Source of the DNA: Xanthobacteraceae bacterium
Lineage (GTDB): Bacteria; Pseudomonadota; Alphaproteobacteria; Rhizobiales; Xanthobacteraceae
NCBI GenBank assembly: GCA_022841625.1
Contig: JALHRD010000038.1
Span: forward strand, 1-40,877
Direction: 5' to 3'
Length of the DNA stretch: 40,877 bases
The notes under the pieces were generated by a model, which was not told the origin of the DNA, searched no databases, and worked only from the letters and a program-made list of their open reading frames with translations. Of this stretch, positions 1 through 40,877 are shown piece by piece (positions within the stretch are counted from its first letter, which is position 1; every line of letters starts with the position of its first letter). A program made the position numbers and the translations under genes.

Positions 1-594
1 GGCAGACGCTCGCCGCAAAGCCCATCGATCAGCCAATTGACCTTGCCGCTTGATCCGATACCTTCATGTCACCGGAGATCGCGCCACACCGAATTCCAAC
101 CACGTTCGCGACGGCACCTGATGCATCAACTCCGTTGGTCTGAGCCCCTCGTGTCATCCACCGATGAGGAAAGTCCTAGTTTCATTTGAGCCCAGTTGGC
201 TCGGTGGTGCAACGGGACGGGGCGCGGAGCCCTCGGTATGGCGCAGCGATCGCAACTGGAAGGTCCTGAGGTACCATCGCCGAGGTGCTCGAATGAAAGG
301 GCGCGTCTTCTCCGGCGTGTTCAACCTCGAATCCTTGGGCGTCGAAGCGCAATCGACGGCGGCGCGTTTGCCGGCGCGTTATTGAACTACATCGGTTTTT
401 CGGAAATCCGTATTGAGCCGTGCCGGTTGCTGCACGCAGGTCGGAGAGCAAGTCATGCCCGCCAGACAGCGTGACGTCATTTCATTTTTTGATGATGTAT
501 TAAAGATGATGCAGCTTAATTAACGTTAATAAAATGCAAAACTTATGTATGTCATTAAGCATTTGACCTTAACGCTCCGTTTACTAAACTGGCA
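1..594. other. No supported gene; intergenic or decayed sequence
   Basis: Several short open frames cross this stretch on both strands, but none has a recognisable domain, a good ribosome binding site and sensible composition together. The left two thirds are G+C-rich like the rest of the window. From about 478 the sequence turns strongly AT-rich. One short minus-strand frame (157 down to 29) would encode 42 residues, but it has no recognised family. The stretch may contain remains of a lost gene; nothing in it can be named. Confidence 0.5.
478..594 (+). promoter_or_regulatory. AT-rich leader with ATTAACGTTAAT palindrome
   Basis: This is the most AT-rich stretch in the window and it sits directly upstream of the gene at 595. 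It contains a perfect 12-base palindrome ATTAACGTTAAT at 519-530 and a -35-like TTGACC at 563-568; a convincing -10 at the right distance is not evident. A promoter or operator, or an H-NS/MucR-type silencing target, is inferred from composition and position only. Confidence 0.4.
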
Positions 595-1524
595 TTGCTG
601 CGGTGGGTGTTGTGCGAGGGGCAAGTGCTGGATCAAGAAAATTCGGAATCGAGCGACGCCGACGTTACATCTTTGCGAAAGTCACTGGCGTCATCTCCCG
701 CCATTGGTACAAGCGCCCGTCCCCGCAGCAGCGGCGAGTCCGGCGTTGCCACCATTCATACCGGGCGCCCGAGCAAGGCCGCGCAAAGGCGCCGCGCCGC
801 GACGCCCGAGACCATCCTTCAGGCCTTCAACACTTGGTCGTTTAAGCGCGAGCAGCCCGACAACGCGCCGCTCTTGCTGCAAGCGGTTTCGAGCGCGGTT
901 CAACTCGCGCAGCCAGTGCCGTTTGTGCTTTATTGGGGCAAAGGGCCGCGCTGCGAACTCGCTGAACCGGACACCATTTGCCTGAATTTTCTGGCTGCGC
1001 TCGACGCGCGCCTGCGCCAGGTGTACGAGCCCGGCGCGGCCATCAAATTGATCTTTACCGATACGCATGCGACGTTGAACGGTCATACGCCGAAAGCCAT
1101 GCGGGACTATTTCGGTGCGGTCGAACCTGTCGCGCGCGCGCGCGGCTTTAGCACCTGCTTGCTGAGCGATCTGGTTGCGCAAGCCGATGCCGCGGGTTCG
1201 GTCAATTGGGCGGCCGAACCGATCACCGATGAAGTGTTGCAAAAACTCGGCGCCTGCGCGGCTAAGTGGTTTCGTGGCGAAGGAACTCCGCTGGACGGCG
1301 CGACGCGCTATTTCCAGATGAACATGGTTGAGAAGCAGGCGGTGCAGTTGGCGTTTCCGCGCTCGATCTTTGTTACATTCAACAACAGCGAGTTTCGTTG
1401 CCTGTTTCCGGAACGAATGCCGATCTTCTACATGTACTCGTTGCGGCGCGGCACGGGCGTCAAGCCGTGGTTCATGGCGGGGCCGGGTGTCCCGGCGGTG
1501 TCGGCGCCGGCTCTGGCAGGATGA
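595..1524 (+). CDS. Putative isocyanide synthase-like (DIT1/PvcA-related) protein
   Basis: A protein of about 309 residues if the TTG at 595 is used; GTG codons at 607 and 625 are alternatives and no Shine-Dalgarno decides between them. The first 70 residues are Ser/Ala/Arg-rich and probably poorly conserved. From about residue 105 the pattern resembles the DIT1/PvcA isonitrile synthases: a PVPFVLYWGKGP strand, a helix ending RQVYEPGAAIKL, then TDTHATLNGH and a DYF...RARGF segment near residues 171-186. The C-terminal part (FPRSIFVTFNN ... MPIFYMYSLRRG ... KPWFM) matches the place where PvcA has its IRLSIH and TPWH segments, though the key residues differ. Known members turn an amino acid amine and ribulose 5-phosphate into an isonitrile. 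Membership here is inferred by eye and is distant. No Fe/2OG oxygenase partner lies next to it. Confidence 0.45.
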   Translation: MLRWVLCEGQVLDQENSESSDADVTSLRKSLASSPAIGTSARPRSSGESGVATIHTGRPSKAAQRRRAATPETILQAFNTWSFKREQPDNAPLLLQAVSSAVQLAQPVPFVLYWGKGPRCELAEPDTICLNFLAALDARLRQVYEPGAAIKLIFTDTHATLNGHTPKAMRDYFGAVEPVARARGFSTCLLSDLVAQADAAGSVNWAAEPITDEVLQKLGACAAKWFRGEGTPLDGATRYFQMNMVEKQAVQLAFPRSIFVTFNNSEFRCLFPERMPIFYMYSLRRGTGVKPWFMAGPGVPAVSAPALAG

Positions 1525-1564
1525 CGCGGTCGCCTGCTAAGGGGCGATGCGTTGTTTTGGGGTC

Positions 1565-2302
1565 ATGGCCGTGACCGACTACCGTTTACTTCCAGCAGGC
1601 GATACGGCGCTTATCGTTGAATTCGGCAGCCAGGTCGATCGACGGTTGAGCGGTCTGGTGGTGGCGCTGGCGGCTCGCCTGACCGAGGCGAAAATCGCCG
1701 GCGTGGTCGAGTGCGTTCCGACCTTTCGTTCGCTGTCGGTCTATTTCGATCCGTTGCTGCTGCCTTACGCCGCGCTTGCCGCGCGGATTGGCGATCTCGC
1801 GGATGGCCTGCGCGCGGCGGAGACCGAAGCGCGCTCATGGCGTCTGCCGCTCTGCTATGACGTGAGCATCGCGCCCGACCTTGATCACATCGCCGCGCAT
1901 AGCGGTCTGACACCCGCCCAGGTGGTTGAGCGGCACAGCGCGGTTGACTATTATGTCTATATGCTGGGCTTTCTGCCGGGGCAGCCTTATCTGGGCGATG
2001 TCGCGCCCGAATTGACGCTGCCGCGGCGGCAGTCGCCACGGATGAAGATTCCCGCCGGATCGGTGGCGATTGCGATGAATTTGACCTGCATTTTTCCTAA
2101 CGAGACGCCGTGCGGGTGGCATCTCATTGGCCGTTGTCCCGCGCGGCTCTGGGATATTGGCGGCGCTGAGCCGAAGTCGTTGCTGCGACCGGGCGATAAA
2201 GTCAGGTTCACGCCGGTGTCGCTGCGCGAATATGACGATCTCGGCGCCCGAATCGCTAGCGGCGAACTCACCATCGTTCCCGCGATGGACGATGCGGCAT
2301 GA
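1565..2302 (+). CDS. pxpB: 5-oxoprolinase subunit PxpB (KipI/AHS1 family)
   Basis: A protein of 245 residues beginning MAVTDYRLLPAGDTALIVEFG, the usual start of this family, in which the N-terminal GD-AL-VEFG segment is typical. Further family marks are DYYVYMLGFLPGQPYLGD and the PR...MKIPAGSVAIA run before a C-terminal NETPCGWHLIGR motif. With PxpA and PxpC it hydrolyses 5-oxoproline to glutamate using ATP; the same fold occurs in KipI and in the allophanate hydrolase subunits, so the substrate is not certain. An ATG six codons upstream at 1547 is in frame and possible. The stop overlaps the start of the next gene by four bases, so the two are translationally coupled. No pxpA (LamB/YcsF) gene is in the window. 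Confidence 0.85.
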   Translation: MAVTDYRLLPAGDTALIVEFGSQVDRRLSGLVVALAARLTEAKIAGVVECVPTFRSLSVYFDPLLLPYAALAARIGDLADGLRAAETEARSWRLPLCYDVSIAPDLDHIAAHSGLTPAQVVERHSAVDYYVYMLGFLPGQPYLGDVAPELTLPRRQSPRMKIPAGSVAIAMNLTCIFPNETPCGWHLIGRCPARLWDIGGAEPKSLLRPGDKVRFTPVSLREYDDLGARIASGELTIVPAMDDAA

Positions 2303-3345
2303 CACCGTCATTGCATGTCGTGGCTGCCGGTCTGCTGACGACGGTCCAAGATCGGGGCCGCGTCGGCTACCAGCATCTTGGCGTTCCGGTCAGCGGCGCG
2401 CTCGACCCGGTCAGTCTGCACGCTGCCAATCTCTTGGTGGGCAATCCTCCGGATACCGGTGCGCTGGAAGTGGCATGCATGGGGCCGACCTTGGCGGTTG
2501 AGGCGGACGACATTCGCATTGCGGTGGTCGGCGCACGCGCCGCGATCGAGGTTCTGCCTGACGCCGCCGCGACCGCCGGCCGCGGCGTGGCAGGCATGCA
2601 AAGCATTCGCCTGCGGCGCGGCGAAGCACTGCGCATCGGCGCGCTTACCGATGCCAATGTTCTTTATATCGCCGTCGAGGGTGGGTTCGACATCGCGCCG
2701 GTGCTGGGCAGCGTTGCGACCGACATCCGGTGCGGCCTCGGCGGCTGGCAAGGCCGCGCGTTGGCCGTTGGCGACCGCCTGCCGCTGCGCCTGGCGCGCG
2801 CCGGCGAGCGCAACGAAGTTTGCTTCCAAGGGTTATTGGCTCGGCCACGACGGCGCATCCGCGTGATCCTCGGCCCCCAGGACGACTGCTTCCCGGACAG
2901 CGAGACCGCGGCATTCCTCGATAGCGAGTATACCGTCGGGCCGAGCGTCGATCGCATGGGCATGCGCCTCAAGGGACGCGCCATCAAACACAGCCACGGC
3001 TTTGATATCGCGTCCGATGGGATTGCGCCGGGGTCGATCCAGGTGCCGGGCAATGGCCTGCCGATCGTGCTGCTTGCAGATCGGCAGACGACCGGCGGCT
3101 ATCCCAAGATCGCGACCGTGATTTCCGCCGATCTGCCGGCGCTCGCGCGCCTGACCGTCGGCTCTAAACTCGGGTTCGAGGCGGTCAGCGTGGACGCCGC
3201 CGAAGCCGCACGCCGCGCTCATTTGGCCGAACTCGCGGCGATGAACGACAAAATCATCCCGCTGCAGCTTGCGCGGACAAATCTTGCCCCGCGATTGCAG
3301 GAATGCAATCTCGTCAGCGGGTTTGTCGACGCGGTGGACGAATGA
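2299..3345 (+). CDS. pxpC: 5-oxoprolinase subunit PxpC (AHS2, biotin-dependent carboxyltransferase family)
   Basis: A protein of 348 residues, the usual length for PxpC/KipA. It opens with LHVVAAGLLTTVQDRGRVGYQHLGVPVSGA, characteristic of the family (AGxxTTVQDxGRxGxxxxGV-xSGAxD). Later marks are ILGPQDDCF, SVDRMGMRLKG and the IPGSIQVPGNGLPIVLLADRQTTGGYPKIA type segment. It starts in an ATGA overlap with pxpB and its own stop overlaps the next ATG in the same way, so pxpB, pxpC and the transporter form one coupled unit. Function as the partner of PxpB in 5-oxoproline hydrolysis follows from the family. Confidence 0.88.
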   Translation: MTPSLHVVAAGLLTTVQDRGRVGYQHLGVPVSGALDPVSLHAANLLVGNPPDTGALEVACMGPTLAVEADDIRIAVVGARAAIEVLPDAAATAGRGVAGMQSIRLRRGEALRIGALTDANVLYIAVEGGFDIAPVLGSVATDIRCGLGGWQGRALAVGDRLPLRLARAGERNEVCFQGLLARPRRRIRVILGPQDDCFPDSETAAFLDSEYTVGPSVDRMGMRLKGRAIKHSHGFDIASDGIAPGSIQVPGNGLPIVLLADRQTTGGYPKIATVISADLPALARLTVGSKLGFEAVSVDAAEAARRAHLAELAAMNDKIIPLQLARTNLAPRLQECNLVSGFVDAVDE

Positions 3346-4259
3346 CAACGGTGCCCGTCAGCCCGGCTGAAAAACATACCGGCGGCCTTTCGTTCAGCAA
3401 ACCTGCCGACAATGTGCCGCGCGGCATCCTTTGGATGATCGCGGCAACGGTGCTGCTGGCGATCGCCGCCGCCATCGCGAAGTGGCAGGCGGAATTCTAT
3501 CCGATCGGCGAAGTCATGTTCATTCGATCGCTCGCGGGGCTGATCGTCTGCGCGGCCGTGGTGTTGCCGGTGACGGGATTTGCGGTATTCGCAACCGCGC
3601 GTCCGGGGGCCCATCTCGCACGCGGCCTGTCGCAGTCGATCTCGCAGACGCTCACGGTCATCGCTGTCAGCCTGATGCCCTTGGCCGGGGCCGTGGCGAT
3701 CAGCTTCTCGGCGCCGCTATGGGCTGCGCTGCTCTCGATTCTCTGGCTCAAGGAGCGTGCCGGGCCCGTGCGTTGGGCAGTGCTGCTGACCGGGTTCAGC
3801 GGTGTCATCATCGTGACCAATCCCGGGGTCGATGCGTTTCAGGTCGGTGCGCTGTTCGCGCTGGGCAATGCCATCATGTATGGCAGCGTCACCGTCGCCG
3901 TTCGCGGCATGACCGCAACCGAGTCCCCGGCCACGCTGTTGATGTGGCAGATGGTGACGATGGCCGTCTGTCACACGCCCTTGCTGCTGTTCGGATTTCG
4001 CTGGCCGAGTGTCGCGGACGCCGCGATGATGGCGTTTGGCGGCATCGCCAATGCCGGCGCACAATATGTTTGGACCAAGGCGCTGTTGATGGCGCCAACC
4101 AGCGCGGTGTCGCCGTTTTACTACCTGATGCTGGTCTGGGCGATGGTGATCGGCTTTGTCGTCTGGGGCGAAGAGCCGACTGTCGCGCTGATTGCCGGAT
4201 CCGCGATCGTGATTGCATCCGGCCTGTTTCTGCTCTGGCACGAAGCCAAACGGCGCTGA
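3342..4259 (+). CDS. EamA-family (DMT superfamily) membrane transporter
   Basis: A 305-residue protein starting MTTVPVSPAEK at an ATGA overlap with pxpC; the open frame extends upstream but that part runs inside pxpC. About ten hydrophobic helices are visible, arranged as two EamA repeats. The first ends near LWAALLSILWLKERAG and the second near WAMVIGFVVWGEEPTVALIAGSAIVIASGLFLL; the acidic ending of each repeat (LKER, WGEE) is typical. It is expected in the inner membrane as a small-molecule exporter or importer. Coupling to pxpBC suggests a substrate connected to 5-oxoproline or a related lactam, which is inference from context only. Confidence 0.85.
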   Translation: MTTVPVSPAEKHTGGLSFSKPADNVPRGILWMIAATVLLAIAAAIAKWQAEFYPIGEVMFIRSLAGLIVCAAVVLPVTGFAVFATARPGAHLARGLSQSISQTLTVIAVSLMPLAGAVAISFSAPLWAALLSILWLKERAGPVRWAVLLTGFSGVIIVTNPGVDAFQVGALFALGNAIMYGSVTVAVRGMTATESPATLLMWQMVTMAVCHTPLLLFGFRWPSVADAAMMAFGGIANAGAQYVWTKALLMAPTSAVSPFYYLMLVWAMVIGFVVWGEEPTVALIAGSAIVIASGLFLLWHEAKRR

Positions 4260-4269
4260 CGGCGCAGGC

Positions 4270-6969
4270 CTAGGCCGCGGCCGAAGCCTTTTTGAGTGGC
4301 GTGGCGAGCAGCGCGGCGACCTGATCGGCCGGCACCGCCGCCGAAAACAAATAGCCCTGAGCCTGATCGTAGCCCAGCGCCGCCAGGTAGTCGCACTGGT
4401 AGTCGGTTTCGACGCCCTCGGCCGTAGTGACGATTCCAAGTGCGTGGGCGATGCTGGCGACCGCCTGCACGATGACAACATGCTCGGTGCCTTTGCTGAG
4501 ATCCGATATGAAGCTGCGGTCGACCTTGATCTTGTCGAACGGGAAGTGTCGCAGATAGCTCAGCGATGAATAGCCCGTGCCGAAATCGTCCATGACGATG
4601 CGCACGCCAATATCTTTCAGTTTGCGCAAGTTCGTCAACGTGCGGTCGGTGTCCTCCAGAATGATCCGTTCGGTGATCTCGATCTCCAGGCGACCAGCCG
4701 CCAGACCGGTTTCCGACAGGATTCGCTGCACGATGTCCGGAAGGTTGGGCGCGATGATTTGAACCGGCGACAAATTAACGGCGATCTGGATGTGGCCCGG
4801 CCATTGGACCGCCTGTAGGCACGCCTCACGCAGCGCCCATTCCCCGACCGGGACGATCAAGCCGGAGTCCTCGGCGACCGGAATGAACACGGCCGGTGGG
4901 ATCGGGCCTTTCTGCGCATGGCGCCACCGCGCCAGGGCTTCAAAGCCGGTAATGACGCCATGCCGCAAGTCGATAAGCGGCTGATAGTGCAGTTCGAGCT
5001 GGTTGCGTTCGATCGCTTCGCGCAGGTTCATTTCAAGCTCGCGCCGATCATTGAGATCCGCGTTCATCGAGCGATTGTAGAATTTGTGGGCGCCGCGTCG
5101 TTCCGCCTTGACCGCGTAGAGCGCGAGATCGGCGGCCATCAGGAGTTCGTCGACATTGTCGCCGTCACGCGGCCCAATGGCGATACCGACGCTGACGCTT
5201 GAGCGGATCTGATAGCCGTCGATCTGGTAGGGTCGAACGACGGCGTCGACGATCGTCGTTGCCAGCGCTTCGATATCCGCGATCGATGTCAGCTTTGGCA
5301 CAACGATCGCGAATTCGTCGCCGCCAAGCCGGGCGAGAATATCCGATGCCGGCAGCAAGGAGGTCAGACGTTTGCCGACCTCCTGCAGAAGCATGTCGCC
5401 GACACGGTGTCCCAGCGTATCGTTGATGACCTTGAAGCGATCGATGTCGAGGAACATGATGGCAAAGGCAACGCTGTTGCTGTCGATCGACTGCAACCGA
5501 TGCAGCCGGCATAGCTCCTCGATCGTGGTGCGGAACACGCGCCGGTTTGGAAGTCCGGTCAGCGGGTCTTCGGAAGCGAGTTGCGCCACATGCGCCTCGG
5601 CCTCGCGGCGCTGCGTGATGTCGGTGAAGGTCTGCACGAAACTGCCGTCGGGCAATTGGCCGCGACGTATTTCGATGATGCTGCCATTTGGCATTGCGCG
5701 TTCGCCGATCGCCACATGCGGCGAGGATGACCGCTGCGACCCCTGAAGGTCGTCGCCTGTCGCGAATTGGGATGGCGTGCAGACGCCGCCCTGATACTCG
5801 ACCAGCCGGTCGTAGCGCGGGGGGTGTTCGATGAATTCTTGCGGCAAATCGAGCAGTTCGACGCATCGTGAGTTGATGACCGGAACCTCCAGGTCGCTGG
5901 TGACCAGCATGATACCCTGGCTCATATTCTCCAAAGTGAGTTGCAACTGCTCGGCTTTCTGACGCGCCTTAGCCTCGGTTGCCAGAATGCGCTCCAGCGC
6001 TCCGAGCACGATTAATGTCAGGAGCAGTCCCACCAGGGCATTAACCCGGAATTCCGACCGGGACTCGCGGAAGATATCGCCACGGTCCAAACTGACGCTG
6101 ACAAGCAGCGGGTGACCGCGAACCTGACGGAATGTCACAAGGCGGGTCCGGTCGGTGGCGGGATCCGTGTATTCGAAGGTCGCATTAGCGCTCGCTTGCG
6201 CTCGGCGAAACATTTCGGTTTCGCCGAGGTCCTGTCCCAACTCAAAGCCGCCGCTCGAGCCGCCGCTCGATCGAACCACACCGTCATCGCGCCCAATCAG
6301 GGCGATCGACGTTGCGGCGCCGAAGTCGATGCGATTGTAGAACGTGGTCAAATGCGCTGGGTTGAGCGAGGTCACGACGACGCCGGCAAATTTTCCATTG
6401 TTGTCCAGGAAACGCCGGGTCAATTGCACCGACCATTGCTGGCTCACCCGACCGATCATCGGTTTGCTGATGAACAGGCGATCTTCGGTGGTATTGAGAT
6501 GGGCGAGATAGTGCTCGCGGTCGCTGAGGTCAATTCTCAGCGCCGGTTGCGGGCCGGCATTCGACGCCTGCATGATCCCCTTGGCATCGATGATGGCGAC
6601 TTGAACGATAATTTCGCTGAGAAGGTCGGCCGTGTTGACGATGGTGTGGTAGTCGGCGCTGTCTTGCCGCGCCTCGACGGTGCGACGCAGATACATGAGC
6701 GACTTGTCGATTTCGCCGATCGAACGGAGGACGTTCTCCTCAAACACGATCGCAAAGTTTCGATTGATACGTTCCGCTTCGCGCTGATCGGCGCGCGTGT
6801 CCTGATGGTACTTCAGGCCGATGCCGCCCCAGATCATGGCGATGATCACAATGCCGAACACGCCCGTGCTCCGGCGTTCGGCAATGAGATTCGGAAGCTG
6901 TGCCAGGTGCAGTTTCATCGCGAGCGGTTCGTTTATGCGCGGGACCTTACGGGGTCGATTGTGCGGCAT
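4270..6969 (-). CDS. Membrane sensor with PAS, GGDEF and EAL domains
   Basis: An 899-residue cyclic-di-GMP enzyme. A short cytoplasmic lead is followed by a membrane helix near residues 36-53, a periplasmic Cache-like sensor (about 60-305, with the DSREHY-like segment IDLSDREHYLAH) and a second helix near 310-328. Then come a PAS domain opening LENMSQGIMLVTSDL (about 345-460), a GGDEF domain with DIDRFKVINDTLGH and an intact GGDEF at 549-553, and an EAL domain with EAL at 677-679, DDFGTGYSSL and KVDRSFI. Both catalytic motifs look complete, so either activity is possible. The inhibitory I-site RxxD before GGDEF reads PASD. The start at 6969 gives MPHNRPRK; M18 at 6918 is an alternative. It converges on the EamA gene with ten bases between stops. 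Confidence 0.95.
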   Translation of the reverse strand: MPHNRPRKVPRINEPLAMKLHLAQLPNLIAERRSTGVFGIVIIAMIWGGIGLKYHQDTRADQREAERINRNFAIVFEENVLRSIGEIDKSLMYLRRTVEARQDSADYHTIVNTADLLSEIIVQVAIIDAKGIMQASNAGPQPALRIDLSDREHYLAHLNTTEDRLFISKPMIGRVSQQWSVQLTRRFLDNNGKFAGVVVTSLNPAHLTTFYNRIDFGAATSIALIGRDDGVVRSSGGSSGGFELGQDLGETEMFRRAQASANATFEYTDPATDRTRLVTFRQVRGHPLLVSVSLDRGDIFRESRSEFRVNALVGLLLTLIVLGALERILATEAKARQKAEQLQLTLENMSQGIMLVTSDLEVPVINSRCVELLDLPQEFIEHPPRYDRLVEYQGGVCTPSQFATGDDLQGSQRSSSPHVAIGERAMPNGSIIEIRRGQLPDGSFVQTFTDITQRREAEAHVAQLASEDPLTGLPNRRVFRTTIEELCRLHRLQSIDSNSVAFAIMFLDIDRFKVINDTLGHRVGDMLLQEVGKRLTSLLPASDILARLGGDEFAIVVPKLTSIADIEALATTIVDAVVRPYQIDGYQIRSSVSVGIAIGPRDGDNVDELLMAADLALYAVKAERRGAHKFYNRSMNADLNDRRELEMNLREAIERNQLELHYQPLIDLRHGVITGFEALARWRHAQKGPIPPAVFIPVAEDSGLIVPVGEWALREACLQAVQWPGHIQIAVNLSPVQIIAPNLPDIVQRILSETGLAAGRLEIEITERIILEDTDRTLTNLRKLKDIGVRIVMDDFGTGYSSLSYLRHFPFDKIKVDRSFISDLSKGTEHVVIVQAVASIAHALGIVTTAEGVETDYQCDYLAALGYDQAQGYLFSAAVPADQVAALLATPLKKASAAA

Positions 6970-6997
6970 TCTCGCGGATCGATCTGAGTATCGCGTA

Positions 6998-7045
6998 AAT
7001 TTTGCAAGAACCTGCGCGGCTTAGCTAATTTTGCATTAAGCAAAA
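6998..7045. promoter_or_regulatory. Direct repeat AATTTTGCA and TTTTGC/GCAAAA palindrome
   Basis: The nine-base word AATTTTGCA occurs at 6998-7006 and again at 7027-7035. The second copy is part of the inverted repeat TTTTGC-ATTAA-GCAAAA at 7029-7045. The site lies 30-80 bases upstream of the GGDEF-EAL start at 6969 and in the shared divergent region with the hydroxylase operon. An operator or promoter element is inferred from position; the binding protein is unknown. Confidence 0.35.
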
Positions 7046-7209
7046 CCACATGCCGTGACTGGGTTTCAGCGCAATCGCGCCGTCAGGTCCGCATTGGAGG
7101 GAGCCTCTCCGGGGCGACGCAACCGGTCCGAGAACCCCGCGACCAGACAACCCGCGGCGTTGACCGCGTTGGCGGCGCGATGTTAGTTAAACAAAGCCAA
7201 ACGCGGCGC

Positions 7210-7239
7210 CGTTCACTTGGGTAGCGTTCACTTGGGTAG
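7210..7239. repeat. Perfect 15-base tandem repeat before the hydroxylase operon
   Basis: The unit CGTTCACTTGGGTAG occurs twice head to tail with no gap, at 7210-7224 and 7225-7239. It ends 13 bases before the ATG at 7253. It could be a double operator, an mRNA leader element or a recent slippage duplication. Confidence 0.6.
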
Positions 7240-7252
7240 ATTGTCGGGGTCC

Positions 7253-8110
7253 ATGAAGCTGCCGCCGTTGGAATATGCCTGTCCGACCAGCCTCTCCGAG
7301 GCGGTTGCGTTGCTTGCCGCCGGGGGCGGCGAGGCCCGCGCCCTCGCGGGCGGTCAGAGCTTGATGCCGATGCTGGCGTTTCGGGTCGTCGCGCCGGCCC
7401 TGTTGGTCGATCTGCGCAAGCTGCCGGAATTGCGTGAAATCGAGATTTCCGCCGATGGCGTGCGGCTTGGCGCCATGGTGCGGTGGCGCGATATCGAAGA
7501 CGATGAGCGTCTCACGGCGGCTCATCCGCTGCTGAAGGCGGCGGTGGCGCATGTCGCACATTATCAGATCCGCAACCGCGGGACCGTCGGCGGCAGCATC
7601 GCCCATGCCGACCCCGCCGCCGAGATGCCCGGCATCGCGGTCACCTGCGACGCTGAGATTGCCGCGACCGGCGCCGCCGGCCAGCGCACCATCCGGGCGG
7701 CCGATTTCTTTCTCAGTGCGCTGACGACGGCGCTTAAGCACGACGAGATCATCACCGAGATTCGGCTGCCGGCCTGGCCAGCCAAGCGCCGTTGGGGGTT
7801 TCGCGAGTTTGCCCGCCGCCGTGGCGATTTCGCGATGGCGGCGGCGGCGCTGTTCTACGATCAGGATGCGGCTGGCAAGGCCATTAACGCCCATGTCGGG
7901 ATGATTGGCGTCGGCGATCGTCCGTGCCGCCTGCCTGAGGTCGAGGCGCTGCTCAACGGCCGCACGATCGACGAAGCAACCATCGAACGCGCCGCCGAGA
8001 TCACCTCCGCGACGGTTGACGCGCAGGAAGATATTCACGCCAGTGCGGCCTATCGCCGCTCGCTCGCCGGCACTATGGTCGAGCGTGCGTTGCGAAGCGC
8101 TGCCGCATAG
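7253..8110 (+). CDS. Xanthine dehydrogenase family FAD-binding subunit (CoxM type)
   Basis: A 285-residue protein beginning MKLPPLEYACPTSLSEAVALLAAGG, the normal start of the medium subunit. The FAD-binding marks are present: ARALAGGQSLMPML (pyrophosphate loop) near residues 29-42 and the second loop IRNRGTVGGSIAHADPAAEMP near 106-126. It passes electrons from the 2Fe-2S subunit to FAD in a cytoplasmic heterotrimer. It is followed after 14 bases by the iron-sulfur subunit. An in-frame GTG/ATG further upstream is possible, but the family start and the tandem repeat upstream favour 7253. It is the first gene of a three-gene hydroxylase operon. Confidence 0.93.
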   Translation: MKLPPLEYACPTSLSEAVALLAAGGGEARALAGGQSLMPMLAFRVVAPALLVDLRKLPELREIEISADGVRLGAMVRWRDIEDDERLTAAHPLLKAAVAHVAHYQIRNRGTVGGSIAHADPAAEMPGIAVTCDAEIAATGAAGQRTIRAADFFLSALTTALKHDEIITEIRLPAWPAKRRWGFREFARRRGDFAMAAAALFYDQDAAGKAINAHVGMIGVGDRPCRLPEVEALLNGRTIDEATIERAAEITSATVDAQEDIHASAAYRRSLAGTMVERALRSAAA

Positions 8111-8124
8111 CCCGCGACACAACC

Positions 8125-8604
8125 ATGCCCACAAAATTCGAAGTTAATGGCAAGCCGGTCAGCGTCAATGTCGAGGCGCGCACAACGCTGGCCGATTGCC
8201 TGCGGCATCACCTGCGGCTCACCGGCACGCATGTCGGCTGCGAGCACGGCGTTTGCGGCGCCTGCACGGTCATTGTCGATGGCGATGCGGTCCGTTCGTG
8301 CCTGATGCTCGCCGCGCAAGCGGAGGGCAGCAAGGTGGTGACGGTCGAGGGGCTTTCCAATGACGAGGCGCTGACGCCGTTGCAGGCCTCGTTCCGCAGG
8401 CATCACGCGCTGCAATGCGGGTTCTGCACGCCCGGCATGATTACTACCGCCCATGCGCTGTTGAGCGAAGAGCCCGACTGCGATGCCGATCGGGTCCGGG
8501 AGGTGCTGTCCGGCAATCTTTGCCGCTGTACCGGCTATATCTCGATTGTCGAGGCGGTGCTGGACGCGCGCTCCGCGTACAAGAAGCCGAACGGCAACGC
8601 ATGA
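8125..8604 (+). CDS. 2Fe-2S subunit of molybdenum hydroxylase (CoxS type)
   Basis: A 159-residue protein with both iron-sulfur clusters intact. The plant-ferredoxin type cluster uses C39, C44, C47 and C59 (GCEHGVCGACTVIVDG). The C-terminal four-helix domain binds the second cluster with C98, C101, C133 and C135 (QCGFCTPGM and CRCTGY). It relays electrons from the molybdenum site of the large subunit to the flavin subunit. Its stop overlaps the next gene by four bases (ATGA at 8601), which couples synthesis of the large subunit. Confidence 0.96.
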   Translation: MPTKFEVNGKPVSVNVEARTTLADCLRHHLRLTGTHVGCEHGVCGACTVIVDGDAVRSCLMLAAQAEGSKVVTVEGLSNDEALTPLQASFRRHHALQCGFCTPGMITTAHALLSEEPDCDADRVREVLSGNLCRCTGYISIVEAVLDARSAYKKPNGNA

Positions 8605-10868
8605 AGAACGCTTTCATCGGCAGCGCCGTCGAGCGTCGGGAAGACCTTCGCTTCCTGCGCGGGCGTGGCGAATATGTCGATGACCTGCGGCCGGATGGGC
8701 TGCTTTACGCTGTCATCCTGCGCAGTTCCAAAGCCCATGGCCGGATCGTTTCAATCGATACGACAGCCGCTCTGAAGGTCCGCGGCGTCCATGCCGTCAT
8801 CACCGCCCAGGATATGCCCGGCGGACCGCCGATTGTGCCAATGCGGCTGCAACCGCTGCCGGAGTTCAAGCCGTTCGAGCAGCCGGTCATCGCTGACGGC
8901 AAAGTGCGCTATGTCGGCGAGCCGATGGCGGTGGTGATCGCCGACAGCGTCGCGATTGGCGAGGATGCGCTTGAGGCGATCGAGGTTGAAATCGACGCGC
9001 TGCCGGCGGTGGCCGATTGGCATGTTGCCCAAAGCGGCCAAAGCCTGTTGTTTGAGGCGCAGGGCAGCAACCGCTCGCTGACATTCTACGCGGTGCGGGG
9101 CGACGCCGATGCGGCGTTTGCGTCGGCGCCTTATGTCCGGCGTGAAACACTGCGCACCGGGCGGCACTATGGGCTCACCATGGAGCCGCGCGGCGTCATG
9201 GCGCAGTGGGATGCCGCCAAGGGTCGGCTGACGGTTTCCGGCGCCGCCAAGGTGCCGTTCTTTAATCGTCGGATTCTTGCCAAGCAGATCGGTCTGCCGG
9301 AAGACTCAATCGAGATGATCGAGAACGACGTCGGCGGCGGCTTTGGCGCGCGCGGCGAGTTCTACCCGGAAGATTTTCTGATTCCGTTTGCCGCACGCCA
9401 TCTCAACCGGCCGGTGAAATGGATCGAGGATCGCCGCGAGAATCTGATGGCGATGAACCATGCGCGCGAGGCTGAGGTCGATGTCGAGATTGCCTGTGAG
9501 CGCGATGGGACCATCCTGGCGCTACGCGGCCATATCCATACCGACATGGGCGCCTATATGCGCACCAATGGCGCAGTCGGCGCGCGCAATATCGCGCAGT
9601 TCATGGCCGGGCCGTATCGCGTTCCCAACGTCAAGCTCGACGTGTCGCTGTGGATGACCAACAAGACGCCGGTCGGCACCTATCGCGGTCCGGGCCGCTT
9701 CGAGACCGATTTCTTCCGCGAGCGCTTGATCGACATGGTTGCGCAGGATCTCGGGATCGACCGGGTCGCACTCCGCCGCAAAAACCTCATTGCGCGCACC
9801 GAAATGCCATATCCGATTGCGACCATCGCGCCGTATGAACACAAGGACGAATACGACAGCGGCGATTACCAGGAGACGCTCGATCGCTGCCTTGCGGAAA
9901 TCCATTGGAGCGAGAAGGCCAAGCTGCAGGGCCGGCGCATCGACGGCCGCTATCACGGCCTGGCGGTCGGCTGTTTTATCGAAGGCGGCGCGGCGGGTCC
10001 CAAGGAGACCGCGCGGCTTGCGATCAACGAAGACGGTTCGATCTCGGTCTATATCGGCTCATCGGCGGTTGGGCAGGGGGTCGAGACCGTGTTTGCGCAG
10101 ATTGCGGCCGATGCGTTGGAAATTCCGATGGATCGCATCCGCGGTGTCTTTCATGGTTCGACCGCCTATGTCAGCGACGGCTATGGCGCCTACCACTCGC
10201 GTTCCGTCGTCATGGGCGGCTCGGCGCTGCTGGACGCCGCGCTGAACTTCAAGGCGGCGCTTTGCGAAGCGGCCGCGCAGCGGCTGGGCTGCGCCGCCTC
10301 CGCGATCGTCGTGACCGAGGACAAAGTCAGCGCTCCCGGCGGAACGTCGCTGCCGCTGTCCGCCTTCGCCGGGCTGTCCAGGGAAGGCGCGTTCCTCAAC
10401 AAGAAGCATACCTATAGTTATGGCGCGCAGGCCGTGCATCTGGCGGTCGACGCCAAGATCGGCCAGGTCGAGATTCTCGATTATGTCGTGGTGGTCGATG
10501 CCGGGCGGATCATCAATCCGATGACCTTGCGTGGGCAGGTGATCGGCTCGCTGGTGCAGGGGCTCGGTGGGGCGTTCCTGGAGCATCTGGTCTATGACGA
10601 GCAGGGCCAGTTGCTGACCGGCTCGCTGGCCGATTATCTGCTCCCGACCGCCAGCGATTTTCCAAACCTGCGCGCATTCACCATGGACAGGCATCCCTCG
10701 CCGATCAATCCGTTGGGTGCGAAAGGCGCGGGCGAGGGCGGTCTGATCGGCGCCGGCGGCGTGATCGCCAATGCGGTCGCCAATGCGCTGCAATCGTTCA
10801 ATCCCGATCTGCGGGAACTGCCGCTGACGCCGTCGCGGGTGTGGGCGATGACCCAGCCGCGCGCATAG
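8601..10868 (+). CDS. Molybdopterin-binding large subunit of a CoxL/xanthine dehydrogenase family hydroxylase
   Basis: A 755-residue protein starting MKNAFIGSAVERREDLRFLRGRGEYVDD. Molybdenum-cofactor motifs are present: GGGFGARGEFYPED, TYRGPGR at residues 360-366, the GQGVETVFAQ loop and the C-terminal GAGEGG with the presumed active-site Glu at 712. True form I CO dehydrogenase carries AYxCSFR at the 360 region; this protein has the GxGR form found in form II and other aldehyde/N-heterocycle hydroxylases, so CO is an unlikely substrate. The partner subunits are the two genes upstream. The binding-protein genes just downstream suggest an imported carboxylate or heterocyclic compound as substrate. 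Confidence 0.94.
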   Translation: MKNAFIGSAVERREDLRFLRGRGEYVDDLRPDGLLYAVILRSSKAHGRIVSIDTTAALKVRGVHAVITAQDMPGGPPIVPMRLQPLPEFKPFEQPVIADGKVRYVGEPMAVVIADSVAIGEDALEAIEVEIDALPAVADWHVAQSGQSLLFEAQGSNRSLTFYAVRGDADAAFASAPYVRRETLRTGRHYGLTMEPRGVMAQWDAAKGRLTVSGAAKVPFFNRRILAKQIGLPEDSIEMIENDVGGGFGARGEFYPEDFLIPFAARHLNRPVKWIEDRRENLMAMNHAREAEVDVEIACERDGTILALRGHIHTDMGAYMRTNGAVGARNIAQFMAGPYRVPNVKLDVSLWMTNKTPVGTYRGPGRFETDFFRERLIDMVAQDLGIDRVALRRKNLIARTEMPYPIATIAPYEHKDEYDSGDYQETLDRCLAEIHWSEKAKLQGRRIDGRYHGLAVGCFIEGGAAGPKETARLAINEDGSISVYIGSSAVGQGVETVFAQIAADALEIPMDRIRGVFHGSTAYVSDGYGAYHSRSVVMGGSALLDAALNFKAALCEAAAQRLGCAASAIVVTEDKVSAPGGTSLPLSAFAGLSREGAFLNKKHTYSYGAQAVHLAVDAKIGQVEILDYVVVVDAGRIINPMTLRGQVIGSLVQGLGGAFLEHLVYDEQGQLLTGSLADYLLPTASDFPNLRAFTMDRHPSPINPLGAKGAGEGGLIGAGGVIANAVANALQSFNPDLRELPLTPSRVWAMTQPRA

Positions 10869-10984
10869 CGCCCGCCACGGCGCTTTCGGTCTAGATCCGC
10901 CATGCATCGCGTCGGGACGTTGACAACCCGCGAAGCCGCCATGACAGTCGGGCAAAAGCGACAACACCGTTTGGGAGCGTGTGG

Positions 10985-11977
10985 ATGAGAAATTTGCGAC
11001 TGACCCTGGCCTGCGGGCCTTATGACCGCACCCAGGCATTGCGCGATGGCACCATCAAGCCGGAGGGGATCGATCTCAATTACGTGACATTGCAGCCGGC
11101 CGAGATTTTCTGGCGGATGTTGCAATACAAGGAGTTCGATGCCTCCGAAATGTCGCTGTCGAACTACACCAGCCTGGTGAGCGGCGGCGCGTCGCCGTTC
11201 ATTGCGATCCCGGCATTTCCGTCACGCGTGTTTCGTCACGGCTATTTCTTCATCAACACCGATAAGGGCATCAAGGAGCCGAAGGACCTCAAGGGCAAGC
11301 GCGGCGGCGTACCGGAATATTCGATGACGGCCGCGGTCTATATGCGCGGCTTGCTGGAGCACGAATACGGCGTCAAGCCGAGCGACGTCGAATGGGTGCA
11401 AGGCCGCGCCGACCGGCTCGGCCGGGCGCTGCCGCCCGGCATCAAGCTGACGCAGGCGCCGGCCGGCGCCGAACTCGGCGATCTTCTGGAGCGCGGCGAG
11501 ATCGATTTCATGATGACGGCGAACAATCCGCTGTCGTTCCGGCGCGGCGCCGGCAAAGTCAAACGGCTGTTTCCGAATTATGCCGCGTTGGAAAAGGATT
11601 ACTACCGGCGCACCAAGATCTATCCGATCATGCACACGGTTGTTATCCGCCGCGACATTTACGACCGCGATCCGTGGGTCGCGCTCAGCCTTTACAAAGC
11701 GCTGTGCCGGGCGAAGGAGTATTCTTACCATCACATTCTGGAGACCGGCTCGCCCAAGGCTTCGCTCGCCTGGCTGCAGCCGCTGCTGGAGGAAGAACAG
11801 GAGATCATCGGGCGCGATTGGTTTCCCTATGGCATCGAGCAGAACCGCCCGTCGATCGACGCGCTCCTGCAATATGCGCACGAGCACGGGCTGACCGATC
11901 GCCGTATCAAGCTTGAGGAATTGTTCGCGCCCTCGACCATGCGCGATATTCCGCTCAGCGAAGGTCAGTTGATCTGA
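10985..11977 (+). CDS. 4,5-dihydroxyphthalate decarboxylase-like / NMT1-like substrate-binding protein
   Basis: A 330-residue protein, MRNLRLTLACGPYDRTQALRDGTIKPEGIDLNY onward, with GGGAG-type ribosome site GGGAG at 10973-10977. The opening (LACGxYDRTxALxDGxIxPEGIDL) is that of proteins annotated as 4,5-dihydroxyphthalate decarboxylase, which have a periplasmic-binding-protein fold. The middle has DLKGKRGGVPEYSMTAAVYMRGLLEHEYGV and the C-terminal third has NRPSIDALLQYAHEHGLTDR and LEELFAP, also typical. There is no signal peptide, which argues against a free periplasmic receptor and fits a cytoplasmic enzyme or a protein not exported by Sec. It follows the hydroxylase genes by 116 bases. A paralogue is at 25720. 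Confidence 0.85.
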   Translation: MRNLRLTLACGPYDRTQALRDGTIKPEGIDLNYVTLQPAEIFWRMLQYKEFDASEMSLSNYTSLVSGGASPFIAIPAFPSRVFRHGYFFINTDKGIKEPKDLKGKRGGVPEYSMTAAVYMRGLLEHEYGVKPSDVEWVQGRADRLGRALPPGIKLTQAPAGAELGDLLERGEIDFMMTANNPLSFRRGAGKVKRLFPNYAALEKDYYRRTKIYPIMHTVVIRRDIYDRDPWVALSLYKALCRAKEYSYHHILETGSPKASLAWLQPLLEEEQEIIGRDWFPYGIEQNRPSIDALLQYAHEHGLTDRRIKLEELFAPSTMRDIPLSEGQLI

Positions 11978-12004
11978 CGCGCGTACAACGGACGGAGACG
12001 TTCC

Positions 12005-12973
12005 ATGGCCATGCGGTCGGCTATCGCCGCGCTTTTTTTGGCAGTCTTCGCTTTGGTCCACGGCGTCGCCGCGCAGGAGACCTATCCCAGCCGGCCGCTC
12101 AAGCTGGTGGTGCCCTATTCCGCGGGCGGGGCATCGGATGTGATGGCGCGCTACATCGGACAGAAACTCGGCGAGCTGCTGGGCCGCAATGTCGTGATCG
12201 AGAATATGCCGGCAGCGGCGGGCACCGTCGCCTATACCACGGTCGCGCGTGCGCCGGCCGATGGCTATACGCTGGTCTATGGCACGTCTTCGATCGCGGT
12301 GAATGCCGTGCTGCGCGCGAAATCGCCCTACGATCCGATCCGCGATTTTGCGCCGATCTCTTCGCTATTGGTGGTGCAGAACGTCTTGGTGGTGCCGATG
12401 TCGTTACCGGTCCAGTCGGTGGCGGAACTGGTCGCCTTGGCCAAGGCGAAGCCCAATGCGCTCAATTATGTGTCGCTCGGGCCGGGCTCGTCGCCGCATC
12501 TCTCGATGGAACTGTTCCGTTCGGCGGCCGGCATTACTGTCCAACAGGTGCCCTACAAGCTCACCACCCAAGGCTATACCGATCTGATCGACGGTCGGGT
12601 GCAGCTTTGGCTGGCCTCGATGCCGAGCGCGCTGCCGTTCATCCAGTCCGGAAGACTGCGGGCATTGGCGGTGGCGGGACCGACGCGATCGGCGGCGCTG
12701 CCGGATGTTCCGACGCTGATCGAATCCGGTGTCGCGGCCGAGACCACGTTCTGGCACGGTCTGTTCGCGCCGGCCGGTCTCGCGCCGGAGATCGCTCACA
12801 GGCTCAACCGCGCGGTGCATGACATTGTCGCTCAGCCCGAAACCCGGGCCTGGTACTTCAAGCTCGGCGCCGAACTGGTGGCCGGCACGCCCGAACAGCT
12901 CGGCGCCGAGACGAGCCGGGAAATGCAAAAATGGCTCAAGATCGCCAAGGACATCGGCATCCAGAGCGATTGA
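12005..12973 (+). CDS. Tripartite tricarboxylate transporter (Bug/TctC) receptor
   Basis: A 322-residue periplasmic receptor. Residues 1-24 form a Sec signal peptide ending near GVAAQ, followed by the hallmark ETYPSRPLKLVVPYSAGGASDVMARYIG. Further family segments are NVVIENMPAAAGTVA, ADGYTLVYGT and the LPDVPTLIES run. GGAG at 11994-11997 sets the ATG at 12005. Such receptors bind dicarboxylates, aromatic acids or amides for a TctAB permease; none is encoded nearby. It probably shares a transcript with the hydroxylase genes upstream and ends six bases from the convergent cupin gene. Confidence 0.93.
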   Translation: MAMRSAIAALFLAVFALVHGVAAQETYPSRPLKLVVPYSAGGASDVMARYIGQKLGELLGRNVVIENMPAAAGTVAYTTVARAPADGYTLVYGTSSIAVNAVLRAKSPYDPIRDFAPISSLLVVQNVLVVPMSLPVQSVAELVALAKAKPNALNYVSLGPGSSPHLSMELFRSAAGITVQQVPYKLTTQGYTDLIDGRVQLWLASMPSALPFIQSGRLRALAVAGPTRSAALPDVPTLIESGVAAETTFWHGLFAPAGLAPEIAHRLNRAVHDIVAQPETRAWYFKLGAELVAGTPEQLGAETSREMQKWLKIAKDIGIQSD

Positions 12974-12979
12974 TGGCTT

Positions 12980-13561
12980 TCAGGAATGCGCGGCCTCGCC
13001 GAGTTGTCCGGCAAGCGCGGGTTCATAGGCGCCGTCGATCAGAATGAATGCGACCACCGCCGGGGCCTGCGAGCGGTTGCACCAGGCATGATTGGTCCCG
13101 CACTGGACGAGAATGTCGCCGGCCTTCAAGACCACGTCGGCATCGTCGAGCAGCATCGTGATCTCGCCCGACAATACAATCGCATAGTCGATGGTCTCGG
13201 TGCGATGCATGCGCGGATGGCGGCCGCCTTTGCCGAATGTCGCGGCTTGCTCGTTGCCGAGCGCCGCGAAAGCGCGGCGCGAATCTTCCACGCTCATGCT
13301 GCGGATTGCCTCGGTCTCGGGTGGAAACTGGTTGATGCGCAGGACCGTGGCGAGTTTGGTCGGCAATTGTCGGCGCGGGCCGAGCGTGGTTTCGACGGGC
13401 ATGGCGGGGATCGATGCCGGTGCGCCATCGGTGCGCCAGATATCGGTCGATTGCCAGCCCGGCAGCAGCGGATTGGCATGCACAAACGGCGCCGGCCCGT
13501 CGGACACGACAATGGCGCGGCCCGTGGCATCATGCCCGGTGACGACGCGGCGGATTGCCAT
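12980..13561 (-). CDS. Cupin-domain protein
   Basis: A 193-residue protein from MAIRRVVTGHDATGRAIVVSDG; an AAGGAGA ribosome site lies eight bases before this ATG, so the longer in-frame start at 13594 is not needed. The C-terminal half is a cupin: HPRMHRTETIDYAIVLSGEITMLLDD followed by LKAGDILVQCGTNHAWCNRS holds the usual His/Glu/His pattern. The N-terminal half (TDIWRTDGAPASIP, TTLGPRRQLP) is common to a set of small cupins found beside aromatic or nitrile catabolic genes. Substrate unknown. It is divergent from the second cupin gene at 13853. Confidence 0.85.
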   Translation of the reverse strand: MAIRRVVTGHDATGRAIVVSDGPAPFVHANPLLPGWQSTDIWRTDGAPASIPAMPVETTLGPRRQLPTKLATVLRINQFPPETEAIRSMSVEDSRRAFAALGNEQAATFGKGGRHPRMHRTETIDYAIVLSGEITMLLDDADVVLKAGDILVQCGTNHAWCNRSQAPAVVAFILIDGAYEPALAGQLGEAAHS

Positions 13562-13792
13562 GGCCGTTTCTCCTTGCGGTTGATGTTGCATCACTGTGGC
13601 AACACCTTTGGCGACGGTGCTCTAAACCAGCGTATGACGGTTGATGCTGCCGCGTGCCGTAGGACCCATATCGTTCCCCCGAAAGGGGGCAAGCGCCGAT
13701 CCAAAGACCCGGTAGGATTGGATTTTGGAACCTTAGCCGACGGGCGGCGAACCACAACGGCCGTTGGACAGGTATTTTTCGAGGGCTCAATC

Positions 13793-13847
13793 TTGGTGCG
13801 TTTTTGCCGCAGCCGCCCTATAATTGGCGTTAGTTTGCATTGGAGGC
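13793..13847 (+). promoter_or_regulatory. Candidate promoter and ribosome site for the cupin gene at 13853
   Basis: A perfect -10 hexamer TATAAT lies at 13819-13824, rare in this G+C-rich window. The only -35-like word is TTGGTG at 13793-13798, at a poor spacing of 20 bases. A strong ribosome site TTGGAGG ends seven bases before the ATG at 13853. The region is the shared control region of the divergent cupin pair; it also holds a small hairpin CCCCC-GAAA-GGGGG at 13676-13689. Confidence 0.4.
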
Positions 13848-13852
13848 ATGTC

Positions 13853-14290
13853 ATGACACTGAGCATGTTGGATAAAAAGCCGCTCAGGGCGGAAACCGCG
13901 GCTTGGCCGCCCGAAATCGTGGCTGAGTTTGAGCGCGAGCAGCAGAACCCGAACGGGTGCGTGGGCCAGCGGCTGCTGTCGGAGAACGACCGCGTGCGGG
14001 TTTGGGAGATCCGGCTTAAGCCCGGTCAGCGTTTCGGCTTCCACCGCCATGTGCTCGATTACTTCTGGTCGGTCCTGACCGACGGCAAGGCGCGCGCCTA
14101 TGTCAGCGATGGCAGCATGGTCGAGCACACCTACAAAGCCGGCGAGACGCGCCACGAAATCCATGCCGAGGGCCACTTCAAGGTGCATGACCTTGCCAAT
14201 ATCGGCGACGGCGATTTGAACTTCATCACGGTGGAGTTCCTCGACAGCGCCAATAAGCCGCTGCCGGTTCCCGATAAAGTGCGGGTGTAG
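13853..14290 (+). CDS. Small cupin protein
   Basis: A 145-residue protein starting MTLSMLDKKPLRAETAAWPPEIVAEF, with GGAGG six bases upstream. The open frame extends far upstream but that part has no ribosome site and lies antisense to the neighbouring cupin. The cupin core is visible as VWEIRLKPGQRFGFHRHVLDYFWSVLTDGKARAYVSDG with the metal-binding His pair at FHRH, followed by YKAGETRHEIHAEGHFKVHDLANIGD. Proteins of this shape are often beside carboxylic-acid or amide catabolic genes; no reaction can be assigned. It precedes livH by 85 bases with a hairpin between. Confidence 0.85.
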   Translation: MTLSMLDKKPLRAETAAWPPEIVAEFEREQQNPNGCVGQRLLSENDRVRVWEIRLKPGQRFGFHRHVLDYFWSVLTDGKARAYVSDGSMVEHTYKAGETRHEIHAEGHFKVHDLANIGDGDLNFITVEFLDSANKPLPVPDKVRV

Positions 14291-14304
14291 GCGGTTGTGG
14301 TTAG

Positions 14305-14330
14305 TCGGCGCAGCCTCGACGCTGCGCCGA
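14305..14330. terminator. Perfect 10-base-pair hairpin between cupin and livH
   Basis: Arms TCGGCGCAGC (14305-14314) and GCTGCGCCGA (14321-14330) are exact inverted repeats around the loop CTCGAC. It lies 14 bases after the cupin stop. There is no T tract downstream on the plus strand, so it may be a weak terminator, an mRNA stabiliser or an operator rather than a strong intrinsic terminator. Confidence 0.5.
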
Positions 14331-14375
14331 AGATACAAAAGACGACCGGCATCGCGATGCCATCCGGGGGGATTT

Positions 14376-15251
14376 GTGGAAATTCCATACGACCTGCTGA
14401 TCAACGCGCTGGTCGCCGGCTTGCTGCTCGGCGCGTTTTACGCGGCTGTGACCGTTGGGATTTCGATTTCGTTCGGGATTCTCGATATTGTCAATATCGC
14501 ACATCCCGGCTTCATCATTCTCGGTTCCTACATCGCCTATATCGTCAACACCCGGCTGGGCGTCGATCCCATTCTGGTCAGCATCGTGATGTTGCCGGTG
14601 TTCTATATGTTCGGCGCAATTGTTTATCAGGTCTATTATCATTCGTTTGAGAAACGCGGCGAGGATCCGTTGCGCGGCCTGGCGTTTTTCTTCGGCCTGT
14701 TGTTTGTCACCGAGGTGGCGCTCGTCATTGTGTTCGGTGTCGACTATCGCTACGTCCAGGCCCCCTATATCGGACCGAGCCTGAAATTTGGCATGGTCGA
14801 CCTGCCGTTGCGCATGCTGGTGCCGGCGGTGGTGGCGCTGGTCCTGTTCTTGGCCTTGCAACTGTTCCTGACCCGCACCTTCATGGGCCGCGCGATCATG
14901 GGCGTGGCGCAGGACCAACTCGCGCTGCGGCTGGTGGCGGCGTCGCCGACCCGCATCAAGCGGTCCGCATTCGCGATTTCGATGGCGACCGCCGCGGTGG
15001 CCGGCGCGCTGCTCATCATCATCCAGCCGGTCGAGCCGTCGGTCGGGCGCGAATATATCGGGCGGGTGTTCGCCATTTGTGTGCTTGGCGGCCTTGGCAG
15101 CATTCCCGGCACTTTGGTTGGCGCCATGATGCTGGGCGTCATTGAGAGCTTCACCTCGACATTCTATGGACCATCTTGGGCGCCGGCGGTTGCGTTCGGC
15201 GTTCTGCTGCTGGTTCTTGCATTCAGGCCCGCGGGTCTGTTCGGACGATAG
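14376..15251 (+). CDS. livH: Branched-chain amino acid-type ABC transporter permease LivH
   Basis: A 291-residue inner-membrane protein that probably starts with GTG at 14376 (VEIPYDLLINALVAGLLLGAFYAAVTVGISISFGILDIVNIAHPGFIILGSYIAY); the six-G run five bases upstream serves as ribosome site. The SFGILDIVNIAHPGF segment is diagnostic for LivH (canonical G.L.viNfAhG). About eight membrane helices follow, and the EAA-like loop GRAIMGVAQDQLALRLVAAS and the late AICVLGGLGSIPGTLVGAM are typical. It forms the channel with LivM ten bases downstream. The family carries amino acids, amides, urea and aromatic acids, so the substrate is open. Confidence 0.93.
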   Translation: MEIPYDLLINALVAGLLLGAFYAAVTVGISISFGILDIVNIAHPGFIILGSYIAYIVNTRLGVDPILVSIVMLPVFYMFGAIVYQVYYHSFEKRGEDPLRGLAFFFGLLFVTEVALVIVFGVDYRYVQAPYIGPSLKFGMVDLPLRMLVPAVVALVLFLALQLFLTRTFMGRAIMGVAQDQLALRLVAASPTRIKRSAFAISMATAAVAGALLIIIQPVEPSVGREYIGRVFAICVLGGLGSIPGTLVGAMMLGVIESFTSTFYGPSWAPAVAFGVLLLVLAFRPAGLFGR

Positions 15252-15260
15252 GGCGGGACC

Positions 15261-16205
15261 GTGCGATCATCAACATTCGTTCTGATCTGTACCGCCATTG
15301 CCGCCGCCGTATTTGCGCTCGCGCGCTGGTATGGCAACGAATATGCGTTTTTTGCCGGCTATGTGGTGTTGCAATTCATCGTTCTGGCGACCGCCTGGAA
15401 TATTCTCGGAGGCTATACCGGCTATGTGAACTTCGGATCGGCGGCATTCTTCGCGGTCGGCGCTTATACGTCGATTTTCTTTCACAAATTCTATCCGCTG
15501 CCGATCCCGGTGCTGATTGTGCTTGGCGGCGTCTTGTCCGGATTGATCGGGCTTGGCATGGGCTATCTGACGCTCAGGCTGCGCGGCGCGTTTTTTGCGA
15601 TCGGAACACTGGCGCTGGCGGTGGTCTTGCAAACGCTGGTCACCAACTGGACCTATGTCGGCGGCGCGCGCGGTGCTTATGTCCTGCGCCCGAACGAGAT
15701 GGAGTTCATCGGCCCCTATATCCAATATTTGTTCCTGTTGATGCTGGCTCTCACCGTGTTCGCACTCTCGGTTGCGCGCGGGATTGAGCGCTCGCAGCTC
15801 GGCTATGGCTTTGCCACCATTCGCGACGATGAGCTCGCGGCCGAAGCATCCGGCGTGCCGACCTTGCGTCTGAAGCTGATTGCAACGACGATTTCCGGCG
15901 GTCTGATGGGAATGGCGGGCGCGCCGTTTCCGTATTACCTCGGCTATGTCCAGCCGAGTTCGGCCTTCGGGCTTGAATACGCGGTCAATGCCATCGCCAT
16001 GCCGATGATCGGCGGCACCACCAGTTGGGTCGGGCCGCTGATCGGCGCCATTCTGCTGGCGACCATCCAGCAATGGGCGACGGTGACCATATCGTCGGAG
16101 CTCGGCGTGCTGATTGTTGGCGTGCTGCTGGTCGGCTTTGTGGTGCTTGCACCCAAGGGCATTGTCGGGCTGGTCGGCGGCTGGCGGCGCGGGAGGTCCG
16201 GGTAA
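15261..16205 (+). CDS. livM: Branched-chain amino acid-type ABC transporter permease LivM
   Basis: A 314-residue inner-membrane protein with GTG start at 15261. LATAWNILGGYTGYVNFGSAAFFAVGAYTS is the diagnostic LivM segment (canonical GG..G..SlGha.FfgiGAYt). The coupling loop reads LGYGFATIRDDELAAEASGV, and the C-terminal GGTTSWVGPLIGAILLATIQQW matches the family. About nine helices are visible. Its stop TAA shares one base with the livG start (TAATG at 16203-16207). Confidence 0.93.
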   Translation: MRSSTFVLICTAIAAAVFALARWYGNEYAFFAGYVVLQFIVLATAWNILGGYTGYVNFGSAAFFAVGAYTSIFFHKFYPLPIPVLIVLGGVLSGLIGLGMGYLTLRLRGAFFAIGTLALAVVLQTLVTNWTYVGGARGAYVLRPNEMEFIGPYIQYLFLLMLALTVFALSVARGIERSQLGYGFATIRDDELAAEASGVPTLRLKLIATTISGGLMGMAGAPFPYYLGYVQPSSAFGLEYAVNAIAMPMIGGTTSWVGPLIGAILLATIQQWATVTISSELGVLIVGVLLVGFVVLAPKGIVGLVGGWRRGRSG

Positions 16206-16936
16206 TGGCGCTGCTTGAAGTCTCCGGCCTGGGTAAGCGCTTTGGCGGGTTTGTCGCACTCGATGGTATCGATTTTGCGGTCGCTGCCGGCGAGCGCGTC
16301 GGGCTGATCGGCCCGAATGGGTCCGGCAAGTCGACATTGGTGAATTGCATCTGCGGTACGCTGGCGAACGACAGCGGTACCGTGCACTTCGATGGGGCGC
16401 CGATCGGTGGCTTCAAGGCGCACCAACGCACCCGACTCGGTTTGGCGCGCAGCTTCCAACTGCCGCGGCCGTTCATGAGCCTAACGGTGGCCGGCAATTT
16501 GCGCGTTCCGATGGTCTATACCGTCAATGCGCGCGGCGGCCGGCATCTTTCGGCCGCGGATATCGACGCGCGTTGCGCGGAACTTCTGCAATTGGTCGGT
16601 CTTGCTCCCAAGGCGGATCGCTTTCCGCGCGACCTGACGCAGGTGGAGATGCGCAAGCTTGAGCTCGCCCGGGCGATGGCGGCCGAACCTAAACTCCTGA
16701 TTGCCGACGAAGCCATGGCCGGTCTGTCGCAGGCCGAAGTGTCGGAAATCGTCGCGTTGCTGATCGATCTCAACAAGCGCGGCATCACCATCATCCTGAT
16801 CGAGCACATCATGCGCGCGGTGATGAGCTTTTCGGAACGGCTGGTGGTTCTGGTGTCCGGCAAGAAAATCGCCGACGGCCGCCCCGATGTCGTCATCCAG
16901 GATCCCGAGGTGGAGAGGGCATATCTTGGCCAGTAG
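16205..16936 (+). CDS. livG: ABC transporter ATP-binding protein LivG
   Basis: A 243-residue ATPase. Walker A is GPNGSGKST, the Walker B region is KLLIADEAMAGLS with the catalytic Glu in place, and the H-loop is IEHIMRAV. The ABC signature is unusual: where LivG normally has LPYGQQRRLEIARA, this protein has LTQVEMRKLELARA, lacking the G-Q core. The rest of the protein is intact and its length is normal, so it is probably functional with LivF supplying the canonical site. It couples to livM by one base and overlaps livF. Confidence 0.93.
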   Translation: MALLEVSGLGKRFGGFVALDGIDFAVAAGERVGLIGPNGSGKSTLVNCICGTLANDSGTVHFDGAPIGGFKAHQRTRLGLARSFQLPRPFMSLTVAGNLRVPMVYTVNARGGRHLSAADIDARCAELLQLVGLAPKADRFPRDLTQVEMRKLELARAMAAEPKLLIADEAMAGLSQAEVSEIVALLIDLNKRGITIILIEHIMRAVMSFSERLVVLVSGKKIADGRPDVVIQDPEVERAYLGQ

Positions 16937-17657
16937 CCTCACCATCGAGAGTGTCGACGCCGCCTATGGCGCCGTGCGGGTGCTCGAAAACGTCTCGCTC
17001 AACGTCAAGCCCGGTGAGACCGTCGTGCTGCTCGGCACCAATGGCAATGGCAAATCGACCCTGATGAAATGTGTGATGGGCATCGTCACGCCGCAGGCGG
17101 GGCGCATCACGGTCGAAATCGATGGCGAGCGCCACGATCTGGTCGGCCGTTCGACCGAAGAGATCGTCGATCTCGGCGTCGCGTTGGTGCCCGAAGGACG
17201 GCGGTTGTTTCCGCGGCTGACGGTCGAGGAAAACCTCCTGCTCGGCGCGTTCCGCCGCAAGGCCCGCGCTGCGATCAAAACCAACTTGGCGTTCTGCTTT
17301 GAATGCTTTCCGCGGCTGGCCGAACGGCGCTCGCAGCTTGCCGGCTCGATGAGCGGCGGCGAACAGCAAATGCTGGCGCTGGCGCGGGCCTTGATGTCGG
17401 CGCCGCGCCTGCTCTTGATCGACGAGCCTTCGGTTGGCCTCGCGCCGGTGCTGGTCAGCCGCACCATCGATAAGATCAAGGAGCTCAAGGAGCAATACAA
17501 GCTCACCGTTCTGATGGCGGAGCAGAATTTTCCGCAGGCCTTGCGTATCGCCGACCGCGGCTATGTGATCGTCCATGGCGAGATTGCGTTCGAGGGCCGC
17601 TCGGTGGATGAGCTCAACAATAACGACCTGATTAAGCGGTTCTATCTCGGGCTGTGA
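16926..17657 (+). CDS. livF: ABC transporter ATP-binding protein LivF
   Basis: A 243-residue ATPase if translation starts at TTG 16926 (LASSLTIESVDAAYGAVRVLENVSL), where GGAGAGG lies eight bases upstream; an in-frame ATG at 16887 would add 13 residues inside livG. Walker A GTNGNGKST, signature MSGGEQQMLALARAL, Walker B RLLLIDEPSVGLAP and the VLMAEQNF H-loop region (Gln/Asn replaces His, as is common in LivF) are present. Together with LivG, H and M it makes a full ABC import core. The binding protein is probably the one encoded convergently at 18722-19984. Confidence 0.92.
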   Translation: MASSLTIESVDAAYGAVRVLENVSLNVKPGETVVLLGTNGNGKSTLMKCVMGIVTPQAGRITVEIDGERHDLVGRSTEEIVDLGVALVPEGRRLFPRLTVEENLLLGAFRRKARAAIKTNLAFCFECFPRLAERRSQLAGSMSGGEQQMLALARALMSAPRLLLIDEPSVGLAPVLVSRTIDKIKELKEQYKLTVLMAEQNFPQALRIADRGYVIVHGEIAFEGRSVDELNNNDLIKRFYLGL

Positions 17658-17672
17658 CGCGTGGAGAATACA

Positions 17673-17786
17673 ATGGGTTGCGCGATCAAGCTGGCATTCA
17701 TGGCGTTGGTGTCGGCGGCGGGAGCGGTGGCGGCCGGTGAAGCGGCCAAGGCTGCTGGCATCCAGCCAAATCGATTTGCAACATAG
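17673..17786 (+). CDS. Candidate 37-residue secreted microprotein
   Basis: A short frame ATG 17673 to TAG 17786 with GGAG seven bases before the ATG. It reads MGCAIKLAFMALVSAAGAVAA and then GEAAKAAGIQPNRFAT: a short positive N-terminus, a hydrophobic core and an Ala-rich possible signal peptidase site, which leaves a tail of only 10-15 residues. It fills the gap between livF (15 bases) and the hydrolase (10 bases) exactly, which supports it being read from the same transcript. Alternatively it is the surviving 5' end of a lost binding-protein gene. No family is recognised. Confidence 0.45.
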   Translation: MGCAIKLAFMALVSAAGAVAAGEAAKAAGIQPNRFAT

Positions 17787-17796
17787 GACTGGACCC

Positions 17797-18669
17797 ATGC
17801 CCTATACAACAATCGACGGCGTTTCCATCAATTATGAGATTCTCGGCGATCGTGGGCCGTCGATGGCGCTATCGCCGGGCGGGCGCAATGGCTATGAAAA
17901 CATCCTGCCGGTCGCCAAACGGATGGCGGCGAACGGCTATCGGGTGCTGCTGCATGATCGGCGCAACTGCGGCGCGTCGGACGTGTCGTTCGATCCGAGC
18001 CGGTCGGAATATCAAGTCTGGGCCGACGATCTCGACGCATTGCTCAGGCAGTTCGCTATGGCGCCGGCAATCATTGGCGGCAGTTCGTCCGGCGCGCGGC
18101 TGGCGCTGACCTTCGCGCGGCGTCATCCGCGATCGGTGCGGGCGATGCTGCTGTGGCGGGTGACCGGCGGTAATTTCGCCGCCACGCGGCTGGCCGAAAA
18201 CTATTATGACAAATATGCCCGCCTGGCGGGTGAGGGCGGGATGGCGGCGGTCTGTGCCGAGGAGCATTTTGCCGAAGGAATTCGCCGGCGGCCGTCAAAC
18301 CGCGATCGCCTGATGGCGCTCGATCCCAAGCAATTCATCGCCATCATGCGGGCTTGGCGTGCGCCGTTTGTCGCCGGCGCCGACCTGCCGGTGATCGGGA
18401 CCAGCGAGGCTGACCTGCGTTCGATCCAGGCGCCGACCTGCATCATTCCAGGCAACGACCTCACGCATGGCAGCGCGACCGGGCTCAATGCCGCGCGATT
18501 GATGCCGAATGCCGAGGCGCATCGACTCAATGTCGAGGATCAGAACGTCGATCTGGTTCCGGCCGAGGAATGGTACAAGATGGTCGACGATATCGCGGCG
18601 ATCTTTCTCGACTTTTTGTCACGCAAGGTTACGCGTGAGGCGGTGCCGGCGTACGCGGCCGGCGGCTGA
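17797..18669 (+). CDS. Alpha/beta hydrolase (Ser nucleophile)
   Basis: A 290-residue alpha/beta hydrolase starting MPYTTIDGVSINYEILGDRGP. The glycine-rich oxyanion segment is ALSPGGRNG (usually HG), the strand LLHDRRNCGASD precedes the usual positions, and the nucleophile elbow is GGSSSG with Ser97. After the lid the acid segment reads CIIPGNDLTHGS, placing Asp and His three residues apart; no canonical late His is evident. The same PGxDxxH arrangement recurs in the hydrolase at 31786. An esterase, C-C hydrolase or amidase role for a compound taken up by LivHMGF is inferred. A strong hairpin follows the stop. Confidence 0.88.
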   Translation: MPYTTIDGVSINYEILGDRGPSMALSPGGRNGYENILPVAKRMAANGYRVLLHDRRNCGASDVSFDPSRSEYQVWADDLDALLRQFAMAPAIIGGSSSGARLALTFARRHPRSVRAMLLWRVTGGNFAATRLAENYYDKYARLAGEGGMAAVCAEEHFAEGIRRRPSNRDRLMALDPKQFIAIMRAWRAPFVAGADLPVIGTSEADLRSIQAPTCIIPGNDLTHGSATGLNAARLMPNAEAHRLNVEDQNVDLVPAEEWYKMVDDIAAIFLDFLSRKVTREAVPAYAAGG

Positions 18670-18678
18670 TAAAAGCAA

Positions 18679-18704
18679 GCGCCGCGCGGTTTCCCGCGCG
18701 GCGC
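18679..18704 (-). terminator. Bidirectional-type terminator hairpin between convergent genes
   Basis: An exact 11-base-pair stem, GCGCCGCGCGG (18679-18689) and CCGCGCGGCGC (18694-18704), with loop TTTC. Read on the minus strand it is followed by TTGCTTTT, so it is a good intrinsic terminator for the binding-protein gene at 18722; it may also stop transcripts from the plus strand. Confidence 0.8.
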
Positions 18705-18721
18705 TGCGGAAGCCTTCAGCG

Positions 18722-19984
18722 CTAGCGCGCTTTTTCGAAAGGATAGATCAGCGGCGCCGAGGCCCAGGCGCCGGGATCGACCACCTGCTGATACTCGATG
18801 CTGCGGAACTGGGCGGGGTCGTTGTTCTTGATGCCGCGGAATTGCACCTGCAACACGCGCGAATCGGCCCATTCGCCAAACTTGCCAAATGCGACGTCGC
18901 CGACAACGGTGCTGAAATTGCTCTTGCGGATATAGTCCGCAAGCGTGTTGTCGGCGAGACTTTTGGTGGCTTGAACCGCCTGTTCCAGCACCTGGAATTG
19001 CGCATAGGCCAGCGGCGCCATGTAATAGCCATAGGGGTCGATGCCTTCGGCGGGCGCGCGCTTCTGGTATTTGTCCAGCATGTCGGTAATGCCCGGGAAG
19101 TTCATCTTCGGGACCGGCAGCCAGAAATCGTAATTGGTCCAACCATTCAGCAGTGGGCCGAGCTGTGCCTTGATCGAAGTATTTTGCAGGCCGACCATGG
19201 CGCCGCCGATCAATTTCGGCCGGAAGTTCATTTCGCTGGCGGCGCGCACGATGCCGACCGAGTCCGGCGGATAGGAGCACACCACCACGATGTCCGGATT
19301 GGTCGCCGCGATCGCGCGCACGATTGGTGCGAAATCGGTGGCGTTCGGTGGATAGCGCCGGTCATAGACGATTTTCAGATTGTTCTTCTTGGCATTCTCG
19401 CGCGCGCCATCGCAGGCGTTCACGGCGAATTCGGCGTCGGCAGCGACCAGGGCGATCGTGGTCGGACGCGGATCCTGCTTCATCGCCATTTCGATGAAGC
19501 CTTTGGTGAAGGACGGCTTGGGGTCCGGTCCCGAGGGGATCATCACGAAATAATTTGGATAGTTGAACTCGGTGTTGACGCCGAGACCGAGCAAGCCGAT
19601 GAACAGCTTCTTGCGCTGCATCACCAATGGCATTGCGGGCGCCAGCATGTTGGTGGCGTAACCGCCCATGATCAGGTCGACCTTCTCGACATCCAGCAAT
19701 TGCGAATAGATGCCCGGAATGGTCGACGGGTTGGTCTGGTCGTCGCGGTAGATGAGGCGCACCGGCCGGCCGAGCAGTCCGCCTTTGGCGTTGACATCCT
19801 CTTCCCAGATGCGTTGTGCCAAAAGCGCGGACTTGCCGTTGGGTCCAAGCCCGCCGGTCATTGCCATGCTGAAGCCGATCCTGATCGGGGCCGCTTGCCC
19901 CATCACAGTCGTCGCGAAATGCGGCGCGGCCACTGCGGCAAGGCCGAGTTTGCCGACGGCGCGGCGTGTGATTGGTCGCGTCAT
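18722..19984 (-). CDS. ABC transporter substrate-binding protein (Leu/Ile/Val-binding type)
   Basis: A 420-residue periplasmic binding protein of the Peripla_BP_6 type. The ATG at 19984 has a strong GGGAGGA site eight bases upstream; an in-frame start at 20041 is not needed. The N-terminus has a twin-arginine signal, TRRAVGKLGLAAVAAPHFATTVMGQ, so export through Tat is likely. The mature part opens PIRIGFSMAMTGGLGPNGKSALLAQRIWEEDVNAKGGLLGRPV, typical of the family, followed by YRDDQTNPSTIPGIYSQLL. It is the only receptor in the window suited to LivHMGF, although it lies convergent to that operon. Confidence 0.93.
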   Translation of the reverse strand: MTRPITRRAVGKLGLAAVAAPHFATTVMGQAAPIRIGFSMAMTGGLGPNGKSALLAQRIWEEDVNAKGGLLGRPVRLIYRDDQTNPSTIPGIYSQLLDVEKVDLIMGGYATNMLAPAMPLVMQRKKLFIGLLGLGVNTEFNYPNYFVMIPSGPDPKPSFTKGFIEMAMKQDPRPTTIALVAADAEFAVNACDGARENAKKNNLKIVYDRRYPPNATDFAPIVRAIAATNPDIVVVCSYPPDSVGIVRAASEMNFRPKLIGGAMVGLQNTSIKAQLGPLLNGWTNYDFWLPVPKMNFPGITDMLDKYQKRAPAEGIDPYGYYMAPLAYAQFQVLEQAVQATKSLADNTLADYIRKSNFSTVVGDVAFGKFGEWADSRVLQVQFRGIKNNDPAQFRSIEYQQVVDPGAWASAPLIYPFEKAR

Positions 19985-20058
19985 ATTGCTTCCTCCCGTC
20001 ATTAATTTTGTCAATGTTATGCCATTTGGCCGGCTGCGCAAAGCGGGTCGCGGCCGTT

Positions 20059-22044
20059 TTAGCGCGCCGCCAATGCGACCGGCCCGGCAACATAAATCCG
20101 CCAGCCCCGCGCGCTGGTCTCCACCAGGCGCCAGTGTTCGCTGGTCGCGAACGGGTCCCGGCTCCAGGCGCCATCAAGCGCGGTCACGACGACGACGCGG
20201 CAGCCATATTTGGTCGCGAGGTCGCGCAGATCGTCGGGCCAGCCATCGCCGGAAAAGACCCGGTTGAACTGCGCGTCGATCGCCCGTAGCCGCTGACGCG
20301 GCATTGGCACAAATGGCAGCGCGAGATCGTATCCGGCGTAGCAGGAGCGGCGGTTCGACAACAACGCCCAGGACAGATTGCCTGGCCAAAGCGTCATTGA
20401 TTCCAGCAACATTGGATTGCTGCCGACACGATCCGCCGGACCGGCATGGCGGCGCACCGCCGTCCACATCTCAGGCGTTGCGGCGAAGGCTTCGCCAGCG
20501 GGGTCGCGCGTGCCGGAATAATTGTGCGCAAGAATCGCAAAGCCGCCGGGCAGTCCGAGCACCACCGCGACGAAGCCGGCGGCGGCCAGCCGGGGGCTGG
20601 TCGTGATCCATCGCACCAGACCGGCGACCGCGAACACCGTCAGCGCGAGGCAGGCCGGCAGCACTGCGCGCCAGCCAAGATCGTTATTGCCGCCAATGGT
20701 GCTCGCTATCAGCCAGGCCACGAGCAGGCTCGCGCCGGTCAGGTGGATCAGGATTGCAGCGATCCGTTTGCGCTCGGGATCGAAAGTCCGGGTGAGTTGC
20801 GCCATCGCGATCACGCCGGCGAAGTAGATTGCCGGCAGTTCAACCACCAACAGGACCAGCCAGAACGCCGGCATGTCGAGGAACTGCTGGACTATCGGCG
20901 GAAAAATGTCACCTAGCACTTCGACAGTCTGCAACATGATCGGCGCGCCGCCGCCGCGCGCGCTGAGGGCGAGCGCCTGGTCGTATAGCAACGGCGCCGC
21001 CAGCGCGGCGGCGGCGATCGCGGCAATCGCGCACCGTCCGAGCAGGGCCAAGCGCTGCGCGGACGCCACGGTCGTCAGCAGGACACCGCCGATCCAGATT
21101 GTCGCCACCGTGAAGGTCACGCCGCCGACCCAGACCGAACTCTCGAACGCGGCGACCACGACCAGCACAAACACGCCGATCAGGCCCAAGCTTTCTCGTC
21201 GCGTTAATTCCGAGAGCAGCAGCATTGCCAGCACAACGCATGATGCGGATGCGATGTGCTGTGGCACCCAGGCGGTTTGAAACAACCAGCCCGCAAAGCC
21301 GGTCTGCGGAACGATCACTGAATCGATTCCGGGAATGTAGGCGAGCAGCGGCCGCAGCGATCCGGTCGCGCAGACCAGGATGACGACCAGTGCCGCAAGC
21401 TTGCGGCCGCTGATCCAGGTGGCGAGGCCAATCATCAGCATCAGCGACGCAAAGGCGCTGAACCAGGTCAGCGCGGCATCGGCCTCCCATCCGCTGATCC
21501 CACTGAACAGGGCCAGCCCGGCTGCGCTGAAATGGAGGAGATAATAATAGACCAGGCGCGACGGTGCGCCCTCTTCGCCAAAGAATGGATTGCCCGGCGG
21601 CAGTCCGAGCCGGATCATCTCGTCGATCATCGCGACTTTGGCATGATCGAAAATTGGCGCGGCCAGAACGACCGCGCCGTCGGCGAATTTTGGCAGGATG
21701 GCCAGCGCCGGCCCGATTGCGAGAACGACTGCGCCAAGCCAGGCCCAGGCCGGTACCCCTGGGCTGCTCCGATCGCGCTCCAAAGGCTCCGCGTGTCGCC
21801 AGAGCGAATAGGCGCTGGCGGCCAGCGTCAGCGCCGTCACCATCGCGACGGTCGCGCGGTTGAAACCAATCAGCATGAACAGGGGCAGCGTCGCAGCGCT
21901 ATGGACCGCCCAACCGAGCGCGGGCGCGAGCGGTCCGATCAGCGCACGCTGCGGCAGCACCGCCCGCCCGACCGCCAGGCCGATGATGGTCCAAACCAGC
22001 AGGGCCGTAGCGGCGCCGAGAATGACATTGACGGTTGATGCCAT
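20059..22044 (-). CDS. Multi-pass membrane protein, GT-C-like
   Basis: A 661-residue protein with about 12-14 hydrophobic helices and a soluble C-terminal part of about 130 residues. After the third or fourth helix an extracytoplasmic loop reads IFDHAKVAMIDEMIRLGLPPGNPFFG followed by YYYLLHF near residue 167. An Asp at the membrane face of the first loop and a YYY-LH segment are features of GT-C fold glycosyltransferases and related lipid-linked sugar enzymes such as DUF2298 proteins. The C-terminus (GDGWPDDLRDLATKYGCRVVVVTALDG) resembles a small Rossmann-like segment. Exact function unknown. It starts 16 bases after the pdxA-like gene stop, with GGAG just before the ATG, so it is probably cotranscribed. 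Confidence 0.75.
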   Translation of the reverse strand: MASTVNVILGAATALLVWTIIGLAVGRAVLPQRALIGPLAPALGWAVHSAATLPLFMLIGFNRATVAMVTALTLAASAYSLWRHAEPLERDRSSPGVPAWAWLGAVVLAIGPALAILPKFADGAVVLAAPIFDHAKVAMIDEMIRLGLPPGNPFFGEEGAPSRLVYYYLLHFSAAGLALFSGISGWEADAALTWFSAFASLMLMIGLATWISGRKLAALVVILVCATGSLRPLLAYIPGIDSVIVPQTGFAGWLFQTAWVPQHIASASCVVLAMLLLSELTRRESLGLIGVFVLVVVAAFESSVWVGGVTFTVATIWIGGVLLTTVASAQRLALLGRCAIAAIAAAALAAPLLYDQALALSARGGGAPIMLQTVEVLGDIFPPIVQQFLDMPAFWLVLLVVELPAIYFAGVIAMAQLTRTFDPERKRIAAILIHLTGASLLVAWLIASTIGGNNDLGWRAVLPACLALTVFAVAGLVRWITTSPRLAAAGFVAVVLGLPGGFAILAHNYSGTRDPAGEAFAATPEMWTAVRRHAGPADRVGSNPMLLESMTLWPGNLSWALLSNRRSCYAGYDLALPFVPMPRQRLRAIDAQFNRVFSGDGWPDDLRDLATKYGCRVVVVTALDGAWSRDPFATSEHWRLVETSARGWRIYVAGPVALAAR

Positions 22045-22060
22045 GGGGCTCCGCTGCGGG

Positions 22061-23053
22061 TTATGCGGCCAGGCGCCGCGCGCCTGCCATCCGCAGCACG
22101 GCTTCGATCATGGCTTTCGGATCGGCGACGCCCTTGCCGGTAATGTCATGGGCGCTGCCGTGGGCGACCGAGGCAAACAGGATCGGCGTGCCGATCGCCA
22201 AGGCCGCCGCGGCATGGGCGGCCAGGAGTTTCGCGGCGATGTGGCCTTGGTCGTGCAGCATGACGACAAAGGCGTCGATGTTGCGCATGTGAAACATGGT
22301 GTCGGCCCCGAACGGCCCGGTCACCGCAAGTCCCGAGGCGGCCGCATCCGCGATCGCCGGCGCGACGATCTCGATCTCCTCGCGCCCAAATAATCCACCT
22401 TCGCCGGCATGCGGGTTCAACCCGCTGACTGCGATCCGGGGCGCCGTCACGCCCATCCGTTTAAGCGTGCGCGCGGTCTCGGCAATGACCCGGCCGATGC
22501 GTTCGCGCGTGATGGCGTCGAGCGCCTGCCGGACGCTCTGGTGCAGGGTCGCATGCGATATGCGGGTGTCGCCGAAGCACAGCATCATGAAGACGCTGTC
22601 TTCGGGCGTGCCGGTTTCGCGCGCCACAAAGGAGGGGTGGCCGTCGAATACAATCCCGGCCTGCGCGATCGAGGTCTCGTTCTGCGGCGCGGCTACCACT
22701 GCGTCGACGTGCTTCGCCATTGCCGCTTTCACGGCTATGCCGCAAAATGCGACCGAGGCGCGGCCGGCCGCGGCGCTGACCCGGCCCAGCGCGATGGCTT
22801 CGGGTTGCGGGCAAGCGAGCACCGCGAGCGAACCGCCGGTCCAATCGGCATTCGCGACCTGGCCAACCGGGCGCAGATCGACGGTCAAGCCGCAGGCCCT
22901 GGCATGGCGTTCAAGCACCGCCGGGTCGCTCACCAGGATGGGACGGCAGGCCGCCCGCACTGCCGGGTCGAGCGCGGCTTTCAGGCTGATTTCAGGTCCG
23001 ATGCCGGCGGGGTCGCCGGTCGCAATCGCAATGATCGGTTTGTCGGATGCCAT
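22061..23053 (-). CDS. PdxA-family NAD-dependent dehydrogenase/decarboxylase
   Basis: A 330-residue protein starting MASDKPIIAIATGDPAGIGPEISLKAAL, the classic PdxA opening. Later marks are GLNPHAGEGGLFGREE, ALHDQGH-type segment VVMLHDQGHIAAKLL, and AHDITGKGVADPKAMIEAV at the end. The segment normally reading PINK...GHTE is changed to PQNETSIAQAGIVFDGHPSF, so it is not the housekeeping pyridoxal enzyme by this view. The family also contains TphB, which oxidises the terephthalate diol, and D-threonate/erythronate 4-phosphate dehydrogenases; with dihydroxyphthalate-decarboxylase-like proteins and TTT receptors nearby, a catabolic dehydrogenase is as likely as vitamin B6 synthesis. No strong ribosome site precedes the ATG. 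Confidence 0.85.
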   Translation of the reverse strand: MASDKPIIAIATGDPAGIGPEISLKAALDPAVRAACRPILVSDPAVLERHARACGLTVDLRPVGQVANADWTGGSLAVLACPQPEAIALGRVSAAAGRASVAFCGIAVKAAMAKHVDAVVAAPQNETSIAQAGIVFDGHPSFVARETGTPEDSVFMMLCFGDTRISHATLHQSVRQALDAITRERIGRVIAETARTLKRMGVTAPRIAVSGLNPHAGEGGLFGREEIEIVAPAIADAAASGLAVTGPFGADTMFHMRNIDAFVVMLHDQGHIAAKLLAAHAAAALAIGTPILFASVAHGSAHDITGKGVADPKAMIEAVLRMAGARRLAA

Positions 23054-23136
23054 GGCGTATTCTATGTTGCGGGATGACCGAACGCCAATGGCGGCGCGGT
23101 CCATGAATTGTAGCGGCACGACAGAGCAGGGCGCAT

Positions 23137-23805
23137 TTGAAGACAACGATTGCTTCCCCGCTCGCTGCCTTTAGCCCCGCGGAGCGCCGCTTGATCCATC
23201 GGCTGCGCACGCCGGAGGCGGTGCAGCTGTATCTCAATCGCCTGCCCTATAACACCGAGCGTGGCGGCGAAACGCTGCGAAGCTTTCGGCAAGTGGTGCG
23301 GCATGGCACCGCCCATTGTCTCGAAGCGGCGCTGTTTGCTGCCTGTATCCTGGAGCAGCATGGCGATCCGCCACTGGTTTTGACCTTTGAGTCGGTGGAC
23401 GGCCTCGACCACGTCATCTTCATCTATCGCCGGCGCGGGCGTTGGGGTTCGGTGGCGCGGTCGCGCGATCCCGGCCTGCATGGCCGCAAGCCGGTGTTCC
23501 GCACGCTGCGCGCGCTCGCCATGAGCTATTTCGACGCCTATATCGATCCGACCGGATGCCTTGAAGGTTTCGCGCCGTTCGATCTGCGTGAACTCGGGCG
23601 TTACGATTGGCGGTTCTCGCGCAAGAACATGTGGGCGGTCGAGCGCGCGCTGATCGATGTGCCGCACCACCGCATCAAGGTGCCGCGCCGGCGCGTCGCG
23701 CGCATGCGCGTGCGTTACATGGCGTATCGGGAAAAATACGGCAAGAAGCCGCTGTTCTATCGCGGCCGGCAAACCTGGAAGGGGATTCCGACGGAGTTCT
23801 TATAG
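23137..23805 (+). CDS. Transglutaminase-fold protein of unknown role
   Basis: A 222-residue cytoplasmic protein whose first usable start is TTG 23137 (GCAGGG six bases upstream). The segment GTAHCLEAALFAACILEQHGDPPLVLTFES, then DHVIFIY, then GRWGSVARSRDPGL has the order Cys61-His92-Asp111 expected of the transglutaminase/papain-like triad. After it comes the PVFRTLRALAMSYFDAYIDPTG segment shared by similar unannotated bacterial proteins. The C-terminal third is very basic (KVPRRRVARMRVRYMAYREKYGKK), which could bind nucleic acid or phosphate. Function unknown. It is divergent from the PdxA gene and converges on the dehydrogenase gene with ten bases between. Confidence 0.75.
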   Translation: MKTTIASPLAAFSPAERRLIHRLRTPEAVQLYLNRLPYNTERGGETLRSFRQVVRHGTAHCLEAALFAACILEQHGDPPLVLTFESVDGLDHVIFIYRRRGRWGSVARSRDPGLHGRKPVFRTLRALAMSYFDAYIDPTGCLEGFAPFDLRELGRYDWRFSRKNMWAVERALIDVPHHRIKVPRRRVARMRVRYMAYREKYGKKPLFYRGRQTWKGIPTEFL

Positions 23806-23815
23806 GCGCGCCGCG

Positions 23816-24928
23816 CTACTCCCACGGCAATAGCGAGGCATGGATCACGTCCGGCACGCCGCCCTTGCCGCCGACCGAACGGATGGCGAGGTCGACGTCC
23901 TTGAGCCCAAACCGATGCGTGGTGATCTTCTCCAGCGGGAAGCGCTTGGAGGCGATCTGCTCCAGCGCCAGCTCGCAGGCCTTGAAGCTATGGCCGCGCG
24001 CGCTCTTCATGGTGATGAACTTGACCGTGAATTTCTCCAGCGGGAAATTCGGGAACTGCGCCATCTCGCCTTGCGCCACGATGATGCCGGCCTTGCGCTT
24101 GAGCGCTTCGATGCCGAGCAGGATCGGAATGGTGCCGGCGCCGGCGGTGCAGTCGAGCGAGACGTCGACGCCCTTGCCGCCGGTGATTTCCATGATGCGG
24201 GCGAGCGGGTCTTCCTTGGTGACGTCGATAACGTAGTCGGCGCCCAGCTCCTTGGCGACCTTGAGCCGCGCGCCGTCCTTGGCAGTGCCGGTGACGATGA
24301 TCAGCGCGGCGCCGGCTTGTTTGCAGATCACGGTCTGCGACAGGCCTTGCTGGCCGGGCCCCTGGATCAGCACAGTCGAATTATAGCCGACATTGCCGTC
24401 AAACAGCGACCACTCGACGCCATTGGCCATCGGTGTGACCAGCCCCGCCAGTTCGGGCGTCACGCCCTTGGGCACATGATGAATCACCGAGTTCCACGGC
24501 AGATAGACATATTGCGAAAATCCACCCCACAGGTGTGGCGGCTTTTCGTCCGAGGTATAGCCGTAGCGGATGGCATCCGGATTGGTGCGCCAATTGGTGT
24601 TCTCGCAATGGCGATATTGTCCGAGGTGACACCACTCACATTTGCCGCAACTGACATAGTGCTCGACAAAGACCAGGTCGCCTTCCTTGAAGCCCTTGCG
24701 CTGGGTGAATTCACGGCCGGCCTTGGCGATGGTGCCGATATTCTCGTGGCCCATGATGGTGGGCTTATTGTTGGGCGGCTCTTGGTAGAGACGCACATCG
24801 GTGCCGCAAATGCCGGCAACTTCCATTTTCATCAGGGCCGCGTCCGCCGGCACGTCCGGCATGGGGTATTCGCGGATTTCGGTTTTGCCCGGTCCGACCC
24901 GGACCGCCGCCAGCACTTTCTCTGCCAC
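23816..24928 (-). CDS. Zinc-dependent alcohol dehydrogenase family protein
   Basis: A 370-residue medium-chain dehydrogenase. The likely start is GTG 24928 (VAEKVLAAVRVGPGKTEIREYPMPDVP) with GGAG nine bases upstream; an ATG at 24997 adds an unlikely 23 residues. Catalytic zinc residues are in GICGTDVRLY and GHENIGTI; the structural zinc site CGKCEWCHLGQYRHC has its four cysteines. The nucleotide loop reads GPGQQGLSQ in place of GxGxxG, and VTGTAKDGARLKVAKELGADYVIDV follows. It is a cytoplasmic NAD(P)-dependent oxidoreductase for an alcohol or sugar; the substrate is unknown. Confidence 0.93.
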   Translation of the reverse strand: MAEKVLAAVRVGPGKTEIREYPMPDVPADAALMKMEVAGICGTDVRLYQEPPNNKPTIMGHENIGTIAKAGREFTQRKGFKEGDLVFVEHYVSCGKCEWCHLGQYRHCENTNWRTNPDAIRYGYTSDEKPPHLWGGFSQYVYLPWNSVIHHVPKGVTPELAGLVTPMANGVEWSLFDGNVGYNSTVLIQGPGQQGLSQTVICKQAGAALIIVTGTAKDGARLKVAKELGADYVIDVTKEDPLARIMEITGGKGVDVSLDCTAGAGTIPILLGIEALKRKAGIIVAQGEMAQFPNFPLEKFTVKFITMKSARGHSFKACELALEQIASKRFPLEKITTHRFGLKDVDLAIRSVGGKGGVPDVIHASLLPWE

Positions 24929-25020
24929 TGAAGAAGTCTCCGTTATTGCGCTTGGATTAGGTCGTCGGCACCATAGGACCGGGCCAAGTTCCGTCAAGGG
25001 CGGGTCCGCAGGGGAGCTCC

Positions 25021-25168
25021 GTAGGTCAGGTTAGCGCGGCCCCGGGGTGTGCTATCTTGCGCCGACATTCGTCCGCGCGTAACCCGACGACCGTCCGTTG
25101 TCGGGTTACGCGCGGATGGTCTTCCGACCATATATGGTAAGTGCAGTGCCCGCGCTAACCCGACCTAC
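25021..25168. repeat. Nested palindromic (REP/MITE-like) element
   Basis: The outer inverted repeat is 18 bases, GTAGGTCAGGTTAGCGCG at 25021-25038 against CGCGCTAACCCGACCTAC at 25151-25168, matching at 17 positions. The inner one is an exact 17-base inverted repeat, TCCGCGCGTAACCCGAC at 25072-25088 and GTCGGGTTACGCGCGGA at 25100-25116. GGTTAGCGCG / CGTAACCC words of this kind are common dispersed repeats in Bradyrhizobium relatives. The right end stops nine bases before the ATG at 25178, so the element probably forms the leader of that gene. Confidence 0.8.
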
Positions 25169-25177
25169 GAAGCGACC

Positions 25178-25564
25178 ATGAGCGACTACTACACCGCCCT
25201 CAGGGCTTGGCAGAGCGGCCGCAATGAGCCGGGCGAGCGCGGCGGGATGCCGGAAGGCTTCCGGATCAGGCCGGCCCTCAAGCGCAGCCCCGAGCACGTG
25301 GCTGCGCTTGAACAGGTGCGGAACTGGACCCGGGCCCGTTTCAAGCTGCCCGAAGAATCGGCCGTGCTCGCGGTTGAGGTCGCCTGCCGGCTGCCCGGCT
25401 GTCCGCCGCTTGAGACGGTGGTGGCGTTCTGGGCCGACGACAGCCAGCGCCATCAGTTCAAGGTGTTCAAACGAGTCGAGGAGGTGGTCGAGGACGATCT
25501 GCCGCCGGCCTGGCTCAAGGGCTCGCTGGCGGTTGATGAGGACACCGACTTCGACTGCTGCTGA
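25178..25564 (+). CDS. Conserved hypothetical protein ending in Cys-Cys
   Basis: A 128-residue protein starting MSDYYTALRAWQSGRNEPGERGG. The upstream part of the open frame lies inside the palindromic repeat and is not counted. The second half reads AVLAVEVACRLPGCPPLETVVAFWADDSQRHQFKVFKRVEEVVEDDLPPAWLKGSLAVDEDTDFDCC; similar proteins with CPPLET, a DLP-W-WL segment and a terminal cysteine pair occur in alphaproteobacteria without an assigned role, in my recollection. The four cysteines may bind metal. There is no clear ribosome site before the ATG. Cytoplasmic, function unknown. Confidence 0.7.
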   Translation: MSDYYTALRAWQSGRNEPGERGGMPEGFRIRPALKRSPEHVAALEQVRNWTRARFKLPEESAVLAVEVACRLPGCPPLETVVAFWADDSQRHQFKVFKRVEEVVEDDLPPAWLKGSLAVDEDTDFDCC

Positions 25565-25647
25565 GCGAACTGGCACGCGCGCTCGGTCGTGGCCTTGATC
25601 CTGCAAGTCAGGGTTTACCCGATTTGCGGCGATTATCTGTTGCATAG

Positions 25648-25663
25648 CGCGGGCATGCCCGCG
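25648..25663. promoter_or_regulatory. Perfect 16-base palindrome upstream of 25720
   Basis: CGCGGGCATGCCCGCG is an exact palindrome lying 56 bases before the ATG at 25720 and 84 bases after the previous stop. It may be an operator, a terminator without T tract or a half of the dispersed repeat seen at 27160-27179, which shares GCCCGC/GCGGGCAT. Confidence 0.45.
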
Positions 25664-25719
25664 TTATGGTGCCATCCCCGTCTTTGATGATAGGCTTTAA
25701 AGTCGCAGCTGGAGCGCCC

Positions 25720-26664
25720 ATGTCCGATCTCAAATTGAAGACCGCCACCCGCACCCAAGGCAATAACAAGCCGCTCAAGGACGGGGCGGTTAAGCCCAAG
25801 ACCTTCGATTTCGCATTCGAGGAAGTCGACCCGATCATCGCCGCGTTCCGTCGCATGGTGCGCGGCAACGAGTTCGACATCTGCGAAATGGCGATCACCA
25901 CTTATCTCTGCGCCAAGCAGCACGGCAAGCCGATGACCGCGGTGCCGGTGTTTCTGGTGCGCCAGTTCCACCATGGCGCGATCCTCGCCAATACTAAGCT
26001 CGGGCTGCGATCGCCCAAGGACCTCGAAGGCAAGAAGGTTGGCGTCAACCGCGGCTATACCGTGACCACCGGCGTGTGGGCGCGCGGCATCCTGCAGGAC
26101 GAGTACGATGTCGACCTGTCCAAGATCACCTGGGTATTGTCCGGCGACGAACATGTGGCCGAATACAAAGCGCCCAAGAACGTCGTGCCGATCGAGGCCG
26201 GCAAGGATATCGGCGCAATGCTCGTCGCCGGCGAGCTTGCCGCCGCGATTGGCATCGAGTCGAAATCGCCGGACGTGGCGCCGCTGATTCCGAACGCCAT
26301 GGAGGCGGGTCTCAAGGCGCTGCGCGAGCGCGGCCATTATCCGATCAACCATTGCGTCGTGATCAAGGATGGACTGATCGCCAAATATCCCGAGCTGGCC
26401 GCCGACGTGTTCAACACCTTCGCCGAGTCCAAACGCCAGTATCTGGCCAAGCTCAAGGCCGGCCAGATCGAGAAGCCGACCGAAATCGACAATCTGCACC
26501 AGCGGGTGATGGCGGTGACCGGCGATCCGCTGCCCTATGGCATCGCCCCCAACCGCAATGTGCTGGAAGAGCTTATCCGGCACGCAACGATCCAGGGCAT
26601 CGTCACCATCCCGCTGTCGGTTGACGAATTGTTCGTGCCGTCGACGCGCGGCTTGGTGGGGTAG
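25720..26664 (+). CDS. 4,5-dihydroxyphthalate decarboxylase-like / ABC substrate-binding-like protein
   Basis: A 314-residue protein starting MSDLKLKTATRTQGNNKPLKDG with GGAG at 25711-25714. It is a paralogue of the protein at 10985: both have the short basic N-terminus, FDICEMAITTYLCAKQHGKPMTAVPVFLVRQFHHGAI (the target-sensing segment), DLEGKKVGVNRGYTVTTGVWARGIL and a late NVLEELIRHATIQGIVTIPLSVDELFVPST. There is no signal peptide. The closest recognised family is 4,5-dihydroxyphthalate decarboxylase, a periplasmic-binding fold; real substrate unknown. The HbpS-like gene follows 10 bases after the stop, so the two are likely coexpressed. Confidence 0.85.
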   Translation: MSDLKLKTATRTQGNNKPLKDGAVKPKTFDFAFEEVDPIIAAFRRMVRGNEFDICEMAITTYLCAKQHGKPMTAVPVFLVRQFHHGAILANTKLGLRSPKDLEGKKVGVNRGYTVTTGVWARGILQDEYDVDLSKITWVLSGDEHVAEYKAPKNVVPIEAGKDIGAMLVAGELAAAIGIESKSPDVAPLIPNAMEAGLKALRERGHYPINHCVVIKDGLIAKYPELAADVFNTFAESKRQYLAKLKAGQIEKPTEIDNLHQRVMAVTGDPLPYGIAPNRNVLEELIRHATIQGIVTIPLSVDELFVPSTRGLVG

Positions 26665-26674
26665 ACCCACGACC

Positions 26675-27094
26675 ATGCCCGACATCGTCCCCAGCCATCG
26701 CCTGACCGAGGCGGCGAGCCTCAAGATGCTCGCCGCCGGCATTGCCAAAGCGCATGCGCTCGGCTGCAAGGTGTCGCTGGCGGTGGTGGACGCAAGCTGC
26801 CGGCCGATCGCTTTCCTGATGATGGACGGCGCGCGGCATTTCTCGATCATCACCACCAAGCGCAAGGCGATCACCTCGGCGTCGCAGCGCATGCCGACCG
26901 GCTATGCGCCGGAGGAGAACGCGTTGAGCATGGCGGTACGGATGGGCGATTTCACCAATGTCCCCGGCGGCTTTCCGATCGAGGTCGGCGGCGAGGTGAT
27001 CGGCGCGATCGCCGCCGGCGGCGCCACGATCGAGCAGGACGTCGCGGTCGCCAAGGCGGCGCTGGCGACATTGGCGGACGCGCGCCAGTTTTGA
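26675..27094 (+). CDS. HbpS/GlcG-family heme-binding-like protein
   Basis: A 139-residue protein starting MPDIVPSHRLTEAASLKMLAAGIAKAHALGCKVSLAVVDASCRPIAFLMMDGARHFSI. The VSLAVVDA-G/C-pIAfxrMDGA segment, the AITSASQRMPT helix and the final FPIEVGGEVIGAIAAGGATIEQDVAVAKAAL are the marks of the GlcG/HbpS (former DUF336) fold. Known members bind heme or corrinoids, or act as accessory proteins in catabolic operons such as glycolate and propanediol use. No signal peptide. It sits ten bases behind the decarboxylase-like gene, suggesting a joint job. Confidence 0.88.
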   Translation: MPDIVPSHRLTEAASLKMLAAGIAKAHALGCKVSLAVVDASCRPIAFLMMDGARHFSIITTKRKAITSASQRMPTGYAPEENALSMAVRMGDFTNVPGGFPIEVGGEVIGAIAAGGATIEQDVAVAKAALATLADARQF

Positions 27095-27104
27095 GACCTT
27101 CTCC

Positions 27105-27186
27105 TTCCGCTCGTCCCCGCGAAAAGCGGGGACCCAGAAATCAAAAAAGAAAGCTCTGGATGCCCGCTTGCGCGGGCATGAGCGGA
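27105..27186. repeat. REP-type palindrome pair
   Basis: Hairpin one is GTCCCCGC-GAAAA-GCGGGGAC (27113-27133) and hairpin two is ATGCCCGC-TTGC-GCGGGCAT (27160-27179). The flanks CGCTC (27108-27112) and GAGCG (27180-27184) pair, as do CCAGA and TCTGG inside, so the whole unit can fold into one long stem carrying two hairpins. This is the common paired palindrome of Bradyrhizobium-type genomes; it creates a misleading minus-strand reading RSCPRKRASRAF. It may stabilise or end the mRNA of the preceding gene. Confidence 0.8.
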
Positions 27187-27268
27187 TAGAGAACTGCGAT
27201 GTCATAAACGCTTGCTGCCGCGGCGAAATGGGTCGATGCTTAGCACAATGTCCAAGCGGAGTGACCGC

Positions 27269-28237
27269 ATGACGAAATTGCACGCACGGCTGTTTGCCAT
27301 TGCCAGCTTCGTTTTGGTGCTGACCACTGCGGCTCCGGGGCAGGACTATCCCACCAAGCCGGTGCGGATCGTCGTCCCGTTCGCGCCGGGCGGCATCAAC
27401 GATGTGGTGGGCCGCATGCTCGCCGCCCATCTGACCGAGCGGTTCGGCCGGCAGGTCATTGTCGAGAACCGCACCGGCGCAGGCGGCGTCGTCGGCACCG
27501 AGCTGGTGGCAAATTCGCCCAAGGACGGCCACACCTTACTGATCGTTTCGATCGCTCATGCCGTCAACCCGTGGCTCTACCAACTGAACTACGATCCGTC
27601 CAAGTCGTTTGCGCCGGTCGCGCCGGTGCTGTCCAGCCAGAATGCCTTGGCGGTCAATTTGGAGCTGCCGGCCAAGTCGTTGAAGGAGTTTGTCGCGCTT
27701 GCAAATCAACAGCCGGGGAAAATCCAATATGCCTCCGGCGGCGTCGGCGGCTCGCTGCATCTGGCGATGGAACTGTTCAAGATCACCGCCGGGGTCGATC
27801 TCTTGCATGTGCCGTTCCGCGGCGCGGGCCCCGCGGTCATTGACGTGATCGGCGGCCACACCAAGGCGATCAACGCCACGATCTCGACGCTCGCGCCGCA
27901 TATTCGCGGCGGCAAGCTGCGCGCCATTGGCGTGAGCGGAACCCGGCGTAGCGCGGTGCTGCCCGAGGTTGCGACCATCGAGGAGGGCGGCGTGCCGGGC
28001 TATGACGCCGGCAATTGGATTGGGGTCGCGGCGCCGGCCGGTACGCCGGACGCCATTGTCGCGCGGTTGCACAAGGAAATATCGGCCATGCTCGATCAGC
28101 CGGAGGTGCAAAAGCAGATCGCCGCCGACGGTTCCGAGATCATGCGGATGTCGCCCGCCGCGTTTGCGACCTATATGGACAATGAAATGGCCAAATGGGG
28201 CCGGGTCGTCAAGCAGGCCGGGATCAAGGCGCAATAG
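27269..28237 (+). CDS. Tripartite tricarboxylate transporter (Bug/TctC) receptor
   Basis: A 322-residue receptor starting MTKLHARLFAIASFVLVLTTAAPGQDYPTKPVRIVVPFAPGGINDVVGRML; a GGAG seven bases upstream favours this ATG over the one at 27248. The signal peptide ends near PGQ. Family segments are VIVENRTGAGGVVGTELVA, DGHTLLIVS, YASGGVGGSLHLAMELFK and VLPEVATIEEGGVPGY. It is a solute-binding protein in the periplasm. No permease genes are nearby; it may serve the downstream amidohydrolase. Confidence 0.93.
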   Translation: MTKLHARLFAIASFVLVLTTAAPGQDYPTKPVRIVVPFAPGGINDVVGRMLAAHLTERFGRQVIVENRTGAGGVVGTELVANSPKDGHTLLIVSIAHAVNPWLYQLNYDPSKSFAPVAPVLSSQNALAVNLELPAKSLKEFVALANQQPGKIQYASGGVGGSLHLAMELFKITAGVDLLHVPFRGAGPAVIDVIGGHTKAINATISTLAPHIRGGKLRAIGVSGTRRSAVLPEVATIEEGGVPGYDAGNWIGVAAPAGTPDAIVARLHKEISAMLDQPEVQKQIAADGSEIMRMSPAAFATYMDNEMAKWGRVVKQAGIKAQ

Positions 28238-28378
28238 CGCCCGGTCTCGCAAATTGCGCGCCAGGGGCCTTGTTACCGCCATTGAATTTGCCGATGCTTG
28301 GGCTTGCGACCGTCTCGCGGCGGCGATCGCGCCGAACAATTCAATCGCCAAAGAGCGACCGTTATCGGGGAGGACCAC

Positions 28379-29452
28379 ATGCAGACACGACGCGATTTTA
28401 TTCATGGTGCAGCCAGCGCGGCCGGTACGGTCGCGTTTGTCGGCTGCGACCTCTTGCACGCCAACCATGCCCATGCCGAAGGCGCGCCGCGCCGCCGCGA
28501 GGTGGTGGTCGCCGGCAAACGCGTGAAGACGATCGATATCCACGCGCATTGCGCGTTTCCGGAAGTGAACGCGATGATGGGCGTGAAGGTTGTTCCGGCT
28601 GCGCTCAACGAGACGCCCTTGCGCATCCAGCAGATGGATGCACAGGGCATTGACGTCGAGGCAATCAGCATCAATCCATTCTGGTATAAGGCCGACCGCG
28701 ATCTGGCGGAAAAGCTTATTCGGACACAGAACGAGAAGCTTGCCGAATTATGCGCATCGCATCCCGATCGTTTCGTCGCTTTCGCCACCACCGCCATGCA
28801 GCACCCGGAGCTCGCGGTTCAGCAGCTCGAATATGGCGTGAAGAAACTTGGGCTGCGCGGCATGTCGGTTGGCACGCATGTTGAAGGTGAGGAGCTGTCA
28901 AATCCAAGGTTCCATCCGATTTGGCAGAAGTGCGAAGAACTCGGCGTTCTCGTCTTTATGCATCCGATCGCCTATCAGCCATTCGAAAAGCGTCTTGCCG
29001 GCAATGGTGGGCTTGTGAACGTGATCGGCAATCCGCTCGAGACCACGATCGCGCTTTCGCACATGATCTTTGAGGGCACGCTCGATCGCTATCCGAAGCT
29101 GAAGCTGTGCACGTCGCATGCCGGCGGCTACATCGCCTCCTATGGCGACCGCTCCGATGCCGGCTGCATCACCTTCCCAGATCGCTGCAAGGCCGTGACG
29201 CTCAAGAAGAAGCCGACCGAATATCTGAAGGACCTCTACTACGACACCATCATCTTCAACCCGGAGGCGCTGCGCTATCTCGCGTCGCGCGTCGGCGCTG
29301 GCCGGATCATGCTCGGCACCGACTATCCGTTCCCGTGGGCCAAGGGGGGCGCCACCGTTGACGTTATCCTCAACACGCCGGGGCTCAGCGACGCCGATAA
29401 ACGCGCCATGCTTGGCGGGAGCGCCGCCGAATTGCTGGGGATCAAGCTCTAG
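28379..29452 (+). CDS. Tat-exported amidohydrolase (ACMSD family)
   Basis: A 357-residue protein starting MQTRRDFIHGAASAAGTVAFVGCDLL with GGGGAGG six bases before the ATG at 28379. The twin-arginine signal sequence points to folded export through Tat, which is uncommon in this family. The metal-binding motif is TIDIHAHCAFPE with His55 and His57. Later metal and catalytic segments are FMHPIAY, CTSHAGGYIASYGDR and LGTDYPFPW. Family members decarboxylate aromatic or muconate acids (ACMSD, gamma-resorcylate decarboxylase) or hydrolyse lactones. It lies 141 bases after the TTT receptor and could act on the same compound. Confidence 0.9.
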   Translation: MQTRRDFIHGAASAAGTVAFVGCDLLHANHAHAEGAPRRREVVVAGKRVKTIDIHAHCAFPEVNAMMGVKVVPAALNETPLRIQQMDAQGIDVEAISINPFWYKADRDLAEKLIRTQNEKLAELCASHPDRFVAFATTAMQHPELAVQQLEYGVKKLGLRGMSVGTHVEGEELSNPRFHPIWQKCEELGVLVFMHPIAYQPFEKRLAGNGGLVNVIGNPLETTIALSHMIFEGTLDRYPKLKLCTSHAGGYIASYGDRSDAGCITFPDRCKAVTLKKKPTEYLKDLYYDTIIFNPEALRYLASRVGAGRIMLGTDYPFPWAKGGATVDVILNTPGLSDADKRAMLGGSAAELLGIKL

Positions 29453-29512
29453 CGTTGGGATCGGCCGCGTGATCCGCGCTGGCGGTGAGATTCCGAGGAC
29501 GGAGTGCGCAAA

Positions 29513-29911
29513 ATGGATGAGCGCAAGGGCAGCTTGACCGGCATCTGGAATGGTCTCTACAGCTATTCCAGCGGGTTGTCGGTGACGTTTGTCGCGACCT
29601 TGATCGACAGCGGCCGCGCGTTGTCGGGCGCGACGCATGAGCCGAACGTTCTAGGCACGAGGCCTGGCGGCACGCTCTACGCCTTGCTGTCGGGTAGCCG
29701 GCAGGGTGGCGCGATCAGCTTCGTCAAAACCTATGACGAACCGGGGCCACGCTTCTACGCCCCGGTCAGCTATGAAGGCGCGCTCAACGGCGATGCGACT
29801 GAGATCGAGGGCCGTTGGCGGATCGGCGACGGGACGTCGGGCAAGTTCCTGATGATCCGCTCGGGCGATCAGGCCCTCGCGCTCGAGGCCAAGAAGCGCG
29901 CCAAGGTGTGA
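29513..29911 (+). CDS. Small beta-rich protein of unknown function
   Basis: A 132-residue protein starting MDERKGSLTGIWNGLYSYSSG; GGAG eight bases upstream favours ATG 29513 over the GTG at 29504. The composition is Gly/Ser-rich with alternating beta strands (LSVTFVATLIDSG, GGTLYALLSGSRQGGAISFVKTYD, YEGALNGDATEIEGRWRIG), as in a lipocalin-like barrel. No signal peptide. It follows the amidohydrolase by 60 bases and ends four bases from the convergent methyltransferase gene. Function not recognised. Confidence 0.7.
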   Translation: MDERKGSLTGIWNGLYSYSSGLSVTFVATLIDSGRALSGATHEPNVLGTRPGGTLYALLSGSRQGGAISFVKTYDEPGPRFYAPVSYEGALNGDATEIEGRWRIGDGTSGKFLMIRSGDQALALEAKKRAKV

Positions 29912-29915
29912 CCGC

Positions 29916-30734
29916 TTACTTCTTGGTCGCGCTCCACTTGCCGCCCGGTCCGCCTTTGATTTCGCCGCTCATGGCGTTGCCGTTGACCCGGCCGGCATAG
30001 GTCGCGCCGCCGGCGGTGAAGGAGATCGCTTCGCCGTTCAGGCTGCCTTCGATCGACGTGCTGTTGCCGCCGGTCGCAAGCGTGCCGGTGATTTTCTGGA
30101 AGTTCTGGTTGACGGTGAGCGTGCCTTGGCCGAGCTGCCAGGTGCCGCCGACTTTGGCCGGAACGTAGAATAGGTGGACGGTGCACCAGCTACCGCAGTC
30201 GCCCGTGGCCCGGTCGGTCTGGTCCGGGTTCCAGCCGGTGATGCTGAAGCCGTTAATGACAATGCGGGAGCTTGGCTTGAGATCGAGGAACTTCGGCATC
30301 AGTTTGTCGAGGTTCTCGGTCAGCAAGAACATCGCCATGACATTGGCCTTGGAGATGTCGGCGGCATACATGTCGCCTTGCACGAACTGCGCTTTGTCGG
30401 CGACGCCGGCTTCTTGCGCCATACGCCGCGACAGTTCCACCATGTCGTTGTTCCATTCGACGCCGACACCATATGCGCCGCGCTTGGCCGCGCCGATGAT
30501 GTTGCGGCCGTCACCCGAGCCGAGATCCATCACGAAATCCTGCGGCGTCACCTTCGCCATGTCGAGCATCTTCTCGACCGTGGCAAACGGTGTCGGCACC
30601 CAAACCACGTCCTTGCCGGATTGTCCGACCACCGGCTCGAACGGCTTCTTCTCCTGCGCTGGCAATGATGACGCGGCGACGAGTACAAGGCTAACGACCG
30701 CAAGCGACTGTAGAACGCGATGAAGGACTCTCAA
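29916..30734 (-). CDS. Exported SAM-dependent methyltransferase with beta-rich C-terminal domain (copy A)
   Basis: A 272-residue protein that probably starts with TTG 30734, GGGAG seven bases upstream; an in-frame TTG at 30752 is possible. Residues 1-27 form a signal peptide (LRVLHRVLQSLAVVSLVLVAASSLPAQ). The methyltransferase domain has VPTPFATVEKMLDMA, motif I DLGSGDG at 70-76, GVEWN and GFSITGW; these segments recall the FAM173/ATPSCKMT lysine methyltransferase group. A CGSWC pair follows. The last 80 residues are beta strands without a known family. A SAM enzyme with a signal peptide is odd, since SAM is not expected in the periplasm; a signal anchor is an alternative. Copy B is next to it. 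Confidence 0.82.
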   Translation of the reverse strand: MRVLHRVLQSLAVVSLVLVAASSLPAQEKKPFEPVVGQSGKDVVWVPTPFATVEKMLDMAKVTPQDFVMDLGSGDGRNIIGAAKRGAYGVGVEWNNDMVELSRRMAQEAGVADKAQFVQGDMYAADISKANVMAMFLLTENLDKLMPKFLDLKPSSRIVINGFSITGWNPDQTDRATGDCGSWCTVHLFYVPAKVGGTWQLGQGTLTVNQNFQKITGTLATGGNSTSIEGSLNGEAISFTAGGATYAGRVNGNAMSGEIKGGPGGKWSATKK

Positions 30735-30902
30735 GGGAAGTCTCCCGGACAAGGCTTGGTAAGGGAATGGCGGAATAACGGCGATCGGCTGCCGTTATCC
30801 CTTATTGCCGAAGCAATTTCCAGCCTCCAAGGAGGCCGATAACTGCTGGGATTTAGGGAAATATTACGCCGACCGGGGTGGCGCCGTAATACTTCCGCCG
30901 CG
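30735..30902. repeat. Short gap with inverted repeats between the two methyltransferase genes
   Basis: ATAACGGC at 30775-30782 pairs with GCCGTTAT at 30791-30798, and GCCTCC (30823-30828) pairs with GGAGGC (30831-30836). The gap of 168 bases is longer than others in this minus-strand set, so copy A may have its own promoter or be separated by a partial terminator. Confidence 0.35.
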
Positions 30903-31724
30903 TTACTTTCGGCTGGCCGACCAGCTTCCGCTGGCCTGGCCTTTCATCGCGCCGGTCATGCTGTTGCCGTCGACCCGGCCGGTATATTGCGTTTCACCGG
31001 CCGTAAAGGCGATCTCAGCACCGTTGAGCCTGCCATTGGCAATCGGCGTCGCTTTGCCGCCGATGGTCAGCGTACCGGTGAGCATCTGGAAGCTTTGCTT
31101 CAAAGTGAGATTGCCGTCGCCGAGCCGCCAGGTCCCTTCGACCGGCGCAGGTACGATGTAAAGGTGCGCAGTGCACCATGTGCCGCATTCGCCGGTCGCG
31201 CGCTCGGTTGAATCGGTCGTCCAGCCCGGGATGCCGAAGCCGTTGACGGTAATGCGCGAACCCGGCTGCATGGCGAGGAATTTCGGCGTTAGCTTGGCCA
31301 GTTGGTCGGGCAACATAAACAGCCCAAGGACCGAAGCCTTCGAGATGTCGGCGGCAAACATGTCGCCGCGCACGAACTTCGCTAGATGCGATACGCCGGC
31401 CTCGGCGGCCAGTTTATTCGACAAGTCGACAAGATCCTGGTTCCACTCCACGCCTAAGCCAGGCGCGCCACGCTTGGCCGCGACAATAATGGCCCGGCCG
31501 TCGCCTGAACCGAGGTCCATCACGAAGTCCTTCGGGGTCAACTTCGCCATGTCGTACATTTTTTCGAGTGTGGCGAATGGCGTCGGAACCCAAACCGAAT
31601 CCTTGCCCGGCATGCCGGGGACGGGTTCGAACGGCTTTTTCGATTCCTGGGCGGATGTGTTGTAGGCGAGTGCGACAATGCTCAACGCGATTGCGAACTC
31701 GGCAAAACGACGAACGCTGATCAA
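30903..31724 (-). CDS. Exported SAM-dependent methyltransferase with beta-rich C-terminal domain (copy B)
   Basis: A 273-residue paralogue of the protein at 29916. The TTG at 31724 has a perfect AAGGAGG six bases upstream, so this start is well supported although ATG-less; the open frame extends further but without reason. The signal peptide is LISVRRFAEFAIALSIVALAYNTSAQ. Motif I DLGSGDG falls at residues 70-76, the same position as in copy A. VPTPFATLEKMYDMAKL, GVEWNQDL, GFGIPGW and CGTWC are shared, and the C-terminal strands (GNLTLKQSFQMLTGTLTIGG, ITFTAGE-like AEIAFTAGETQYTGRVDGNSMTG) align throughout. More than half of aligned residues are identical by eye. It lies 61 bases after the hydrolase stop on the same strand. 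Confidence 0.83.
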   Translation of the reverse strand: MISVRRFAEFAIALSIVALAYNTSAQESKKPFEPVPGMPGKDSVWVPTPFATLEKMYDMAKLTPKDFVMDLGSGDGRAIIVAAKRGAPGLGVEWNQDLVDLSNKLAAEAGVSHLAKFVRGDMFAADISKASVLGLFMLPDQLAKLTPKFLAMQPGSRITVNGFGIPGWTTDSTERATGECGTWCTAHLYIVPAPVEGTWRLGDGNLTLKQSFQMLTGTLTIGGKATPIANGRLNGAEIAFTAGETQYTGRVDGNSMTGAMKGQASGSWSASRK

Positions 31725-31785
31725 GTTACGCCTCCTTGACGGGATGTGACACTGGTAGCAACTGGCCCCGCTTGGCCTCAGTCTA

Positions 31786-32634
31786 TCAATATTTCTCCAG
31801 GAATTGCAGTAGCCTCGCGGGGGCGGTTTCTTCGGTCTGGCCGGCGACCGCCATGTCCCAATATTCGGCATTTGGCAGACATTCCTCAAGATACCGTGCG
31901 GCCGAGGTCGCGTGGGCGGCGTCGCGGCCGGGCACGATCAGGGCCGGTACCTCGGTGCGCATCAGGTCCTCGGGTTCCGCGCCGGGGGCGGTGTCGCGGT
32001 CGAACAAGGTCCGCGCCATGCCGGCGACGATCAGCCGGTACTGGTCGAGGTCGTGCTTGACATAGGCTTGGGCGAAGGCGCGGTCGTTGCGGAGTACCGC
32101 CGCCCAAGGTCCGCCGCGGGGGTCCTCGCCGAACGACTTGCCGGAACTTACCGCCAGCGCCGCCACGTCCGTCAGACTGTGCTCGTTCAGATAACCGAGA
32201 TGGATCGCGAAGCGTTGGTGGCTCGACAGCCGGTATTTTGCGCCGCCCACCGGCCAGTAAAGGATCAGGCTCAGCGCGCGATCCGGATGCATGGCTCCGA
32301 AGGCCGCGACCGGGCAGCAGCCCATGCAGCCACCCATGATATGCGCCCGGTGGATTTTAAGGTGGTTGAGCAGGCCGACGCCCTGCGCGACATAGTCAGC
32401 CCAGGTAATGCGTTCGACCCGTCCGCCCGACTGTCCGGTTTCGCGCCGGTCGAAGGTGATGCAGGTGTATTTTGTCGGCAAATGATCGAGCAGCTTGATC
32501 TTGGCGTAGACGCCCTGCGTGCGCCACTTGTCCAGCGTGGCGTCGAAGCCGGCCGGCGAATACATCAAGATCGGCGGTCCGGAGCCAGTCACCTCGTAGC
32601 GGGTGGCCAGCCCATCGATGATCGCTGTGGGCAT
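31786..32634 (-). CDS. Alpha/beta hydrolase with Cys nucleophile
   Basis: A 282-residue alpha/beta hydrolase starting MPTAIIDGLATRYEVTGSGPPILMYSPAGFDAT. The nucleophile elbow reads GGCMGC, so Cys103 replaces the usual Ser; this is the case in dienelactone hydrolase and a few others. The acid segment is VPGRDAAHATS, with Asp and His three residues apart, as in the Ser hydrolase at 17797. No conventional late His is seen. It starts two bases from the PanB-like gene stop, so the two are coupled. It probably cleaves an ester, lactone or C-C bond in the same pathway; the substrate is unknown. Confidence 0.88.
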   Translation of the reverse strand: MPTAIIDGLATRYEVTGSGPPILMYSPAGFDATLDKWRTQGVYAKIKLLDHLPTKYTCITFDRRETGQSGGRVERITWADYVAQGVGLLNHLKIHRAHIMGGCMGCCPVAAFGAMHPDRALSLILYWPVGGAKYRLSSHQRFAIHLGYLNEHSLTDVAALAVSSGKSFGEDPRGGPWAAVLRNDRAFAQAYVKHDLDQYRLIVAGMARTLFDRDTAPGAEPEDLMRTEVPALIVPGRDAAHATSAARYLEECLPNAEYWDMAVAGQTEETAPARLLQFLEKY

Positions 32635-32636
32635 TG

Positions 32637-33455
32637 TTAACCTTTGATTTGTCGGCCGGCACGTGCGTCGTCGATCAAGCTTTTGAAGGCGGCGAGCGAC
32701 GCCTGCGCGCCGTTGAAATAGGTGTCGGCCTTGGAATCGATCCAGCGCGCGGCATAACCGATGGCGGTGTGGGCGAGCCGCACGCGCCCGTCGAGCCAGG
32801 GGCCGCCGCCGAAACCGCCGATCACTGGAATTTTCACCGCCTTCACCACAGCGGCGCCGGCGACCGGCCCGGAATTGGTGAAGTCGAGCGCCACCGCGCC
32901 GGCGGCCTCGAGCAGTTTGGCTTCCTCGACCAGTTTGGCGGTCGCCGCGTCGGTTGCCATCGCGCTCGACGAGTTCTGCGAACTATAGGGGATGCCGTAT
33001 TTCAGGGCGGTCTGCGGCGTCAATCCGAACTGCGCAAACACCGGGATGCCGGCGCGGGTGAGGGCGGTGACCACCTCCGGAAAATCGGCGGCGGCATCGA
33101 CCTTGACCATGTCGGCGCCGCCTTCCTTGACGATCCGGATGGCGGCACGCAATGCGCTGTCGGTCCCTTCCTGCACCGGCCCGAACGGAATGTCGCAGCT
33201 CAGCAGCGTGCGCGACAGCGCGCGCCGCACCGCCTTGCAGCAGATCAGGATCTCGTCGACCGTCACTTCCAGCGGATTGGAATGGCCCCATAGATTGACG
33301 CCGACGGAATCGCCCACCGACACGAAATCGGCGCCGGCGCGCTCCGCAATCAGCGCGATCTGGTAGTCCCAGGCGACAAAACCGACGCTTTTTTTCCCGT
33401 CGCGTTTCATCTGTTGGAGCACGGGAATAGTGACCGGGGTGTCGCTGGGCGCCAT
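32637..33455 (-). CDS. Ketopantoate hydroxymethyltransferase (PanB)-like enzyme
   Basis: A 272-residue TIM-barrel protein starting MAPSDTPVTIPVLQQMKRDGKKSV, GAGGAAA before the ATG at 33455. PanB marks are GADFVSVGDSVG (metal Asp49), LSCDIPFG (Asp88), MVKVDAAA (Lys118) and GLTPQ. Where PanB has a catalytic His before GLTPQ (GHLGLTPQ), this has AQFGLTPQ, and where it has the catalytic Glu (LECVP) this has ALDFTNSGP with Asp191. It therefore belongs to the PanB/PEP-mutase/isocitrate lyase superfamily but may catalyse a different C-C reaction. It leads a minus-strand set with a Cys hydrolase and two exported methyltransferases. No panC lies nearby. Confidence 0.85.
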   Translation of the reverse strand: MAPSDTPVTIPVLQQMKRDGKKSVGFVAWDYQIALIAERAGADFVSVGDSVGVNLWGHSNPLEVTVDEILICCKAVRRALSRTLLSCDIPFGPVQEGTDSALRAAIRIVKEGGADMVKVDAAADFPEVVTALTRAGIPVFAQFGLTPQTALKYGIPYSSQNSSSAMATDAATAKLVEEAKLLEAAGAVALDFTNSGPVAGAAVVKAVKIPVIGGFGGGPWLDGRVRLAHTAIGYAARWIDSKADTYFNGAQASLAAFKSLIDDARAGRQIKG

Positions 33456-33597
33456 GATTTCCTCGTTGGATTGCGGGCGCATAAGAGCGGACGGCGCCGA
33501 TTGTGGCAAGGTGCGGGACACCCATTGGGCCGGCCTGCGGAGACGGTCAAGTCCGGCCCCAGGGCGGCCGTATTAGTAATTTCGCAAGCCTCGCCGC

Positions 33598-33675
33598 CTA
33601 GTGTGGCGGTTCAGAAGTCCGCATCATTCTCGCGGCGAGTCCGAAATGCGGACTTCTGAACCGAAGCCACACTAG
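33598..33675. repeat. CTAGTGT-bounded palindrome, copy 1
   Basis: Left arm 33598-33624 and right arm 33646-33675 are inverted repeats of 27 and 30 bases that match fully apart from a three-base bulge (TTC missing on the left). The arms begin CTAGTGTGGC and end with a GGTTCAGAAGTCCGCAT word near the 21-base loop. The element is followed 13 bases later by a diverged second copy. A MITE, or a remnant of an IS end, is likely. Confidence 0.85.
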
Positions 33676-33688
33676 ATTCAAGGAGTTG

Positions 33689-33763
33689 CTAGTGTCCTTC
33701 GATTCCGAAGTTCGTTACGGAGCGCGCTGCAAGACGATACGAACTTCGGAATCGGGACACTAG
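33689..33763. repeat. CTAGTGT-bounded palindrome, copy 2
   Basis: Left arm 33689-33715 and right arm 33739-33763 match except for a short bulge after CTAGTGTCC (TTC against C). The core word GATTCCGAAGTTCGT is a diverged relative of GGTTCAGAAGTCCGC in copy 1, and both copies end in the same CTAGTGT/ACACTAG. The right border stops nine bases before the ATG at 33773. Confidence 0.85.
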
Positions 33764-33772
33764 GCTCGGCCC

Positions 33773-34444
33773 ATGCCAAAGACCAAGCCCGTTTCCGAAA
33801 CTGCGCTCTACGCGCCGGTAAAGCGCTTTCTGGAGGCGCAGGGCTTCACGGTGAAAGGCGAGGTCTGTGGCTGCGATCTTGTGGCCTTGCGCGGCGACGA
33901 GCCGCCGGTGGTGGTGGTTGGCGAACTCAAGCTCAATTTCAATCTCGAACTCGTCCTGCAGGGCGTCGAGCGGAGCGCCGCCTGCGATGAGGTCTGGCTG
34001 GCGGTCCGTGTTGCAGCGCGCAGCGGCCGTGAGAGCGATCGACGGGTGCGAAAGCTCTGTCGGCTGCTTGGTTTTGGGCTGCTCGGGGTGTTTGCGACCG
34101 GCCGGGTCGAACCATTGGTCGAGCCCGCCCCATGGCGACCGCGCCCCGATCGCAAGCGCCGCTCGCGGCTGGTCGGCGAGCATCGCCGCCGCAATGGCGA
34201 CCCGGTTTCGGGTGGTGTGACCAAGATCCCGATCATGACGGCGTACCGGCAGCAGGCGTTGATCTGCGCGGCGCTGTTGCAAGACGGCCCGTGCCGCACG
34301 GCGCAGGTCAAAGCCACGGTGCCGGACGCGCCGAAGATTCTTCTGCGCAATGTCTATGGCTGGTTCGATCGGGTTGAGCGCGGGGTCTACCGCCTGACCT
34401 CCGACGGCGCGGCCGCGCTCGCGCGCTGGCCGCAGCCTTATTGA
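33773..34444 (+). CDS. DUF2161 family protein, PD-(D/E)XK-like fold
   Basis: A 223-residue protein starting MPKTKPVSETALYAPVKRFLEAQGFTVKGEVCGCDLVALRG. The nuclease-like core is Asp35 in the GCDLVAL strand followed by GELKL with Glu51 and Lys53, the D-(x)n-E-x-K pattern of the restriction-endonuclease fold; Glu10 fits the N-terminal helix position. The C-terminal half is basic (RPRPDRKRRSRLVGEHRRRN) and ends in a winged-helix-like segment GPCRTAQVKATVPDAPKILLRNVYGWFDRVERGVYRL. It is predicted to bind DNA or RNA; its biological role is not known. It starts next to the paired palindromes and overlaps the convergent truncated receptor gene by its stop codon. Confidence 0.82.
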   Translation: MPKTKPVSETALYAPVKRFLEAQGFTVKGEVCGCDLVALRGDEPPVVVVGELKLNFNLELVLQGVERSAACDEVWLAVRVAARSGRESDRRVRKLCRLLGFGLLGVFATGRVEPLVEPAPWRPRPDRKRRSRLVGEHRRRNGDPVSGGVTKIPIMTAYRQQALICAALLQDGPCRTAQVKATVPDAPKILLRNVYGWFDRVERGVYRLTSDGAAALARWPQPY

Positions 34445-34860
34445 ATTTTCATCACCGTCTGGGCGTCCCGCACGATCTCCGGTGGGGTCGCCAAGACTTC
34501 GCGCACCAATGTTTCGACCGCGGCGCCAGGGACAAAGCCCGTGTCCAGCCGGAATTTTTCCACCTCGAACTGGAACCCGGGATCTTGCACAACGCTGCTG
34601 ATGGCTTTGCGCAGGATTTCAACGCGGTCATCAGGCACGCCCGGCATGTTGGCCACAACGAATTGCGGCTGACCAGGGATGTATTTTCCAAGATGGCGCG
34701 ACAGCATGCGGGCATAGGTGTCGTAGTTGTTGCCGGCGCCCCCGAACGACACGATGGTGACGGTCTTGCCGGCATAGAAATTGTCCTGAGCGCCACCACG
34801 AACAGTACCGATTGCTGTGGCCGCAAGCCACGCCGCGCCGATGAATAACAGCCGCCACAT
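34438..34860 (-). pseudogene. Internally deleted TTT-type receptor gene
   Basis: The open frame encodes 140 residues: a signal peptide MWRLLFIGAAWLAATAIGTVRGGAQ, then DNFYAGKTVTIVSFGGAGNNYDTYARMLSRHLGKYIPGQPQFVVANMPG. At that point it jumps to VPDDRVEILRKAISSVVQDPGFQFEVEK, the last 75 residues of such receptors. Compared with the intact relative at 35012 (IGYGPGSGNDVYGRLIARHLGKHIPGQP...NMPG, ending in VLPATVTQLRRAFDAM and so on), about 195-200 central residues are missing, with the frame kept. The ligand-binding lobes cannot form, so the product is probably not functional as a receptor. The gene is divergent from 35012 across 151 bases. Confidence 0.8.
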
Positions 34861-35011
34861 CCGCGTTTCCCCCGATCTGGCGCGCCATCATGGCATCGAA
34901 CGCGTCCATGTGCCACGCAAGCGGCAACGCGTCATCGCGGCGGGTGAGGCTTGCCAATCGGGAGGTCGCGCCCTTAGGCTTGCGCCAGCGGATAACGTGA
35001 AGGGATATAGT

Positions 35012-36016
35012 GTGACGATTCGAACACCCGCGGCTGTGCTGGCCTGTGCGTTGGCGGTCATGATGCACGACCCGGCCGTGGCGCAGTTTGCGGGCCGGAC
35101 TGTCACGTTGACGATCGGCTATGGGCCGGGGTCCGGCAACGACGTCTATGGTCGGCTGATCGCGCGCCATCTTGGCAAACATATCCCAGGGCAGCCGACG
35201 GTCGTGCCGCAGAACATGCCCGGCGCCGGCAGTTTCAAGGCGGCCAATTACCTGTTCCAGGCGGCGCCGAAGGATGGGACCGCGCTCGGTTACATCAGCC
35301 AGACCGCCGCAACCGAAGAACTGCTTGGATCGCCAGCCATCCAGTTCAAGACCGCGCAATTCAACTGGGTTGGGCGTATCGGCTCCTACAACAATGTCAT
35401 GGCGTTCTGGCATAGCTCGCGGATCAAGACGATCGCCGATACTTCGACGATGGAGTCGACCATCGGCGCCACCGGAGTTGGTTCGGCGGTCTACATCTAT
35501 CCCAATATGATGAACCGGATTCTCGGCACGAAATTCAAGATCGTCAGCGGCTATCAGGGCACCGCGCAGACCTCGCTCGCCATGGAGCGCGGCGAGGTCG
35601 AGGGCGTCACCATGGGTTGGTTCCCAATCAAGACCACCAAGCGCGACTGGCTTGAGCAGAAGAAGGTCCGGTTCCTGGTGCAGTTCCTGACCGCGCGGCA
35701 TGCCGATTTGCCCGATGTCCCGACCATTGTGGAACTCGCCCGCACGCCAGAGGAAAAGCAACTGTTCGCGCTGTTCGCCAATGACGGCGAAGTCGGGAAG
35801 GCGATCCTGGCGCCGCCGGGCGTGCTGCCGGCCACGGTAACGCAATTGCGCCGCGCGTTCGATGCCATGACCAAGGATCGCGATTACCTCGCCGACGCCG
35901 ATAAGCTGCAGCTTGAGATCGATGCAATGCCGGGCGAGCGGTTGCAGGCGTTGATCGAAAGCGTCATGGCGACGCCGTCGCCGGTTGTCGAGCGCGCCAA
36001 GAGCTTGCTGAAATAG
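35012..36016 (+). CDS. TTT-type (Bug-like) periplasmic receptor, divergent subtype
   Basis: A 334-residue receptor that probably starts with GTG 35012 (VTIRTPAAVLACALAVMMHDPAVAQ), AAGGGA eight bases upstream; the longer in-frame GTG at 34997 is possible. The signal peptide is followed by FAGRTVTLTIGYGPGSGNDVYGRLIARHLGKHIPGQPTVVPQNMPGAGSFKAANYLF, a subtype that opens with GRTVT-GYGPGSGND in place of YPSRPI-VPFAPGG. Later segments (GYQGTAQTSLAMERGEVEGVTMGWFPIK, ILAPPGVLPATVTQLRRAF) fit the family. It is the intact relative of the deleted gene at 34438. It converges with another receptor gene at 36054. Confidence 0.9.
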   Translation: MTIRTPAAVLACALAVMMHDPAVAQFAGRTVTLTIGYGPGSGNDVYGRLIARHLGKHIPGQPTVVPQNMPGAGSFKAANYLFQAAPKDGTALGYISQTAATEELLGSPAIQFKTAQFNWVGRIGSYNNVMAFWHSSRIKTIADTSTMESTIGATGVGSAVYIYPNMMNRILGTKFKIVSGYQGTAQTSLAMERGEVEGVTMGWFPIKTTKRDWLEQKKVRFLVQFLTARHADLPDVPTIVELARTPEEKQLFALFANDGEVGKAILAPPGVLPATVTQLRRAFDAMTKDRDYLADADKLQLEIDAMPGERLQALIESVMATPSPVVERAKSLLK

Positions 36017-36053
36017 TAAGCGCTGCTTGCGGCGAACGCAGTTAGATCCAGCG

Positions 36054-37049
36054 TCACTGCATTTTGATGGTGGTGACAATGGGCGTCCAGCGCTCGATCT
36101 CCTGCCTGATAAATTTTGCAAAGCTGGCGGCGCCTGGTTCTCCCAGCACGATGCCATGCTGGTACAGGAGTTTTTGCGTGGCCGGATCGGTTTGCACGGC
36201 AAGCGTCGCGGCTTGCAAGCGCGCCACCACCGGCGCCGGCGTGCGCGCGGAAACCAGTGCGCCATACCACACTTCGGTTTGCACCGCCGGAAGTCCAAGT
36301 TCGGCGGTGGTGGCGAGCTCTGTCATCAATGGCGAACGGTTCGCGCCGGTGACCGCCAGCGCGACGAGCTTTCCAGCCTCGGCCTGCGGTTTGACCAGCG
36401 CCACGTCGCCGAAGATCGCGTCGATATGGCCGCCGAGCAGATCGTTGAGCGAATTGACCGTGCTCTTATAGGGCACGTGCGTGAAGTCTACCTTGGCTTC
36501 GCGGCGGAACAGTTCATTGGCTAGGTGTGTGACGGTACCGAGGCCGGCCGATCCGATTGTCAGCTTGCCGGGATTGGCCCTGGCCTTGGCGATGAATTCC
36601 GCGACCGTCTTGACCCCGACCTGCGGATGCACCGCGAAGACCTGCGGCGAGCGCCACATCAGTCCGAGTGGCGCAAAATCCTTCTCGGTGTTGTAGCGGA
36701 CCTTCTGGACTGGCGGGATCAGCGTGAGCGGCGCGATGCCGCCCATCAGCAGGCTATGGCCGTCATGATCCCCCTGGAGCGCCGCCTCGGTACCGGGAAT
36801 GCCGGCGCCACCGGCCCGGTTTTCGATCACGATGCTGGTCGACGAACCGAAATGGCGCCGCAGACCGTCGGCGTAAATCCGGGCCGCCACGTCGTTGGGG
36901 CCGCCGGCGGAAAACGGGACGATGATGGTGATCGTCCGGCTTGGGTAGTCTTGAGCCTGTGTAGCGCCGCCCATCGATCCCGTGGCCATCGCCGCGACAA
37001 TCGCCGCCACGACTGTGATTTTGATCTGCAAGGGCACCTGTGTCTCCAT
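36054..37049 (-). CDS. Tripartite tricarboxylate transporter (Bug/TctC) receptor
   Basis: A 331-residue receptor if ATG 37049 is used (METQVPLQIKITVVAAIVAAMATGSMGGATQAQDYPSRTITIIVPFSAGGPNDVAARIYADGL). GGAG lies six bases before an in-frame GTG at 37037, which may be the true start. The signal peptide ends near TQAQ. Family segments IENRAGGAGIPGTEAAL, GDHDGHSLLMGG, AHLANELFRRE and LAVTGANRSPLMTELATTAELGLPAVQ are present. It is divergent from the acyl-CoA synthetase gene across 93 bases. Confidence 0.92.
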   Translation of the reverse strand: METQVPLQIKITVVAAIVAAMATGSMGGATQAQDYPSRTITIIVPFSAGGPNDVAARIYADGLRRHFGSSTSIVIENRAGGAGIPGTEAALQGDHDGHSLLMGGIAPLTLIPPVQKVRYNTEKDFAPLGLMWRSPQVFAVHPQVGVKTVAEFIAKARANPGKLTIGSAGLGTVTHLANELFRREAKVDFTHVPYKSTVNSLNDLLGGHIDAIFGDVALVKPQAEAGKLVALAVTGANRSPLMTELATTAELGLPAVQTEVWYGALVSARTPAPVVARLQAATLAVQTDPATQKLLYQHGIVLGEPGAASFAKFIRQEIERWTPIVTTIKMQ

Positions 37050-37142
37050 GGCTGTGCGGCCGGCAGTGGCCAAAACCGCGCGCGATGTCCGGCAGTATCC
37101 GGCAGTTTGCGCCGCGACACCAGAACCGGCTATCCGTGGGGG

Positions 37143-39245
37143 ATGAAGTCTATGCGTGCGCTGCTCGATCCCAGGTCGATCGCGGTGGTCGGGGCGTCGC
37201 CGCGACCCGGCCCGGGCGCGCGGGTGCTCGCCAATCTCCGCGACGCGGGCTTCAAGGGGGCGGTGTTTGCGGTCAATCCGCGTTACCCGGAAGTTGACGG
37301 TTACAAATGCGTCCCTGACGTCGCGGCGCTTCCTAAGGATATTGATTGCGTGGTGGTCGCGGTCGCCGCCGAGACCGCCTGCGGTATATTGGAGGTGGCG
37401 CAGGCGCACGGCATTCCCGCCGCGATTGTAATGTCGGCTGGATTTGGCGAGAGCGGGCAGCCCGACGCCCGGGCGCAACGCGTGCGTGCGGTCGCCGAGA
37501 GTGGCATGGCGATCTGTGGCCCCAATTGCTTCGGCATTATTAATGTCCGCTCCGGCGCCGCATTGTTTAGCGGCGTCGTGCCCAAGACGATGATGCCGGG
37601 CGGCGTCGCGCTGGTTTCACAGAGCGGCAGTCTGGGCAATTTTGTGTTCGGCCCGCTGGTGCGCGACCGCAAGCTCGGCTTCAGTCATTTCATCTCATGC
37701 GGCAATCAAATCGGTACGACCGTCGAGGACTATGTCGATTGCCTGGTGGATGATCCCGCCGTTACGGTGGTCGCCTGCATTATCGAGGCGCTCAAGAACC
37801 CGGACAAACTCCAGCGGGCGGCGCGGCGGGCGCATGCGTTCAAGAAATCGCTGGTGTGCTTCCAGGCCGGCACATCGCCCGCCGGCCGGGCGATGGTTCG
37901 TTCGCACACCGGCGCGCTGGCGGGCGATGCCGAGATTCTACGCGCATTCCTGCGCCGCTGCGGGATTGTGCAGGCGGACAGCTACGATCAGTTCGTCGAG
38001 ATCATTGCGCTCTATGCGGTCGCGCCCTTCGATTTGGCAATTGGCGATGAGGTTGTGCTGGTTTCGGGCAGCGGGGGTTCGGCGGCGGTCGCGGCGGACT
38101 GCCTTGATGCCGCCGGCATGACTTTGGCGACGCTCGACAGCGCGACGAGTGACAAGTTGCGCACCATCCTTCCGGAATTCGCAAATCCGACCAATCCGAT
38201 TGATGCGACCGGCGTGGTCTATGACGATCCGGCGTTGCTACCGGCATTGTATGAGGCGGTGTTCGGGCAGCCGGGCCGGCCGATCATTGCCGGGACGGTG
38301 AATGTCGCGCCGGTCGACCGCTTGCGGCGCATAGCGGGCGCTATCGCTACGGCGGCGCGAACATCCGGCCGCACCATTGTCGCCTATCAATCGAGCCCGC
38401 TCGGGCCGATGGACGAGGAGATCGTGCGTACGCTGCACACCGCCAATGTCCCGCTGCTGCTCGGCATTCACAACGCCATGGGCGCGCTTGGCAAGTTGAA
38501 ACAGCGCCGGGATTTCGCCCGGCGCGCAGCGATCATGCCGTCCGCGGACGCGGCGCGAATCCCGCCAGCCGGTGCGCCGCTGGCGCAGGATTTTCTGTCG
38601 GCCCGCCAAACCCTCGCGGCGGCCGGCATTCCGGTTGTTGAGGCCGCTCTGGCGTCGTCGGCGCGTGCGGCGGCCGCCATCATGCGCCGGCTGGCCCGGC
38701 CGGTCGCGCTCAAGGCGGAGGCGCCCGGATTGCTGCACAAAAGCGACCTCGGTTGCGTCGTGCTCAATTGCGCCGATGAGGACGCGGTGATGGCCGGCTA
38801 TGAGGCGGTGGTCGCCAATGCGCGCGCGGCGGGCTTGGTTCCGGCAGGCGCGCTGGTGCAGCCAATGGTTTCGGGAGTGGCGGAATGCTTCGCGGGGATC
38901 GTCAACGACCCGCTCTATGGCCCCGCGATTGTCTTTGGTCTTGGCGGAATATTTGTCGAAGTCCTGCGCGAGACCGTAACCGAGCTGGCGCCGCTGACGG
39001 GGGAGGATGCGCTGCGCATGATCGCACGCGTCAAGGGCACGCAAATTCTTAGCGGAGTGCGCGGCCGGCCGGCGGGCGATATTGCAGCGTTGGCGGAGTG
39101 TTTGATCAATCTCAGTCGCTTCGCTCTCGCAAACGCCGGGCGTTTCCACGCGCTCGACCTCAATCCCATCATTGTCATGCCAAAGGGCGTGATCGCCGTC
39201 GATATCGCAATCGAACCCGTTACCGAAGGAGCCGACATACGATGA
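37143..39245 (+). CDS. Acyl-CoA synthetase (NDP-forming), acetate--CoA ligase family
   Basis: A 700-residue protein starting MKSMRALLDPRSIAVVGASPRPGPGARVLANLRDAGFKGAVF; the upstream extension of the frame lies inside the divergent receptor gene. It has a CoA-binding domain (about 1-130), a succinyl-CoA-ligase-like flavodoxin part with the phospho-histidine motif RSHTGALAGD (His255), and a C-terminal ATP-grasp domain (about 480-700) with VALKAEAPGLLHKSDLGCVVLN. This is the single-chain alpha-beta arrangement of archaeal ADP-forming acetyl-CoA synthetases and their catabolic relatives, which activate organic acids, including aromatic ones. It overlaps the next gene by ATGA, so the two are coupled. 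Confidence 0.93.
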   Translation: MKSMRALLDPRSIAVVGASPRPGPGARVLANLRDAGFKGAVFAVNPRYPEVDGYKCVPDVAALPKDIDCVVVAVAAETACGILEVAQAHGIPAAIVMSAGFGESGQPDARAQRVRAVAESGMAICGPNCFGIINVRSGAALFSGVVPKTMMPGGVALVSQSGSLGNFVFGPLVRDRKLGFSHFISCGNQIGTTVEDYVDCLVDDPAVTVVACIIEALKNPDKLQRAARRAHAFKKSLVCFQAGTSPAGRAMVRSHTGALAGDAEILRAFLRRCGIVQADSYDQFVEIIALYAVAPFDLAIGDEVVLVSGSGGSAAVAADCLDAAGMTLATLDSATSDKLRTILPEFANPTNPIDATGVVYDDPALLPALYEAVFGQPGRPIIAGTVNVAPVDRLRRIAGAIATAARTSGRTIVAYQSSPLGPMDEEIVRTLHTANVPLLLGIHNAMGALGKLKQRRDFARRAAIMPSADAARIPPAGAPLAQDFLSARQTLAAAGIPVVEAALASSARAAAAIMRRLARPVALKAEAPGLLHKSDLGCVVLNCADEDAVMAGYEAVVANARAAGLVPAGALVQPMVSGVAECFAGIVNDPLYGPAIVFGLGGIFVEVLRETVTELAPLTGEDALRMIARVKGTQILSGVRGRPAGDIAALAECLINLSRFALANAGRFHALDLNPIIVMPKGVIAVDIAIEPVTEGADIR

Positions 39246-40135
39246 GCTACCAGGATCTGATCTACGACGTGCGTGACAAGATCGCGACTATCACGCTCAA
39301 TCGACCGGAGCGCATGAATGCGATTTCCGCCAATCTCGAAGTCGAACTGCACCGCGCTTTCGACGAAGCCGATGCCGATCCGGGGGCGAAGGTCATCGTG
39401 CTGACCGGGGCGGGCGCCGCCTTCTGTGCAGGCTTCGACCAGACCTCGACGCCCGGCAGCAAACGTGGCGGCGATCCCTCGGGCAAATCGATCGCCGAGT
39501 TCATTGCCTATTGGCAGCGCAAGGATGGCGCGCGCGTCGGACAATGGCAGCATATGTGGCGGCTTGGCACGCCGATTATTGCCGCGGTCAATGGCTGGGC
39601 GATGGGCGGCGGCTTCTGGTACCAGCTCGCCGCCGACATCACGATTGCATCGGATAAGGCGGTGTTTGCCCAGCCCGAGGTGCGTCATATTTCGAATACG
39701 AGTTTTTTGTTGACCGCGCTGTGTGGCTGGAAGGCGGCGAACCGCTGGGCGCTGACCGGCGATCATTTCGATGCGCAGGAGGCGCTCCGCATCGGCATGA
39801 TCAATGAGGTGGTGCCGCACGATCAATTGATGGAGCACACTTACGCGTTGGCGCGGCGGCTGGCTCTGGTGCCGGAACCGTCGCTGCGGTTGAACAAGGC
39901 GATCGCGATGCTCGGCATGCAAGCGGCGGGGCTGCACGCCGGTCTCTTGATGGAAGGCACGATTGGCACGCTGGCGCACGCTTCGCACAATGAGTTCCGC
40001 GAAGAACTGTACGAGATCCAACGCACCAAAGGCACCAAGGCCTATCTGGAACGGCGCGACGGGCCGTTCCAGCCCGAGCCGATGGGACCGCGCTCGGCCA
40101 AAGGCCGCGCCGAGCGCGCGCGCCGCGACAAGTAG
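39242..40135 (+). CDS. Enoyl-CoA hydratase/isomerase (crotonase) family protein
   Basis: A 297-residue crotonase starting MSYQDLIYDVRDKIATITLNRPERMNAISANL. The two oxyanion-hole segments are GAAFCAGFDQTS and AAVNGWAMGGGFWYQLAADI. Of the two Glu residues of the hydratase, the first is replaced (GGGFW) and the second is kept at FAQPEVRH; a hydrolase, isomerase or lyase reaction is therefore as likely as hydration. The long basic C-terminus (YLERRDGPFQPEPMGPRSAKGRAERARRDK) is seen in many paralogues. It is coupled to the CoA ligase at 37143, so the ligase probably makes its CoA-thioester substrate. Confidence 0.93.
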   Translation: MSYQDLIYDVRDKIATITLNRPERMNAISANLEVELHRAFDEADADPGAKVIVLTGAGAAFCAGFDQTSTPGSKRGGDPSGKSIAEFIAYWQRKDGARVGQWQHMWRLGTPIIAAVNGWAMGGGFWYQLAADITIASDKAVFAQPEVRHISNTSFLLTALCGWKAANRWALTGDHFDAQEALRIGMINEVVPHDQLMEHTYALARRLALVPEPSLRLNKAIAMLGMQAAGLHAGLLMEGTIGTLAHASHNEFREELYEIQRTKGTKAYLERRDGPFQPEPMGPRSAKGRAERARRDK

Positions 40136-40170
40136 CGAAAGCGCGTTCTGTTACCGCACCGCTGCCGCTC

Positions 40171-40623
40171 TTACCGGCGCCGCAACATTGCGTCGATGCT
40201 ATAGCGGCCGGCGCCGGCAACGAAGATCAGCACGAGTCCGCCAAAGATCGATACGTTTTTGAAGAATTGGCTCTGCTGCAGGCGGAATTGCATCGGGTCG
40301 GCGAACGTCCAAAAGCGGTGCGAAGTGAATGTCGCGACGATCATGAACAGCATCATCAAGAGCGCGGCATGGCGCGTGCCGATCCCGAGCAGGATCATGA
40401 TGCCGCCAATCAACTCGACCGTGGCCCCGAGCGGCCCGAAGAACCATTCCGCCGGCCAGCCACGCGTCGAATAGGGCGCAATGCCGATATTCTTGATGGT
40501 CCCGCTCAGCACAAAGATTGCACCCAGCATGATCCGGCCAACCAGCAGCAGAAACTCCCGCCATGTGTTGGCGACGTTGTCCGCGTAGGAAAGCATTGGA
40601 TGTGATGATGGCGTTTCGTTCAT
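40171..40623 (-). CDS. DoxX family membrane protein
   Basis: A 150-residue membrane protein starting MNETPSSHPMLSYADNVANTWREFLLLVGRIMLGAIFVLSGTIKNIGI, with GGGAGGA six bases upstream of the ATG. Four hydrophobic helices are visible (LLVGRIMLGAIFVLSG, LGATVELIGGIMILLGIG, HAALLMMLFMIVATFTSH, NVSIFGGLVLIFVAGAG); the GRIMLGxIFVLSGxxKN start is typical of DoxX/YphA proteins. The family is linked to redox balance at the inner membrane, with no clear reaction. Unlinked to the neighbours by direction. Confidence 0.88.
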   Translation of the reverse strand: MNETPSSHPMLSYADNVANTWREFLLLVGRIMLGAIFVLSGTIKNIGIAPYSTRGWPAEWFFGPLGATVELIGGIMILLGIGTRHAALLMMLFMIVATFTSHRFWTFADPMQFRLQQSQFFKNVSIFGGLVLIFVAGAGRYSIDAMLRRR

Positions 40624-40663
40624 AGCGGTCCTCCCGGTGCGATGAAATTCTTATAGACGATGT

Positions 40664-40689
40664 GTCGTCCGGGCCGCGCCCCGGGCGAC
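40664..40689. repeat. Hairpin upstream of the DoxX gene
   Basis: Arms GTCGTCCGGG (40664-40673) and CCCGGGCGAC (40680-40689) pair with one G-T, loop CCGCGC. It lies 41 bases upstream of the DoxX ATG on the minus strand and could be a leader structure or a terminator of a gene outside the window. Confidence 0.4.
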
Positions 40690-40780
40690 AGTCCAGTGTA
40701 GTGCTTTATGACCTGCGCGTAAGCCGCCACGACGCATCGTGGGATAATTGTTGGGCGGCTAGAGCGTTATGAGTTTAGCC

Positions 40781-40851
40781 TGAATCGATTTGGGATTCCC
40801 AAATCAGAACGGTTCTGATTCAACATGCTGGCTGGGATGGAGGCCAGCATG
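40781..40851. repeat. Three adjacent palindromes in the IS leader
   Basis: Palindrome one is GATTTGGGA-T-TCCCAAATC (40787-40805). Palindrome two is AATCAGAAC-G-GTTCTGATT (40802-40820). TGAATC (40781-40786) pairs with GATTCA (40817-40822), so the unit can fold into a three-way junction. Palindrome three, CATGCTGGC (40824-40832) with GCCAGCATG (40843-40851), puts a GGATGGAG ribosome-site-like word in its loop, just before the transposase ATG. Confidence 0.75.
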
Positions 40852-40852
40852 G

Positions 40853-40877
40853 ATGGGCAAACCTTATTCTGTCGATC
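40853..40877 (+). CDS. IS630-family transposase, 5' end only
   Basis: The last 25 bases read ATG GGC AAA CCT TAT TCT GTC GAT C, i.e. MGKPYSVD, the usual opening of IS630-family transposases (MGKPYSVDLRERVV in many members). The window ends inside the ninth codon. The rest of the transposase must lie to the right. A GGAG lies 11 bases upstream in a hairpin loop. Confidence 0.7.

Follow-up and report, generated by a model that had tools for sequence, protein, structure and literature searches.

Putative exported methyltransferases of the aKMT/FAM173 fold and a recurrent LAT-type permease partner, analysed from a tandem locus of a Xanthobacteraceae bacterium

Results

The tandem genes and their surroundings

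The window (the whole 40,877-nucleotide stretch analysed, contig JALHRD010000038.1 of a Xanthobacteraceae bacterium) carries on its minus strand a putative exported aKMT/FAM173-like methyltransferase gene, MT1 (29916..30734, 272 aa from TTG 30734), in tandem with its paralogue MT2 (30903..31724, 273 aa, TTG start with AGGAGG), the two products being 60-63% identical. The open reading frame of MT1 opens further upstream, at TTG 30752 (29916-30752, minus strand, 278 aa). TTG 30734 is the better supported and most likely start, since GGGAG lies 7 bases before it and an aligned TTG with an AGGAGG box is found in two congeners. The MT2 start, TTG 31724, is preceded by AGGAGG or GGGAGG, conserved in the same congeners. 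The combination of a TTG start and a good ribosome site, proposed in the initial annotation of this DNA, is thus kept in all six genes (the window pair and those of the two congeners), and the tandem, which had been expected to be conserved, is present in the window genome and in both congeners (G001 and G003). Both genes are confirmed as real.

On the same strand lie an alpha/beta hydrolase gene (31786..32634, minus strand, 61 bp upstream of MT2) and a gene resembling ketopantoate hydroxymethyltransferase (PanB; 32637..33521, minus strand). The initial annotation had grouped the PanB-like and hydrolase (Cys-hydrolase) genes with the tandem in a possible system; we keep both as context and reject them as system parts, because in the loci fetched they adjoin the tandem in the two congeners only. 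As this adjacency is limited to congeners, the window tandem may have a lineage-specific metabolic role. Convergent with MT1 is a gene for a 135-aa protein (29504-29911, plus strand), conserved in the two congeners and having no match in Pfam or NCBIfam. Solute-binding proteins, which we take to be of the Bug/TctC type, occur near several methyltransferase copies (27212-28237, plus strand, in the window; also L010, L013 and L042) and make up one large neighbour cluster; their recurrence may reflect their abundance in these genomes.

The methyltransferase domain

SAM motif I, DLGSGDGR, was located by conservation among aligned rows at 30504..30527 in MT1 and 31494..31517 in MT2 (both minus strand); its first seven residues occupy positions 70-76 of both proteins, as originally read, when MT1 is counted from TTG 30734. 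The alignment (A1) comprised 66 rows, obtained from 79 distinct ORFs by leaving out two without motif I, ten short ones and L040. Motif I is kept in 66/66 rows, which were selected partly by this motif with exclusion of L040 (DFGCGDGR); every row likewise has an acidic residue following strand 2 and D/N following strand 3, and family conservation reaches past the SAM site to [NH]xFx[MI]xxWxx[DE]. A Rossmann-like fold, the glycine-rich motif I and the acidic residue after strand 2 place the proteins among the class I (seven-strand) SAM methyltransferases. The SAM site thus appears as intact as first described, with none of the loss of binding residues that had been named as a possible objection, and on its conserved residues we regard MT1 and MT2 as putative SAM-binding, methyl-transferring enzymes.

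Pfam yielded generic methyltransferase matches only (PF13847 and PF13649 match 66/66 aligned members at E≤0.01); labels such as DOT1 and PrmA were rejected as weak matches to the shared fold. The best NCBIfam match is NF041081, the archaeal protein-lysine methyltransferase, at 89.1 and 68.9 bits, and since these scores lie under the cut-off of 200 bits, MT1 and MT2 are not filed as members of the aKMT equivalog. By sequence, the nearest solved structures are 5bxy (5e-31) and aKMT 5fa8/5jwj (about 1e-27 and 1e-26). An AlphaFold2 model of mature MT1 (pLDDT 95.5, pTM 0.90), used as a structure query, gave 5bxy and aKMT as its top matches (E 4e-18 to 3e-15), with TM scores of 0.89-0.91 over the chains of 5bxy (with SAH) and aKMT 5fa8/5fad (with SAM/SAH). 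Sequence and fold similarity to aKMT thus place MT1 and MT2 in the aKMT/FAM173 superfamily in the wide sense. The resemblance to FAM173/ATPSCKMT noted at the outset holds as kinship with aKMT, through which the accessible part of the review PMC9006661 leads to FAM173; the two proteins belong to a putatively exported branch of this lysine-methyltransferase fold, linked to FAM173 via aKMT.

The likeness to aKMT of Sulfolobus islandicus (NF041081; 5fa8/5fad/5jwj) is confined to the methyltransferase domain (~40% identity in structural alignment, sequence match at E about 1e-27, TM 0.89 over the 5fa8/5fad chains). The aKMT chains have 161-172 residues and begin the domain at their first residues, whereas members of the window family have a signal sequence in addition, in most cases together with a C-terminal barrel and frequently with a cysteine pair. 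FAM173A/B (ANT-KMT and ATPSc-KMT), likened to our proteins via aKMT, are described in the part of PMC9006661 available as aKMT kin with an N-terminal hydrophobic segment; they differ in being mitochondrial and in keeping the anchor uncleaved.

The cysteine pair and the C-terminal barrel

The pair common to both proteins, CGSWC in MT1 (30183..30197, minus strand) and CGTWC in MT2 (31173..31187, minus strand), had been pointed out before; it supplies the sole cysteines of each mature protein. Among 109 homologous domains (motif I present, at least 60 bits, at least 130 residues), the mature part has two cysteines in 56, none in 46 and other numbers in 7, and 54 of the 56 two-cysteine proteins show CxxC or CxxxC spacing. 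The proteins with the pair cluster in a single branch (SH-aLRT 99) that has 60 rows, 54 of them paired, and to which both window genes belong; L038:480-836 was excluded from alignment A3.

The unusual beta-rich C-terminal domain of about 80 residues, at first unrecognised, was modelled as an eight-stranded barrel over the last ~77 residues (29919..30149 in MT1, minus strand), also in isolation (pLDDT 90.7). Foldseek matched it to bile-acid-binding, avidin-type and FABP barrels (TM up to 0.77). As the best E value was 3.7e-3, we assign it to a fold class only, that of small avidin/FABP-like barrels, with no claim of kinship. Some relatives are without the barrel, e.g. a Leptolyngbya protein that stops before it.

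N-termini and export

Sec-type signal sequences lie at 30657..30734 in MT1 (minus strand, cleavage site read by eye after LPA) and 31650..31724 in MT2 (minus strand, cleavage site read by eye after TSA). Across the family, we measured the hydrophobic peak as a 12-residue Kyte-Doolittle mean with cut-offs of 1.6 (loose) and 2.2, the latter quoted beside the former because 34% of shuffled N-termini pass 1.6. A peak of ≥2.2 is present in 85/109 distinct homologues, versus 6.6% of shuffled N-termini and 0/109 inner-domain control stretches; at ≥1.6 the counts are 104/109 and, for the inner-domain controls, 36/109. All methyltransferases with an adjacent permease (35/35, see below) pass 1.6, and the five homologues below it are three second domains of two-domain proteins together with L141 (G640) and L143 (G585), which have no signal. 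In the first set, 77/79 distinct ORFs show motif I and 76 of those 77 have a peak ≥1.6 before the domain; a positive flank precedes the peak in 70/77. Positive charge is higher in the N-flank than in the C-flank for 72/77 of this set and 90/109 of the larger one, and therefore the methyltransferase domain should face out.

These hydrophobicity and flank-charge measures indicate a signal-like N-terminus kept in homologues, which bears out the clear signal sequences first noted in the two proteins; in most homologues the hydrophobic segment stands ahead of the domain, whereas starts lying after that segment would have spoken against export. A Leptolyngbya boryana relative carries a lipobox (..LISTGC). 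Overall, the N-termini, the mature cysteines (a spaced pair or none in 100/109) and the lipobox relative support the proposal that MT1 and MT2 are exported by Sec and would work outside the cytoplasmic membrane in vivo. A few relatives (L079-L081 and L140) look anchored. L079, L080 and L081 (G267, G139 and G364) have two methyltransferase domains in one anchored protein, and the next same-strand gene encodes a succinate-semialdehyde-type aldehyde dehydrogenase, identified by a family scan in L079 and by eye in L080.

Copies and distribution

The window genome has ten copies of the methyltransferase at E<1e-30, all with an N-terminal hydrophobic segment. Besides the window pair, three cysteine-pair copies lie at 5726-12248 of locus L009 (G000:C35); the first two adjoin an isochorismatase-like gene, an arrangement also kept in two congeners. 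In 101 genomes (the window genome and its relatives), 16 have the methyltransferase at E≤1e-10, with 54 copies in total; for 18 of these, a further copy lies no more than 1 kb away on the same strand. Three of eight genomes of the genus carry 10, 10 and 8 copies, and at E≤1e-10 there was no match in the other five, which are 69-93% complete and split into 670-990 contigs; the expansion thus appears not to be general in the genus, unless fragmented assemblies hide copies. Wider samples contain the gene in at least 9/289 genomes of the class and at least 9/398 of the phylum. These counts are lower bounds, because 9 and 6 candidates, respectively, were scored per genome, recovering 9 and 6 of the window genome's ten. 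A set of 31 loci includes genomes labelled Betaproteobacteria, Acidobacteria, Vicinamibacteria, Deltaproteobacteria, Binatia and Planctomycetota.

A recurrent permease partner

The gene-neighbourhood survey of homologues that had been suggested revealed a recurrent partner absent from the window itself, a LAT-type permease. When neighbouring genes were clustered, 20 loci, some of which overlap, turned out to have an amino-acid permease next to the methyltransferase, on the same strand and in both orders. In 29 loci, many with short flanks, only the methyltransferase and the permease recur widely; no third conserved gene appeared among the 14 largest neighbour clusters, many loci having a 1.5 kb flank. 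Two large further clusters were dismissed as antisense to the two genes, judging from example positions. No SAM/SAH riboswitch was found at gathering score in 34 sources.

The permease matches TIGR00911 (E 7e-49) at 166-172 bits against a cut-off of 702, and on these scores it is kin to the LATs rather than a TIGR00911 member. Its profile matches BasC (E 2e-70), b0,+AT, xCT and LAT1, so that profile and sequence matches place this protein, encoded outside the window, in the LAT branch of the APC superfamily. Characterised LATs carry ordinary amino acids. The accessible text of PMC6472337 describes LATs as obligatory exchangers. What sets the permease clade apart is an acidic residue in TM6 (GGWN-E), the corresponding residue being N in BasC and Q in b0,+AT; following GGW/GGF/AGW-x, an acidic residue is present in all 44 homologues at ≥372 bits and in 0/22 at ≤284 bits. 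In a tree of 59 permeases (seven low-scoring ones excluded), all 33 adjacent ones, one of them beside a methyltransferase remnant, fall in a branch of 44 (SH-aLRT 100), which also holds 11 non-adjacent members, six of them a derived group. This group (L118-L123) keeps the acidic TM6 residue and has no methyltransferase neighbour.

Within the 101 genomes (own included), the permease is present in 16/16 with the methyltransferase and in 2/85 of the others (Fisher p 1e-16, for genomes that are not independent and with methyltransferase absence defined by one query at E≤1e-10). Matches to the permease model fall into two score groups, 22 places between 603 and 718 bits and 9 between 208 and 257 bits, with none in the gap. 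For 19 of the 22, a methyltransferase is found on the same strand at a core-to-core distance of 64-201 bp, versus 0/9 of the lower-scoring ones; among the three others, that of G039:C82 is closely preceded by a barrel remnant (21 bits), and those of G053 and G021 have no remnant. Seen from the methyltransferases, 20/54 copies in these genomes have an adjacent permease. The window pair has none adjoining, and the clade permease is found nowhere in the window; the window genome encodes two elsewhere (contigs C2, at G000:C2:138178-139491, and C26), beside two of its eight other copies.

The model comprised 19 rows, all taken from loci chosen for their methyltransferases and covering 14 of the 22 places as well as all five new permeases of the class sample, and we counted held-out permeases separately. 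Above 540 bits, 16/20 held-out permeases are adjacent, one of the 16 beside a remnant: in the 101 genomes eight (five adjacent, one beside a remnant, two not), in the phylum sample one (G705, adjacent), in further genomes preselected for having the methyltransferase nine (seven adjacent), and on plasmids two, both adjacent. Among homologues below 500 bits, 1/30 distinct ones, from a planctomycete, is adjacent. Permeases above 540 bits have no methyltransferase neighbour in 4/36 cases, to which the derived group of six is added.

In the class sample, 6/6 permease genomes have the methyltransferase, and three methyltransferase genomes with no permease match carry the divergent two-domain form. 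In the phylum sample, 5/5 genomes with a permease above 600 bits have the methyltransferase; four methyltransferase genomes gave no permease match, of which two have no signal (L141 of G640 and L143 of G585), one is anchored and one has a signal. In G497 and G619, with an exported or anchored methyltransferase and no permease match, few candidates were scored, these searches having scored 5 (class) and 4 (phylum) candidates per genome. Among 28 further methyltransferase genomes (corresponding to 28 of the 31 loci), nine have a full clade permease, two have fragments with a clade-level score per residue and two have planctomycete forms (364 and 408 bits). The clade permease was not found in the remaining 15, mostly MAGs labelled Acidobacteria or Deltaproteobacteria. 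The permease is therefore not universal, and these 15 genomes must have another route for SAM, or our proposal (see below) is wrong for them.

Among 72,556 plasmid records, two contain the permease at E≤1e-100, Chelatococcus sp. CO-6 pCO-6 and Agrobacterium salinitolerans pDG3-1g; they are also the only records with a methyltransferase covering ≥80% of the query, and in both the two genes adjoin. Two Leptolyngbya boryana plasmid records match the methyltransferase; in one of these, a gene annotated as amino acid permease, with the clade TM6 and TRxGF signatures (567 bits), ends 17 bp before it. The fifth record matching the methyltransferase, from Gloeothece, has no permease within 4 kb. The pair recurs in Betaproteobacteria, a planctomycete, a cyanobacterium and on the two named plasmids. 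In L165, from a plasmid typed as conjugative, an IS3 transposase gene (2583-3814) with an ALIL frameshift element (2867-2983) lies just upstream of the pair.

Discussion

We propose that the family consists of Sec-exported methyltransferases of the aKMT/FAM173 type, served by an exchanger of the LAT clade that passes SAM out and SAH in, a reading that we hold with slightly better than even confidence. Sec would export MT1 and MT2, SAM-dependent methylation would take place outside the cytoplasmic membrane, and a LAT-type exchanger of this one clade would hand the donor across, SAM leaving and SAH returning. The barrel might serve in binding or positioning the target, and a disulfide between the paired cysteines might stabilise the fold. 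The likeliest substrates would be lysines of envelope or secreted proteins, a suggestion made because aKMT and FAM173 act on lysines (PMC9006661, in its accessible part). We infer the activity, the disulfide, the role of the barrel and the target. The window tandem would depend on the two permeases encoded on C2 and C26. An exported SAM enzyme needs SAM outside and removal of SAH, and therefore an obligatory exchanger handling amino-acid-like compounds is the natural supplier; the permease is our choice because it is tied to the exported enzyme by place and presence and goes unseen in the two signal-less genomes. That it exchanges SAM for SAH is suggested by this partnership and by its family. 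Counting against the proposal are the lack of a permease next to the window pair, the 15 of 28 further genomes in which no clade permease was found, the permeases with no methyltransferase neighbour, the methyltransferases of G497 and G619, the five congeners with no copy, the negative riboswitch result and the ordinary amino acids carried by characterised LATs.

Could the permease instead transport what an exported, active methyltransferase takes as substrate or releases as methylated product (an amino acid or a derivative), with SAM supplied otherwise? We consider this possible, if rather unlikely. It agrees with the description of LATs as amino-acid exchangers (PMC6472337, available text), and the 15 of 28 further genomes without a clade permease must in any case obtain SAM differently. 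However, the clade adjoins methyltransferases both with and without the barrel and the cysteine pair, and the window genome has two permease genes for ten methyltransferases; with such varied enzymes and so few permeases per copy, a shared cofactor fits better than a shared substrate.

A non-catalytic role, in which the methyltransferase fold would be a permease subunit outside the cytoplasm, either SAM-binding or ancillary, serving SAM uptake or sensing (compare the heavy chain of animal LATs), seems improbable to us. A two-gene module with no other widely conserved gene would suit it, and both parts could bind SAM, but conservation extends beyond the SAM site into [NH]xFx[MI]xxWxx[DE], and methyltransferase copies outnumber permease copies 54 to 22. 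There is still less to be said for ordinary cytoplasmic lysine methyltransferases held by an anchor that faces the cytoplasm. FAM173 would be the precedent, its hydrophobic segment being uncleaved and its target site on ANT facing the matrix according to the accessible part of PMC9006661, and the few anchored-looking relatives point the same way; against it stand the positive N-flank in 70/77, the lipobox in one relative and the scarcity of stray cysteines. We give least credit to the idea that the adjacency came about by chance, through shared ancestry or sampling, for although the genomes are related to one another and the model was built from methyltransferase-selected loci (its rows including 14/22 places and the five new ones), 16/20 held-out permeases are adjacent, in both gene orders, across Pseudomonadota of more than one class, a planctomycete, a cyanobacterium and two plasmids.

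To our knowledge, an exported methyltransferase combined with a donor transporter is an arrangement known only from compartments of complex cells, and no SAM-using process of the bacterial periplasm is known to us. In the literature, we found among the matches listed, which mostly leave subscription papers uncovered, neither a bacterial SAM methyltransferase that is exported and paired with an exchanger nor a periplasmic SAM process; PMC7775120, in the part available, deals with other methyltransferases. The closest parallels to the SAM-out/SAH-in exchanger proposed here are organellar. The mitochondrial SAM/SAH carrier SLC25A26 does the same proposed job, SAM moving one way and SAH the other (PMC9239748, accessible part), and plant Golgi SAM transporters supply SAM to methyltransferases of that compartment (PMC10349129, accessible part). 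SLC25A26 is an inner-membrane carrier of another family, whereas the permease described here belongs to the LAT branch of APC. From the LAT exchangers to which it is kin by profile (BasC, b0,+AT, xCT and LAT1), the clade differs as a distinct branch with the acidic TM6 residue, and it has an insertion around TRxGF that is missing in BasC, b0,+AT and xCT.

If the exchanger works as proposed, methylation would join glycosylation and disulfide formation among post-export modifications. A new transporter substrate would be assigned, and the presence of SAM in the periplasm and the identity of its supplier would become a testable question. We put at even chances the broader idea that several phyla run a second, extracytoplasmic SAM economy, in which a dedicated LAT-clade exchanger would work together with exported methyltransferases, grown to ten copies in the window genome, that modify envelope or secreted proteins once these have left the cytoplasm. 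This would be a bacterial counterpart of organellar methylation, in the form of a two-gene module found also on plasmids. The accessible part of PMC9006661 takes alphaproteobacterial aKMT homologues to suggest a bacterial origin of the FAM173 enzymes, and the exported alphaproteobacterial forms described here may bear on the bacterial origin of these mitochondrial enzymes.
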